DNA of 64,000 nt, from contig OZ004595.1 of the NCBI GenBank assembly GCA_963924555.1, positions 2,914,001 through 2,978,000 on the forward strand, given 5' to 3'. Source of the DNA: Crambe crambe (Eukaryota > Porifera > Demospongiae > Poecilosclerida > Crambeidae). The notes under the pieces are model-generated. The model did not search any database. It saw nothing but the letters and a program-made list of their open reading frames with translations, and was not told where the DNA came from. Position numbers and translations under genes: made by a program. Positions 1 to 64,000 of the stretch are shown here, one piece after another (position 1 is the stretch's first letter; the number at the start of each line of letters is the position of its first letter).

Positions 1-185
1 TTCATTAGTGGCTTGGTAAAGGAATTTGAAATCATTGGTGGCAGTGGGAGAAATAATAAGTTGGAGTTTGCTACATAAAGCTGGTCTGAAGGGGGTCTTA
101 CAAAGATCAATTAAGAGCCTGATTTCTTTGTAAGTGAGACGTCCTGAAGCGAGGCAACTTCGACAAGGTGCAGTTTCACCCTCAG
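1..185 (-). CDS. Partial exon of an unrecognised minus-strand gene
   Basis: On the minus strand a frame is open from position 185 to the window edge, about 61 codons. It is preceded by a good 3' splice acceptor (TTCTTATAG, just above 185). The translation is compositionally protein-like, including the stretches AEGETAPCRSC and LTYKEIRLLIDLC, and has no stop. I do not recognise the family. It is probably an internal exon whose downstream part lies left of the window. It could also be a chance open frame, since it has no start or stop and nothing beside it supports it. Confidence 0.4.
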
Positions 186-865
186 CTATAAGAATTTTTA
201 GGATTAAAAAGTCACTTTAACTTTATTTGGATACTAAATTTTACTAGCCTTGAAGAAATATTTTGTAGTTACAAAAATTTGACTTACTTGCCCACCTAGT
301 CCACCCTTACTTTTTGCCCTACTTTGGTCATCTTTAATACTGATGAGTTATTGGTATTGTGTGATTACACTGTAAAAAATGGGGGTGTCATGGCAACATG
401 TGTGAAAATAACACCGAAAATTTGTGGTATGTAGCTGCTACTGTCTTACGTGCATCATGCATGCTTAATCATATCTGTGCAGTTTTCAAAGCAGTGTTTA
501 GGCACTGATGATAATTCAAGATGAGAATGTGAACTCTGTAGTATAGACACCGCTAGCTATATACGTATCTCAACAATATGGAATGCACATACCAATTTCT
601 AATACTTAAATACCTCCTGCTCATCAGTAGTATCTGAGGGTTATTGTGGCTAGTGTTTGTTATGGGAAAAAATCATGATTCAGGTAGTTGATAACAAGTT
701 AGTCTTTAAAAAGACATGAACTTGTATGTGTGATTCTTAATGACACTGTACTGTTGAACAATTGTAATCAATGAAAGGTTTAGACATAGCTTTGTAATGA
801 GGTGATTCAAATGTTCATTCCTGTGTTGAGTTAAGACTTTTGGTGTGTCTAAATGATATTATATT
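186..865. other. Non-coding stretch, no gene seen
   Basis: AT-rich sequence between the left-edge exon and the LTR element. I see no convincing open frame, repeat or RNA gene. If the left-edge exon is real, this is its upstream intron or flanking DNA. The last five bases (atatt, 861-865) form the left target duplication of the retrotransposon that follows. Confidence 0.5.
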
Positions 866-1029
866 TGTGGAATAAGTTGACTTGTATTTTTATTATATTT
901 ATTGGTTATCTTTTGTGAGCATGCTCAGTAGAATATTGTAGACGTCACCACGTGTTTTTTACATGTCACCTTTTGAGTCACCCCACTTGTAAGTCAATCC
1001 AGTCTTATTGAATAAGAGCTTTTACTACA
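866..1029 (+). repeat. 5' LTR
   Basis: A direct repeat of 164 bp with TG...CA ends, matching 2943-3106. Its end abuts the primer-binding-site-like sequence at 1030-1043. It contains a GACGTCACCACGTG stretch (CRE-like plus E-box-like), which could serve transcription from the LTR; that role is inferred. Confidence 0.9.
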
Positions 1030-1054
1030 TGGTGTCAGAAGTGTCTCAACGAGA

Positions 1055-2125
1055 ATGGCTTGTGTAAGACTACAAACCCCGGCACCGTTTTCCTTCCGCC
1101 ATCCAGATGAATGGCCTAAGTGGAAGAGGAGATTCGAGCAGTTTCGCTCAGCATCTGGTCTGTCCTCTGAAGAACAGGAGAGGCAGGTCAGCACCCTTCT
1201 ATACACTATGGGAGAAGAAGCAGACGACATTCTAACGTCCACAAACATAACTCAGGAGGACAGGAAGATTATGACCGGGTCGTAGCAAAGTTCGATGCTT
1301 TCTTCCAAGTGAGAAAGAACGTTATTTTCGAGCGTGCCTGTTTCAAACGACGGAGCCAAAACAACGACGAGTCAGTCGAACAGTTTATCACTAATCTCTA
1401 TCAGCTAGCCGAGAATTGTGCCTACGGCGAAATGAAAGAGGAGATGATCAGGGACCGTATCGTAGTCGGCATCAGAGACACAGGGCTCTCGCAGAGGCTA
1501 CAATTGGATGCGACTCTCACCTTAGAGACGGCTAAAAAGATGGTGAGGCAACGTGAGGCAGTACAAGAACAGCAAGAACTGATGAAAGCGGGATTTAAGC
1601 CAAAGTTACCCGTGGATGCTGTCAGGTACAAGCCAAAGGTCAATGTAAAGCAGTCACAATCTAGTACCAAAAAGGTCAATTTCAATTTTAAATTGAATAA
1701 ATGTTCAAGGTGTGGTAAAGGGCCTCATCCCAAATAACAGTGCCCTGCAAAGGATGTTGTATGCCATTCTTGTAAAAGGAAAGGTCACTATCGTTCTCAA
1801 TGCTTTTCAAAGAAGGCAGTTGACGATGTTACAACACCTCAAGAACCTCAAGACGATGTACCAGAATCAGAGTACTATGACACAGCTTACCTTGATGTGG
1901 TCGATGAACCAGAAGGGAATAGCAATTCGTGGAGAGTCATAATAAAAGTGAATGGCCAAGGGGTCAACTTTAAGATAGACACAGGAGCTGAAGTCTCTGT
2001 AATTACCGAAAGGACTATGGACTCTCTGAAGCTCAATCGCAAGCTATCCCGAGAGACGACGTCTGTCTTGCAGTCATCCATGGGAACGAGTAGCTGCAGA
2101 CCTATTTCAGCTGAGTGGAGTAGTT
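1055..2125 (+). pseudogene. Broken gag-protease of the LTR element
   Basis: The reading starts at the ATG at 1055, just after the primer-binding site, with a gag matrix/capsid-like stretch (FSFRHPDEWPKWKRRFEQF). The frame changes between about 1260 and 1309, and gag continues in another frame to 1737. There a TAA stop falls inside the first of two CCHC zinc knuckles (CSRCGKGPHP; CHSCKRKGHYRSQC). The post-knuckle region then leads to an aspartic protease active-site motif (IDTGAEVSVITE, about 1975-2015). The protease is cut off about 50 codons later, where sequence jumps to integrase. So one frameshift, one nonsense codon and one internal deletion are visible. Confidence 0.8.
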
Positions 2126-2932
2126 TACCTACTTGTGGTAGATTACTATTCAAGGTACATGGAAATTCAGAAACTTACCTCAACATCATCAGCAAGTGTG
2201 ATTGCTACGTTAAAAGCTATATTTTCACGTCATGGAATTCTGTCTGAGTTTGTGAGTGATAATGGTCCTCATTTTGATTCACGTGAGATGAAGGAATTTG
2301 CAGCCAGTTACAATTTTACTCACACAACTAGTAGTCCACATTACCCTCAGTCTAATGGCTTGGCTGAACGTATGGTGAAAACTGTGAAAGAGCTAATTGG
2401 CAACTCACCTGATCCATATATGGCCCTGCTCAGCTACCGAGCTACCCCACTTCCGTGGTGTGGACTAAGTCCAGCTGAGTTGCTTATGGGGAGATGTCTT
2501 CGAACAGATGCTCCTCAAGTCAAGAAGCATTTTATTCCTAAATGGCCACACATCAAAGATTTTAGGGAGAAAGACGAGAAACACAAATCGGACATGAAAC
2601 ATCATTATGACAAGCGTCATAGAGTACGTGAAACATCACCTCTCCCTGACAACACAGATGTATGGATTAACACTCAAGGTAGAGAAAATATACCAGGCCA
2701 AGTTATACAAAGGGCTGAGGAACCCAGGTCATATCTGATCAGCACGCCATCAGGGGAAGTTCGGAGGACTAAAAGCCAAATTAGAGTACGTGCAAAAACC
2801 ACCAGTGTACCAGAGTCAGAACTCGCCCTTCCATCATCTACCACTCAGACATCTCGAATTGCCACACGTTCACAAACTGGAACTGTTCTACATCCCCCTG
2901 ATCGATATTCAAATTGGGTTTACACTGACTGA
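2126..2932 (+). pseudogene. Integrase part of the LTR element
   Basis: An open frame of about 265 codons carries the retroviral-type integrase core: the first catalytic Asp in VDYYSRYMEI, the second in SDNGPHFDS, and the Glu in YPQSNGLAERM. The N-terminal HHCC zinc domain is missing, because the deletion joins protease directly to the core at about 2125. After the core come a basic C-terminal stretch and an S/T-rich tail ending at the TGA at 2930-2932, just before the purine tract. The catalytic triad is present, but the protein is truncated and would depend on a polyprotein that is itself broken upstream. Confidence 0.8.
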
Positions 2933-2942
2933 GAAGGGGAGA

Positions 2943-3106
2943 TGTGGAATAAGTTGACTTGTATTTTTATTATATTTATTGGTTATCTTTTGTGAGCATG
3001 CTCAGTAGAATATTGTAGACGTCACCACGTGTTTTTTACATGTCACCTTTTGAGTCACCCCACTTATAAGTCAATCCAGTCTTATTGAATAAGAGCTTTT
3101 ACTACA
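2943..3106 (+). repeat. 3' LTR
   Basis: Copy of the 164-bp LTR preceded by a purine tract and followed by the 5-bp duplication atatt (3107-3111). The only difference I see from the 5' LTR is cttgtaag versus cttataag. Confidence 0.9.
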
Positions 3107-3756
3107 ATATTCACTGGTCATGTTCTCCAATTGGCACATGATTGCTTCAGACATTTTCAAATACACATAAAAGGCCAGGATTCATGTGTTGCCCTGGTTT
3201 AGAGGTAACACCTTTCAAAATAACACCTTTCAATATCACTTTGGCACCCCGATGTACCTTTTAGGTGTTATGACTTAATTGGAGCGTGGGCAGTGTCAAC
3301 GTAAATTCTCAGCACTGCCCACACTCACATCTGCGCGATCGCAATCACAGTACCATGTCGAGTCCAGTCCAGTTAACTACTACACAGTCGGATCAATCTC
3401 CTGGCAGAGTCTAGAGATAGCTAAGAGATAGATAGATAGATAGGGCCGAGGCTAAGTCTAGAGAATGCAATTCCTGCTACAGTCCAGTGCTTAATACAGC
3501 CAGCTAGTGCAGATATTGTGTAACCATAGGTTACATACTCGTTATCTAGTACTATCGTAGCTAGCAACTTCCAGAGCAGAGTCACTGAGCTAAACTGACC
3601 TTCTGGAGCGATTTTCAGCAGTCTGAGACAGTAGCTACTTCCCGCGCCATGTGCACCTAGTTCTAATGTGTGGGCGGTTTTGGACGTCACCATTTATTGT
3701 CATAGTGCGGTTTGCACTACGCCCACATGCTTGTACCCTCACGTGATAAGTTTTAC

Positions 3757-3825
3757 CAGGCCTTCCTCTCTCTTATTTTCTTCTTCTTTTTCTTCTTTTC
3801 CTCCCATGAGAGAGGAAGGCCTGGG
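3757..3825. repeat. Hairpin with pyrimidine loop
   Basis: Perfect 17-bp arms (ccaggccttcctctctc and its complement, 3757-3773 and 3809-3825) enclose a C/T-only loop. It resembles the terminal part of the inverted-repeat element at 14343-14515, which also carries CCAGGCCTTCC-type ends. It is probably a remnant of a small TIR element. Confidence 0.6.
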
Positions 3826-4370
3826 GACGAGGCTAGGAGTATTCAAGGGCTAGTAATGTGTACACCATGTATATGTATGCATGATCTTGTAACTACTAGG
3901 GCAATGTGCAACATTAATTTTGACAGCGATTGAGCAAGTATTATTTAGTGCTTCAACTAACAAGTCAAGCATTATTTAGTGCTTCAACTCTTTAAAAGAT
4001 TTGTAATAAAGTACTTAGATAAGCCTAGAGCCTCTACAGCTACTACTATAGCAATGTGCAGCACTGGACTGAGCAAGTGAGCAATCAAAGTAGCTATAGG
4101 CTCCAGTGCTATCAGAGACAAGAGTAATGTTCCAATCTGGAAGCTACTTACGTACATAGCAAGCTGTAAATGCTTACCACAAGCACTTAGATAAGCCAAG
4201 TGCCTACAATCCACTTAGATAAGCCTACACAAGTACTAAACATATGCCTGGGGCATTTTGGAGTGTAGACCTAGATATAATATATTATATTTAAAATTTC
4301 AATGAGTCATGACCTGAGAGTCAGCTCGCTCACTGCGCTTGCTTGCTGCAACTAGAATCACACAGCAACA

Positions 4371-4525
4371 TGTATGTGTACACCATGTATATGTATGTAT
4401 GATCTTGTAACTACTAGAATCACACAACCACATGTATGTGTACACCATGTATATGTATGTATGATCTTGTAACTACTAGAATCACACAACCACATGTGTG
4501 TGTGTATGTACATGCATGTATGAGC
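4371..4525. repeat. 62-bp tandem repeat
   Basis: Two full units (4371-4432 and 4433-4494) and a decaying third, built on tgtatgtgtacaccatgt ... gatcttgtaactactaga. One dispersed copy of the same unit lies at about 3857-3902, so the unit is older than the array. Confidence 0.8.
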
Positions 4526-5476
4526 TTGTACCATATCAGATGGGGTAGATTGCCCTGTATGTGCTGTGTACACACACACACAAACTTAGAGTCTATAAAA
4601 GACTCACATAGGATTGGATCACATGTTGTAGCTATATGCAGTAGTTGCGTAAGCTCAAGTTAGAAAAATCAAAACAATTTCATATAATATGTACTTCATG
4701 AAGTATACTCTTTTCTTGGGGAGAATACATAATAATTATAGCTAACTGCATGAGTGCCAATTAATTGGGTGTGGGCCAAATCAAGTATAGCAGACAACAT
4801 ACAGAGTGTATGCCTTTAACAGCAGCTAGCTAAATAGTTGGCTGTCATAATGACCACAATGGTTACTTATGTACTATTGTAAAATGACACACAACGCACC
4901 AATGCAATTATTTGGACATCTTTCAGTGGTAGCCATTGAACTATTCATGGTCAGCAAGCAGTTATTTTGCTACAATGAAAATTATTCTTGATTATGACCC
5001 ACCCAGCCTAGCTACTGCATCACTCAAGCTCTATAAACTGTCCCTGATATAGCTAATGTGTACAGCTAGCTAGTAACATAACTTACAATGGTCAGGAGAT
5101 AGCTTAGTTCTGCTAGCACTCTTCTCTTTTTGTATAGGAGAGAAATTGTTTGTATAGGAGAGAGATTGAAAATCAACGAATGACAATGTAGATAAGTAGA
5201 AAGTAGTTCACTTTAGCTGCATAGGCACCACAGAATATTCTCCCAGTTTGAAGTGAGTCTACAGAAACTGAGTATAAATTGAAGGGATCTATTGTAACTG
5301 CAGCTAGCTATAGAGTACCCAAACTAGCTAACTGCTTTGCCCTTGGCTGATGTAGTCGGTCTACATAGCTACAGAGATATACCGTAAGACACTTACCCAG
5401 ACTGACTTGACTCTTGAATTCCAAACTGTCTGCATTCGATGGCAATAACAATCAGCTCTTCCTAAAGGGGCTTTCA

Positions 5477-8386
5477 GTGGCGCATCTAGAATTTGAGCTA
5501 GTAGGGTGCTAAGACAATATCAATAATGCGCGCGTAAGCGCGCGCGAAATATTTCGAACCACGCCCACTTTCGATTAACCACACCCTATTATACCGAGAT
5601 GATGGCCTAAGTATTAGCTACCTTACTTTACCAGCGTACAGGATCAGAAGTGAGAAGACACTGGAATAAAGAACCACAGAGATTTTAGATCGAGATGTGC
5701 ATTAATTATTTCGCAGTGGCTATTGTTCCGGCAACCGGACGGTGCAATCCTATGCTATAGATCCGGCAATCCAAATGCGCATGCGCAAACACGTGAGAAC
5801 TTACAACAAGTGAATTGGGGAATCGAGTGCCCTAGGTGACTACCAAAATCGTGTGGCCACACTAGTAAACCCTCTCCTGGGTAAGCCCTATGAAAATCCT
5901 GATTCTCTGGATAAAGAAATCAAGGAAGTCACTAGTAAGATCCTACAAGCAGCCATAGAATGTCTCCCATGCAGGAAGCCACCAAAGAAGAGAGCTAAGT
6001 GGTATCAAGATGACACCTTGGGAAGACTTGCCATCGAGAAAAAGGCTGCATGGGATAGATGGAAAGCTGGAGGTAGACCCTTGTCTGGTCCACTCTTTGA
6101 TGAAAAGTCGAGAAGTAGAGCAGAGTTCAGAAGAAGGTTATCCTTCTGTCATGGAGCAGAGGAAAGAAAGAGGCTACAAATCTTTGACAAAAGATTTAAG
6201 GAGACGAACCCGTACAGATTTCGATTACCCAAGAAAAAGAGACAACATGGTTCGTCACTTCTGATCAATGACGAAGTTTGCAGTGACCCTGATAAAGTCC
6301 TCCATGCATGGTCATCCCACTTCAAATGCCTGTCTGCTTCACATGAAGAGGACTTTCCAGTGATCAGTGAGTATAGGAGACTGGTTGAGGAATTCAGCAA
6401 ACTCTCCTGGGAAAATGATGATGAAGAAATGATCCTGGATGTTCCTTTCACGCTAGAGGAGGTCGAAGGGGTAGTAGGGGGCCTGAAGTTGGGTAAGTCT
6501 GGAGGACTCGACCACTTACAACCAGAACACCTTCGTTTTGGGGGTCAATCATTACTGCTTTGGATCCAACAAGTCTGCAACGCTGTGATTGAGTCAGAAG
6601 TAGTCCCAGCTACATTTAAGCAGGGCATGCTAATCCCAGTCTACAAGGGCCATGGTAAGGACCCCTTGAACACTAACAGTTATCACGGGATAACACTCAC
6701 CTCTGTTCTTGCAAAAACCATGGAGCGGCTAGTGCTACTCAGACTCCAGCCCATCCTTACTGAACGAGGAATTCCCCATAGGAACCAAACGGGATTCGTG
6801 AAGAACAACTCATGTGTAGATGCCACCTTCTCCACCTTTGAAGCTGTATCCAAGTTTGCACGGGAAGGAGACACCGCATATCTGTGTTTCTTCGATCTGC
6901 AAAAGGCTTACGACTCAGTGCAATACCCTGTTTTGCTGAAACGTGCATATGAGTGTGGTATCATGGGGAAGACATGGAGATTGCTGAGATCCTGGTACAC
7001 GGCCCCAAAGAGTTGTGTCCTACTCAATGGGAAGACCTCTGAACCTCACACCATGGAGCGTGGCCTCCTTCAGGGCTCGGTCCTCTCCCCCACCCTGTTC
7101 CTGCTCATACTGGACCCCCTCCTACAACATCTAGAGAAGAACCAGCTGGGTCCATGTGTGGCTGGGTTATATGCAGGGGGCTTTGCTCATGCAGATGATA
7201 TTAGGACACTAAGTACTAGCAGGGACACCCTAGACTCCCAAATTGGAAGAGTGGAGGAGTTTGTAGCCACAAATGCTCTATCCCTGAATGCATCTAAATG
7301 TGAAGTAGTGATTGTCTCATCCCAGAGAGCTCCTGCTGAGCCAATTTGCACAATCAAGGAACAGGCCCTCCCTCCAGTTGCCTCTGCCAAGTGCCTAGGA
7401 TATTGGTGGTCCTGGGACCTGTCAGCAAACAAGTCAATCGACACTGCAATTGGACGGGCAAGAAGTAGCTTCTTTGCATTTGGAGCAATGGGTGGTTTCC
7501 AGGGAAAGCTAAATCCTCTTTCTGGTAGAGCCATCTTCGAAACTTGTGTCGTCCCAGTCCTGCTATTTGGGAGTGAAAACTGGTACTTGACTAAATCTCT
7601 ATTGGATAAGCTTGAATCTTTCCAAGCTGAGATCGGCCGTCGAATCTTGAAACTGCCCCGACATCACTCTGGCAGGGCTACTAGACTCGCTCTGGAGTGG
7701 CCCTCAATGACAGCACGCATACAACAGCGGAAACTCCTCTTCATCCAACGTGCATCCACAAATGAAGAGTCCCTCGGTCATCTATTTCTCACTCATCTCA
7801 TGGGAGACACACCCAGTGAAGTTCCACTTCAGATCGTAGAGGGGTCCCAGTTTCTTGAATCTCGTCTGGGTTTGGATGGTTTGGTGAAGAAGACCCTAGG
7901 AATGATGTGTTCTACAGCTGAGCTGAAGAGTGAAGTGACTAATAGAGACATGGAACTGCTACTATCATCCTGTCAAGAGCACACGAGTACCAGAATAGCA
8001 GCTGCGGTTGCTAAAGAGTCTAGCTGGATAAAACTCTGGGACGCAGCCCTGGATAGAGGCACAGCCGGCACCACTGCCTTACAGAACCTGTATAGGGAGC
8101 TGACCAGGCCCTCATATGGTTCCAGCCCTTGCCCTCGATGTGATGTGTCAGATTTGGAGGGCAATTCGTACTTTGAACACTATATCACAACTCACTCCTC
8201 CCTCATGAATGTGGACAGGATCCTCTCTGCTCTGTCATCATCAGAACCTGACTTATCACTTGTTATAAATCATTTTTATGCTACACCTGAGTAGCCTCCC
8301 TCAGTCACTTGACATTCTTTTTCCCCCGTTTATTTTGCATATGCCCTTTGGGCTTTACATTGCTTGAAAAAAAAACAAAAAAAAAC
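5477..8386 (+). mobile_element. LINE (non-LTR retrotransposon), endonuclease absent
   Basis: The element comprises a leader of about 370 bp (start near agtggcgcatctag, 5477), one long reverse-transcriptase frame (5853-8294), a short 3' UTR and an A-rich tail (8366-8386). The leader piece at about 5700-5793 (cgcagtggctattgttccgg to gcatgcgcaaacacg) recurs, inverted and interrupted, in the minus-strand LINE remnant at 16.0-21.1 kb. The leader thus belongs to the element and is not host flank. The apurinic-type endonuclease expected upstream of RT in such LINEs is missing, so this is an internally shortened copy. I found no clear target duplication. Confidence 0.75.
5853..8294 (+). CDS. LINE reverse transcriptase with C-terminal zinc finger
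   Basis: An uninterrupted frame of about 813 codons. RT landmarks in order: a fingers motif (LTSVLAKTMERLVLLRLQP), the template-grip segment (HRNQTGFVKNNSC), motif A with catalytic Asp (FFDLQKAYDSVQ), motif B (RGLLQGSVLSPTLFLLILD) and the catalytic A-x-D-D box (FAHADDIRTLS, near 7180-7212). The C-terminus ends in a C-x2-C...H-x4-H finger (CPRCD...HYITTH) typical of several LINE clades. No endonuclease precedes it, since the frame begins in the linker region (GKPYENPDSLDKEIKEV). The start at 5853 is the first codon offered by the frame and is uncertain. The frame is intact, so decay is recent or the copy is retained by chance. Confidence 0.85.
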   Translation: MATLVNPLLGKPYENPDSLDKEIKEVTSKILQAAIECLPCRKPPKKRAKWYQDDTLGRLAIEKKAAWDRWKAGGRPLSGPLFDEKSRSRAEFRRRLSFCHGAEERKRLQIFDKRFKETNPYRFRLPKKKRQHGSSLLINDEVCSDPDKVLHAWSSHFKCLSASHEEDFPVISEYRRLVEEFSKLSWENDDEEMILDVPFTLEEVEGVVGGLKLGKSGGLDHLQPEHLRFGGQSLLLWIQQVCNAVIESEVVPATFKQGMLIPVYKGHGKDPLNTNSYHGITLTSVLAKTMERLVLLRLQPILTERGIPHRNQTGFVKNNSCVDATFSTFEAVSKFAREGDTAYLCFFDLQKAYDSVQYPVLLKRAYECGIMGKTWRLLRSWYTAPKSCVLLNGKTSEPHTMERGLLQGSVLSPTLFLLILDPLLQHLEKNQLGPCVAGLYAGGFAHADDIRTLSTSRDTLDSQIGRVEEFVATNALSLNASKCEVVIVSSQRAPAEPICTIKEQALPPVASAKCLGYWWSWDLSANKSIDTAIGRARSSFFAFGAMGGFQGKLNPLSGRAIFETCVVPVLLFGSENWYLTKSLLDKLESFQAEIGRRILKLPRHHSGRATRLALEWPSMTARIQQRKLLFIQRASTNEESLGHLFLTHLMGDTPSEVPLQIVEGSQFLESRLGLDGLVKKTLGMMCSTAELKSEVTNRDMELLLSSCQEHTSTRIAAAVAKESSWIKLWDAALDRGTAGTTALQNLYRELTRPSYGSSPCPRCDVSDLEGNSYFEHYITTHSSLMNVDRILSALSSSEPDLSLVINHFYATPE

Positions 8387-9170
8387 TTTGAACCTTGAGC
8401 TAGAGGGAAACTTCGTTATGGAAGTTTGTAGTTTTTCTGTTGGTGAGAAGTTTGCGAGATTCGACGCATTAAAAGAGAAAATTGCTACATATGAGAAGGA
8501 CCGTAGTGTTCAGCTAGGTCGTAGTGACTCCAGGACTCTCGAAGCTGCCGGTAAAAGAGTTCCGGTAGAGAAAGCTAAAAAAGATCTCGTCTACTATTCT
8601 GTTACCTTTTCTTGTGTGTTTGGTGGAAAAAAATACATTGACAAAAGAACTGGTAAAAGACCCGTTCAGAGGTATGAATATTTAGATGTGGTATAGCCAT
8701 TTTGCTTTGAAAGGAAGGCTCTTTTGTATAGATCATTAAAACAAGACTGCAAAGCTGCTATCAAGTTTTCATTGAGTGAGGATGGTCAGCATTTAGTAGT
8801 GTCTGGATTGAATGAGGAACACAATCATAATATTACCACTGTAAGTTTTTGTAGTTCTGTAAAACTACGCTCTGACTGTAATGTGTTCATAAAGGCTATT
8901 TATCAACATCTTCCCCGTCAGCGAAAGTTGAATGCAGAAGATATAAGTAAGGCTGAAGTATTTATGAAAATGAAAGTGAATAAGAAGTTGTTGCAACAAC
9001 ATCTTAGCAAATGTACTGGGAAAATTATTACTCTAAAAGATTTAAGCAATATTCAAACTGGGTTGAACAAATCCGATGACAACAGTTTGGAGAATGTTAT
9101 TTCTATATTACAAAGAATTGAAGGTGATTTATTAGAGAAAGTTTAAAAAATTTTATGATACTATTGTGAT

Positions 9171-9619
9171 ACAAGTGAATGCAAAAAATTTCTTCGAAAT
9201 AAAAATGTGAAGTAGGGATGCTATTATAACTGCAGCTTGATTATGAAAACCAAGTACTGCAGCATCGAAGCAGTATGGCCCAAAAATCTAGCTGGAATAT
9301 GTATTATAACTGCATGCAAGAGAGTGAACTTAGTGAAGTGACCCTTACCCATCATCAAGTACGAGATACTATTCCTACTTCACTCCCTTGGCCCTTGATC
9401 ATGGGAGTGAAGTAGGAATAGTATCTCGTACTTGATGATGGGTAAGGGTCACTTCACTAAGTTCACTCTCTTGCATGCAGTTATAATACATATTCCAGCT
9501 AGATTTTTGGGCCATACTGCTTCGATGCTGCAGTACTTGGTTTTCATAATCAAGCTGCAGTTATAATAGCATCCCTACTTCACATTTTTATTTCGAAGAA
9601 ATTTTTTGCATTCACTTGT
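9171..9619. repeat. 449-bp near-perfect palindrome, copy 1
   Basis: Two arms of about 220 bp run from acaagtgaatgcaaaa (9171) to its complement ending at 9619, and meet around ccttggcccttgatcatggg near 9395. The arms match each other at every base I compared, including the diagnostic gcagcttgattatg segment (near 9233) and its complement (near 9553). Such a sequence would form a very stable hairpin or cruciform. Confidence 0.9.
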
Positions 9620-10649
9620 TTGCATTCTTTTTCTTTGTGATTATGAAAATTGATAGACACTAAAGGCTTCCTTGATTGAACTAAATTTATTTAATGATCA
9701 GTATTTCATTCTGTTCAGGGAGGAGAGTTTGAAGGATGATCATCTGCAGTGTAATGGAGTACTGAAAGGAGTGAACATTTTAAAAAGTGAACAGCATTAG
9801 CTAATTGTTACATATGTGATCACTGAAATAATTATTGAGATGGTACGTATGTCTTGCTTGAGGGAGGAGTATGGGGAGTTTATGCATTTGGTGTAGTGAT
9901 CATAATAGTGGATGCCATCAAATGGCCACATCCTGTGCAGGTGTTATATGAGGAGAACTGCTATTAATTGCCCCACCCCTTTTATGAGGTAATATCGTGA
10001 AGATTTTTTTCATACGAGGCTGCAGCACATTATAGATAGCCCAGCTAGATTTTAGGCTATCCCTACTTAACCTTTTTATTTTTTACGCTCACTTGTTTCT
10101 ATCCTTTTTCTTAGTGCTTGAAGTTGAATGAGGGAGGCTACAGTACAGTACTATACAAAGCCAGCTCTACATAAACCTCTTTTGTAGGTACATACAGTGT
10201 CTCTGGTTGAAGAATTTGTTTAGCTATTTAAGTTTTGTTGATATAAAACTTTACAGCAACAGCAATGTAAATGACATGTACACGGCATGGTGAAGTGAGC
10301 TGACTACACTACAGCCAAGTACTGGCTATAATGCTACTATATAGGATGAGCATCTGTACTGTAATTCAGCAAGGAGTGACTGGAACATCATCAGATAATG
10401 AATGAAGACCTTGGCTATAGCTAAACTTAAGCTTACGTGGCTCCGCCCATAAGCCCCGCCCCCTTCAAAATGGCGTAGAAAGATTAGCAGCTGTGTTCCG
10501 AGTGCTATCGAATAGTGAAGTAGAGCCTTAGTCAAAACTAATAGCAAAAGATCAGCCTCTAGGTGCCGCTCTAACAGATGGCCAAAGCAGAATTTTGATG
10601 ACTATAGCCAGTAAGTCGGTACGTCGATCTTATTATTATTATTATTATT
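9171..10649. repeat. 1.48-kb intronic repeat unit, copy 1
   Basis: The first of two tandem units with a period of 1479 bp inside the third intron of the SWIM/MULE gene. It begins with a 449-bp palindrome (9171-9619) and continues through about 1 kb of non-coding DNA to a TTA microsatellite (about 10630-10650). A part of this unit (around 9995-10140) recurs alone at about 26378-26515, so the unit is a dispersed family. The 73-codon minus-strand frame near 10326-10547 is present in both units and looks spurious. Confidence 0.9.
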
Positions 10650-11098
10650 ACAAGTGAATGCAAAAAATTTCTTCGAAATAAAAATGTGAAGTAGGGATGC
10701 TATTATAACTGGAGCTTCATAATGAAAACCAAGTACTGCAGCATCGAAGCAGTATGGCCCAAAAATCTAGCTGGAATATGTATTATAACTGCATGCAAGA
10801 GAGTGAACTTAGTGAAGTGACCCTTACCCATCATCAAGTACGAGATACTATTCCTACTTCACTCCCTTGGCCCTTGATCATGGGAGTGAAGTAGGAATAG
10901 TATCTTGTACTTGATGATGGGTAAGGGTCACTTCACTAAGTTCACTCTCTTGCATGCAGTTATAATACATATTCCAGCTAGATTTTTGGGCCATACTGCT
11001 TCGATGCTGCAGTACTTGGTTTTCATTATGAAGCTCCAGTTATAATAGCATCCCTACTTCACATTTTTATTTCGAAGAAATTTTTTGCATTCACTTGT
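10650..11098. repeat. 449-bp near-perfect palindrome, copy 2
   Basis: Same structure as the palindrome at 9171-9619. Its left arm reads ggagcttcataatg where copy 1 reads gcagcttgattatg, and its right arm carries the exact complement of the changed version. The two arms have therefore changed together. Confidence 0.9.
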
Positions 11099-12130
11099 TT
11101 CCATTCTTTTTTTTTGTGATTATGAAAATTGATAGACGCTAAAGGCTCCCTTGATTGAACTAAATTTATTTAATGATCAGTATTTCATTCTGTTCAGGGA
11201 GGAGAGTTTGAAGGATGATCATCTGCAGTGTAATGGAGTACTGAAAGGAGTGAACATTTTAAAAAGTGAACAGCATTAGCTAATTGTTACATATGTGATC
11301 ACTGAAATAATTATTGAGATGGTACGTATGTCTTGCTTGAGGGAGGAGTATGGGGAGTTTATGCATTTGGTGTAGTGATCATAATAGTGGATGCCATCAA
11401 ATGGCCACATCCTGTGCAGGTGTTATATGAGGAGAACTGCTATTAATTGCCCCACCCCTTTTATGAGGTAATATCGTGAAGATTTTTTTCATACGAGGCT
11501 GAAGCACATTATAGATAGCCCAGCTAGATTTTAGGCTATCCCTACTTAACCTTTTTATTTGAAGAAATTTTTTACGCTCACTTGTTTTTATCCTTTTTCT
11601 TAGTGCTTGAAGTTGAATGAGGGAGGCTACAGTACAGTACTATACAAAGCCAGCTCTACATAAACCTCTTTTGTAGGTACATACAGTGTCTCTGGTTGAA
11701 GAATTTGTTTAGCTATTTAAGTTTTGTTGATATAAAACTTTACAGCAACAGCAATGTAAATGACATGTACACGGCATGGTGAAGTGAGCTGACTACACTA
11801 CAGCAAAGTACTGGCTATAATGCTACTATAGGATGAGCATCTGTACTGTAATTCAGCAAGGAGTGACTGGAACATCATCAGATAATGAATGAAGACCTTG
11901 GCTATAGCTAAACTTAAGCTTACGTGGCTCCGCCCATAAGCCCCGCCCCCTTCAAAATGGCGTAGAAAGATTAGCAGCTGTGTTCCGAGTGCTATCGAAT
12001 AGTGAAGTAGAGCCTTAGTCAAAACTAATAGCAAAAGATCAGCCTCTAGGTGCCGCTCTAACAGATGGCCAAAGCAGAATTTTGATGACTATAGCCAGTA
12101 AGTCGGTACGTCGATCTTATTATTATTATT
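10650..12130. repeat. 1.48-kb intronic repeat unit, copy 2
   Basis: The second tandem unit starts 1479 bp after the first and is almost identical, with its own 449-bp palindrome (10650-11098) and terminal TTA run. Small differences from unit 1 include an extra gaagaaatt segment near 11560 and changes mirrored in both palindrome arms. Confidence 0.9.
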
Positions 12131-12823
12131 ATAAAGAAAAAGAACGAAAAGTCAATTTTAGAACTCGTTTTTTTCTTATGTTGGCGAATGAATTTTTGGC
12201 TTTTGAACATTCTCCTCTCTTCTTTGTAGATATAATAATTCACTGTAGCCTTCTGAGAACCTGTAGAGTAAGGGTAGAAGAGAAAGAAGAGTTTTTAGTT
12301 TATACTGTCCTATGGACTTTGACCTGCCATCCCTACTTAGAGAGTGCTACCGCACTCTCTGATAAAGAAAAAGAACGAAAAGTCAATTTTAGAACTCGTT
12401 TTTTTCTTATGTTGGCGAATGAATTTTTGGCTTTTGAACATTCTCCTCTCTTCTTTGTAGATATAATAATTCACTGTAGCCTTCTGAGAACCTGTAGAGT
12501 AAGGGTAGAAGAGAAAGAAGAGTTTTTAGTTTATACTGTCCTATGGACTTTGACCTGCCATCCCTACTTAGAGAGTGCTACCGCACTCTCTGATAAAGAA
12601 AAAGAACGAAAAGTCAATTTTAGAACTCGTTTTTTTCTTATGTTGGCGAATGAATTTTTGGCTTTTGAACATTCTCCTCTCTTCTTTGTAGATATAATAA
12701 TTCACTGTAGCCTTCTGAGAACCTGTAGAGTAAGGGTAGAAGAGAAAGAAGAGTTTTTAGTTTATACTGTCCTATGGACTTTGACCTGCCATCCCTACTT
12801 AGAGAGTGCTACCGCACTCTCTG
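12131..12823 (+). repeat. Three tandem 231-bp repeats
   Basis: Three units begin at 12131, 12362 and 12593. They look identical and each is exactly 77 codons, so one plus-strand frame stays open through all three. Each unit ends in catccctacttagagagtg followed by a perfect 9-bp-arm hairpin (AGAGAGTGC-TACC-GCACTCTCT). The array ends 7 bp before the 3' splice site of the intron (AG at 12829-12830). The translation resembles no protein I know, so I treat the array as intronic repeat. Confidence 0.9.
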
Positions 12824-14342
12824 ATAATAGGTTCAACAGTGGAAGTTTTTACCGATTCAGACAACACCCTCATGGGTATCATGTTTCAGGATGGTATTAT
12901 GAAAACAGTCTTTTCAGCTTACCCAGAACTGCTACTTGTAGATGCTACATATAAACTTAATGACCTACGGATGCCAGTTTATCTTCCGATGTCAATTGAT
13001 GGAAATGGACAAGGAGAGATCATTTTAGTTTTCCTTACACAGCTTGAAACAGAGGCAGCGCTATCGAAAATGGTGCAGGCATTTAAACTACATAATCCTA
13101 AATGGAAGGAGACAAGGGTGATTATGAGTGATAAAGATTTTAATGAAAGAAGTGTATTCCGAAAAGAATTTCCAGATGCTGTTTTACACTTGTGCTTGTT
13201 TCATACTCTTCGATCTTTTTGCCGAGAGGTGACATGTGATAAACTTGGAATCAGGCCCGGTGAAAGGGATCATGCTTTGGAACTATTCACTAAATTGGTT
13301 TATTCAAAATCTGAGAATGAGTATGATGAAAATTATCAAGAACTTTTACAACCAGGTCTTTCAACTGTTATTTCCTACTATATTATTCACTGGCATCCAA
13401 TTCGTCTTGAATGGGTTGAGTGTTTTAAAGGTGTAAACTTTTCACTTGGTGAAACTACAAATAATAGGCTGGAGAATATTAATGGTAAAATCAAAAGTGT
13501 TTGTAACAGGTACATAATGTATGATATTTAATAAACTATAATAATTACATGTATTCATCCTATTAGGTATAATAGTCTTAAATTTTTTGAGCAATTTTGT
13601 GCTGTGCTTTCTTCTCTTTGTAATGAGCGTGATCACAATACTCTCATGGCTATGATAAAAAAGAGAGTAGACTTGCAGGATCCAATTGTGATCGACTATT
13701 CATCAATTCTTACGCCTTATGCTTTGGGATTCGTATCACAACAATTAGTCCTCAGAAAGAAGATAAATGTTATTCAGGACTTTAGTGAAGAGTGTTTTGT
13801 TACCTCGTCCCAAGGCAACTGAGAGTTGTCAATGCTCCTTTTGGAACACTATGCATTTACCTTGCCGACATGTGTTTGCTGTCAGGGAAAGAAAAGGTCT
13901 CCCTTTGTTTATTGACAACATTATTGGTTCTGATCGTGCTAGAAGTGTGTTGTCTCAACATCAGAAATTTCATAAGGCTACTAAAGTTACCCAAATACTT
14001 GCTTCCCTAGCTTCAGAGGGTGGCATGGACCAATTTAATGAGAGATTTGGACTTCTGAAGCGACTAAGGGATGAGTGGGCCAGTGGTGGAAGGGTCGTTC
14101 TTAGTTCCATTACCATATCAGGTGATAATGCATTGGCAAGTGTTCAATGGTATCTTTAATACATACTGTTGTTTCTGATACACATTGGTCATTAATATTT
14201 ATGAGATTTTCAGGCAACTATATAATTATAACTTCTGATTTTGGTGCTGAAGAAAGTTCTAGGCCCCCTCATTGCCTTCAATATTCTGTTATTGTGTGTA
14301 TACTGTTACTGAATACTGACTCAATCTCGTAATGTGACACTC

Positions 14343-14515
14343 AGAGGGAAAGAGAGAGCCTGGTTGTCACTGTCTGTGCATGTGCTACTAAACTTCCTGT
14401 GTCATGGGTCAAAGTACGTGTAGCTCAAAAAATGTTTATGATTGAAAATTCAGTACATGCAGTACATGTAGACAGCGGCAACCAGGCCTTCCCCTCCCCC
14501 TTCCAGAGAGCCTGA
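14343..14515. repeat. Small inverted-repeat element (MITE-like)
   Basis: The left end (gagagcctggttgtcactgt, about 14357) and the inverted right end (acagcggcaaccaggccttc, about 14473) form imperfect terminal repeats of about 30 bp around a non-coding core. It lies in an intron of the SWIM/MULE gene. The ends resemble the hairpin at 3757-3825. Confidence 0.6.
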
Positions 14516-15749
14516 ACTTATAAAGTATGATATATGAAATAAAATTCTGTGAGGGGTTTAAAGCTTATCTCATAAACTTTATTTTGGCACCAAAAACTAG
14601 GGTCAAGGTAAAGCTTAGAGAAGTTATCTGAAAATTATCTAATGAGCAATGGGTAGCAACTCCTATTATCTGACTTATTAATTAAATTGGTGCAGCATCT
14701 TCTGATACTGATCACCTTCCTTCTACCAGAAACCAATTTTCTAAGAACCAACTTTCATGTAAATTGTGGTGTTGAGGTTGACTAATAACCAGCAGTTATA
14801 TGTAAACTGCACTACTGCAAGCACAAGCATGTCAGTACTATCTATTAATAATGTGCAGCATCTTCTAATGACCAGCTTCTAGATGGGTGTCCTTCTGTTC
14901 CAGATCCTACCAGTGACTCTGCTGGGGGTCAGTCTACTAGCAAGAACCAGGCTTCACATAATCAGATTCCTGGTATGGGCTTATGTAAACTCTTTGGGGA
15001 GTAATTAAACTGATGCTCTTCAATATTAGGCAGAATCATAATGCCTCCCAAAATGAAGAAGAGGGGAAGGCCAAAAGGAGCTGATAAAACTGTAATTGGT
15101 CTACCTCGTAAAAAGATGAGGACTAGTGGAAAACCAGTGTCATTTTAAAACAAATCACCTAAAGAAAGAGAAAATTGTTAGTAAGCAGAATCAGTATCCT
15201 TCTCACGGCTAGTACCTTTCTTGCCCTATATGCAATGGCAGCAACCACACAACATGTGTAAGTCGTGTGATCTGCCAAGTGGTCTGTATAGGTATGGAAT
15301 GAGGAATTTTTTTCTCAGTTTACAAAAATTATCATGCACACTATCTTTGTTTTACAGTGATACTTTCCTGGTTAGTCGATTCAAGTGTAGCTGCAGGTGC
15401 CATTGATGGAAAGATTATTGAGGAGGATGAAGTAGAAGTTAGGCCAGAGAAAATCACTGCATCATGTTTAGATGAAAACGTATGCTTGGATAGCACCAGA
15501 AAGTATTACAGTCAAGATGCCTGGTTGGCTGTTGAAGATGTTGTAGAGGCTCTCAGGGGTAATCCTGTGTACTACTGTGGAAGGTGCACATGCCCAATCA
15601 AAGATGAAACACAATCTTCTATTGTTTGTGATGGCTGTTTATGTTGGTTTCATTTTCAGTGTTTGAATCTCAAACAACCCCCCAAGTCTAAAGTGTGGTT
15701 TTGTCGTAATTGTTATGCTGATTGTCATGATGATGATACAGTATTTTAA

Positions 15750-16029
15750 AATTATGATCACCTTGTTAGAGAGGTGAAAACTTAATCATAATGATCAGTG
15801 CTGAAAGCTGCTATGCCCAAGCATCTGAAATGACAACATACACGCACCGATACAAGGGGCATTAAAACAATTATACTGAGTAAATTTGTATGGTTAGAAA
15901 TAGGACTGTACTGTAGGGTTGAGTCGTCAAAAGTTGAATCTGGTCTTGCCAATTCCCGACTGCATAGCACATAGATACATATAAAACACCTTTGTCTTCT
16001 ACACCTCTAATAATAATTCATGTTTGAAT
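15750..16029. other. Short spacer, nothing identified
   Basis: This stretch lies between the PHD exon and the LINE remnant. Small open frames are present but none looks like protein. I see no RNA gene. Confidence 0.4.
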
Positions 16030-16086
16030 AAGCCACAGGGGGCACAAACAGGTAGGAGTGAAATAAAAATGAGAAAGCTGCCCCCA

Positions 16087-16530
16087 TCAGGTGGGCATAG
16101 TGGAAAATAGTGTAATGATAGGTGCAAGGTCCAGGGAAGGTGATGTAAAGGTCTTTTCGATATCTTCCTTGGTCATCTCTTGTCCTTGGATGTGTTCATT
16201 CACGTAGTGATCAAAATAAGGGGTAGATTCTGGAATTGACTGATCGCATAGGCTGCATGGGATGCTACCAAACACAGGTCTGGTCATTTCTTTGAATAGT
16301 GATGGTACCTCTTTGAGTCAGATGATCCCCTCTTTGGCCAAAGTCAATGGCTGTGTCCCAGATCTTGAGCCAGTTGGTAGAGGTATCAATCTTGGAGCTA
16401 ACATGGGTGTTGCAGTCGTCAAGAAGGGTAGTCTGGTCGGAAAGTAGCAGCTCATCCTTGATCCCCCTGGGCGAAAAAGAGCCATCCTTTACTCTCGCAA
16501 CAATTCCCTCCAGACTTCGAAGGAGCATCC
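16087..16530 (-). pseudogene. LINE RT C-terminal fragment
   Basis: Two overlapping minus-strand frames (16530-16265 and 16287-16087) match the end of the RT at 5853-8294: NWLKIWDTAID corresponds to SWIKLWDAALD, and CSLCD...YFDHYVNEH to the terminal CPRCD...HYITTH finger. A frame change near 16280 breaks the fragment. It is a relic of the same LINE family, diverged from the full copy. Confidence 0.8.
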
Positions 16531-17559
16531 TTCGAGCCGTGTTTGCGCATGCGCATTTGGATTGCCGGATCTATAGCATAGGATTGCACCGTCCGGTTGC
16601 CGGTGTAGGAGCGATATGGGGCCCCCCGTGATATGGGGCCCCCCGGCCGTATATCACTAGTGAAATGGGGCCCCCAGGGGGGCCTCAAAGCGCTAGTATT
16701 TTGGGGCTCCCCCAGTGAAATGGGGCCCACGCACGCGTGCTGGCAATCAGCTGGGAATAGCAGCTAGCTATGTCAGTATTCCTACACAGCCATCAAAAGA
16801 GTACTTGACAGGTGGAGTGTATCCTGATGGCTATGACAAGCAGTCTAAGAATGAGGAGGAGGAAGATCCACAAAACTGCAGCATATAAAAATTGCTATAG
16901 GCGCTAGGCTGATGTGTTGATTTGGTGGGCAGAGGTTCTTGGAGTTAGCCCCTAGAGACACTAGGTTCATGCGTGCCTGCCCTGTTCATCTAGGCATGCA
17001 TAGCTAGCTGCCATGAGTTTCAGGGGGCTAACCATGTGAGGTAGGCACCATTGACTTGGGCTAGCTGGTATGCATTGCATACAAGAGGCAAAGATACATA
17101 GTTTCTATATAGATTCCTCATAGCTATACAGCATTCTAATGGTGTGTTAGAGTCAGTTGGAGTATTATAACCACGATTGAGTGTGAATTTTCTGACTTGC
17201 TTCATAGACTCTGTGACGTTGACCATACAGACTGAGATACTTTTCTAGTGTTATGTGACACAGCTTACTGAGTAGAAAATAAGGAACCTCACCTAGCTAG
17301 ATAGCTATTTTGTGGTAGAACTATCCAGTTAATTGTGGACCAAGATGACATTTTCTCATCTAGCACGTGACATATAGCTAGAGTTTTACCACGCTTCTTC
17401 CATGCTTCTTCCAAGGTGATTTTTTTGATAAAGAGTTTGGTGCTACAGAACTAAAGCATAGTGAAACATGTTGCCAGACTAACACCACGTGCTGGTGAAG
17501 CTGGAAATAAAATAAAGTGTATGTACAAAGGTTGTAACTTAGAGAACTATAGTATAAAA

Positions 17560-17845
17560 ATAAAAATTTGTAGTGACTGTAGTAGGTTAAATGGCATGTT
17601 GAGCAAGGACAGCATATATGATATGTACATAGCCTGGCTTGATTAAAGTTGTTCATGAAATGTGCCATGAAAACTGTAAAAGTTGAATGACTTTTCAAGA
17701 TTCACTTGAGGCATTGAGTTCCACAGCCATGATATTCTGCTGAAATAGAAGTGGCGGCCCACGATGGTGCGATTGAACTTGTACTCCAGTTTGTTGTTCA
17801 ATGCTTCCCTAGTTGCATTTGTAGAGAAGCAGATGTAGTCTGAGA
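17560..17845 (-). pseudogene. LINE RT extreme C-terminus fragment
   Basis: On the minus strand near 17835-17690 a frame reads ATREALNNKLEYKF then FYFSRISWLWNSMPQ. In a second frame it continues (17698-17560) to AHFMNNFNQARLCTYHICC with a CPCSTC ending. This is the standard end of CR1/jockey-like LINE proteins (YKxxRT...ARxxYFxRI...LWNxLP, then CxxHxxCPCxxC). One frameshift separates the pieces. It was evidently captured by, or inserted into, the CCGG-flanked element. Confidence 0.6.
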
Positions 17846-18020
17846 TGTCTAGCTAGACTGGAGAAAACTACCAATCTCTCTCTCGCATCCATGCAGTAAC
17901 AATTCTTCAGCCTTGAGGATTTCATTATTCACTGAGGGGGGACAGTGAATTATGGACATTATTCACTGGTGAAAATTGTCCACTGGGACAAATTTTGGGA
18001 GGACAATATTCAGACACCAT

Positions 18021-19103
18021 AAGCTTTTATTTTGTTAGGAAGCTTGGAAAACTGAGGGAGCCCCATATCACTGACAGCTTTTATTTTGCTAGGAAGCTTG
18101 GAAAATTGAGAGAGCCCCATATCACTGACTGGTCCCTATAGCTTATTTTGCTAGGAAGCTTGGAAAATTGGGGGAGCCCCATATCACTGACTGGTCCCTA
18201 TAGCTTATTTTGCTAGGAAGCTTGGAAAATTGAGGGAGCCCCATATCACTGACTGGTCCCTATAGCAAAAGCTTTTATTTTGAAAATTGAGGGGGCCCCA
18301 TATCACTGACTGGTCCCTATAGCTTTTATTTTGCTAGGAAGCTTGGAAAATTGAGGGAGCCCCATATCACTGACTGGTCCCTATAGCAAAAGCTTTTATT
18401 TTGCTAGGAAGCTTGGAAAATTGAGGGGGCCCCATATCACTGACTGGTCCCTATAGCAAACACTTTTATTTTGCTAGGAAGCTTGGAAAATTGAGGGAGC
18501 CCCATATCACTGACTGGTCCCTATAGCAAAAGCTTTTATTTTGCTAGGAAGCTTGGAAAATTGAGGGAGCCCCATATCACTGACTGTCCCTATAGCTTTT
18601 ATTTTGCTAGGAAAATTGAGGGAGCCCCATATCACTGATGGTCCCTATAGCAAAAGCTTTTATTTTGAAAATTGAGGGGGCCCCATATCACTGACTGGTC
18701 CCCATAGCAAAAGCTTTTATTTTGCTAGGAAGCTTGGAAAATTGAGGGAGCCCCATATCACTGACTGTCCCTATAGCTTTTATTTTGCTAGGAAAATTGA
18801 GGGAGCCCTATATCACTGATGGTCCCTATAGCAAAAGCTTTTATTTTGAAAATTGAGGGGGCCCCATATCACTGACTGGTCCCTATAGCAAAAGCTTTTA
18901 TTTTGCTAGGAAGCAAGGAAAATTGAGGGGGCCCCATATCACTGACTGGTCCCTATAGCAAAAGCTTTTATTTTGCTAGGAAGCTTGGAAAATTGAGGGA
19001 GCCCCATATCACTGACTGGTCCCTATAGCATGCAAAAGCTTTTATTTTGCTAGGAAGCTTGGAAAATTGAGGGGGCCCCATATCACTGACTGGTCCCTAT
19101 AGC
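18021..19103. repeat. 70-bp minisatellite inside the TIR element
   Basis: About 17 copies of a unit near 70 bp (aagcttttattttgctagga ... gggagccccatatcactgac ... tggtccctatagcaa), with shortened variants of about 57-60 bp. Each unit carries GGGRGCCCCATATCAC, the inverse of the GTGATATGGGGCCCCCC motif just inside the left end of the host element (16627-16644). The array therefore seems built from end-derived sequence. Confidence 0.9.
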
Positions 19104-19707
19104 CCTAGGAATATGGGGACTACGGGGTCCCCATAACCCTAGTTGTATGGGGCCCCCCCAGCCCTAAATCTCTAGTGATTTGGGGATGGGGGGCCCCAAA
19201 ACCAGGGGGGCCCCATTTCACTACTACACCGGAACAATAGCCACTGCGTAATTATTTAGGGTAAAAACGTGCCGGTGTCATAAAGTTTTGGGGACCCCGT
19301 AGTTCTAGGTACCCCCCGTCCCTAAATCTACCGTAGATATGGGGACCCCCTCATAGATATAGGGACCCCCAGTCCTCGCGCTTTATATGCGCTTTATATC
19401 TCTACATAGCTGACAAAACAAAAGTGAGGGAGAGTGAAATATTCAGTTCAAGCTGGGTAAGTTAGCCATCTGTAGCTAGTACTTATTTTACTGTTTTAGG
19501 GTTGAATAATAGCTATGAGGAAGTGGGCTATTCAGTTTGAGGCTATCATCCATATGGACCACATGCAGTTTTGGCCCTCCAATAGTTTAATATTAAAATA
19601 CAAAATTACATTATCCTAGCTTGCATTAATTATTATCTATATTAATTTTTAATCACTACTACAACTACTACTATTATATTATTTAGTTTCATAATGCTTA
19701 TTTAATG

Positions 19708-19719
19708 ATAATAATGATA

Positions 19720-19800
<81 letters not shown>
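19708..19800. repeat. TAA microsatellite
   Basis: Long (ATA/TAA)n run with a few early interruptions, inside the 1.6-kb TIR element. Confidence 0.95.
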
Positions 19801-19801
<1 letters not shown>

Positions 19802-20001
19802 GGTCAGATTCCTCTACCACACTTTCAGCAAAAATCCAACATAGATTTAACGACCTCCAATAGCTAATATATCTGTAGATTCAATGATAAAATATCTGTA
19901 CTGGCATCCACTAAAAATTTGACACCACTAAATTACCTCATCTGTGACCCCATCCCCAAATGTATGAATCTATTATAGCTAGCTAAGTAGCTACAGTACC
20001 C

Positions 20002-20362
20002 TATCTGTAGATATGGGGACCCCATCCCCAAATGTAACTCATCCAGATATACCGTAGGTACCATTTCTCCATCTGTAGATATGGGGACCCCATCCCCAAA
20101 TGTATGCTTATCATAAAAGATACCTCATCCAGATATACCGTATGTACCATTCTCCATCTGTAGATATGGGGACCCCATCCCCAAATGTATGTTTATCAAT
20201 AAAGATACCTCATCCAGATATACCGTAGGTACCATTCTCCATTCTGTAGATATGGGGATCCCATCCCCAAATGTATGTTTATCAATAAAGATACCTCATC
20301 CAGATATACCGTAGGTACCATTCTCTATCTGTAGATATGGGGACCCCATCCCCAAATGTATG
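20002..20362. repeat. Tandem array of about 88-bp units
   Basis: About five units of tatctgtagatatggggacc ... ccatccccaaatgtatgttt ... catccagatataccgtaggt. The first two units are shorter. The GTAGATATGGGGACCCC core equals the sub-terminal box of the host element (for example near 19331 and 20784), as in the minisatellite of the neighbouring 2.6-kb element. Confidence 0.85.
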
Positions 20363-21235
20363 TTGATCAAAGGATATCTCATCCACGAATCTTCATAAAT
20401 AATTGTAGGAACCTTTTTAGATGGTCTACTTCACTTGTATCTTCTTTCTCCTACTCACGAGGTGGTCTCTCATCTGCAACCTGCTCCTTCGTAATGCTGG
20501 CCAAGGATTGCTTGTTTGAAAACCTCTGTTTACCTCTCTGTCTCAGTTTGCAACAGTGAGGCACCCTCAGACATCTTGCCCCAAATTGAAACAGCTAGCT
20601 ATAGCCTATTATTGTGGTTTATATTACGTATACCAAGCATGCTATATGAATATAGAGGGGAACAGCTTAGTTCCCAGACTGATTTTTTCTCCCCGAGCTT
20701 GCTATTAGCAATACTATTGCTACTTGGCCAGATCTCGCTACTTTGGCTGGGGTCCCCATATCTACGCAGGGGTCCCCATATCTACCGTAGATATGGGGAC
20801 GGAGGTTACCATATCTACGTAGATTTAGGGATGGGGATCCCCATATCTACGTAGATATGGGGACGGGGGTCCCTGAAATAGGGGGGTCCCCAAAACATTA
20901 TGACACCGGGCGCATGCGCCGATGTGATTATTGAACTCTGACCCAATGCTGCTCTTTCTGTAAGTGTAATATTAAACTCTTGCTAGATGATCAGCTTTAA
21001 ATAATTGGATAGATAACTATATAAGCGAGCCTACTGAAAAAGCTAGCTAGCAGCTGAGGGGGGTGCTCGAGCACCCTGAGCACCTTGCTAGATACGCCAC
21101 TGGCTTTTATAAGAATCACTCTAATGATATTCACGGTCATAATTGACTAATATCCTAACATTCCTGTGTTCATGATTCCAAGGTAGACTTTTTAGTCAGA
21201 ACCATGAGTAATGTAATAGTGTGTCCTTTAATAAC

Positions 21236-21440
21236 TTCCAGGGAGAAAACCAGGGACTAACCCACCGATATCAAGAATACCCAACTAGCTATAGGGGGAG
21301 AGAGAAAACCAGGGACTTACACCAGATATGAAATATGCAATAATAACATCTCTAATATTCCCTGGGACTTCAATAAATTCCCTGGGGAGAAAACCAGGGA
21401 CTCACCCACCAGATATCAAAATACCCTACAATAATTGGCT
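21236..21440. repeat. Threefold ggagaaaaccagggact repeat
   Basis: Three irregularly spaced copies of gagaaaaccagggact followed by acccaccagatatcaa-like sequence (about 21242, 21302 and 21394). No coding content. Origin unknown. Confidence 0.6.
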
Positions 21441-21831
21441 ACAGTACATACACAGGGGGAAAAAAATTACTGGAATTTATTCTTTCCTCCGCTTACATTT
21501 CATCCACATTGTGGAATTTACTGAACACCATCACTATCTTTTCCTCATTATGGTTAAACTAGCTATTGGAACTTACTAAATACCATAATTATGTGTGTGT
21601 GTTTTTCTTTCTTCACATTTCACCTAGTAGACCAACAGGCAATATGCAAGGGTACATGTTCACTAATAGCTAGGCCTTGATAAATTATGTTCAGGTATGT
21701 CAAGAATAATACTAGCAGCATTTGGAGAATTTTATGCCTGTAGTCATTATAGAGTCTGCATGTACAGCAACTAGCCTCATCCCCAGGGTCTAATTTTGCG
21801 GAGACGGACAAAGAGCCTGGTACCCACTGTT

Positions 21832-21842
21832 TGCGCATGCGC
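21832..21842. promoter_or_regulatory. TGCGCATGCGC palindrome upstream of RecQ-like pseudogene
   Basis: A perfect TGCGCATGCGC palindrome of NRF1-site type about 110 bp upstream of the first RecQ-like coding sequence. The same palindrome also occurs inside repeats (about 5777 and 16540), so it may be element-derived. Promoter use is inferred only. Confidence 0.35.
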
Positions 21843-21944
21843 CAATTTTCCCCCGTTTGTTGGGGATTCGTAATCTCTCAGTAATCTTCCGTGACGTATG
21901 ACGTAACAGTGCTGCGTCCAGTACCGCCAGTTCTCAGAACTTTG

Positions 21945-23280
21945 CGGATTGTGTGTTATACGCCCTATCTCAGCTTGGAAAATCTAATCTAGAGCTGAAG
22001 AAGGAGCAACGGCAAGCAATTATCGGGGTGAAGACGTTTTTGTTTCTTTGCCAACTGCATGGATTTGGCAAAAGTATCTGTTTTCAGGTACTCCCTTTCC
22101 TCTTTGACCGTAAGCGTGGATTGGTTGGTAGAAGTTGTGCTAGAAGTTGTGCTATCATAATATCTCCACTGATTGCTCTGATGATTGACCAAGTTGGAAG
22201 TTTGAGGAGAAGTGATGTTTATCTCTGGCACAAGGGAGAGCAGCATTGTGGATAAGGAACTTGCCAGTCTTGTCTTCTCATCTCCAGAAGCCCTCACATA
22301 TCCAAAGTGGAGAGAAGCTCTGGAAAATCCCCTCGTGTCAAGCCGTGTGTGTGCTGTTGTCATTAATGAAGCTCACTGTGTGTCAAAGTGGTAAGTTGAA
22401 AGCTAATCCACAACAACTACCCTGTAGAAAATTAATGTTACTAGCTGTAATATTGAACATAACATTATAGGAGCAAGGACTTTAGGCCAACTTTTGGGCG
22501 TCTGGCAGAGGTGCGTGCCTTAGTGCCACCACGCACTCCATGGATGGCCTGTACTGCTACAGCTTCTAGGCATGTAAAGGAGGAGGTGATCGATATAGTC
22601 TTGAGATGTCTGACTGCACTGAGGTCACTGCTTCTCCAGATCAGCCCGACATTTACTATGAGGTTAAGCCTCGGACTGACATAGACACCGCCTCTCGTTA
22701 CACCTTAAGGGAAAAGACAGTCCATGCTCCCAGAGTGCTGGTGTATTGCCAGTCACTTGACACTTGTGCTGACCTCTATGCCCACTTCCACTATGAACTA
22801 GGGGATGCTTCATACTACCCTCAAGATTCTCCTCACCTTAGTGACTACCGGCTTTTTGGAATGTTCCATGCAGGCACAACTCGGTACAACAAAGATGTTA
22901 TCCTCAAGAGCCTCCTGGATCCTGACAGAATCGTGCGTGTTGTATTTGCTTTAGGCATGGGCATTGATCTCAAGGATGTGAATAATGCTATTCATTATGG
23001 TGCCCCACAGAGTCTGGAAAATTACTTTCGGGAGAGTGGTAGAGGAGGTAGGAGTGGTGGAGATGCAGTGTCCACTGTATACTGGAAGCCTGTTGATTGC
23101 CCAGTGAGGAAGCAACCAGTGACTCTCAGAGATCATGAACTTATTACAGTAAGGAAGTATGTAGAGAATGTCACAGCATGCCGACGAAAATGGCTTCTGG
23201 GTTATTTTGACATCCAGTTTGATGGTAAGCCAAGTCGCTGTTGTGACAATTGTTCAAATAGGACTGTGGATGGAGAGTGA
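21945..23280 (+). pseudogene. RecQ-like DNA helicase, frameshifted
   Basis: Recognisable SF2 helicase order: motif I split by an apparent 4-base insertion (catg, near 22060) so that LPT and GFGKSICFQ lie in different frames; Ia (IISPLIALMIDQV); motif II as NEAH (VVINEAHCVSKW); an intron 22391-22470; motif III (ACTATASRHVKEEV); V (FALGMGIDLKDVNNAIHYG); VI (ESGRGGRSGGDA); and the RecQ zinc cysteines (CRRKWLLGYFD ... CCDNC), ending at 23280. Further frame changes occur near 22215 and 22610. A working copy would be a 3'-5' helicase; this one cannot make the full protein. It is more divergent than cellular RecQ/BLM/WRN proteins and probably belongs to a mobile family, since a fragment recurs at 23994-24056. 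Confidence 0.75.
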
Positions 23281-23385
23281 TGATTGAGTTTGCTGCATCC
23301 ATGGGTGGTTTCTTCCTCCAGGAGATTTCTATAACAATATCTCCATCATCATCATCATCATCTTTTTTTTCTTCTAACATGCCTT

Positions 23386-23960
23386 GAGGACATGTCCCCA
23401 GATGCACTACATGCTCTTATTTCTTCATTATCCTTATGTGCACACACACATTCATGCATAATTTCGGTTATCTAGACATGTTTGTTTGTTTATTGTTTGT
23501 TGTTTGTTTTATTTGTCATGCCTGGAGGATATGTCATACACATTCTATTCATGTTGTTTGTTAATTTGTATTTGTAGTTTGTTTGTTTGTTATTGGATGA
23601 CATGTCCCCCAGATGCAATACATGCTCTTATTTCTTCATGTGCAACATGCTCATCTATGCATAATTTTGGTTATCTTGTTTGGTTAGTTTATTTGTTTGT
23701 TGTTGTTTGTTATTTGTCATGCATGGAGGACATGTCCCCCATGCTCTTATTCTTATGCATACATCCACACATTCATCTTTTTGTTTGTTCGTTCTCTCTC
23801 TCTTATTTATTTCAATTATCTTTTATGTTTATTTCATATTACTTTATGTCTTGTCTCTGTTGGTTGTGTTATGCATGTATGTTGGTTGTTTGTTGTGTCG
23901 GACAAAAACCAGTCATACCTCTTCGTGGTGTCCGATGGTAACAGCCGAGATGGCTGGCTA
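23386..23960. repeat. Degenerate tandem repeat
   Basis: Three imperfect units around gaggacatgtccccagatgc ... acatgctcttatttcttcat ... ttggttatct ... ttgtttgttgtttgtt (near 23386, 23598 and 23728). Long T/G-rich stretches open frames by chance in all three plus frames. I see no gene. Confidence 0.65.
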
Positions 23961-23993
23961 ACATGGCTGGTACTTATATTTTTGTCTCTTACA

Positions 23994-24056
23994 GGTAGGA
24001 GTATTGGAGAGGCATGCACTATAGCTACTGGAAGCCTGTTTACTGTCCACAACTAA
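23994..24056 (+). pseudogene. Fragment of a second RecQ-like copy
   Basis: After an acceptor-like ttacag, the sequence ggtaggagtattggagaggc ... tactggaagcctgtttactg parallels the motif VI region of the RecQ-like pseudogene (ggtaggagtggtggagatgc ... tactggaagcctgttgattg, 23049-23100). It shows that the region holds pieces of more than one copy. Confidence 0.55.
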
Positions 24057-24113
24057 GGTAAGGTATAAGATTTTAATTAATTGATTATGACTTACTTTCC
24101 CACGAATTATGAA

Positions 24114-25850
24114 TTATGGATGTGTGTGCGAAGTAAGAGTATGAAGGCACGACTTAAAATGAGAAACAAAAACACAAAGACACAATGAAACATCAAATTT
24201 GTGCAAGGGGTTCAGTTTCGTACCTTTGAATGACTTGTGCTCACGTGGGCCCATTTCAGCCAATATCTTGTTCTTCAGGACAGTGTCTACAACTTTCTTC
24301 ACATCGTCTCTGTCAGATTTTGTGCTATGTGCTGTTGTCCTGCAAGGAACACCAGACTGGGAATCGAATGTCTCGCTAATCTGTTGAAGAGTGGTGACAC
24401 TCCAAGCTGCTCTCTGAAGGGCTGACTCTGTAAGGTTGGACCCCATATTGCTGATGATTTGCTTCAGGAGCTTATTAACATGCTCATTGAACAAGTCACA
24501 TGGAATGTTGTTACCAGCCCCACCTCTCACATTAACAAACCGATGATGAGCAAGGTTGGGAGAACAAGTAATGGATCTGAAGTTTGAGTGCTTCTAAACT
24601 GTACTTGGTACAGCCAGCTACTTTAAAGTGTGGTAATAACAGTTTCCAACATCTAAACACTCACTCTCCATCTCCCTCATGCCAAGCATCACGAAATTCC
24701 ATTACTAACGAACCATAATGGCATAGAATCCGAGCATAGTTGAACACTCCGTCCCCCTTGTCTGCTACACTTTCATTGGTAAATGAGCCTTCAATGAGGG
24801 AGCAGCGCTCAACCACCATCATTGAAATTCTGTTGACAAAGGCCAACTTCTCAGAATTAGATGCCATGTGGATTCCAGGTGGGAGGACCAGTGGTTCGTC
24901 AAGACTGCTAAGACCAAAGATACCACAAGCACATGCCAGAAAGTGACCCTTGATGATGGTGCTTATAAAGTCAATGCAAGCATTCACATCTTTCTTTGGA
25001 TCCTTTGTCACACTAAGTCTGGTTAAGAAACTTCTGAAGAAAGTGTGTCCTGTGATCACCTGACGACTTGCCATACTGAGCTTTCCACCAAGCCTATTTG
25101 TGAGTGAGCATATAAAAGTTACAAGTGATTTTTTTGGTATTCCATAGAGCTAACTTACTCCAATAAAAGCTACAAGGCAGTGCCAGTCTTCCACCTGACC
25201 ACTGGCTTCAGATATCCTAGCCTATCCTTTACTGTGTTGCTACACATCATGTGCCTCTGAGCCCCAACCTGCCGCTCACATGTCACCTGGTCTCCTCCTG
25301 AAATAACTGGCCGATCATCAGGATAATTCTCCCCAAGGTAATTTTGCAGTGTCTTCATTATATTCAGCATGTCTTCATGTTTAACCTCAAAACATCTAAC
25401 ACAAAGACATCAGATTTTTTGCACATCTGAGCTGAATAACAATGAAGGATGTGTTTTGGAACCAACTTGGAGAAAGGAGCAAGTGCAGGGAAGTATTCTG
25501 TAAGGGTACGGGCTACTAGAACAATGAGATTATTCTTCACCGCAGCAACATCTGAACTGGTCGGGAGAAAATGTCTGGTGTAAATATCTGTTAGCTCTGA
25601 CACTTGTCCCCTAAATGGAAGCTCTGGAGATGGAGTGCGGCTTTTGCCTACAATTAGGCTGAACATATGCAGCATCTCTCCTTGGTGGTCTGAACAGAGA
25701 TCTCACACATGTTGCTGCTTGTCAACATTATCCCCCCAGAACTTGAATACACATCCATCCTTTATCCATTTCTGAATAGGAACTGTGTGCAGCTTGCTAA
25801 CATTGTCCATCATCCGTAATGTAGAATTATAACTAATGCACATTTTCATA
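24114..25850 (-). pseudogene. DUF6589-like gene, multiply frameshifted
   Basis: Read downwards from 25850: a stretch with FKFWGDNVDKQQHV then a stop (25703-25705); a block with VKNNLIVLVARTL and SKLVPKHILHCYSAQM; a block with ISGGDQVTCERQVGAQRHMM; an intron (donor GTAAGT at about 25157, acceptor near 25105); a block with DPKKDVNACIDFIS and YARILCHYGSLVMEF; and a last block (24530-24200) with RGGAGNNIPCDLFNEHVNKL. The order and motifs are those of the DUF6589 family common in sponge and cnidarian genomes, function unknown. Frame changes near 25375, 25190 and 24565 plus the stop make it a pseudogene. It converges on the RecQ-like pseudogene. Confidence 0.65.
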
Positions 25851-26065
25851 TGATTGAAATGCCCATACAACTAAAGGAATTAGCTAATGGTGAGTTATTA
25901 ATTATCAGGAAATTCAGTGATATTATATACCTGCTTTTCAGCATGACAGGAGTACATCAGGAGGGAAATCAAAGATTGCACTCCACACATCTCTCGATTT
26001 CTTTCTTTGAGCAAGATGGCAGCGGCGATGATCACAGCCTCAGCTCTGCAATATTCCCCAACGAA

Positions 26066-26345
26066 TTAACGAACGGGGAGAATTGCTTGCTGCTGCTCAG
26101 TATTAGGTGGGATTGTCCCAGCCGAGATAGGGCGGGCTCCCCTGATACATCTGATTGCTGATCGTAGGAGGGAAAACGTAAGCCTGCATCTCAGCCAAGA
26201 CAACGTGCAGCTATAAGAATTGTAGCTAGAAGGGTTGCTAGTCTTCCGTAGAAGATCTTTGCGCCACATGCCATACCACCAGATGCTGAGAAGACCAAAG
26301 GAGTAAATGAAGAGTGTTCCACCTCTCGTATTCTCCTCTCATAAC
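26066..26345 (-). pseudogene. LINE C-terminal fragment related to the 26.7-kb LINE
   Basis: The minus-strand reading YERRIREVEHSSFTPLVFSA, followed by FYGRLATLLAT and, in another frame, LRCRLTFSLLRSAIRCIRGA, matches the C-terminus of the RT at 26766-28463 (YEQRVREIEHASFTPLVLSA; LRCTITFSLLRSAIQCIRGA). A stop and a frame change are present. It is a second, shorter relic of the same family. Confidence 0.8.
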
Positions 26346-26369
26346 AGTTTTTCTTTTCTCACTAGCTAT

Positions 26370-26515
26370 AGGCAGTGGATGTAAATGTAGGGATTGTTTT
26401 CATACGAGGCTGCAGTACATTATACAGCCCAGTTAGATTTTATTTAACTTTTTATTTAGAAGAAATTTTTTGCGCTCACTTGTTTCTATTCTTTTTTTTA
26501 GTGCTTGAAGTTAAA
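26370..26515. repeat. Fragment of the 1.48-kb repeat family
   Basis: The stretch gttttcatacgaggctgcag ... cgctcacttgtttctattct ... gtgcttgaagtt matches part of the intronic repeats (about 10008-10135 and 11490-11615). It has no palindrome and is an isolated fragment. Confidence 0.75.
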
Positions 26516-26652
26516 AGTCAGTATGTGTAAGTATCATTACTAACAAAAGGACTAAATTCATGGTAAAATAGTTCTGTACCTCTCCGCTGAGTTCGCTGCA
26601 TGCTAGATGCGTACCGGCACGCCCGCGCGCGCGCAACGTGGATTTTTAACTT

Positions 26653-26691
<39 letters not shown>

Positions 26692-26765
26692 AATAATAAT
26701 ATGATGCTGATATATAATAATAATTATTATTGTTCAAATCGAGTTCGAAAGTTATCAGAAGAGTA

Positions 26766-28547
26766 TTATGATTTTGTTAGAAATGTTTCAGATCTAATGA
26801 GGTCCATTTGAGAAGGGGGAGATCTTGATGCGAACCCACTCCTCGAACGAGCACCCCGAATACACTGGATAGCAGATCTGAGTAGAGAGAAAGTGATGGT
26901 GCATCTCAGCCAGTCAATGGTTAAACTATACGGTTGTTCCCATTTTGTAGCTAGTAAGGAAGCCAGACGTTTATAGAATATAGTTGCCTCTCTTGCAAAA
27001 CCACCAGTAGCTGAGAGAACCAGTGGAGTAAAGGAAGCATGCTCGATTTCTCTTACCCTCTGTTCATATGCTCTTTTCTTAAGTCTCTCATGGTTCCTAT
27101 AACAAGATGACAGGGTGGATTTCTTATTTGAAGGAGCATGCGGGTTGAATATCCTCACATCTATGAAGGTTTTCTCGTGTCTTCCACCCCATAACCCGTT
27201 GACTGAAATATCTAGACGGGCACCATCATCTCCAATTGCACTAGCTCCGGAAAGCACTTCCCCAGTGAGAGCTTGCAGGCCAGGCTCTATCTTCACATCA
27301 TTACAAACTTCGGAGAGCAAATTAGCAGTAACATCTCTTATCTCGCTATGCCTAATGATAGGAAAACCCCCTCTTGGACATGAAAGTGAATGTTCAATCG
27401 AAAAATTTTTCCCGCAATCACAATTAGTGGGTAAATATGAAAATTGCCATCCATATCTTAGGGCTAAAGCATCATGGAAGGCACCTTTATGAAGAGCAAA
27501 TCCATACTCATCAATTGGCAATGTGGTTAACCAACTGGAGGCACCTTTTTCAGAAGCAAGATCCATAGCTCTCTTAAGATTGTCTGGAAGAAATTGCTTT
27601 ATTCGAGAGGCTTCTGTAGAGGATTTTGCACAATTCAAGTTGTGTACTTCAGCCTTGGCTTTCATCTGCTCACTCATGATTTCATATGTATAGTCAGGAA
27701 CTTGTGATAAAATAGCCTTTTTCAATGGCTCAGTGACTTTGAGAGAAGCCAAGAACTGAGAATCAGAATCTTTCAGGGGATTGGTTAAAGCGATGCCACC
27801 CAATCTAGCTGGTAAGGATAGAAGGTCACGTTCATTGTCATTAAAAGGAGGTTGGTTAGTTAGATTTGGAGCAAATCTTGTTCGGATAATTTCTTCAAGT
27901 GGATGGATAAGAGCACATATATCAGGAGTAACACGTGAGAGGTAACGCCACTTACTACATAACCCATGAGTAAGTACAGCATGAGCAGCATGAGGTTGGG
28001 TTTTAGCAATCTTACTAAGAAGTTCAATTTCCTCTGACCACTCAGATACTTTTGATACGACAAATTTTTTGATATACTCAGGTGTACCAAGTGGAGCCCC
28101 AAGATGAGGCCTACCTTCCGAGGTTACTTTCACACTAGTATTCTCGAAAGCATCGATAGCTTTGGTGAAGAATGATTTTTTGGTGATAAGCCAAGACTTG
28201 GAGGCATTGGCATGATATCCATATTTTGGACCCTCAGAAACAATTTTGTCCCACCAGTTCCTCAGGTGATTGATAGATCCTGTGGCAGTTGCATCATCAG
28301 CATACCAGGTTTGGCATACTTTACCATTCAACTTATTAATGAGGGGAATTGTGGCAATGGCATACATTGCCATTGCAAGGGGGTCACCTTGTGTAGTGCC
28401 TTCTTTTGAATACAGCACATCACCATCCACAAAGAGTTCTGTTGGTTCCCGGTAGGAATTCATGAGGATATTTGCAATTGAAGGACAGAGTCTTCTGATA
28501 TTCTGTAAAGCAGTTTGCCTATTGAGAGAATTGAATGCATTGGATGC
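26766..28547 (-). pseudogene. LINE RT with restriction-like endonuclease domain, 3' part
   Basis: The frame runs uninterrupted from the transposon junction to the stop at 26766. RT motifs: catalytic motif A (LVDASNAFN, at the junction), motif B (EGTTQGDPLAMAMYA), the catalytic YADD box (WYADDATATG) and thumb. Then come a C-x-C...H...C zinc knuckle (CDCGKNFSIEHSLSC) and a PD-(D/E)xK-like segment (ARLDISV ... TFIDVRIFNP). RT followed by knuckle and restriction-like endonuclease is the layout of R2/CRE/NeSL-type LINEs. The clade is not certain. Coding is broken because residues before motif A lie 7.5 kb away. Confidence 0.75.
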
Positions 28548-28556
28548 ATCTACCAG

Positions 28557-29005
28557 GGTCCTAGTGATTTTTGCATAAAATATAAAGAAATCCCTAGAGT
28601 TACTCTAGGGAATGATTTATGCAACCCATCCCTAGAGTTACTCTAGGGAATGATTTATGCAACTCATCCCTAGAGTAACTCATGGGAAGAAATTATACAG
28701 ACTGTGTTTTGCATAATTTCTGTGTTATAAGCAATTTTATTCTTTATTGGGGAGGAATTATGCAAAGTCCATTCCAGAGTAAAACCCTACAATTAGCTAG
28801 TAATGGCCTATGAATATCATTAACATCTCCTTTGCATAAAATAGTCCCATATAGTATACATCATTCCACTGTCAAGGGAAGGAATTATGCAAGTCCAGTG
28901 AAGAGTAAAATCCTGCCATCAATTTATAATGACACTATGAATATCGTTACAATCGTCTACAGTACTGTTTTACATAAAATAGTCCCATATAGTATACATC
29001 ATTCC
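28557..29005. repeat. Left terminal inverted repeat
   Basis: About 450 bp, near-identical in inverse orientation to 35670-36118. It contains two tagagttactctaggg palindromes followed by aatgatttatgcaac, then further ttatgcaa/ttgcataa boxes. On its inner side, an approximately 130-bp block (cattccactrtcaagggaag ... gagtaaaaycctgcc) is repeated at about 28861, 28998 and 29134, so the left end has extra units that the right end lacks. Confidence 0.85.
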
Positions 29006-29427
29006 ACTATCAAGGGAAGGAATTATGCAAGTCTAGTGAAGAGTAAAACCCTGCCATCAATTTATAATGACCCTATGAATATCGTTACAATCTTCTATGG
29101 TACTCTTTTGTATGAGTACAGGGAATAGCCCATCTTTCCACTGTCAAGGGAAGGAATATAATATACAAGTCCAGTGAAGAGTAAAACCTGCCAATCAATT
29201 AAATTTTATAATAACGCTATGAATATCAGGATTATGCAAGACTGAGTCTCCACATGCATAAAATGAACTGTCCAAAAATTTTGATTTGATAATGGAAGGA
29301 GTGATTAAAGTAGCTGCTAATTTTCTAGCAACTGTATATACGTATAGCTATTATTGAGATGAGTGACCTTGTTGCATGGCATGAATTTGCTAGCATATAG
29401 TGTTATTATTGTAAGTTTAATCGTTCA

Positions 29428-32400
29428 TTACGAAAAAATGATATCGTCTGCTTCCTCCAAGGGATCAATGTACACAGTTTGATTGTCGCTAGGGAAATAT
29501 GCACCATATTTCCCAGTTTGTGGGTCGAAATGCAATATCTGTGCATCAAACCACTCATACTTGTTAGTACCATTAATTTTGAACTTCATTTTCAGGTTAC
29601 GGCCAAGAAACTTTTTATTACATTTATGAAGCCTTGCTTTGCCTGAAGTTTGGGGGATAAAATCGTCATCATTATTTGCTAGTCTTGGACGCTTGGAATT
29701 AAATCCACAAGCTCCACCTGACCTTTTTGTTCCCTTTGTTTTCTCACTTGATGGTTCAAAGTGGCATTGACGATCTGGTGGCCCATACTGAGCACTTTGG
29801 TCTTTGCTTTGAGCTGAATTTTTCCTCCGAATATTTCTTTTAATGGCTGCTAACTTTCTACCCTTCTCACTTTTATCACAATATGAAAGTGAAATATTGT
29901 GTATTGCAGCTATGTGTTTAGCACATGCTGCTTTGTCATATTTGTACAAATTGACCATAGCAGTTTGAAGTGGCTGTGGCAGTGAATCCTTGCTGTCAAA
30001 GTTCTTCCTTTCTACAGCATTAGTATCTGATGGGCAGCGGTCCCAGACAGAGTCAAGCATTGCTGAATAGTCTTTGTGTAAAAGGTTCAAATGACGAGGG
30101 TTAATCCACCATTCCACCCACTTTGTAGCTGCTGTCCAATCTGTCTTGGAGTCAATAAAGGAAGCATCTTCTTTTGTTAGACCATCTACTGGACCTACAA
30201 GAACATGAGCTGAAGCCTTTTTACTGATAACTTCAAATGCATGCTGAACATCATTTCCTGCAGGTAGTTTAGGTATTGCTGAAGCAATCAATGAGAAAAG
30301 TGCTTTTTCACGTTCTTTGTCTTCAGAGGATGAAATACGATCTCTGACTCTTTGCCATGACCGTGTCCAATGGACTTTGCATCCTTTTAGAAGTGTGGAA
30401 GCCAATTCTTTCCCCACAGCCTTTCCGAGTCCTTTTATTTCTGCATCTGACCAGTCTATTACAATGCCGAGTAAGTTCTTTCCAAGTTCAAAATTTTCAC
30501 ATTCAGATTTACACTTCAAAAAGGTCTTTGAATAAGCTAAAGCATATGCATTTGCATCTTGCTTGTCCATTCGAATTCGACTCACTACCATCCAGTCCAT
30601 TGTTGTATAGTTGAATGCCACCATATTAAAAAGGTAACGATAATCTCTGGTTTCATTATATGTAATATCAGCCTCAACAAACTCTGAATCTGCCAATAGA
30701 GAGCACATCAAGGGATTCATACAAAAAACGTAACTGATACCCTCTTCAATGCCAGCAGATACCAAGTACGGTCTTGCCAGTTTTTTTATTTGGTGTACAT
30801 CACCTTCATTCCCTGTCAGTTCTTCATCCTTCACATCAATTGCATCTGCTACTTTTTCGAAGCTCGATGGTTCCCAGTTTGAACCAGCTGCAGTTCGTAA
30901 CTTGGTTTTCTTGACTTCACGAGATATCTTTCCAATGTGATTACTAGCTTTATCAATAGCACCAGGAACTGCATGTACTCCTTTACCTTTAGCAATTTCA
31001 CATGGTTTAAGACTAGGATTAATTTCTATAGCTTTGACTATCATTTGTTTCACTTTGGAACAGATTTTTGATGAGTTATGCATTGGATGATTGTGAAGTG
31101 AATCACAAGAGGTTTTCTGATGCCGCACAAAAGCAAACAACCAACGTCTGTGGTCTTCAGATACATTTTTTGGATAAATGTAAGCTATTTGCACAGGGCA
31201 AGGGTCACTGGAGTTGGTTTTTACAAGCTTTTGTGAAGGGTGCTCACCACATGGTCTCTGCGCTGTTAATGGTACCACATAATTGCAAGAATCAGCAGGG
31301 CAAGCTTTCACACCATTACATGATGCTACTCTGTACATCACTTTTTCTGAGGATCCATTAATCAAAACACTGACCTCTCTGTCCTTATTCCATCCACTTT
31401 TTGATATCTGTATATCTTCCCACATGTAGTGTGGATCAGAAGTAGACTGAGGCATGTCCATACAATTGGGAGTGTAAAAGGCTCTCTGTAACATTGCAGT
31501 CGAAAATACACCAGGAAATTGATACTCATTTTTACTAGAGATTACTTGCCAATTTTCACAGTCCTCCAATAATGATTTAATAGCTGTAATTGCATGACTT
31601 CCTTTACCAGCACGAACAGCTCTTGTACTTGTGGGTTCAGCTCTATCATCTGATTGTGCAGTACTAAGTCTTGCTTTTCTCAACCTTTCACAATTGTTGT
31701 CATCATTTAATAGCCATTGAGGAAGCAGCAACTGTTGGCCAGACTCAAGAGCAGATATGCCTCCATCGGTTTTGTTTATAATCCCTTGAATACCATAATG
31801 TTGGCTTTTCTTGATTATTGACCTCAATTGCTTTTTAGCTAGTCCAAGAACATGGCACTTTCTAATAAATGTTCTCCACCATTTTTCACTGTGTCCCCTT
31901 GAATTTCCATATGACATGGATGATTTATCATGGAGATTAGTCCATGCTAAAGAGGTACCTCTGATCCATTGTGTGATTTTGAGTTCACCTTTAGGACCAA
32001 GGACATCAATTGCATTATAGAGAATCTCTAATTCTTTTATCATGTCAATTTCACAAACTTCAGATTCATTGCTGCATACATCACAACATTCGTTGGAACT
32101 TGATACAGTTTCGGTTTCTTCACCAACAAGTTCTAGCAACATTTTTCTACGACATTTATTTGCAAGATCTGCCATCACATACTTCCAAGAGTCTGAAAAC
32201 TCATTTAAAATTCGGCTGCAATGGTCATGATTGACAAGATGACCTTTTATCCATGCACCAGCATGATCAACATTAGATAAATTGTAGAATATTGTTGCTT
32301 TAGCTGGCTGACCATTTCTTCCAGCACGCCCAAGTTCTTGGGCCCAACTACACATGTTTTCTGGAACACCATAGCGGATAATATGCCGAATATCTGGTTT

Positions 32401-33780
32401 ATTAATACCCATACCAAATGCACTTGTTGCGACCATTACTTTCACTTCTCCATTTTTCCACTTTTCAAAGCTCTCACTCCTTGCTTTAATGTCCATCTCA
32501 CCATAATAAGCAACTGAGTCGATCCCATTTTCACTTAGCTCACTCATTATAAGGCCAACATTATCAATGAAATCAGTGTAGATTATAGCACATTCTGGAT
32601 CCTGTAATAACTCTGTAACCCGTGATGCAAAATAAGAGAAATTCTTTTTTCCCATACATGGCATTTCTTCACATGCAAGAGTGACATTTGGCCTGTCAAT
32701 GCTACCTTTAGTAACAATTGGGTTTCTCAGTAGTTGACTAATACTGTTTTCCACAGGAGGTGGAGCAGTAGCAGTTAGGCATAGCAATGGAATTGATGGA
32801 AACACATCTTTCAGTATTTCTAAATTCTTATAAGCTGCCCTAAATTCTTGCCAGTAGTGAAACAAATGTGCCTCATCCAATGCAATTAAACAAACTTTGC
32901 TCTTGTTGATAAGATGCTTTAGCTTCTCTTTTTTATCTGGTTTTGATATCCATTCTGGAGTCACTAATACAATTTTTGCATCACTTTCTCCAGACAATAC
33001 ATGATCCTCTTTTTGGCGATCCAACTGAGCTGATCCCAAGAAGATAGCTTTAATCCCGTACTGTTCACAATTTTTTACATGATCTTGCATTAAACTTATT
33101 GTTGGTGTTATTACTATTGCAATTTTATTCATGTATACGGCAGGGAATTGAAAGCATAATGACTTACCACTGCCAGTTGGTTGGATCACTAAACAGTCAC
33201 TTCCAGCACATAAAGCCTTAACAATCTTCTTTTGGTAATCTCTGAATTTTGTAATACTAAACTTTTCAGCCAAGGTCATGATCATAGATGCTTCTTCAAA
33301 TGCTGCACTAGTGTTTGGTGAGTCAGTGATCTCATCATCCCAAGAATTTAAACTAGTCTCTTGGGCAGTAAAATCAATATTATTTGCATCTAATGTGGGT
33401 TGGCTTAAATCTTGCACTGAGCTAAAAGATTCTTCACTAATAATCTCTGGATTATGAGAGGACCGTGAAGGATGTTTATGGAATTTGGTACAGCAGTCGG
33501 AACAAAATATTTTTGAATGGCAATCCCTGCAGATATGTGTTCCACTATCAAAGCAAATTTCACAATTCTTAGCTCCACCTTTTAGTGCTAGAGATAACAT
33601 AACTATACTGCCATCTAAAATAGCCGAAATGTTATTTTCTGTTAGAATAGATCTCTTATAAATGTATCGCTGACACTTTTCAGGGATTCCTGTTTCAGCA
33701 TACACTTGTTTTTTTAAATTAATTAGATTGCCATCAAAACGATATTGTTTCACTCTGCCATATTGATCTTGGACATACAA
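29428..33780 (-). CDS. Ubl-B-box-RecQ helicase-MULE transposase-Tudor-like fusion protein
   Basis: A single exon of 1450 codons. Residues 1-69 are ubiquitin-like, ending LALKGG. 73-109 is a B-box-like finger (CEIC...CRDC...CSDCC...H). 172-500 is a RecQ helicase: PTGSGKS (201-207), DEAH (302-305), LTATAP (335-340), AFGMGIN (454-460), QELGRAGRNG (481-490). 543-570 carries RecQ-type zinc cysteines. About 580-690 is winged-helix-like. 800-905 is a Cys/His region like FLYWCH/WRKY-type DNA-binding fingers. 1030-1260 is a MULE DDE core: D1038 in EADITYN, D1109 in VIDWSD, C1134-x2-H1137, E1257 in NAVERKN. About 1393-1440 is Tudor/agenet-like (FLGRNLKMKFK ... WFDAQILHFDPQTGKYGAYF). The RecQ half could unwind ends or forks while the DDE half cuts and joins; that division of labour is inference. 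No break is seen. Confidence 0.85.
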   Translation of the reverse strand: MYVQDQYGRVKQYRFDGNLINLKKQVYAETGIPEKCQRYIYKRSILTENNISAILDGSIVMLSLALKGGAKNCEICFDSGTHICRDCHSKIFCSDCCTKFHKHPSRSSHNPEIISEESFSSVQDLSQPTLDANNIDFTAQETSLNSWDDEITDSPNTSAAFEEASMIMTLAEKFSITKFRDYQKKIVKALCAGSDCLVIQPTGSGKSLCFQFPAVYMNKIAIVITPTISLMQDHVKNCEQYGIKAIFLGSAQLDRQKEDHVLSGESDAKIVLVTPEWISKPDKKEKLKHLINKSKVCLIALDEAHLFHYWQEFRAAYKNLEILKDVFPSIPLLCLTATAPPPVENSISQLLRNPIVTKGSIDRPNVTLACEEMPCMGKKNFSYFASRVTELLQDPECAIIYTDFIDNVGLIMSELSENGIDSVAYYGEMDIKARSESFEKWKNGEVKVMVATSAFGMGINKPDIRHIIRYGVPENMCSWAQELGRAGRNGQPAKATIFYNLSNVDHAGAWIKGHLVNHDHCSRILNEFSDSWKYVMADLANKCRRKMLLELVGEETETVSSSNECCDVCSNESEVCEIDMIKELEILYNAIDVLGPKGELKITQWIRGTSLAWTNLHDKSSMSYGNSRGHSEKWWRTFIRKCHVLGLAKKQLRSIIKKSQHYGIQGIINKTDGGISALESGQQLLLPQWLLNDDNNCERLRKARLSTAQSDDRAEPTSTRAVRAGKGSHAITAIKSLLEDCENWQVISSKNEYQFPGVFSTAMLQRAFYTPNCMDMPQSTSDPHYMWEDIQISKSGWNKDREVSVLINGSSEKVMYRVASCNGVKACPADSCNYVVPLTAQRPCGEHPSQKLVKTNSSDPCPVQIAYIYPKNVSEDHRRWLFAFVRHQKTSCDSLHNHPMHNSSKICSKVKQMIVKAIEINPSLKPCEIAKGKGVHAVPGAIDKASNHIGKISREVKKTKLRTAAGSNWEPSSFEKVADAIDVKDEELTGNEGDVHQIKKLARPYLVSAGIEEGISYVFCMNPLMCSLLADSEFVEADITYNETRDYRYLFNMVAFNYTTMDWMVVSRIRMDKQDANAYALAYSKTFLKCKSECENFELGKNLLGIVIDWSDAEIKGLGKAVGKELASTLLKGCKVHWTRSWQRVRDRISSSEDKEREKALFSLIASAIPKLPAGNDVQHAFEVISKKASAHVLVGPVDGLTKEDASFIDSKTDWTAATKWVEWWINPRHLNLLHKDYSAMLDSVWDRCPSDTNAVERKNFDSKDSLPQPLQTAMVNLYKYDKAACAKHIAAIHNISLSYCDKSEKGRKLAAIKRNIRRKNSAQSKDQSAQYGPPDRQCHFEPSSEKTKGTKRSGGACGFNSKRPRLANNDDDFIPQTSGKARLHKCNKKFLGRNLKMKFKINGTNKYEWFDAQILHFDPQTGKYGAYFPSDNQTVYIDPLEEADDIIFS

Positions 33781-34574
33781 ATGCTTGAGTAATCCAGAAT
33801 CTCCTACAAAATTTATTGAATGACTTGTAATAACAATTGAAGGAACATAAGTCTTAACATAATAGCATTATACATTGTATGAATACTTGCTGGCAAGCTC
33901 AGCCCTGTTTGCAACACGCTATAACTACAGAGATCACATACCCTATGCTTTGCTGTTTAATGAAGGTACTAGAATGATAGTTGATTTATGAACTTGGAGC
34001 AGTAATAGCATGCTACATTTATATAGAATGTGCAGTAGCTACAATTGTGATGTGATGTACGTATAATGCTGATGATGTAATAATAAGACTAAGAGGTGTA
34101 AGAGAAAGTTCTGAGCTATTAATTTCACTGAAGGCCTTGGTAACACAATGTCATGTGTCTTGTTAGTAACACTATATAACTAGAATAATCAGTCCGCATG
34201 AATTTTGCATGCCGCATAATATTTTGTAGTTGGTAGCTAAGGGCCAAATTACGTTTAATAAGAATTGAGCTTCATGGTTTTGCTAGATTTATGTGGCAGC
34301 AAAAAACAGTTGGTTGACTTCTGAGGTTATAAATGGAGTAAGTATGAATGTGTAGTTTTGCTGGAAATTTTTTGGGGCACATATACCTGTATATTTAGCA
34401 ATCATTTTACCCCTTGCTCTGCAAGAATTTGCGCATGTGCAAGATAAATTCGAGCAAAATAATACTGTCATATAAATGCAATGGTCTTATTTAGCAAGCA
34501 TGAATTTAATTGTGCACTGTCGACAAAATTTGTGTCAACCCTGAAAAACATAGTATAACTCAGCACACAAGTTA

Positions 34575-34715
34575 AAGTGCTTTGCAAGTTAGTTGGTATC
34601 CTAGCTGCAGTTGTAAGTATGTAAACTCTATATTGTGCACTACTGAAAACACAATAGAGAGTTTACATACTTACAACTGCAGCTAGGACATGAAATCTGC
34701 CAACTTGCAAAGCAC
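34575..34715. repeat. Inverted repeat (hairpin) inside the transposon
   Basis: Arms of about 60 bp (gtgctttgcaagttagttgg ... tagctgcagttgtaagtatg and the complement) flank a short loop around 34640-34655. It lies just 3' of the small membrane-protein gene. It may be a nested small element or a folded transcript end. Confidence 0.75.
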
Positions 34716-34784
34716 TGTATGTACAGTTGTACAAAAGTTCGAAGGTTAAAATATCATTGGTTACTTGGAAGGAGGGACTATAAC

Positions 34785-35356
34785 ACACAAGTTAAACTTA
34801 CCAAGAACAGGATTTGCCTTTGTATTTTCTCTGTAAAGCGTTAACTGGGTGGCTTGGACATGAACCAGATGTCTCTCTCTGACACGATTGATATAGTGTG
34901 AATAAATACACCACACCATATACACTAGAAATGTCCCAACTGCTACAATACTGAAGATTGGGTGGAAAAAACGGAGATAGCCAATGCTTGTTGATGGATT
35001 CAAAGCAATAGCATTAGAACCTAGTGAAAATGCTTGACTAACACCGAGTAACTTTACAAGGCCACAATTTCCATGGCTTGAATGATAAGGAATAACAGCT
35101 CCACTACTATTAGCACTGGCAACTAGACACAACTGTACATGTTGAAGATGGTACCCAAAGGAGTCAATGTTTCGCATAGTACAAGGAATAGATGCAGAAC
35201 TCTCCAACCTATGATAATATGATGTATTATATAAATTGGCTAGAAGCAAACCCATGCACTTGAAGTTAGTTAAAAATACCTGAACAATCCTGTGTCCTTA
35301 CTTGTAGTGCTGAAAAGCACTGGTAACAGAAACAAAATGAACAAGAGCATCTTCAT
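34785..35356 (-). CDS. Small signal-peptide/transmembrane protein inside the transposon
   Basis: Exon 1 is 35356-35280, beginning ATGAAGATG: a hydrophobic signal peptide (MLLFILFLLPVLFST). Intron 35279-35209 has GT and AG in place. Exon 2 starts at 35208 and keeps frame (LFR-LESSASIPC). The ectodomain is about 75 residues with several cysteines, followed by one membrane span (IFSIVAVGTFLVYMVWCIY) and a basic, short cytoplasmic tail (RVRERHLVHVQATQ). Exon 2 may end at a GTAAGT near 34799 or read on to a stop at about 34761. I recognise no family. It sits between the transposase gene and the right terminal repeat, on the same strand as the transposase. It is either a captured host gene or a transposon accessory gene. 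Confidence 0.6.
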
Positions 35357-35669
35357 CTTTAACTCACAGACTAACTTTCCCGCCAAAAACGTGGTAATAT
35401 TATTGGTGACCTTTGTCAGGATGTGGCAAATTGGAAATTGAACCTCGCTCTAACGGCTGCATTTTTGTATAGCTACAATGGCTTAAACACAGTAAGCTAT
35501 AACTACTGCATTGTTTGTCAAAATAGCATGTACCCCAGGCCCCTCTGACGCTGGTGATATGTTCAATGTAGCTAGCTATCACTATACAAAAAAAACAACA
35601 ACAAAACAACAGAAGTTTAATTCATATCAATGCATGAAGGATTTTACTCCTCATTGGAGAGTTTAGTGG

Positions 35670-36118
35670 AATGATGTATACTATAATGGGACTATTTAAT
35701 GCAAAACAGTACAGTGGACGATTATAACAATATTCATAGTGTCATTATAAATTGATGGCAGGGTTTTACTCTTCACTGGACTTGCATAATTCCTTCCCTT
35801 GACAGTGGAATGATGTGTACTATAATGGGACTATTTTATGCAAAGGAGATGTTAATGATATTCATAGGCCATTACCAGCTAATTGTAGGGTTTTACTCTG
35901 GAATGGACTTTGCATAATTCCTCCCCAATAGAGAGTAAAATTGCTTATAACACAGAAATTATGCAAAACACAGTTTGCATAATTCCTTCCCATGAGTTAC
36001 TCTAGGGATGAGTTGCATAAATCATTCCCTAGAGTAACTCTAGGGATGGGTTGCATAAATCATTCCCTAGAGTAACTCTAGGGATTTCTTTGTATTTTAT
36101 GCAAATGTCTATTTGACC
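35670..36118. repeat. Right terminal inverted repeat
   Basis: Complement of the left terminal repeat, with the same internal palindromes and ttgcataa boxes. It ends at ttgacc (36118), followed by the 9-bp duplication. Confidence 0.85.
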
Positions 36119-36260
36119 ATCTACCAGCAATACTGCCTCGGTATCTTCTTGTTGGAAAGATTCTCTCACAGCATGTACTGCAGCCTCAATACCAGATATC
36201 TGGCCAGCGCATAGTTGCAAAACTCCAGCTGCATTTTGTACATCTCCTCTGATGACACTT
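36119..36260 (-). pseudogene. LINE RT 5' piece beyond the DNA transposon
   Basis: The minus-strand frame reads GDVQNAAGVLQLCAGQ, then EAAVHAVRESF, then EAVLLVD, and stops at the transposon. The last three residues (LVD) are the duplicated target codons and continue as LVDASNAFN on the other side at 28556. This proves that the two parts were one RT gene. Sequence upstream of about 36260 is unrelated. Confidence 0.85.
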
Positions 36261-36343
36261 AATACTTAATGGGCCGGCCATGGGCCGGGCGCGCGCGGCG
36301 TTTCCTATCCCATGGCCCGCGCCATGCCCTAGAGTTTTTCATT

Positions 36344-36362
36344 TGACGTCACAGGTCACGTG
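36344..36362. promoter_or_regulatory. CRE-like and E-box sites in probable promoter of the CARD-helicase gene
   Basis: A perfect TGACGTCA palindrome (36344-36351) is followed five bases later by CACGTG (36357-36362), about 370 bp upstream of the ATG at 36728 and just beyond a G/C-rich block (36270-36330). These are textbook CREB/ATF and bHLH sites. Use as the promoter is inferred from position. Confidence 0.4.
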
Positions 36363-36727
36363 CGAACCATTTACCCCGCCTCCTGGTGTGTACAGCGGTA
36401 AACAAATGCTCTAGTTCTTGTCACGCTAGGAGTGGCATTTCGTACCAAGGATATATCTTTATATTAGCAACTAGCTGGAACTGGAACATATACTGAATGA
36501 ATCATAACTTCTGCTGCAGGTGTATTTTCCGTATAGGTACTCTTATTCTTAACTTCCGTCTCACTTCCGTGCATGTCCCTGACTTCTACTAGTCTCTGCT
36601 GAGACAAAATAATTTGCTCGATTGTTCATCAAATAGTTCAGATTGACATGTAAGCTAGTTATGTTAAGATTATAAATGAATCATCACATCTTTTTCTACA
36701 GTTCTGGCTGGTGGGGGGGTGTATAAA

Positions 36728-39700
36728 ATGGCAGAGTCATCCAAAGAGTATTCCATTGTGATCAAGTGCATGAGACAGCTTGAGATTGCTTTGGAGTCCA
36801 AAAGAGATATTGCACAGTTTCTCCTTCAGGAAGGATTTATCACACAAGAACGTTATGATGAAGTCAACAACTCAAGGTCAAATCTGACAGATGTTGATAA
36901 AGCTAGCATGTTAGTGACTGCTATAAGGAATCGAGTTGAACTCAATCCTCGCAATTACCACAAAGTGATCAATCATTTCCGTCAGAACAGTTCAAGATAT
37001 AGAGACATTGTTGAAATTCTTGATCAAGAGTATCATCAGACCACAGCTAAGGGCAACCCTTTTCAAGGTATATAAGATCAGATAGCATGCTAATAAGAAG
37101 TACTCTCCTTTTCCCCCCTTGTCTGGCATACTAGATACTGTGATTTACTGTTTTCCCATAGTCACTAGCCAAAGTGTTCATAGTGGCTCATTTTCAGCTT
37201 CCCCAACACAATCTTCCACTGATGGTGCCAATGACAATTCAGGTGAGCTCTATAATTATATAATATTATTATGAACTGTAGGACGATACAATGTGATCTT
37301 TTAGCCTGCACATTTTTATCTTATTATTAGGTAAATCTACTACTGCAGGAGAGAGATTTCCTTATTTAGGCAGTAAGCATTTATTACCAGAAGAAAAGGA
37401 CATGCTGATGGGAAGACTTATAGTGGAGAGTAAAGATATCCGAAGTAAATTCTCATCTCTACTTTTCCGAACTGCAGAGTCTTTATCCAATAAAAAAGTA
37501 TCGGTACGATTCTTAAAGATACTTCTCACACCATATAAAATATCTGAGCTTGATGAATCTGATGATGAAGTCAGCAAGGTATTATTGAAGGCATTTGACG
37601 ATAGCTATTGCTCATTATTCAGCTTTCAAATCGTAAAAGATATCATCGATCACTTTGGCACTAACGATGACAAGGAGAGACTAGCCGAATACAACACAAG
37701 CTTCAAAGATTATTGCAAACGCAGAGTTTGTGAAGTACCTACTGAAGTTCTAAGTCCTGTGGGATCAGAAGGCAGACAAACCCAACTCTGTGTTAAAACT
37801 GATAAAATATTTGATGTTCCATTGGAAGAAGTTTGCATTATACAATCCGAAATATCTAAAATACTGGGGAAGCCAATACACTTAAAGGGTATAGAAGAAG
37901 GATGTGTCAAACTCATTTTCTATCTCCATCACAAGTTGGATCCTTTAAATGAAAAACAAAAGAATCAGCTGGAAAAAATTGGAGTGTCAAGAATGTATGA
38001 TAAAGACAAGGAATACTTCTCCCTGTCGATAGGTATGTATATAGGTTAATTAATCTGCAGAGATGCTTAGCTATCAGTAATCATATTATACTTGCAGATT
38101 CTCCCAATGAAGGCCTAGAACAATGTGTCCTAGTAAACTTGGGAGATGAGTTCCAAGCTACTGAAAGTGAAAACAATGACAGTTTAGACACAAGTATGAA
38201 CAATAACAGTAAAAAAAAGTTTTAAATATTTTCTCTCTTGATGTTTAGATCTTCTCTCTTCTACTTTTCTTCAAGTGAAGGGTGGTGGCGAAGATGATGC
38301 TGACTCAGTGATCAGTGAGGTGAGTGTGGGCACTTGTTCAACATACAGTGGAAGCACATTAATTTCAGGATTAGCTTGTCTTCAAGTGAAGGGTGGTGGC
38401 GATGATGATGCTGACTCAGTGATCAGTGAGGTGAGTGTGGGCACTTGTTCAACATACAGTGGAAGCACATTAATTTCAGGATTAGCTTGTTATTTCCTGT
38501 CCTGTATACTACTTGCATGCAACCTAGCTTTATAATGTGAGCATTGAATGAGCCAGGTCTTTCTGTTTACACATTCTTGCCTCTCTATGCATGTATATTA
38601 ACTAGTTAATATCGTTAATTAGTTAGTCAATAACAAGTTATATTTCATTTATTATTATTATTATTAACTAACTCTGTTTATGCAGGAACAGTATCTACCT
38701 ATCACACCATGGATGATGCCAGCTATGCATGTATATTAACTAGTTAATATCGTTAATTAGTTAGTCAATAACAAGTTATATTTCATTTATTATTATTATT
38801 ATTAACTAACTGTTTATGCAGGAACAGTATCTACCTATCACACCATGGATGATGCCAGATCCAGAAGTTAGTAGCTAGCTAGCTATACAGAGGTGTATCC
38901 ACCACTCCGGTTGGTCCGATTTTCATCAGACCACTCTTATTATCCATACCTATGAAACCACGACCCAAGCAGATAAAGTGGCATGTCCATCCAAAACATT
39001 TCCACACCGGACCACTCAAAATTCTGTGGATACACCCCAGTGTTATATCTATAAGGGAAAAAGCATTTCGTGAAGTGAAAAAAGATGTAGGGATGACCAC
39101 TGCTCAAAAAAGTAAGGAAACAAGAAGGATGGAAATGGGATCAATCTTTGTTCTGTATATCCAGCCAACAATCCCTACATATACTGCACTATAATCTGAA
39201 GCTACCCAACGTATATGTAGGGAGTGTCTTGTTTCCTTACTTTTTTGAGCAGTGGTCATCCCTACATCTTTTTTCATTTCACGAAATGCTTTTTCCCTTA
39301 CTTGTTCCTGGTCTTTTTTCTTCTCTTTTATGGTTTTAGCTATGTATAGAGTTCATTCTTCAATGTGTATGCAGGGACAGATGGAAGAAGAATAGTTCTC
39401 CAATAGCATAGCAACGAGTCAAGGTGTTGTGTTATTGTTGAGCTATACTTGGAGATCGAAGATGCTGAAATAGAGTCTACCGGTAGATGGATTGGGTGAA
39501 GTTGATACTGATCTAGCTAGCTAGCTAGCTAGCTAGAGATAGAAGCTGAGTAATATTATAATTTCGAATAATTGGATATCAAATACATGTGCATGGGTAT
39601 TATAGAAAGATGGCTTCCTAATTGAATTAGTCAAGTGCTGTGCTCTCCTTTTTCATCGACTCTTTTGAGGATCAACGAGTAGAAAAGATCGTAGTTGGTA

Positions 39701-42700
39701 GAATTTGGAGTGGATTTATCTAGAAATCATAGCTGTAGCTTGAGTTGTTCGAGAGATACGGTTGTCTAAGAATAATAATAATAATAATAATAGAGAAGAA
39801 GAATCCAGCGATTTACCTGCTTGCTGTATTTCTGAAACGGTAAGCTCCCTGGTCCTGAAACTTGGTCTGCACATTGTAGTAGGCTCTAGTAGGCTGGATA
39901 ATCATTCACAGTATCTTTTGTTAGGTCTAAGTGGGGGAACTAGAATTTCACTTTTGTATTAGTCTATATAGGCGGTGCGCGCGGCCGTCCGAGTCATCCC
40001 TACATAGAGAGTGCTACCGCACTCTCTGATTATAATCTTCATCTTTTTTGATGTTTACATGTACAATTATTATGTTATTATAATTACCTACCTAGGTAGA
40101 AGTGCAGCGTCTACAATTATTGGCATCTCAATGTCGGACACCACAGAAGGCACTTTGGCATTATAACTATGCATGCAATATATGTCAACAGTTTGGACTA
40201 TATGATGAAGAAGCTCTCATACATTGTAAGATGGTATATATATATCTCCGTAATCTCGGCAATGTAGAGCAAGCAATGGAAGAAGCTGAAACAGCTATAA
40301 CATTGAACGCTGATCATCATGAAGTAAGCATATATTACACATGATATAATCATGAAGGATCTTGCAGGCTTCTAAAATCACATAGCTATAGCAGAGTCTC
40401 CCCTAGCAAACAGGGTGCTTAAGTATATTCATGAGAATTAGTGCCATAGACCCAGCCCACTTTCTTTGAAATTTCTATATCCAAACAGGGTGGCCTGCCC
40501 TGCATTTGGGAAAACACTGCTATAGGCTAGCTACTATAAATTTGGAAAATAATATTATGTTAAATAATGTTTCTGGTCTTACATGCACTCTAGATCTTCA
40601 TTAATTGTTCCCATCTCAGTATGGCTACTGTCGTACTAGAGCCAAGAATTATATGCCATCTTCTAGTTCTCAGCCATTGCTGAGAAAACACAGATAGTTC
40701 AGTGAGGTCAGCAGGATGCCATTTTCTTTTCTCTAAATAGCATATGTATTGAGCGAAATTTGAATCCTATTAACGGCCTATAATTTATGCTTCACAGGGT
40801 TTCATTAAGGGGGGTGGGAAACCTGGGATTTCCCCACCCAAGAAAAATCCCCCTCAAAGAAAATCATAAATCATGTTAACTAAAGTGCAACATTTTCATT
40901 TGCTGATACTCATGAAAATGGTAGGAGAATTAGTGTTGGGGTTCACTCACAGACGCGGGAGTTTGGGAAGAATAATCGCAGTAGGTCAGAATCAGCCTTT
41001 TCAAAATAAGAAAATCACTTGGACTGACTGTATAGCTACTATGACACAATTCAAATACTGGATGGAATGTATGATCTGTGCATGTTGATTAAAGTGATTA
41101 TTATGTTCAAAGTTATATTTTATCAGCATTGTTCTGTGTTGATGACTTGGGAATGACTATTCCCAACAATTAGTCAACGATAAGTCCTCCAAAAACAAGT
41201 AGAATTTCCCTTGTGCTCCACCCTCCCCCTCACTGTAGCCTAATGGCCACACAGTCATTTCCCCCCTCTACGAAAAGATCCTGTATGAAACCCTGCTTCA
41301 AAACCGTTTAGAGCTTAGACCAAAGGCTTCAAATATTATATAGACATCAGCACCAACTAAAGCCTAGGGAAGAGCAACAAGGTACCGAAGGTAGCATAGT
41401 TACGTAGTATTTCCAAGGGTATAAGTCCCAAGCAATAAGCTTGAAAGCCTACCTTAGTTTTAGTGTGATTTTTCACAGGACTATAGTATCTGCTGCTGGA
41501 TTTTCTGTGCACGATGGAAAAATCACCAAAACTAACAAGCTTATAATATAACTACACTTGCAAATAATAAACTAGGCACCTTGCATTGTCGCTCTTCCTT
41601 AGGTGCTTCATAGCATCTATAGCTTTGAGCTGACTCGATGGAAACCCTGCCTTGCATGGCATGGTTCTAACACATTTCCATGGAGTTAGTACAGCCACAC
41701 AAACATAAGCTGAAAAGAATGCATTTGCAGTTGATGCAGTCACGCAAACAAACTGAACGGAATTATCATTTTCTACTTGGTATGTGGTTCCACTTGAAAA
41801 AAAAGTTACATACGTACCAAGTAGAAAAACTAATGTTTCTGCTCTTACATGCACTCTAGATTATCTAGTCCATTTCCAATCCACCAATTTCAGATACCCA
41901 TTGCAGACAAACTATCATATTTATTGTTTGCATGTCTTTGTTATGAATCAATTATGGGACTCCTTTTCTATTTTGTTTCACTTATACCATAATGGTGTTA
42001 CCTTCCCCTCTCTGTATAAGCTATAGTTATGTTTATGTTATATAGGGCTATGGGACTTCTTTTCTATTTTGTTTCAATGGTATTACCTTCCCTCAAGCTG
42101 TATAAGCTATGGTTATGTTTATGTTATATAGGGCTATTATTGCAGAGCGCAAGTATTTAATGTAATTGGACATTGCTGTCAGAACACAAGGGAAGTCAGT
42201 AGAGATGCTGCAGCACGATCGCGAGTTCAGTTTTTTCCCAAAAGTATCAAAGATTACATCACAAGCTACACATTCTCTGGAAAGAATGCACTTGAAAGTA
42301 TCTGTCAAGCTATCATCATAGGAGTTGATCAAGGTAAGCAGCCACATACGTAGAAAGCTTCTCCTTCCAATTTTGCCATCAGTTGTAATAGCTCTCTGTA
42401 GGTAGTTTAGTTCAACTACATACAATAATTATTGTGTCATGCCCCAGCCCAAGAGTGTGTTACAACCTACATATGTACTGCATGGGCACATGCATGCAGT
42501 GCCATGTGGTTGGCAGCTTGGAGCAAGCTGGCATGTGGAATTAATGCCAGCCCATGCTGCTATAAGCCAGCTAGGAAATTCTGCCTTTTTTATGCTGGTT
42601 ACATTCTGCAAAGTATCAGGACTCGGGCTCGAGCTGGACATTCATTTCAGAAAAAACAATGTTGTAACAATAAAACTATACCATGCTAATGATCATAATT

Positions 42701-45700
42701 ATAACAATGAAAGAAATTTCACATGAAAATTCACAGCTTCAATTACACTACTTTTGTTAGTTTATTTAGAGCCAACGTGAACATGTGAACATGTATGATA
42801 ATGCATGGGAAGGAGTGTAATTTGATAATTCACTAAGGCATTACCTTACCCCATTCACTATAAATGCTATAACTATCACAATTCTTAACCAAATTTCAAG
42901 TACCAGCAGAGAGAGTGGACGATCAGCTTTCTGTTCATGCATTTGGTTAAGAATTGAGAAAGTTATAACAATTATAGCGAATGACCAAGGGGCAAGTTAT
43001 TTTCCATGAACTGCTCAACTATAGCCATCACTGGGAAAGTGATAACCATATCCTGACATAGGTGGGATACATTATTTGACCAAAACACGACTGATCTCTA
43101 TCACAGGTGGATTAGCAATAGCTAGATGTAGGCACGCCTATTGATGACAACTTTATATTTTGTAGACTGTACTGATGTATTGAAATTGGATGAATTATTG
43201 AACAAGGATGAGTGCACTAAGATTATCAAATTCTTATTAGAAAGTTCATTACCATGGCAGGGCAAACACATGAAATACCTGGTACTGAAAAGTGAAATAC
43301 CTGGAAGTGGAATAGCATCTTCTTTATCATGTGATCTGTCCGTGTTTCCGTGGAAAAAGCTCTATAAGAAAAGCAACTTGAAGAAAGAGCTGATTCAAGC
43401 TATCATGTTACTAGGAGGAGTAATTACAAATAATGATATTTCAACCCTCATACAGAAGGGCGAAAATGAAGATATTGATGTTTTGAGATTAGTTTTGGAT
43501 GAATGTACCCCAGAACTAAAATCTATCAATTTAACCTCGCTCTGTCAGCAAGCTCTGAATCATAAGAAGTTGAGATTCGTAGACATGTTAATATCGAAAG
43601 GTGCCGAACCTGATGTATCCGACTTAGCTGATGTGGTGAGTATTCAAGATAATATGTCTCAAGCTTTGAATGTCATAACTTATCTCAAATCGAATCCTGA
43701 GGGTTGTACAAAGCTGCTCTTAAAAGCTGCAGAAAAAGCAAAATATACCTTGGCAGAAGAATGGATACAAAAAGAGAGCAGAGAATTGAATCAAAGTATG
43801 ATTGATCTGAGCATAATAATAAGCTCCAAAATGAGTGGCAATACAAAAGAGAGAGAAGAGTTTGTCTTGTTTATAAAAAATCTTCTACAGTACGGAGCTA
43901 ATCCAAATGGAATCGGTGAAATTCGCCCACTTGATGCAATATTAGAGCACCCACAACTATCTAAAGAATATTCAGCAGAAAAGATACAGCTTCTTTTGAT
44001 TTTAATAGAGGGTGGTGCATCTATAGAACATTGCACTTTCCCAAGAAAGAATCAAACCACCCTATTACATATTGCTACAGGGCTAGCAATTAAGCATGAA
44101 TCAGGTACATAACTACAGTAATATCCGTAGAAATCCCTCACTAGTGTGGGGCTTGCTTCAAAGTAATGGTGTATAAATAGAAGAACTTGACCATAGCCAC
44201 TAAAAAAAAAAAAAAAAAGTAATCTAGTAATCCTAATAATAATATTTGTTTTTGTTGTTATTATTATTAGACAATGCTTTGAAGTTACTTGAAACAGTGT
44301 GTAAATTCTACCCTTTTGGTGAAGTAGAAAATGGGAAGATTCCTGACAAAGATGGGAAAACTCCATATCATATCGTAATGGAATGCAAATACCATCAACA
44401 TTTATACAATATATGCGAAATTCTAAGCAAATATCCCATAAATCCAATTTGTCCCGATAATCATGGGAAGAGACCGGGGGAAGGAAGAAAAAATGATAAA
44501 AGATGCACCATCTTACAAGAGAAAGGGAAAGAGTTTCAAAAACCTCAAAGCAAAAGCTCAAAGAAAAGTAAAACTGGTGCTTCCAAAGGTAAGGGCAGAA
44601 ACACTGCTTCCTCTGATCCATCAAAATCAGATCTTGAGTCTTCCAATATGCAACAGCAACATCAACAGCCACAGGCTACTGCATTAGATTCTGATTCAAT
44701 TCTACAGGGCGTGAAAGAAATGTTAGACATACTGTCAGAGAAGCCACCATCATATTTTGAACCACCTGCAAACTACAAGAGACAGGCAAGTTCAACTGCT
44801 TCCAATCAACCACGAGTATTGTCTCCTACTGTATCAATAGAAAATGAGCAATCAACCACACCAGTTCATGTGAAAGAATGTGGTAATGAACCTCAAGATA
44901 TTGATATCGATGAAATCGATAAAAATTTTGAAGATTGTCCTTGGGAAGTTGAATGTACTGAAAAGGTGAAGAAATTTCTTGCAAATACCAAGATACCCTT
45001 AAGTGAGAGAAAAGCTGCAGTCAAAAAAATCAGAGTGTTAGCTAACGGAATACAGATATCCAATCAAAAGCTATGTAAAGAGGTTCGAACAGATTCCAAG
45101 ACTGATTCAAAGTTGTATCGGGCGAAATTCACAAAAGGTGGCAGAATAATTTGGGAAATCGCTGTTCAGTTCTCACCTCGTCTGACACAACCTTTTGCTG
45201 AGGGTGACACAAAAAAAGAGCAAAACAAGTATATTTTCACACAAGTTATTCGATTGTGGGATATAGTATTAGACCACGATAATTTAACCCGAGCTATTGA
45301 TCACGTTGTAGATCGTATCAGGAAATCACAGTCAAGAGGAGAAAAGGCTGCCATTCGAATCCCACTTAATATGGGAAAAGATCAAAGACAGCACACCCAA
45401 GACCAAAGGCAACACACCCGAGGTCAAGAACAACTGCTATATCCACAATGCTATACATGTGATGAATCTCAATCAATATCAATGGCAGTACAACCTCGAT
45501 TTACCCCTGCTGGTAGCACCAAAGAAGACGAATATAACGTCATTACCTTCTATTCATTTGATTCTTCATTTGTTAAGAGCATGTTGGGTGGAGATAATGC
45601 AAGAAGGGACTTTCCCTTCAAAGAATGGCACAAAGAGCATGACATCATCAGTATGCCAGAGGGAAAAGTCTCTATCTTACTTCTAGGTCGCAGTGGAACA

Positions 45701-48700
45701 GGTAAAACCACTTGCTGCTTGTATCGTCTTTGGAATCAGTTTCAAAATTATTGGCTGAAGACTGAAATATCAGAACCTCTTGTACCACGAAAAAAGCTTG
45801 CTATTCTCGATGATGGTGATAATAAAATCGATAATCTTGGAAGTAACAGTCATACTGATGCAGAACTCGCAGATGACTTGCAAGAGGAAAAACCAAATGG
45901 AGTTACAGAAGCATCAGATCCTGAGTTGGAGCATTACCACCAAATCTTTATCACTAAAAACTATGTTCTCTGTGCTCAAATGAAGAAGCGTTTCTATGAT
46001 TTAGCAGCAAGCAGAGACATGGCAAATGATCACATGCCATATGAAGAAGTTGATATACCAAACAGTCTCTCTGACATACAAGACTTGGCTTACCCTCTCT
46101 TCCTCACAGCAAGGCAGTTCTTTTTATTGCTCGATAATTCACTGGGCAATGATAATAAGAACTTCTTTGCACGAGATGAAGAAGGAAGACTGAAGGAGAA
46201 ATTGCTGAGCTCTGATTATGACCATGAAGATCCCGACACACTCCTAGACCTGGAGGAGAGTGACAGTGAAGAAGAGGACTTAGAATTTGATGATGAAGTA
46301 CACCCTAAACCTCAAATGGTTAAGAGGAAGTTGCGAGAAAGAAGAGAAGTGACTGCATCCTATTTTGCTGAAGTCATTTGGCCAAAAATCTCAAAAAATG
46401 TCACTTTACAAAATGCCAAGATTGATCCTCTTCTAGTTTGGATGGAAATTAAATCCTTTATCAAGGGATCCTCACTAGCTGCTGAGACGGCGAGTGGATT
46501 TTTAAGTCTGGAAGAATATGAATGCATAGGAAAGAAGATGGCTCCAAATTATTCTGACAATAGGGAAGATATTTATAAGATCTTTCAGCTGTACAAGGAT
46601 TATATTCAGCAGAACCGAAAAGAAGACAACATATTTGATGAATGTGATCTCACTCATAGCATCTATACCAGGCTTAATTCACTCAAAGACCTGCCGTGGT
46701 CCATTCACAGCATCTACATCGATGAAGTCCAAGACTTCACTCAAGCCGAGCTCTCTATCTTAATCCGCATATGCAGAGATCCAAATAATCTCTTCCTCAC
46801 TGGGGACACAGCTCAAAGTATAATGAGAGGGATATCTTTTCGATTTAGTGACCTCAGAAGTTTATTTCACTGTGCTTCGAATCAGGTGGCTAAGAAAGTC
46901 AGAGTGCAAGTGCCAGAGGTCAATGAACTTACCATCAATTTTAGATCACACACAGGAATTTTGAGACTAGCTGCAAGTGTGATTGATCTAATGAAGCATT
47001 TCTTCCCCAGTTCATTCGATCGCCTTCCAGGTGATGAAGGAATGTTTGAAGGCCCCATCCCCATGGTTCTAGATTCTTGCAACATCAGCGATCTAGCTTT
47101 GGTCCTGAGAGGAAATAAGCGAGAATCGTCTGCAATTGAATTTGGAGCACATCAAGTCATCATTGTACAATCCGAAGAAGCCAAGAAAAATATCCCTGAT
47201 GTGCTCAAAGCTGGTATAGTACTCACAGTGTTCGAATCTAAAGGTCTGGAATTTGACGATGTTCTAATGTACGATTTCTTCAAGTATTCCCAAGTAGGTT
47301 ACATTAGTACAATAATAAACTATACACCATTAATAATGTTTTATGCAGGTTGATAAAGATTGGAGAGTTGTAACTGCATTCATTGAAGAGCACCCAGACT
47401 TGATATCAAACAAGAAGAAGATATTTGATGAACCAAGAAGACTAGAATTTGATGAGAGGCAACAGAAGTCATTGAATGCTGAATTGAAGTATCTATACAC
47501 AGCTATCACTCGTGCTAAATGTAACCTCTGGATATACGACTCTGATAAAGATAACAAGCTTCCTATGTTTGATTACTGGAATAAGAGAGGATTGATCAAA
47601 ATAGTTCAAGTTGGTGATGATGTGACAGAGCAAAGTGGTTTATTTTCAGCAACATCTTCTAAAGAAGAATGGAAGTCACAAGGTGACTATTTTCGGAAGA
47701 AAATGTTGTGGGAGCCAGCCATGAAATGCTATCAAAAGGCAGAATGCCCTCATCTTGAATCCGAAGCTAAAGCTTACAGTCTTGCTCAACAAGCCCATGC
47801 TCCCGATCTCAAACCAAGTGAAATTCGAGAGAACTACCTGAGAGCAGCACATGCATTCTTGGAGTGTGATAAATCTGAAAATAGTTACCAGTGCCTTGAA
47901 AATGCAGCAAAATGCCTCAAGAATGCCAAGAAATACAGCGAGGCTTCACAATTATATGTTTCCCTCGGCCAAGTAAGTGAAAATTCATTAATATTAATAG
48001 CTATCCTTATCATTTTGAACTTCTTGTAGCTGCAATAGCTAGTATATTAATGATGTTTTATTTATACCTTTGTTTTGCAGTATGATAAAGCTCTTAAAGG
48101 ATATAGAAAAGTCAAAAATGTTGAAGGCTTTGCAAGAATAAAGGATAAAATGGGTGATCGAAATGGAGCAATTCGCCTTTTACTGAAGAATAATCGCATT
48201 AAGGATGCCTTGATATATGCCCAAAGGTATGAATCAGAAGGCCAAGAAATTTCCAAAGTCCATACAGTAGATTACATTGCAAATGAATATATCAAGAAGT
48301 TGAAAAAAAACAAGATGAGAAATCAAGAGGAAATTGAAGCCATCAGGCAATACATACCACAAAGTCAGCAAGTAAGCTTACTCAAAGCAGCTGGTATGCT
48401 CAAAGAAGCTTGTGATCTCTTAATTGCCAATGGTGAGCTTAATGAGGTATACAGGATATACAGAGCACAAGGTTGGTATGACGAAGGTATTCAATTAGCT
48501 ATCACCAAAAAAGACAGAGCTATATTTGTCATGCTCAAAGCTACTGAAGAAATGTCAGGTGAATCAGGCATGCTTGAAGAGAGAACAAAAAAGGTCCTTG
48601 CTAAAGAAATAGGACATAGCAATGACACTGAAGCAAAAGCCACCTTGATTTACGGGAAGGCAATGCAGAACCACAAAACATTAGGAGATATGCTTCTCCA

Positions 48701-51374
48701 TTTCATGAGAATAAATAACCCAGTTGGTTGTGTTGAGGCCTTCATTATGGTAATGAAAAATGCACAATATGATGTGACTAATCAGAGGTGGGAAAACATT
48801 CCTAAAGGTGAGAGTCTTCCCCAGTTAGCATTGAAAGTTTGTGGTTATGCTAAGAAAGCACAATCATTTTTGGAAGAGAGAGACAACTTCGAATTAAAGC
48901 GAATTGAAACCTTCTATGGGTTTAAAAAGAGCTTTAGCTCAAGCTCTTATAGTATTCCACCATCTTCATATCCATGGACGAATAAGCTTCTGGAGAACTT
49001 GCCAAAAGATCCTGATTCTGAAGGAATGTTACAGCTGAGTGAAAGAGAAGTAACAGACACCATAAAGAGCCACCTGGATGATTTTATCACAATGATTATT
49101 ACTAATGACGAATTTAAAATAGTCAGTGTGTTCAAGAAAGAGCTTATGAGCAGTCCTCTACATCAGGATATAGAAAATGGAGGGTACTTGGCTGAATCAT
49201 TTTTACGCCATCCCAACAGAAGTCTGGCTTCAGAATACTTCACATCAAGTCTTTTTGCATGTCAAATAGCCAATTATGGAAGTGACCAGTTCGATAAATC
49301 AACTGTGTTAAGGTGCATATCAAATCTTCTTTCGCCACAAGCTGCATCTCAGTTACACATTCCCACAATTTTTTTCCCACCAAATTTCAATGATGTGCGG
49401 GAAGTGTTATATTGTGAAGCTATTGGTATCTTAGCAACCGATGATAAAGACTTTGATTTCAATCAGTGGTTAGAGTCATGGCGTCTTCTGTTTGCTACTA
49501 AAAGAAATTCAAAAATGGAAACTAGTCTTAAACTTCGGGGTGGTCACTACCATGATAAAAAAAGTAAAGTGGCATCGTCTGATGGATATACTCAAGTTCT
49601 TCACCGCCAAAGATCTAAAGGGCCACCACATCAGGACATTTTACCGGTTTATGTACTTGATAGTGAAGGTCAACACCAACATATAATGTATTTGTGGTTA
49701 CAGGCATGTGATATGATTCATGGCAATAAGGTTCTTGCTTCGTGCACTGTGACAGTGCATAAAATCCTATGTTCCCTTGCAAATCGTAGAGCCATATGGT
49801 GTACGATATCTCTATCAAACTTGATGAATATTGCTATAATTCACACCTCAGCTATACTGGCAATGCATGCCATGGCTTCTGAATGTTCACATCAACCATG
49901 CAGCATATATATACCGTCAACTTATGAAAATACTGTTCAGATATTTTGTACAATGAATGCCCTCAGTGGCAAACAAAATTATAATCTCTTCAAATCATGT
50001 CTTAAAGATGTGACTGATCGTGAACGAAAGCACCTTCTCCATGACTTCAAACGTAAATTGTTCAACCTTTTGAGAACTATCCTGAGAGTGATGCTTGGAC
50101 TTGTCAATGAAGCTTTTAATCCCTTGAAGTACGCAATGGAGCACGAGTCCTCTGTTTTGAATCATGAAGCACGACATTGTTTAACTCTTGTAATGACATT
50201 GTACGGAAATATGGTATTGATGAATTGCCCTGACCCCATTTTACGACTCTGCCGACAACAAATATATGACAGTATGAAGCATTGTGTCCCTGCAGCACAT
50301 AGTTTGAAGCAGGAATGTGACTTATTCTCGAAATCTACTACCATCACCGGGTGTTTTGTAGCAGTCAAGAATCTAGTGAATGCTTCCAAAGACTCTCTGA
50401 TCCAAATGAATGTGAAGCGAAATGTGAGATATGGAGGTCACATGATTGACTTCAAAGAAACAAATATGGCTATTCCTCAAATAAGACTACCCAGTATTAC
50501 ATTGGAAGTCACACCACCAGTTTCTTCCAAACCAAGTGTTGTCATGAAAGAATCCCTATCCGTTCATCAGGGAGCAACATCACACACTGTGTCTAATGTT
50601 GAACAAGATCAAGCATCTACAATGTCAACTTCAGTCCCTGAAACTGACATGGATCCCATCAGTATGGAAGTAGTTGACGAAACTATTGATGACGAAATCA
50701 GAGATGCTATGGCGAGTATAGAAGAAAGAAGTAGTATTCCACAGAACTATCCTGAGAAAACTGATAATACAGTCGATGATAATATTTGCAAGATATGTGG
50801 TATTCCACTGATAGATGATGCATCTTCTGATACAGCACCTGAGGAGAGACAAGACACTCATTATCATACAGAAATACACTTAACTAATAAAGTGTTATTT
50901 GAACGGTTCAAAAGCGAGCAGAAGGATTTTTATGAGCCCTTGAAAAAGCACCTTTTGGAATTAGTGAATTCTAAATGCAAGCCTCTACTGGATGAAATAT
51001 CTATACCAGATACAGATCTCAGAAAAATCATGGAGACTGTTGATGAAGAACTGAAGAAGAATGACGATGCACTCAATGGTATTGGTATGAGTGCTGAATG
51101 GAGAGAGGGGATAAGAGTTCAGTATGAATCAACCGAGCGAATGGAATCCCTGCGAAGGAAAGTCATGAAAGAAATCGAAATAACTGAAAAGAAGCAGTCA
51201 GAAATTGAAAAAGAAAAAAGGCAGCAGGAACTAAAGGAAGCTGAAGAAATTGAAGAAGAAGAAGAATGGGAAAATAAGGAAGAAAAAATTATGAATGCTA
51301 ATATTGATAGTGGACAGAACAACAAAATCAGGCAAAGAAAAAGGAAGAGAAACAAACGATTAAACCAACTCTAA
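36728..51374 (+). CDS. CARD-TPR-ankyrin-SF1 helicase protein, TRANK1-like
   Basis: Exons read: 36728-37067, 37162-37242, 37331-38032, 38098-38193, 38249-38319, 38822-38866, 39794-39839, 40096-40323, 42132-42333, 43166-44104, 44271-47293, 47349-47972, 48081-51374; all junctions keep frame. Exon 1 encodes a CARD-like Death fold (IALESKRDIAQFLLQEGFIT). Exons 8-9 carry TPR-like helices (NICQQFGLYDEEALIHCKMV), exon 10 ankyrin-like repeats (LLQYGANPN; LLILIEGGASIEH). Exon 11 has a UvrD-type helicase: GRSGTGKTT (near 45690), IYIDEVQDF (near 46715), GDTAQSI (near 46802), ESKGLEFDDV (near 47232), with YTAITRAK in exon 12. TPR-like repeats, a CKIC...HYHTEIH finger (near 50787) and an acidic/basic coiled coil end the protein. 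TPR+ankyrin+UvrD-like helicase is the TRANK1 layout; the CARD is not part of vertebrate TRANK1 as I know it. Confidence 0.8.
38270..38490 (+). repeat. 111-bp tandem duplication over a coding exon
   Basis: Two units (38271-38381 and 38382-38490) each contain tcaagtgaagggtggtggcg ... tgactcagtgatcagtgag followed by the donor gtgagt. The period is 37 codons, so read-through also keeps frame (the acidic GGGEDDADSVISE and GGGDDDADSVISE). Either copy of the donor could be used, which makes this a candidate alternative exon. Confidence 0.8.
38585..38859 (+). repeat. 138-bp tandem duplication over a coding exon
   Basis: Two units (from ctatgcatgtatattaacta at 38585 and 38723) each include an acceptor tttatgcag and the mini-exon start gaacagtatctacctatcac. 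Only the second copy is followed by a donor-like gttagt (38867), so I assign the exon there. Confidence 0.8.
39051..39410. repeat. MITE in an intron of the CARD-helicase gene
   Basis: Inverted arms of about 70 bp (gcatttcgtgaagtg ... gatgtagggatgaccactgc ... gtaaggaaacaag and complement, about 39053-39122 and 39230-39300) enclose a 100-bp core. A tail to about 39410 includes gttcctggtcttttttc and gtatgcagggacag. A second copy lies at about 57785-58217, with the same tail in opposite orientation. Confidence 0.85.
40006..40027. repeat. AGAGAGTGC-TACC-GCACTCTCT hairpin, dispersed copy
   Basis: This is the hairpin and preceding catccctacat that end each 231-bp repeat at 12131-12823. Here it lies in an intron 70 bp before an acceptor, following a G/C-rich block. 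It is probably the conserved end of a small mobile family. Confidence 0.7.
40324..42131. other. Large repeat-bearing intron
   Basis: An intron between TPR-like exons. It contains the CAGGGTTTCAT-ended element (40795-41295), a hairpin around cttggtatgtggttccactt (41772-41830), two copies of tcttacatgcactctagat (about 40577 and 41841), and a local duplication of a tttctattttgtttc ... gttatgtttatgttatatag stretch just before the acceptor. No other gene is seen. Confidence 0.55.
40795..41295. mobile_element. 501-bp non-autonomous TIR element
   Basis: Inverted ends CAGGGTTTCAT at 40795 and ATGAAACCCTG at 41295, flanked by cttca on both sides (40790-40794 and 41296-41300). No transposase. CAGGG ends recall hAT elements, but those make 8-bp duplications and only 5 bp match here, so I leave the superfamily open. 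Confidence 0.75.
42334..43165. other. Intron with an inverted-repeat element
   Basis: An intron of the CARD-helicase gene. It holds the inverted repeat at 42838-42998. The remainder is unremarkable AT-rich DNA, with open frames around 42430-42690 that have no protein-like features. Confidence 0.5.
42838..42998. repeat. Small inverted-repeat element
   Basis: Imperfect arms of about 55 bp: ccattcactataaatgctat ... caattcttaaccaaat on the left, and atttggttaagaattg ... attatagcgaatgacc on the right. MITE-like and non-coding. Confidence 0.7.
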
Positions 51375-51880
51375 ACTAGTTGTTTTGTTTTTTTTATAGC
51401 TCAGAGAGCATTTTACCAGCTAGCTGCATTTTAAAGTTTATATAACCAATTTTTTTACCACCACACTTTTTTTACCATAATTAGCTATAGTCATTAAAAC
51501 TCATGCTGTACATGCACTCTGTTTCTGTGTTCTAAAATACATCATATTTTTAAATAGCGTAATGAATCATTGTACTGTTTTGACTTCCTTACTGAGTGTG
51601 TGTGATTGCCAGCAGCAGTTGGACAGTGTCTCTACGATACCAATCAAATTAATTTTATGCTGCATACATGTGTATGAACATTCTTGGGACCTTTGTAACA
51701 TGAATTGCCATATCATATCCAGCAGCCTTTAAATACTGATAGTAAGCATGGTAAATTCCCACCATATACCAGTCTACTGAGGATCCTAAAGTGAAGAGAT
51801 GCAATCACTGCGCATGCTCCATAATAATTACGGTACTAACCCCGCCTTTGCTAAGCAACCTCCACCCACCAATTCGAACG

Positions 51881-54800
51881 ATGTTTAACTTGTCTTCCTT
51901 TCTCCTGATCGTAGCTTTGTGGCAGTGCTCACATGCAAGTAGGTTTGGGCCGGCAGAATAGTTAAGAGAGGTGGGATCATGTTACTCTAGGTTTATTGCT
52001 AGCTAGCTGAATAATAATAAGGTGTATATAAAGTTCAGAATCAATGAAATTATTTTTCAGAAGTTATCAGTTGTTTGAAGGAGCAGTGTGATGTTTACAA
52101 TTCGATATTTTATGACCCTGATACTGCCTCTTTGAACTGGGGTTCTCTCTCACCAGCATCAGAAAAGGAGCCTTTGCTATACAAATTGACTGTTATGGAC
52201 TGTACTGTACCTCCAAGGATGTGATCATCGACACAGTGACTCCAGATACTACCTTCAACTTTACCAAGCCTCATAGCTGTGGTCTGTACACTGTAACAGT
52301 GGCTCTGTTGGCAAGGGATTGTCATGAAGACATCATTATCTCAATGGAGATAGGTCATCAAGGTTGAAAATACACAGGGGGTTGTCACCTACATAGAGTC
52401 TGTACTTCCACCCGTGACAACCAGGGTCAAACTCTTGGTCAATCGGAAAGGTCAAGAGGTCAATATCAGGGATCGGGAAGAGGCGTGGTACTTGAAGAGG
52501 TGCATGCACAGTTGGGCACGAAGGGCTCGAAGCCAGGGAGGGGGTCAAGGTAATTTTTTAGCCAAAGTCAAAGGTCAAGATGATGGTTAAGATTCTTGAC
52601 CCCAGTCACGGGTGGAAGTACAGAATCTATGTAGGTGATACCCCCTCTGATACACTAGCTAAATTATGTCCATGACTATAATAGTATCACTATCTTTATT
52701 ATGTAGTTCCACTGGTGCCAAGTTATAGCCGAGGCAATATAAAAGTTACTGAAAGTAATAACTTTGCTGTCCTGAGATTACCAGTAAGTTTCAGACTATA
52801 TAGATCTGATAGTTAACTTGATTATCACTAAAATGGAACTTACCCAGTCCACAAAATTGGCTAGGCTCTAATCATTGTTATAGGGTCTTCTTCAACTGAC
52901 TCACGACCCTAAGTACCTATGTTTATAAGAGGAGCATGTGAACTTTCCTATTTAGTAGCCTTGCTCTTTTTTGTGGTAAGATATCATAGCTACACAACTT
53001 TGTGAATGCCATCATTTCTGTAGGTAAATTTATCTTGTATAAGCAGGATTCCCGAGTATTATAATATTCACATTGGAGAGGATTACCCTATTAAAACTGA
53101 AGTGGCTCACCTTTACATGGATCATGTTGATCTAAATACTTCCGTTGATGTTTCTGATTTATGCATTGTGGACATGAGAATTAGTGCTGGCAATGCAGGG
53201 AGGCAATCAGCTTACAGTGAACCCCTCCAAATACCAAGTGAGTATGTCCCTGACAATAACTATATAATCCAATGATCTGAGCAGGTTTTATTCAGTGATA
53301 GCTAGTGTACTGCTTTCAATTACGTATTAGAAGTTTCCCTGGTTTTTTCTATCCTTGGTCAGCTTCTCTATTCTTAATAACAACTAATCAAGGATGAGGT
53401 ATCAATGTCAATATTCTGAAGTAGTCTTAATAGAAAGGTGGTCTCATATCGGTGCATGAAAATGATTTGCATGATGGATCCTTAGTATAGTGGCTGTAAT
53501 GGAACGGTGCTTTATGTATGATTGATAAACAAAAACAATGTTGTTGCCACTATCACTTGTGACAGTCCCAGGTAGAAATCAAATATTAGACACATTGATT
53601 CTTGGCCCATTTTTTCCATGCTTTAGCTGTCCATAACTCATGACTACTAGTGGCCTAGGTCTTGAAATTTGCTATAGAGATAGTTCAATCATTATCGAAC
53701 ACATGACAGAAGTTTGGGACGATTTCATCGAAGCATGTTTGAGAAATTCCCCATTCAATATTTGATTTCTACCTGGGACTGTCACAATTATTTTATTATC
53801 AGCTTGTTTCAGGAAAGATGTATCTGTTCGATATATGATAGCTGGCATGTATGTAGGTCAGTAATAAAATAATTTATGAGTAACTACATAGTATAGTGCA
53901 TTATGTATATAGGACTGGCTGTTGTAGTAATGCTGTCATGTTCTGTATCAGTAGCCAGGGTGATTAAGCGTACACAATCTAAGCAAGGTACCTACTTCTA
54001 ATATTATTATGACCTATCTGTAAAGAATTTTTGATGGTTAGGAAATTTAATAGCAAATAATCTTAAATACAAAAAGAAGAGCCAGGAATCACTCTCCCTG
54101 GATAGAGGTTTGGAACTTATGGAGTCAGTGATGGAGTGGTTTTTGTTGGGGGTCAGATTGGGAATCCCTTACCCTAAACTTAAAGAAATTGAACAGGACC
54201 ATCCTCGTGATACCTCTCGATGTAAAAATGAACTCCTCCAGTATTGGATGAAAAATGACCACTGTGATGCTAGTTTGGAAAGAGTTGTGAGAGGGATGCA
54301 TGCACTATCACTAAAGAGAATTAAAGGTAGAGTTATATATATAAAGGTGACTAGCATCATATCATAAATTATTATAATGTCCATGGAACTGCTGGCAAGT
54401 TACTTGTTTATATGTTTCGGTACACCAACAGGCAACATGCAAGAGTGTACATGTTCACTATCACTAATCCAACCAAAGCATGATTGTGTGCTTATAATTC
54501 ACAATGAATTCTCCCCACATGTCACTTCAGCACACATAAAATTTATAATGTAATTTTGTAACTTTCTGGAGACCCTTGTACAAATCAGTTAACTGAAGTA
54601 TAGCTCTCTCTTATGGTGATTTCTAGATGATGTTGTAGTGTGTAACTGCCAGGAATCAAGAATGCCTTTCGGACTTCACAGAGCTGAACAAATAGCCAGG
54701 CATTCAGCCAACTGGAAAATGCTAGGGAAAAGGCTCGGTGTATCACCTACTAAATTGAAGGAAATTGAGATGAATTATCCGTGTAATGCAATTCAGAGCA

Positions 54801-57350
54801 AACTTGAAGTTTTGCAGTTGTGGTTGGATAATGACAGTACCAATGAAAGTCTAGAAGAATTATTAGTCAAAGTTGTACAGAAAATTGTACTCCAAGAAAG
54901 TAAGTTGGAATTCAATTAGCTAGTGGCCATGCAACATAATACTTAGATAAGTACTCATTATTTTTATATTGATTCATTAACTTTATATAGAGTGCTGGAA
55001 GGTCTTCACTATTATAGTAATTGTTTTATGCTCCGTTTTCTTGATTACAACTTCAATGGTTATAATATACTACTGGTACTCACTCTATCAGCTATCCAGT
55101 GCAGCAAACTCTAATCAGTCGGCACTCATTAGCAGTAGTGACTCACAATGGTACAGTAACCATGAAAGGCACACAATCCATGACTTACCATTACCACCAG
55201 AGCCATTTGTGGGGAGGGATGCAGACGTGAATAAACTTACCACTGAGCTCCTCACTGGTTCAGCTCACATCGTAAACATCAATGGACCCCCTGCATATGG
55301 CAAATCCACTTTAGCTATTCATGTTGGACATAAAGTATTCGCAAGTGGAATCAATGTACGATACATCGATGTCATTGAACACTATATTTTTCTTCAAGAT
55401 GACCATCATCACCCTGACTTGTTTCAAGATGACAGTGCAGTGGACCAGTATAGAAATTTTGGTGTGAATCAGTATTATGATCAAGAAAAACATAAAACAA
55501 AATCTAGGGATGAAATATACAGTGTATTCGCTATAGAGCTGCAGAAATGGGCAAAGACAGTCAAAACCCCCACTGTGTTGATACTTGATAACTGTGACAA
55601 CTTACTTCAGAGCAGTGACAAGCGAAAGTTCATATACTCTGTAAAAACTATCATCAAACTAGCACACTATAAACTAAAGGTGATCATTACTTCTCAAAAG
55701 CACGTCAGATTTCTTGATGACTTTCTACGCTATCAAATAGCTGAACTGTCTCCACCAATGTCTATAATACTGTTAAGAAAAAAATATCCCCTACTTTTAA
55801 CTGCTGCTAGTAATGGGACCATCTTTCGAATGGTATCAGCAGCAGGTCACTGTCCTCTGGCTTTGAAAGTAATCGGGAGTTTATTGAATGAATCTAGAAC
55901 ATCAATTTCTGTCCTACTTGACGAGCTTGAAAGAAGACCGATTCCAGTTATTTCCGATTCGTTTGAGGAAGTTGATCGGTTTGAATACTTAATGTCAGTG
56001 GCGTATCAGTATTTGAGTGGGGATACAAAGGAATGTGGGCATTACTTGAGTTTTTTTCCGGGATCTTTTGAGTTGACAGCAGGAAAACATATTCTCAAAC
56101 AGATAAACTCTACTTATGATATCAATTGCATCAATGGTTTGATCCGGCAGTCTCTACTTGATGAATTCTTGTATGGACCAAATCTGACTATGTCCATCAT
56201 ACGACTCAGAATGTATAGACTAGTAAGGGAGTACTTTGGACAATCCCATTTTGCCACAAATGGACAACTAGCCATAAAGATGGACATATTTTTCGAAAGC
56301 TATCGGACATATTACTCCCATTATATTGTGCGTTATTCAAATTCAAGCAATTACAAGTCGCCAAATGAAATTGAGGAGTACAGATTCTTATCAGATAGCC
56401 ACAACTTCTTATTTCTATTCAACATATTGACTACCTCAAGTGTGAATTCAGCAAGTGAAGTCACAGCTCTTTGCTTTGGTCTTCGAAGAGGGTATCTTAT
56501 TTCCATGAGTAATACTTCAATAGTAAAAATTGTCTACCATCTCTTACAGAACCTAGAGTACTATGAAGCAGTGTGTGATTCAATAACGCTAACAGAATGC
56601 TCAAAATTCTACATTGATATTCTGAATATATTACATAATGCATACTGTTCAGAGTGGAATTGCAGTGTCATACCCATTCTGTGGACCATGGAGGAATGTG
56701 AGATATTCAAGTGTTCACATGTTTCTATGTCGTTACAATATCTTACTACTATGAACTCATCATATAAAGAGACAACTATAATCGAAGAGATGTCATTAGC
56801 ATCTGATTTGTGCACAGCAGCAATGGTGTTGCTGTATTTACCCTTTATTTTCATTGGATCAATATTGGGTACGATTTTTGCCAAAATTTGGAAAGTGCCA
56901 TTTATTCTGCTGAGCATTACAACCTTATATTATACTTTCTATTTGGTTACCAACTTGATAACATTAGCGATAACTCAAGAAATTGATTGTTGGAGATGGT
57001 TTGTTGTATCTTTATTATGCAACTATAGTGATTACATACTCATAGTCCTAGGAGCAGTAATCGTAGTGATGCTGACATATCGTGGTGGTCTTCTGAATTC
57101 TCTGTACAATGTATGTGCAACAATATGTCTCATCATAACTCTGTACTTTCTTTTATACAACTTTTCAGTAGTGATTTTGTCCACTCTCATCATCGTGTAC
57201 TTTGTGCTACCATTTGCTGTAATTTTCTATATAGCAACTGATTTTCAGTTGTCAGTGATGGCATTGTTCTTCTTTTTGTGCTTGGTAGTTGTCATTTGCT
57301 TACCCTTTGTAACATATTTCATTGGCTCTCCAATATTTGATATTGATTGA
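51881..57350 (+). CDS. Signal peptide-FN3-TM-Death-Death-NB-ARC-multi-TM protein
   Basis: Exons: 51881-51938 (signal peptide, SSFLLIVALWQCSHA), 52061-52353, 52707-52793, 53034-53237 (FN3-like ectodomain), 53913-53987 (membrane span, LAVVVMLSCSVSVARV), 54042-54326 (Death domain 1), 54627-54899 (Death domain 2), 54991-57350. The last exon starts with a second span (FTIIVIVLCSVFLITTSMVI), then NB-ARC: P-loop GPPAYGKST, Walker B LILDNCDN, KVIITSQ, GHCPLAL. It ends with about six hydrophobic segments (56800-57345). No LRR, WD40 or TPR sensor follows NB-ARC. One base shift near 52210-52222 (stop after CTVPPR) breaks the ectodomain; it may be an error, an allele or decay. The other junctions keep frame. 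The spans would place NB-ARC on the opposite side from the Death domains unless one span is not inserted; two genes are the alternative. Confidence 0.65.
53557..53787. repeat. 231-bp MITE in an intron of the Death/NB-ARC gene
   Basis: Terminal inverted repeats of about 30 bp (TTGTGACAGTCCCAGGTAGA ... ATATT) surround a non-coding core. It lies between the ectodomain exon and the transmembrane exon. I could not identify a duplication with confidence. Confidence 0.8.
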
Positions 57351-58617
57351 AAAACTTACTTATACTGAATCTGACAATCTGTAATGTAGCTGCACCATCA
57401 TGGCCGTGTGTGAGCAGTCTTGATTTTGTGCTATGTTACAGAACATGTGGATACTGAAGATGCTATAAAATGTAGAACTTTCTTGCCATTTCCTCTACTC
57501 TTTTTTTCCACTTAAAAAAAACAAAAACATTTTTTTTGCATAATGTCCACTGAACTTCATATTACTATTAATTTGTAATGGAAGAAGAGATATTGTTTTG
57601 TCACAATGTGGGGCATGATAGTCTGGTTAATCCTTTGTACAAGTTTTGCATGATACAGGACCCAAATCGAGAGCAGCATCCCAGAATTTCAACTCACTTA
57701 GTGATACAGCAACAGTACTAGCTGGTAGAGCTCAACACTTCAAACCTTGACTCGCTAATAATCATATGGCTGGTATGCTATTGGGGAACTATACATCTTA
57801 AGAAACTTCTGTCCCTGCATACACATAGAAGAATGAATTCTTTAAAACCATGATAAAGAGAGAAAAAAGGACCAGGAACAAGTAAGAGAAAAAAAATTTC
57901 TGTGAAATGAAAAAAAAAAAAAAATGTAGGGATGACCATTGCTTGAAAAAGTAAGGAAACAAGGGTAGGGACGAAGGCTGGAAATGGGATTGATCTTTGT
58001 TCTGTATATCCAGCCACAACAATCCCTACATAATGATATGTTGTGTAGCTTCAGATTATATAGTGCAGTAATGTACGTGTATATGTAAGGATTGTTTGCT
58101 GGATATACAGGACAAAGATTGATCCCATAATCCTATACCCTTGTTTCCTTACTTTTTCGAGCAATGGTCATTCCTACATTTTTTTTATTTCATGGAAATG
58201 TTTTTTTCTTGTTACTGTTGCTAATGTGGATGATGCTTTATGCAACACATATCATGAATTATAGAGTCAAAAGTATTAGCTACAGTCAAATAAACACACA
58301 TGATGAGTAATATAACAAAGTAAAGGAGCAAAATAGTTACAATCATTGAAAATATTGACATGAGCTGCAACATAAAGGAATAAATAGCTAGTGCACTTAG
58401 TGATAGAAGTCCACAATATAGCTACATGCACACACACACACACGCACCTGTTCCTGTTCCAGTTTGGTACACACACCACACATGCACACATATAGACTTG
58501 AAGTTAGAGGAACTATAGGCTAATAGTTAGTGTAATTATTTTTTTCTGCGCTTTCTCCCTTTTAGTTTCTTTCTATCAGTCAAAGGTTGATCTGCACAAA
58601 GAGTGAAAATTTAGTGG
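57351..58617. other. Intergenic spacer between convergent genes
   Basis: This is the 3' flank of both the Death/NB-ARC gene (plus) and the ZNFX1-like gene (minus). It contains a MITE (57785-58217) and a CA-repeat (about 58428-58445). No gene is seen. Confidence 0.6.
57785..58217. repeat. MITE, second copy of the 39-kb family
   Basis: Inverted arms around gtagggatgaccattgcttg ... agtaaggaaacaagg (57925-57965) and the complement (about 58140-58175), with the ctgtccctgcatacacatag tail at 57810. It has the same organisation as 39051-39410 but is flipped, with longer A-runs. Confidence 0.8.
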
Positions 58618-61600
58618 TCATAATGTGACAATCCTTATAATACCTTTTATTGGTGTTGCTACTGCTGTTGCTGCTGCTGTTGCTTCTGCTACTGTTTTTG
58701 GTGCACTTCTTGTTTCCTGTGTCCCATGGCCAGCAGGTTTTGCCTTTCTCCTCTTCTTCTTTGCCTTTTCTGGTAAAGGAGCTGCCATCACTGAAAATAA
58801 GTTTACAAACATAACTATTATTGAACAAATTTGTCTTTAAAAGGACTTGATGCCTCGGCACATAGTATAGACTTGGCTATAATGCATTTTGGTTGTCACT
58901 GATTTCTTTTTTGCAGGTATAGCTATAAAATTATACTGAAGACTGAAGCATGCATGTCATTACTCTATAATTATCACATTAATGAGCAAACTATTATAGT
59001 TAGTGCAAGTGGCTAGCTATAGCTTGTTTGTTTAGTTTTGTTGGCTCTTTCTGCTTTTCCTCAGGATTTTTAGCCTACTTGTGACTTTTTAGCTTCTATT
59101 CTTGTTATTTAAGGCTTTCTTGTAGGCTCTCTTGCTGCTCCATGCTGGTTTTCTTGCTCCCAGTACTTTCTCAGATGATCATTTACTTGCCTACTGCCTC
59201 TGTTTGGCTCTCTTTCTACTTTATCGTGATTACTATTCTGTCTTGCTATTTAACTTTCTTGTAGGCTCTCTTGCTGCCTTTTCAGACGATCATAAAAAAT
59301 TGACCATCTGGATCTGCTCTCGCTTTTCATGTTAGTTTTCTTGCTCCCTGTATTTTCTCAGACGATCATTAACTTGCTGCTTAGTTATTCTCTTACTACT
59401 TTCTAGCTGCTGAGCTGTGGCCTGTGCATGCATGTGACTGTAAGGTCAAGGTCACATGCATACATATAACCATAGTCGCTTCCAGCACTACACCTCGGCA
59501 CTTTGGTGCCGAGGCAAAAAACAGCACAATACGTGCATCATAGCCTTTATTGGTACATTATTATAGCTACATAATAATTATGGTTAGTGGCAAGTTACTT
59601 TCTGCTCGTTGTTTTTCAATATCGATATGCCTTGATTTCCGCACTTTGATCTCATTGGCCTGTATGCTTCCATCATAACTACCTGCATCCAGAATGAACG
59701 ATGCATGAAACTACAACTACATACATAATTAATAGCCATACAATTGATTAAAGACCACACTAGGGGCTAGGGCTAGGGCTATTCCTTCACACATGTACAC
59801 ACACACACATGACGTGTACACACTAGAATATTATGATTCTTAAAATATTATACTTAATTACCTGTGCACTCTGGACACGACACTCTTAAGGCTCCTACTT
59901 CACAGACTGGAACACAATAGTAGTGATTTCTGTCACATCTTCGCCAGCTCCCATTCAAAATGTGTGGATGAAAACACTCTATCTCTCTGATAAGGTCATT
60001 TGTGGACTCAAAGATTCGGATGCCTTTGGTGAGGAGTTTATCATCCAATGACTGTGAGTGACGAATGAAATCTGCTCTTTGTATTCGTAGCTTTGGATCA
60101 GATTCATGCTTCTCCAAAAATGCTTTTTCAGTGGCACATGCTCGATGGAATTGAACGATACGGACAAAGCTTTGCTCATAAGCATACATTTTTGCTTTGA
60201 CACACAAACGATAGAATTCACTCATTAGATCAGAAAGGATTTGAAATGAGAGCTTTGTTTCTTTCCTTGAAATCTTCCTCCCCATAAGGTTTAATATTCG
60301 TTGGAAGGATTCATGAGTGTGACCTATTAATAGGACATACTTGAGAATTTTGGCAAATAAATAGAATAACAGGTATTCCTCTGGATTAAAAGAAGTTGAA
60401 GCCAAATAATATTTAATCACCCAATGCATAGCACGAGGGTTTTTAAAAATGACTTTGGAGTTTTGTTCAAAATCTCTCAAAATAGATTCAAAAAGTTGGT
60501 CTAAGAGAATCTTCTTTTGGTCAGATGTTTCTTGCTGTATGGTTAAATCTTCAAGTCTGGTTCTCACAGCATCAACATGCAGTAGTGACTCCTTCATACG
60601 ATTGCCATAGCGATAGCTACAACTGAAAGGTGAGCAGCACTCTGGACATTGAAGAGGACTTACTTCATATTCAGGCAAGCTCTCAACATATTTATCCAAA
60701 TCTTTTACTGCAAAGATATGACTGCAAGGCAACTGGATATAGCACTGGTCCGGGGATATCTTCTTTGAAATCTTTAGTAGACTCATAAATTCATCCTTAT
60801 GACACTTGGGACAGGTGGAAAGACAGGGTTCTCCACACAGGCCAACACATCGATGGCGACCACACTTCAGTTTTTTAGTACACTTCTCATTACAAACGGG
60901 CCTATCACATTGCTCATGGCACTGTTTTTTGCATTTATAATGTGGACAGGACCAACCACATGGCTCATGGCATTGAAAATACTCAGTATTGCAGTCATAG
61001 GGGACTTTGTTGTGTCTACATTCGAGAATTCTACTAGCCTCTGAATGATTATACTGATGGGTTGAGCCCAGACACTTCATTTTTACCAGTTCACCACAAA
61101 AATGCTTCAACTTTATTGAAGAACTGCATGGCTTGTGGATGCGTGTTAAACAACAATCTGAACACCTCCCCCTGCACAGATGCCCACAGGCTAATGGAGA
61201 CCGGCAAATCATATCACAAGGCTTCTCTTCAGATGTAGTAGAACAAGGTACATTGTGCTGATGCCCGCAGGGATAGGTTTTCTTGGTAAGAACTTGGCAT
61301 TCAAGCTCAGAGCTGCAGTTGTCACAACATAGCTTAGTGTAAGGGTGGCCACAACTCATCAACTTTTCACACTTCTTTCGACATGGCTGAAAGTCTTGGT
61401 GACACAGTTTTCTAAGCTTATGCCCCTGATTACAGGTCCACTCCATATTCACCTGACATTTCTTTGTGCATTTATCTCCACATCTGTTCATACAGATATG
61501 TCCACAATTTAACTTCTTTTGACACGATCGTTTGCACTTGATTTTCTGCAGGTTAGTTCTCTCAAAGCACGAGATTTCAGTCTCGTGCTTGCAATGTGGT

Positions 61601-64000
61601 AGAGAGACTTTGATTTTCATGTGGCATTTCACTTTAGCACTTTCACCACATGTTGTCTCAACTTTATTGCCACAGTTCTTGCACTCTATTGTGCGTTTCT
61701 TAGTACATGCCTCCTTGCAAGGTTTGCCACATATGGCAGGGCATTTATGGCCACAAGCTAATTTCTTCAGACATCGCTTGGTGCAGGTATACTGACTGGA
61801 GTCTTTTGAACATAAAAGATTGGCTGTGTGACCACAAAGTAATTCCTTTCGACATGATTCAGTGCAGGTGTACTGATTGGGGTCTGTTGAACACGAAACA
61901 TTGGCTGTGTGGCCACAAGGTAATTCCTTCAGACACGACTCAGTGCAATAGTACTGATTGGGGTCTATTGAACATGGAAGAGTGGCTGTGTGACCACAAG
62001 GTAATTCCTTTAGACACAATTCAGTGCACCGATTGGGGTCTTCTGAGCACAGTAGCTTGACTTTATGACCACACTTTAGGGTCCTCTCGACTTCAGTTGT
62101 GCAAACACACTTTTGGTAGCAATTAAGTTTGCATGAATGTCCGAATCCACACTTTCTTCCACATAGCACCTCACATTTGAATTTGTTGAGGTCCTGACTG
62201 CAAGAAACCAGTCGTAAATGGCCACAACGTGGAATTATTGTATATACTTCAACATTGCAGGGTTTGCATCGTTCAGAGCATAGGAGAGGACAGGGATGCC
62301 CTTTGGAGCAAGATTTCCTGCATATTTGTCTACACTTCACTTCGTTGGGATTTTGATGGCAGTCCATTTCTTGTTGGTGTTCACACTTCGGGATAACCTT
62401 GGTTACTTTTATCTTACACACACACTTTTTATAGCAGGGCAAAGTACATTGATGACCTTCTGAACACAGACGGGAGCATCTTTGGTGACATGTGACGTAA
62501 CATGGATCTTCATGGCAAAACATTTCCTGTGTGTGGCCACATTTTTCGATAAGCTTGGGTACTCTTGTCTTGCAGACACACCTTTCATAGCAGAGCAAGG
62601 AACATTTGTGACCCAGTGAACACAGACGAGAGCATTCATGGAAACAGTCGAACTCGGATGGATCTTGATAGCAGAACATTTCTTGAAGGTGGCCACAGTT
62701 AGGGATGGTCCTTTTCACTCGTGTAAAGCACTGACATTCTTCGCTACACTTTTTGGTGCACCTGTGGCCCTCAGGGCATTCTCGACTGCATTGTTGCCAG
62801 CATTTAAACTTCACATGCTCACGATCATCAGTGTGGCACTTTCGAGTACAAACATGCCCACAATCCAAGCGATATCGACAGTCGAGTAAGCAGCCTCCAT
62901 TAGGAGATTTTTCGGCAAAGTCTTCAGATGTTGTGGCGATATATTCATTACTGGGATGATTGACACAGTGAATCTTCAGGCCAATCCCTAATCTACCCTT
63001 GGCTTCCATACTGGACATTATACTCTCCCATATGTCAGTCTTTGAGCTTCTTCTTAGCATTTTGAAGTTACCAATGCAGTAAAATCCATGCTTGGCACGA
63101 GAGAGAGCAACACACACACGGTTTTCTTCCCTTAAGAATCCTATGTTTCCTTCCTTGTTACTTCGGACCAGTGAAAGCAATATGATGTCATTTTCTTCTC
63201 CTTGAAAATCATCAACAGTACTAACACGGACTCCTTGAAATGTTCCAGCTGGCATTAGTTTTCTTATTTTAAGAAGCTGTCCAGTGTAAGTAACAAGGAT
63301 TGTTATCTGACTTGGACTGTAACCAACTTGCAGTAGATACTCGCACAAAGCAACCAAGTACTTTGCTTCGTATATATTTGAATGGCTGAGATCACTTCCT
63401 TCCTCAGGATGATCATGTTGGATGAAGAAAATGTCACCACTTATACCCTTAATATTGGGATAATCTTTGACTGAATCGTGGTTTTCGAGGGTTTCGTACA
63501 CATGAGGCTTGACAAGCTCTGCAATTTCAGGCCTCATTCTGTGCTGGATTTGCAAAGTGACATGAGGGAAATTGTTCTTCACTAAACGTTCAAATAATGA
63601 AATATCGAGCTTGTACTTGACAGCCAGATCATACTCGTTTGGCTTTGGTCGCAGCTGCTTGTGGTCTCCAATGAGAATAAGGTGCTGAGTTGCAGCATTC
63701 AGAGCCGACACTATGTGAGACTCAAGCACTTCAGCTGCCTCTTCTACTATCACAATTTTGGGTTTGACGAGATGAAGGATATGCTGATATTTTGCAGCTC
63801 CTGTAGTTGTCATGCCAATAATGTGAGCTGTTTCCAGTGCATAGCGGTCAGTGTTTTGATGTGCTTCATTTGCTTGATCACATGCTTGATTGTACTCTTT
63901 GCATTTTTCTTCAAGTTGATTCAGTAGACGTTTTTTATACTTTCCATGCCAGTACTTATACAGTCTCCAGCGATCCTTTAAATCGATGTCATGGACGTCT
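58618..64000 (-). CDS. ZNFX1-like NF-X1-type zinc-finger helicase (5' end outside window)
   Basis: Exons: 64000-59862 (open to the edge), 59682-59599 and 58790-58618; both junctions keep frame. SF1 helicase motifs: VIVEEAAEVLES (II), LIGDHKQLRP (III), QIQHRMRPEI (IV), STVDDFQGEENDII (V), NRVCVALSRAKHG (VI); motif I lies beyond the edge. Then come more than fifteen NF-X1-type Cys/His repeats (CGH...C pattern, about 62900-60750), including near-identical units at about 61790-62050. A helical region follows, then an RZ-type finger (GSWRRCDRNHYYCVP ... CPEC) completed in exon 2, and a lysine- and alanine-rich tail in the last exon. Helicase + NF-X1 + RZ is the ZNFX1 layout, an RNA-binding antiviral and small-RNA factor in animals. 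Length and tail differ from vertebrate ZNFX1. Confidence 0.8.
58791..59598. other. Intron of the ZNFX1-like gene with degenerate repeats
   Basis: Minus-strand intron between the last two coding exons. It contains two to three diverged copies of a block around ttgtaggctctcttgctg ... ttctcagacgatcat (59100-59370) and a perfect cctcggcac/gtgccgagg hairpin (59492-59513). The plus-strand frames are repeat artefacts. Confidence 0.6.

What the first reader, a model, noticed from the sequence alone, without database searches (positions are those of the whole stretch)
28557..36118. Complete transposon whose transposase is fused to a RecQ helicase
Seen: inverted ends, a perfect 9-bp target duplication (atctaccag), and one uninterrupted 1450-codon gene carrying RecQ motifs (PTGSGKS, DEAH, QELGRAGRNG) and, further on, a MULE-type DDE core (EADITYN, VIDWSD, C-x2-H, NAVERKN). 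Known: MULEs make about 9-bp duplications. I know of no described MULE superfamily with a RecQ motor in the same polypeptide. Inference: the helicase may open transposon ends or push repair or replication during transposition, giving a mixed cut/replicate mechanism.
Basis: partly seen in the sequence, partly recalled or inferred. Interest (0 to 1): 0.92.

Follow-up and report, generated by a model that had tools for sequence, protein, structure and literature searches.

The report
Transposon with fused RecQ-helicase transposase
This is an intact-looking animal-type jumping gene whose cutting enzyme is fused to a RecQ DNA-unwinding motor; helicase-carrying transposons with this insertion footprint are already described, but this one also carries a ubiquitin-like domain and a chromatin-reader-like domain that may be new.

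Summary
A 7,562-bp element (28557-36118) has long inverted ends (96% over 442 columns), a perfect 9-bp duplication (a 10-bp reading is possible) and sits in a reverse-transcriptase gene whose frame returns when the element is removed. Its gene joins a RecQ helicase to a DDE core. The fusion recurs: 15 of 81 relatives carry helicase and DDE motifs in one protein, 11 with both helicase Pfam domains. The modelled core is nearest to the transposase ISCth4; D, D and E are nearly invariant.

'No precedent' fails: AcademH (animals and fungi, helicase, 9-10 bp duplications) and KolobokH (fungi, RecQ) are described. This is most likely AcademH or a sister lineage, but the AcademH paper was not held, and the C-x2-H signature, not listed for Academ in a later paper, leaves a MuDR-like lineage open.

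It begins with a ubiquitin fold ending in Gly-Gly at ubiquitin's own position (all 6 sequences that reach it, window included), then a B-box-like cysteine cluster, and ends in a Tudor-like domain.

The parts
28548..28556 (.). Left target-site duplication ATCTACCAG (10-bp reading starts at 28547)
36119..36127 (.). Right target-site duplication ATCTACCAG (10-bp reading starts at 36118)
28557..29009 (+). Left terminal inverted repeat; outer part has three 38-nt units with palindrome-like cores (TCCCTAGAGTTACTCTAGGGA), inner part repeats of about 138 nt
35664..36118 (-). Right terminal inverted repeat, 425 of 442 columns identical to the left
35280..35356 (-). Predicted exon 1: ATG and a hydrophobic, signal-peptide-like start, donor GTATTT (inferred gene model)
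34802..35208 (-). Predicted exon 2: about 80 residues, then a strongly hydrophobic, transmembrane-like stretch; donor GTAAGT (inferred). Near-identical public protein P0082; P0083 keeps 24 residues of it
29428..33803 (-). Main exon (acceptor TTTTGTAG, inferred), contains the 1450-codon frame 33780-29428
33574..33780 (-). Ubiquitin-fold domain, residues 1-69, ends LALKGG
33445..33573 (-). B-box-like Cys/His cluster, residues 70-112
32206..33285 (-). RecQ helicase core (DEAD + Helicase_C), residues 166-525
32068..32169 (-). RecQ zinc-binding segment, residues 538-571 (below Pfam cut-off)
31765..32067 (-). RQC-like winged-helix region, residues 572-672; Pfam RQC matches relatives (P0007 above cut-off), not the window protein itself
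31081..31443 (-). Cys/His-rich, zinc-finger-like segment before the DDE core, residues 780-900 (inferred from conserved Cys/His)
29956..30693 (-). DDE transposase core, residues 1030-1275: D1038, D1109, C1134-x2-H1137, E1257
29431..29634 (-). Tudor-like domain, residues 1383-1450
26766..28556 (-). Target: reverse-transcriptase ORF interrupted by the element (3' part)
36128..36265 (-). Target: reverse-transcriptase ORF, 5' part on the other side

Best explanation
An autonomous DDE transposon of the helicase-carrying kind, most likely AcademH or a close sister lineage. Shown by sequence or model: the element, its ends, its duplication, the fused protein, conserved catalytic residues of both enzymes, and the extra domains. 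Inferred: the DDE core binds the palindrome-rich repeats of the long inverted ends, cuts and joins 3' ends to target DNA at positions 9-10 bp apart, and the RecQ motor opens the ends or the strand-transfer joints so that host polymerases can fill the gaps. The Tudor-like domain probably steers the complex to histone-marked chromatin. The N-terminal ubiquitin-like domain is probably a maturation or stability module, removed after Gly-Gly by a host deubiquitinase-like protease, leaving a B-box-led enzyme.
Against: The AcademH paper (doi 10.1186/s13100-020-00211-1) was not held, so no AcademH sequence was compared. [quoted passage not shown] this family has C-x2-H. Outside GGTC the outermost 13 nt of the two ends agree only at chance level. 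E1257 falls in a model segment with pLDDT under 50, so its place in the active site rests on conservation, not on the model. Whole-model Foldseek scores were weak (TM to the query at most 0.11 in the 50 rows shown). The window's own ubiquitin-like domain is not found by Pfam and only at E 0.049. No excision, expression or second full-length copy was seen. Cleavage after Gly-Gly and all helicase steps are inferences.
Confidence: 0.65

Rival explanations
1. A separate RecQ-bearing lineage inside or next to MuDR (Mutator/IS256), not AcademH.
For: C-x2-H between second D and E, 9-10 bp duplication, top structural match ISCth4, recalled as IS256 family. PMC10045372 (passage) gives MuDR/IS256 duplications of 4-10 bp.
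Against: Pfam MULE 0 of 48 and Transposase_mut 4 of 48 rows, best E 0.05. AcademH already covers animals, helicase and 9-10 bp.
Confidence: 0.25
2. KolobokH relative.
For: KolobokH is a described RecQ-carrying lineage (PMC9587614, passage); Kolobok shares C/DxxH.
Against: Kolobok makes TTAA duplications, here 9 or 10 bp; KolobokH has RecQ downstream of the transposase domain, here upstream.
Confidence: 0.05
3. A RecQ gene fragment captured by, or misjoined to, a transposon in this one genome.
For: Another RecQ-type fragment lies at 22570-23280 in the window.
Against: 15 of 81 relatives show both halves, down to about 44% identity; catalytic residues of both halves are conserved.
Confidence: 0.02
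4. The full protein begins with a signal-like peptide and a membrane segment (exons 1-2), so the transposase is made tethered to a membrane and freed at the ubiquitin-like Gly-Gly.
For: Exons 1-3 join in one frame of 1619 aa with GT/AG borders; exon 2 is 99% kept in P0082, and 24 residues of it precede the helicase in P0083. Relative P0003 has a hydrophobic stretch ahead of its ubiquitin-like domain, which may also be a read-through intron.
Against: No RNA evidence; only two near-identical public proteins matched these exons (2 hits at E up to 10); relatives P0004 and P0012 start near the ubiquitin-like domain without a clear membrane segment. I chose the splice joins myself.
Confidence: 0.08

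Closest known systems
AcademH (Academ superfamily)
   Same: DDE transposon encoding a helicase, with 9 or 10 bp duplications (PMC10045372, passage); animals and fungi (paper title seen in reference lists); helicase described by DEAD and Helicase_C domains (PMC10799480, passages)
   Different: Not compared at sequence level. Ubiquitin-like, B-box-like and Tudor-like domains are not mentioned in the passages seen. C/DxxH is not listed for Academ in PMC9587614.
KolobokH
   Same: DDE transposase plus RecQ helicase; C/DxxH superfamily (PMC9587614, passages)
   Different: TTAA duplications; RecQ downstream of the transposase domain; KolobokH reported only from fungi (the same passage names one rhodophyte Kolobok with a RecQ on the other strand)
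MuDR / Mutator and prokaryotic IS256
   Same: C-x2-H and duplication length; ISCth4 is the top structural match
   Different: No Pfam MULE match; no RecQ motor known to me in MuDR (recalled)
Ginger1 and Ulp1-bearing Mutator elements
   Same: Transposons tied to the ubiquitin/SUMO system (PMC2836005, PMC2528002, passages)
   Different: They carry proteases (OTU, Ulp1); this one carries a ubiquitin-like domain with Gly-Gly, that is the substrate side

Membership tests
AcademH | Helicase encoded with a DDE transposase | tested here: met
AcademH | 9 or 10 bp target duplication | tested here: met
   definition from PMC10045372 (passage)
AcademH | DDE core homologous to Academ transposases | not testable with these tools
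   no Academ sequence at hand; paper not held
AcademH | Signature residues beyond DDE as in Academ | tested here: inconclusive
   family has C-x2-H; Academ is not in the C/DxxH list of PMC9587614, AcademH itself is not stated there
MuDR (MULE) | Pfam MULE / Transposase_mut profile match | tested here: not met
   MULE 0 of 48, Transposase_mut 4 of 48 rows, best E 0.05 (window and 47 of 81 relatives); control ORF in the window matched MULE at 1.3e-17
MuDR (MULE) | C/DxxH between second D and E | tested here: met
   C1134 63 of 64, H1137 64 of 66
MuDR (MULE) | Duplication of about 9 bp | tested here: met
MuDR (MULE) / IS256 | Catalytic fold | tested here: inconclusive
Kolobok / KolobokH | TTAA 4-bp duplication | tested here: not met
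   definition
Kolobok / KolobokH | RecQ downstream of the transposase domain | tested here: not met
   RecQ 166-525, DDE 1030-1275; definition
RecQ helicase | SF2 motifs and RecQ-type sequence | tested here: met
   DEAD 1.4e-25, Helicase_C 1.1e-19; best PDB matches are RecQ-family chains; loop after DEAH
RecQ helicase | Zinc-binding and RQC regions | tested here: inconclusive
   window protein: RecQ_Zn_bind 18.8 bits against a cut-off of 25, RQC not listed; RQC above cut-off in P0007, 5 of 48 rows at E up to 1
Ubiquitin-like proteins with processed C-terminus | Ubiquitin fold ending in Gly-Gly | tested here: met
Ubiquitin-like proteins with processed C-terminus | Cleavage after Gly-Gly | not testable with these tools
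   needs a bench assay

The most novel reading that the evidence does not exclude
A transposase family (RecQ motor plus DDE core) made as a ubiquitin-like fusion: the host's deubiquitinase or NEDD8-protease machinery cuts after the conserved Gly-Gly to activate the enzyme and release a free ubiquitin-like protein, tying transposition to the host ubiquitin system, with a Tudor-like reader choosing the insertion chromatin.
Probability: 0.3. Interest if true: 0.75.

Novelty: new variant of a known kind. Interest (0 to 1): 0.5.

Why it matters
Helicase-carrying DDE transposons are, as far as I know (recalled), described from sequence only, and what the motor does is open. This element has a readable set of parts in one chain with strong conservation, so the role of the motor, of the Gly-Gly and of the chromatin reader can each be tested by single changes. 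If the ubiquitin-like domain is processed, it would link a transposase to the ubiquitin system from the substrate side, where the papers seen report proteases (OTU, Ulp1) in transposons.

Tried and rejected
Pfam and PDB sequence profiles for the DDE core gave nothing usable (A3 profile 0 hits; A5 profile one hit at E 0.06 to an unrelated chain). hhalign of A5 against the one MULE ORF of the window gave no match; with a single sequence on one side this is weak evidence. A5 held the window and 47 of 81 relatives; I left out 34, mainly the helicase-bearing and many short ones. Viral contigs: 32 stretches matched a pattern, 1 locus (L001) encoded a relative, by residues 154-241 at 30%, a helicase stretch; not followed. 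Bacterial/archaeal genome contigs: 0 of 35 pattern matches. Phage records: 42 with a match to P0004; the 5 rows shown all lie in its helicase part, residues 202-686. A captured-gene or misassembly reading was dropped because the fusion recurs. KolobokH was dropped on duplication and domain order. The genome search for other copies, their ends and duplications did not complete. Organism: no name was obtained; the gene content looks animal, no more.

Literature: ten searches; of the papers cited I saw passages only. A ubiquitin-like domain inside a transposase of this kind did not show in the listings; I read no paper in full, and the AcademH paper could not be read at all, so it may already report it.

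Full report
What is there. The region 28557-36118 is a transposon. Its two ends are inverted repeats: 294 nt at 96% without gaps and 425 of 442 identical columns with gaps. Each end carries three 38-nt units with a palindrome-like core and, further in, repeats of about 138 nt; such arrays are plausible transposase binding sites (inference). The flanks hold ATCTACCAG twice; the same repeat can be read as 10 bp, CATCTACCAG. Removing the element with one copy of the repeat restores a 642-aa reverse-transcriptase frame across the junction: a clean insertion into another mobile element's gene, the usual outcome of DDE transposition. One oddity: the outermost GGTC is shared by both ends, but of the next 9 nt only 3 agree, before the long similarity begins.

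The gene. The open frame 33780-29428 on the minus strand is 1450 codons, far beyond the 187 codons of the longest frame in 50 mononucleotide shuffles of the window. It starts with TTG; its first ATG is codon 61, so a 5' exon is expected. A model with three exons (35356-35280, 35208-34802, 33803-29428) has GT/AG borders and one frame of 1619 aa. The two added exons encode a signal-like start and a strongly hydrophobic stretch. A search with them gave two proteins: P0082, near-identical, on a 658,702-bp contig, and P0083, on a 464,124-bp contig, which runs from 24 residues of exon 2 directly into the helicase exon, as expected of a copy with an internal deletion. So further copies or pieces exist, but the splice joins remain inference.

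Recurrence. One search with the C-terminal half gave 7 proteins among 4331 candidates; a profile search gave 80 among the 7992 candidates scored; together 81 relatives. A motif scan finds at least one helicase and one DDE motif in 15 of 81 and all seven scanned motifs in 6 of 81; 11 list both helicase Pfam domains. Many others are short predictions, so 15 is a lower bound for fused proteins, and nothing is said about helicase-free members. Identity to the window protein falls to about 44% in long fused relatives such as P0012 and P0013. The fusion is therefore old and kept.

What is known. PMC10045372 (passages) states that AcademH makes 9 or 10 bp duplications and AcademX 3 or 4, and ties this to helicase and nuclease. 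The title of the AcademH paper (seen in reference lists) says animals and fungi. PMC10799480 (passages) names AcademH and KolobokH as sources of DEAD and Helicase_C domains. [quoted passage not shown] Academ is named there as a superfamily but not in that list. I could not read the AcademH paper. The present element meets the AcademH criteria that could be tested; its C-x2-H leaves a MuDR-like origin open. Either way a helicase-carrying DDE transposon with this footprint is not a first.

Mechanism. Shown: a complete element, conserved active-site residues, a footprint of 9-10 bp. Inferred: the DDE core cuts and joins; the RecQ motor opens ends or strand-transfer joints and helps gap filling; the Tudor-like end reads histones; the ubiquitin-like start is cut off after Gly-Gly. 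Transposons that carry ubiquitin/SUMO proteases are reported (PMC2836005, PMC2528002, passages); here the substrate-like domain is in the transposase. P0083 fits failed gap repair but does not prove excision.

Noticed in passing
window 22570-23280 (+), with a possible N-terminal piece at 21902-22255: A second RecQ-type helicase fragment (Helicase_C 2.6e-7, RecQ zinc-binding 6e-8) about 5 kb from the element; its relation to the element's helicase was not tested.
   Followed up: partly
window 12806-13531 (+): A MULE / ZSWIM-type transposase fragment (Pfam MULE 1.3e-17, ZSWIM1-3 RNaseH-like 2.5e-39); used as a control for the MULE profile.
   Followed up: partly
window 12082-12954 (+): Open frame made of three near-identical repeats of roughly 75 residues, overlapping the start of the MULE fragment: a tandem DNA repeat reading as protein.
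   Followed up: no
window 34599-34688: 39-nt near-perfect inverted repeat (97%) with a 12-nt loop inside the predicted second intron of the element.
   Followed up: no
window 28557-28569 and 36106-36118: Outermost 13 nt of the two transposon ends: GGTC shared, then only 3 of 9 nt agree, while the next 442 columns are 96% alike; unusual for a working end and not explained.
   Followed up: partly
window 59854-63813 (-); 44246-47353 (+); 55041-57350 (+): Large open frames with AAA_11/AAA_12 helicase plus many Cys-rich repeats (NFX1-like, recalled), a UvrD-like helicase match, and an NTPase-like frame with NPHP3_N and AAA_16 matches.
   Followed up: partly
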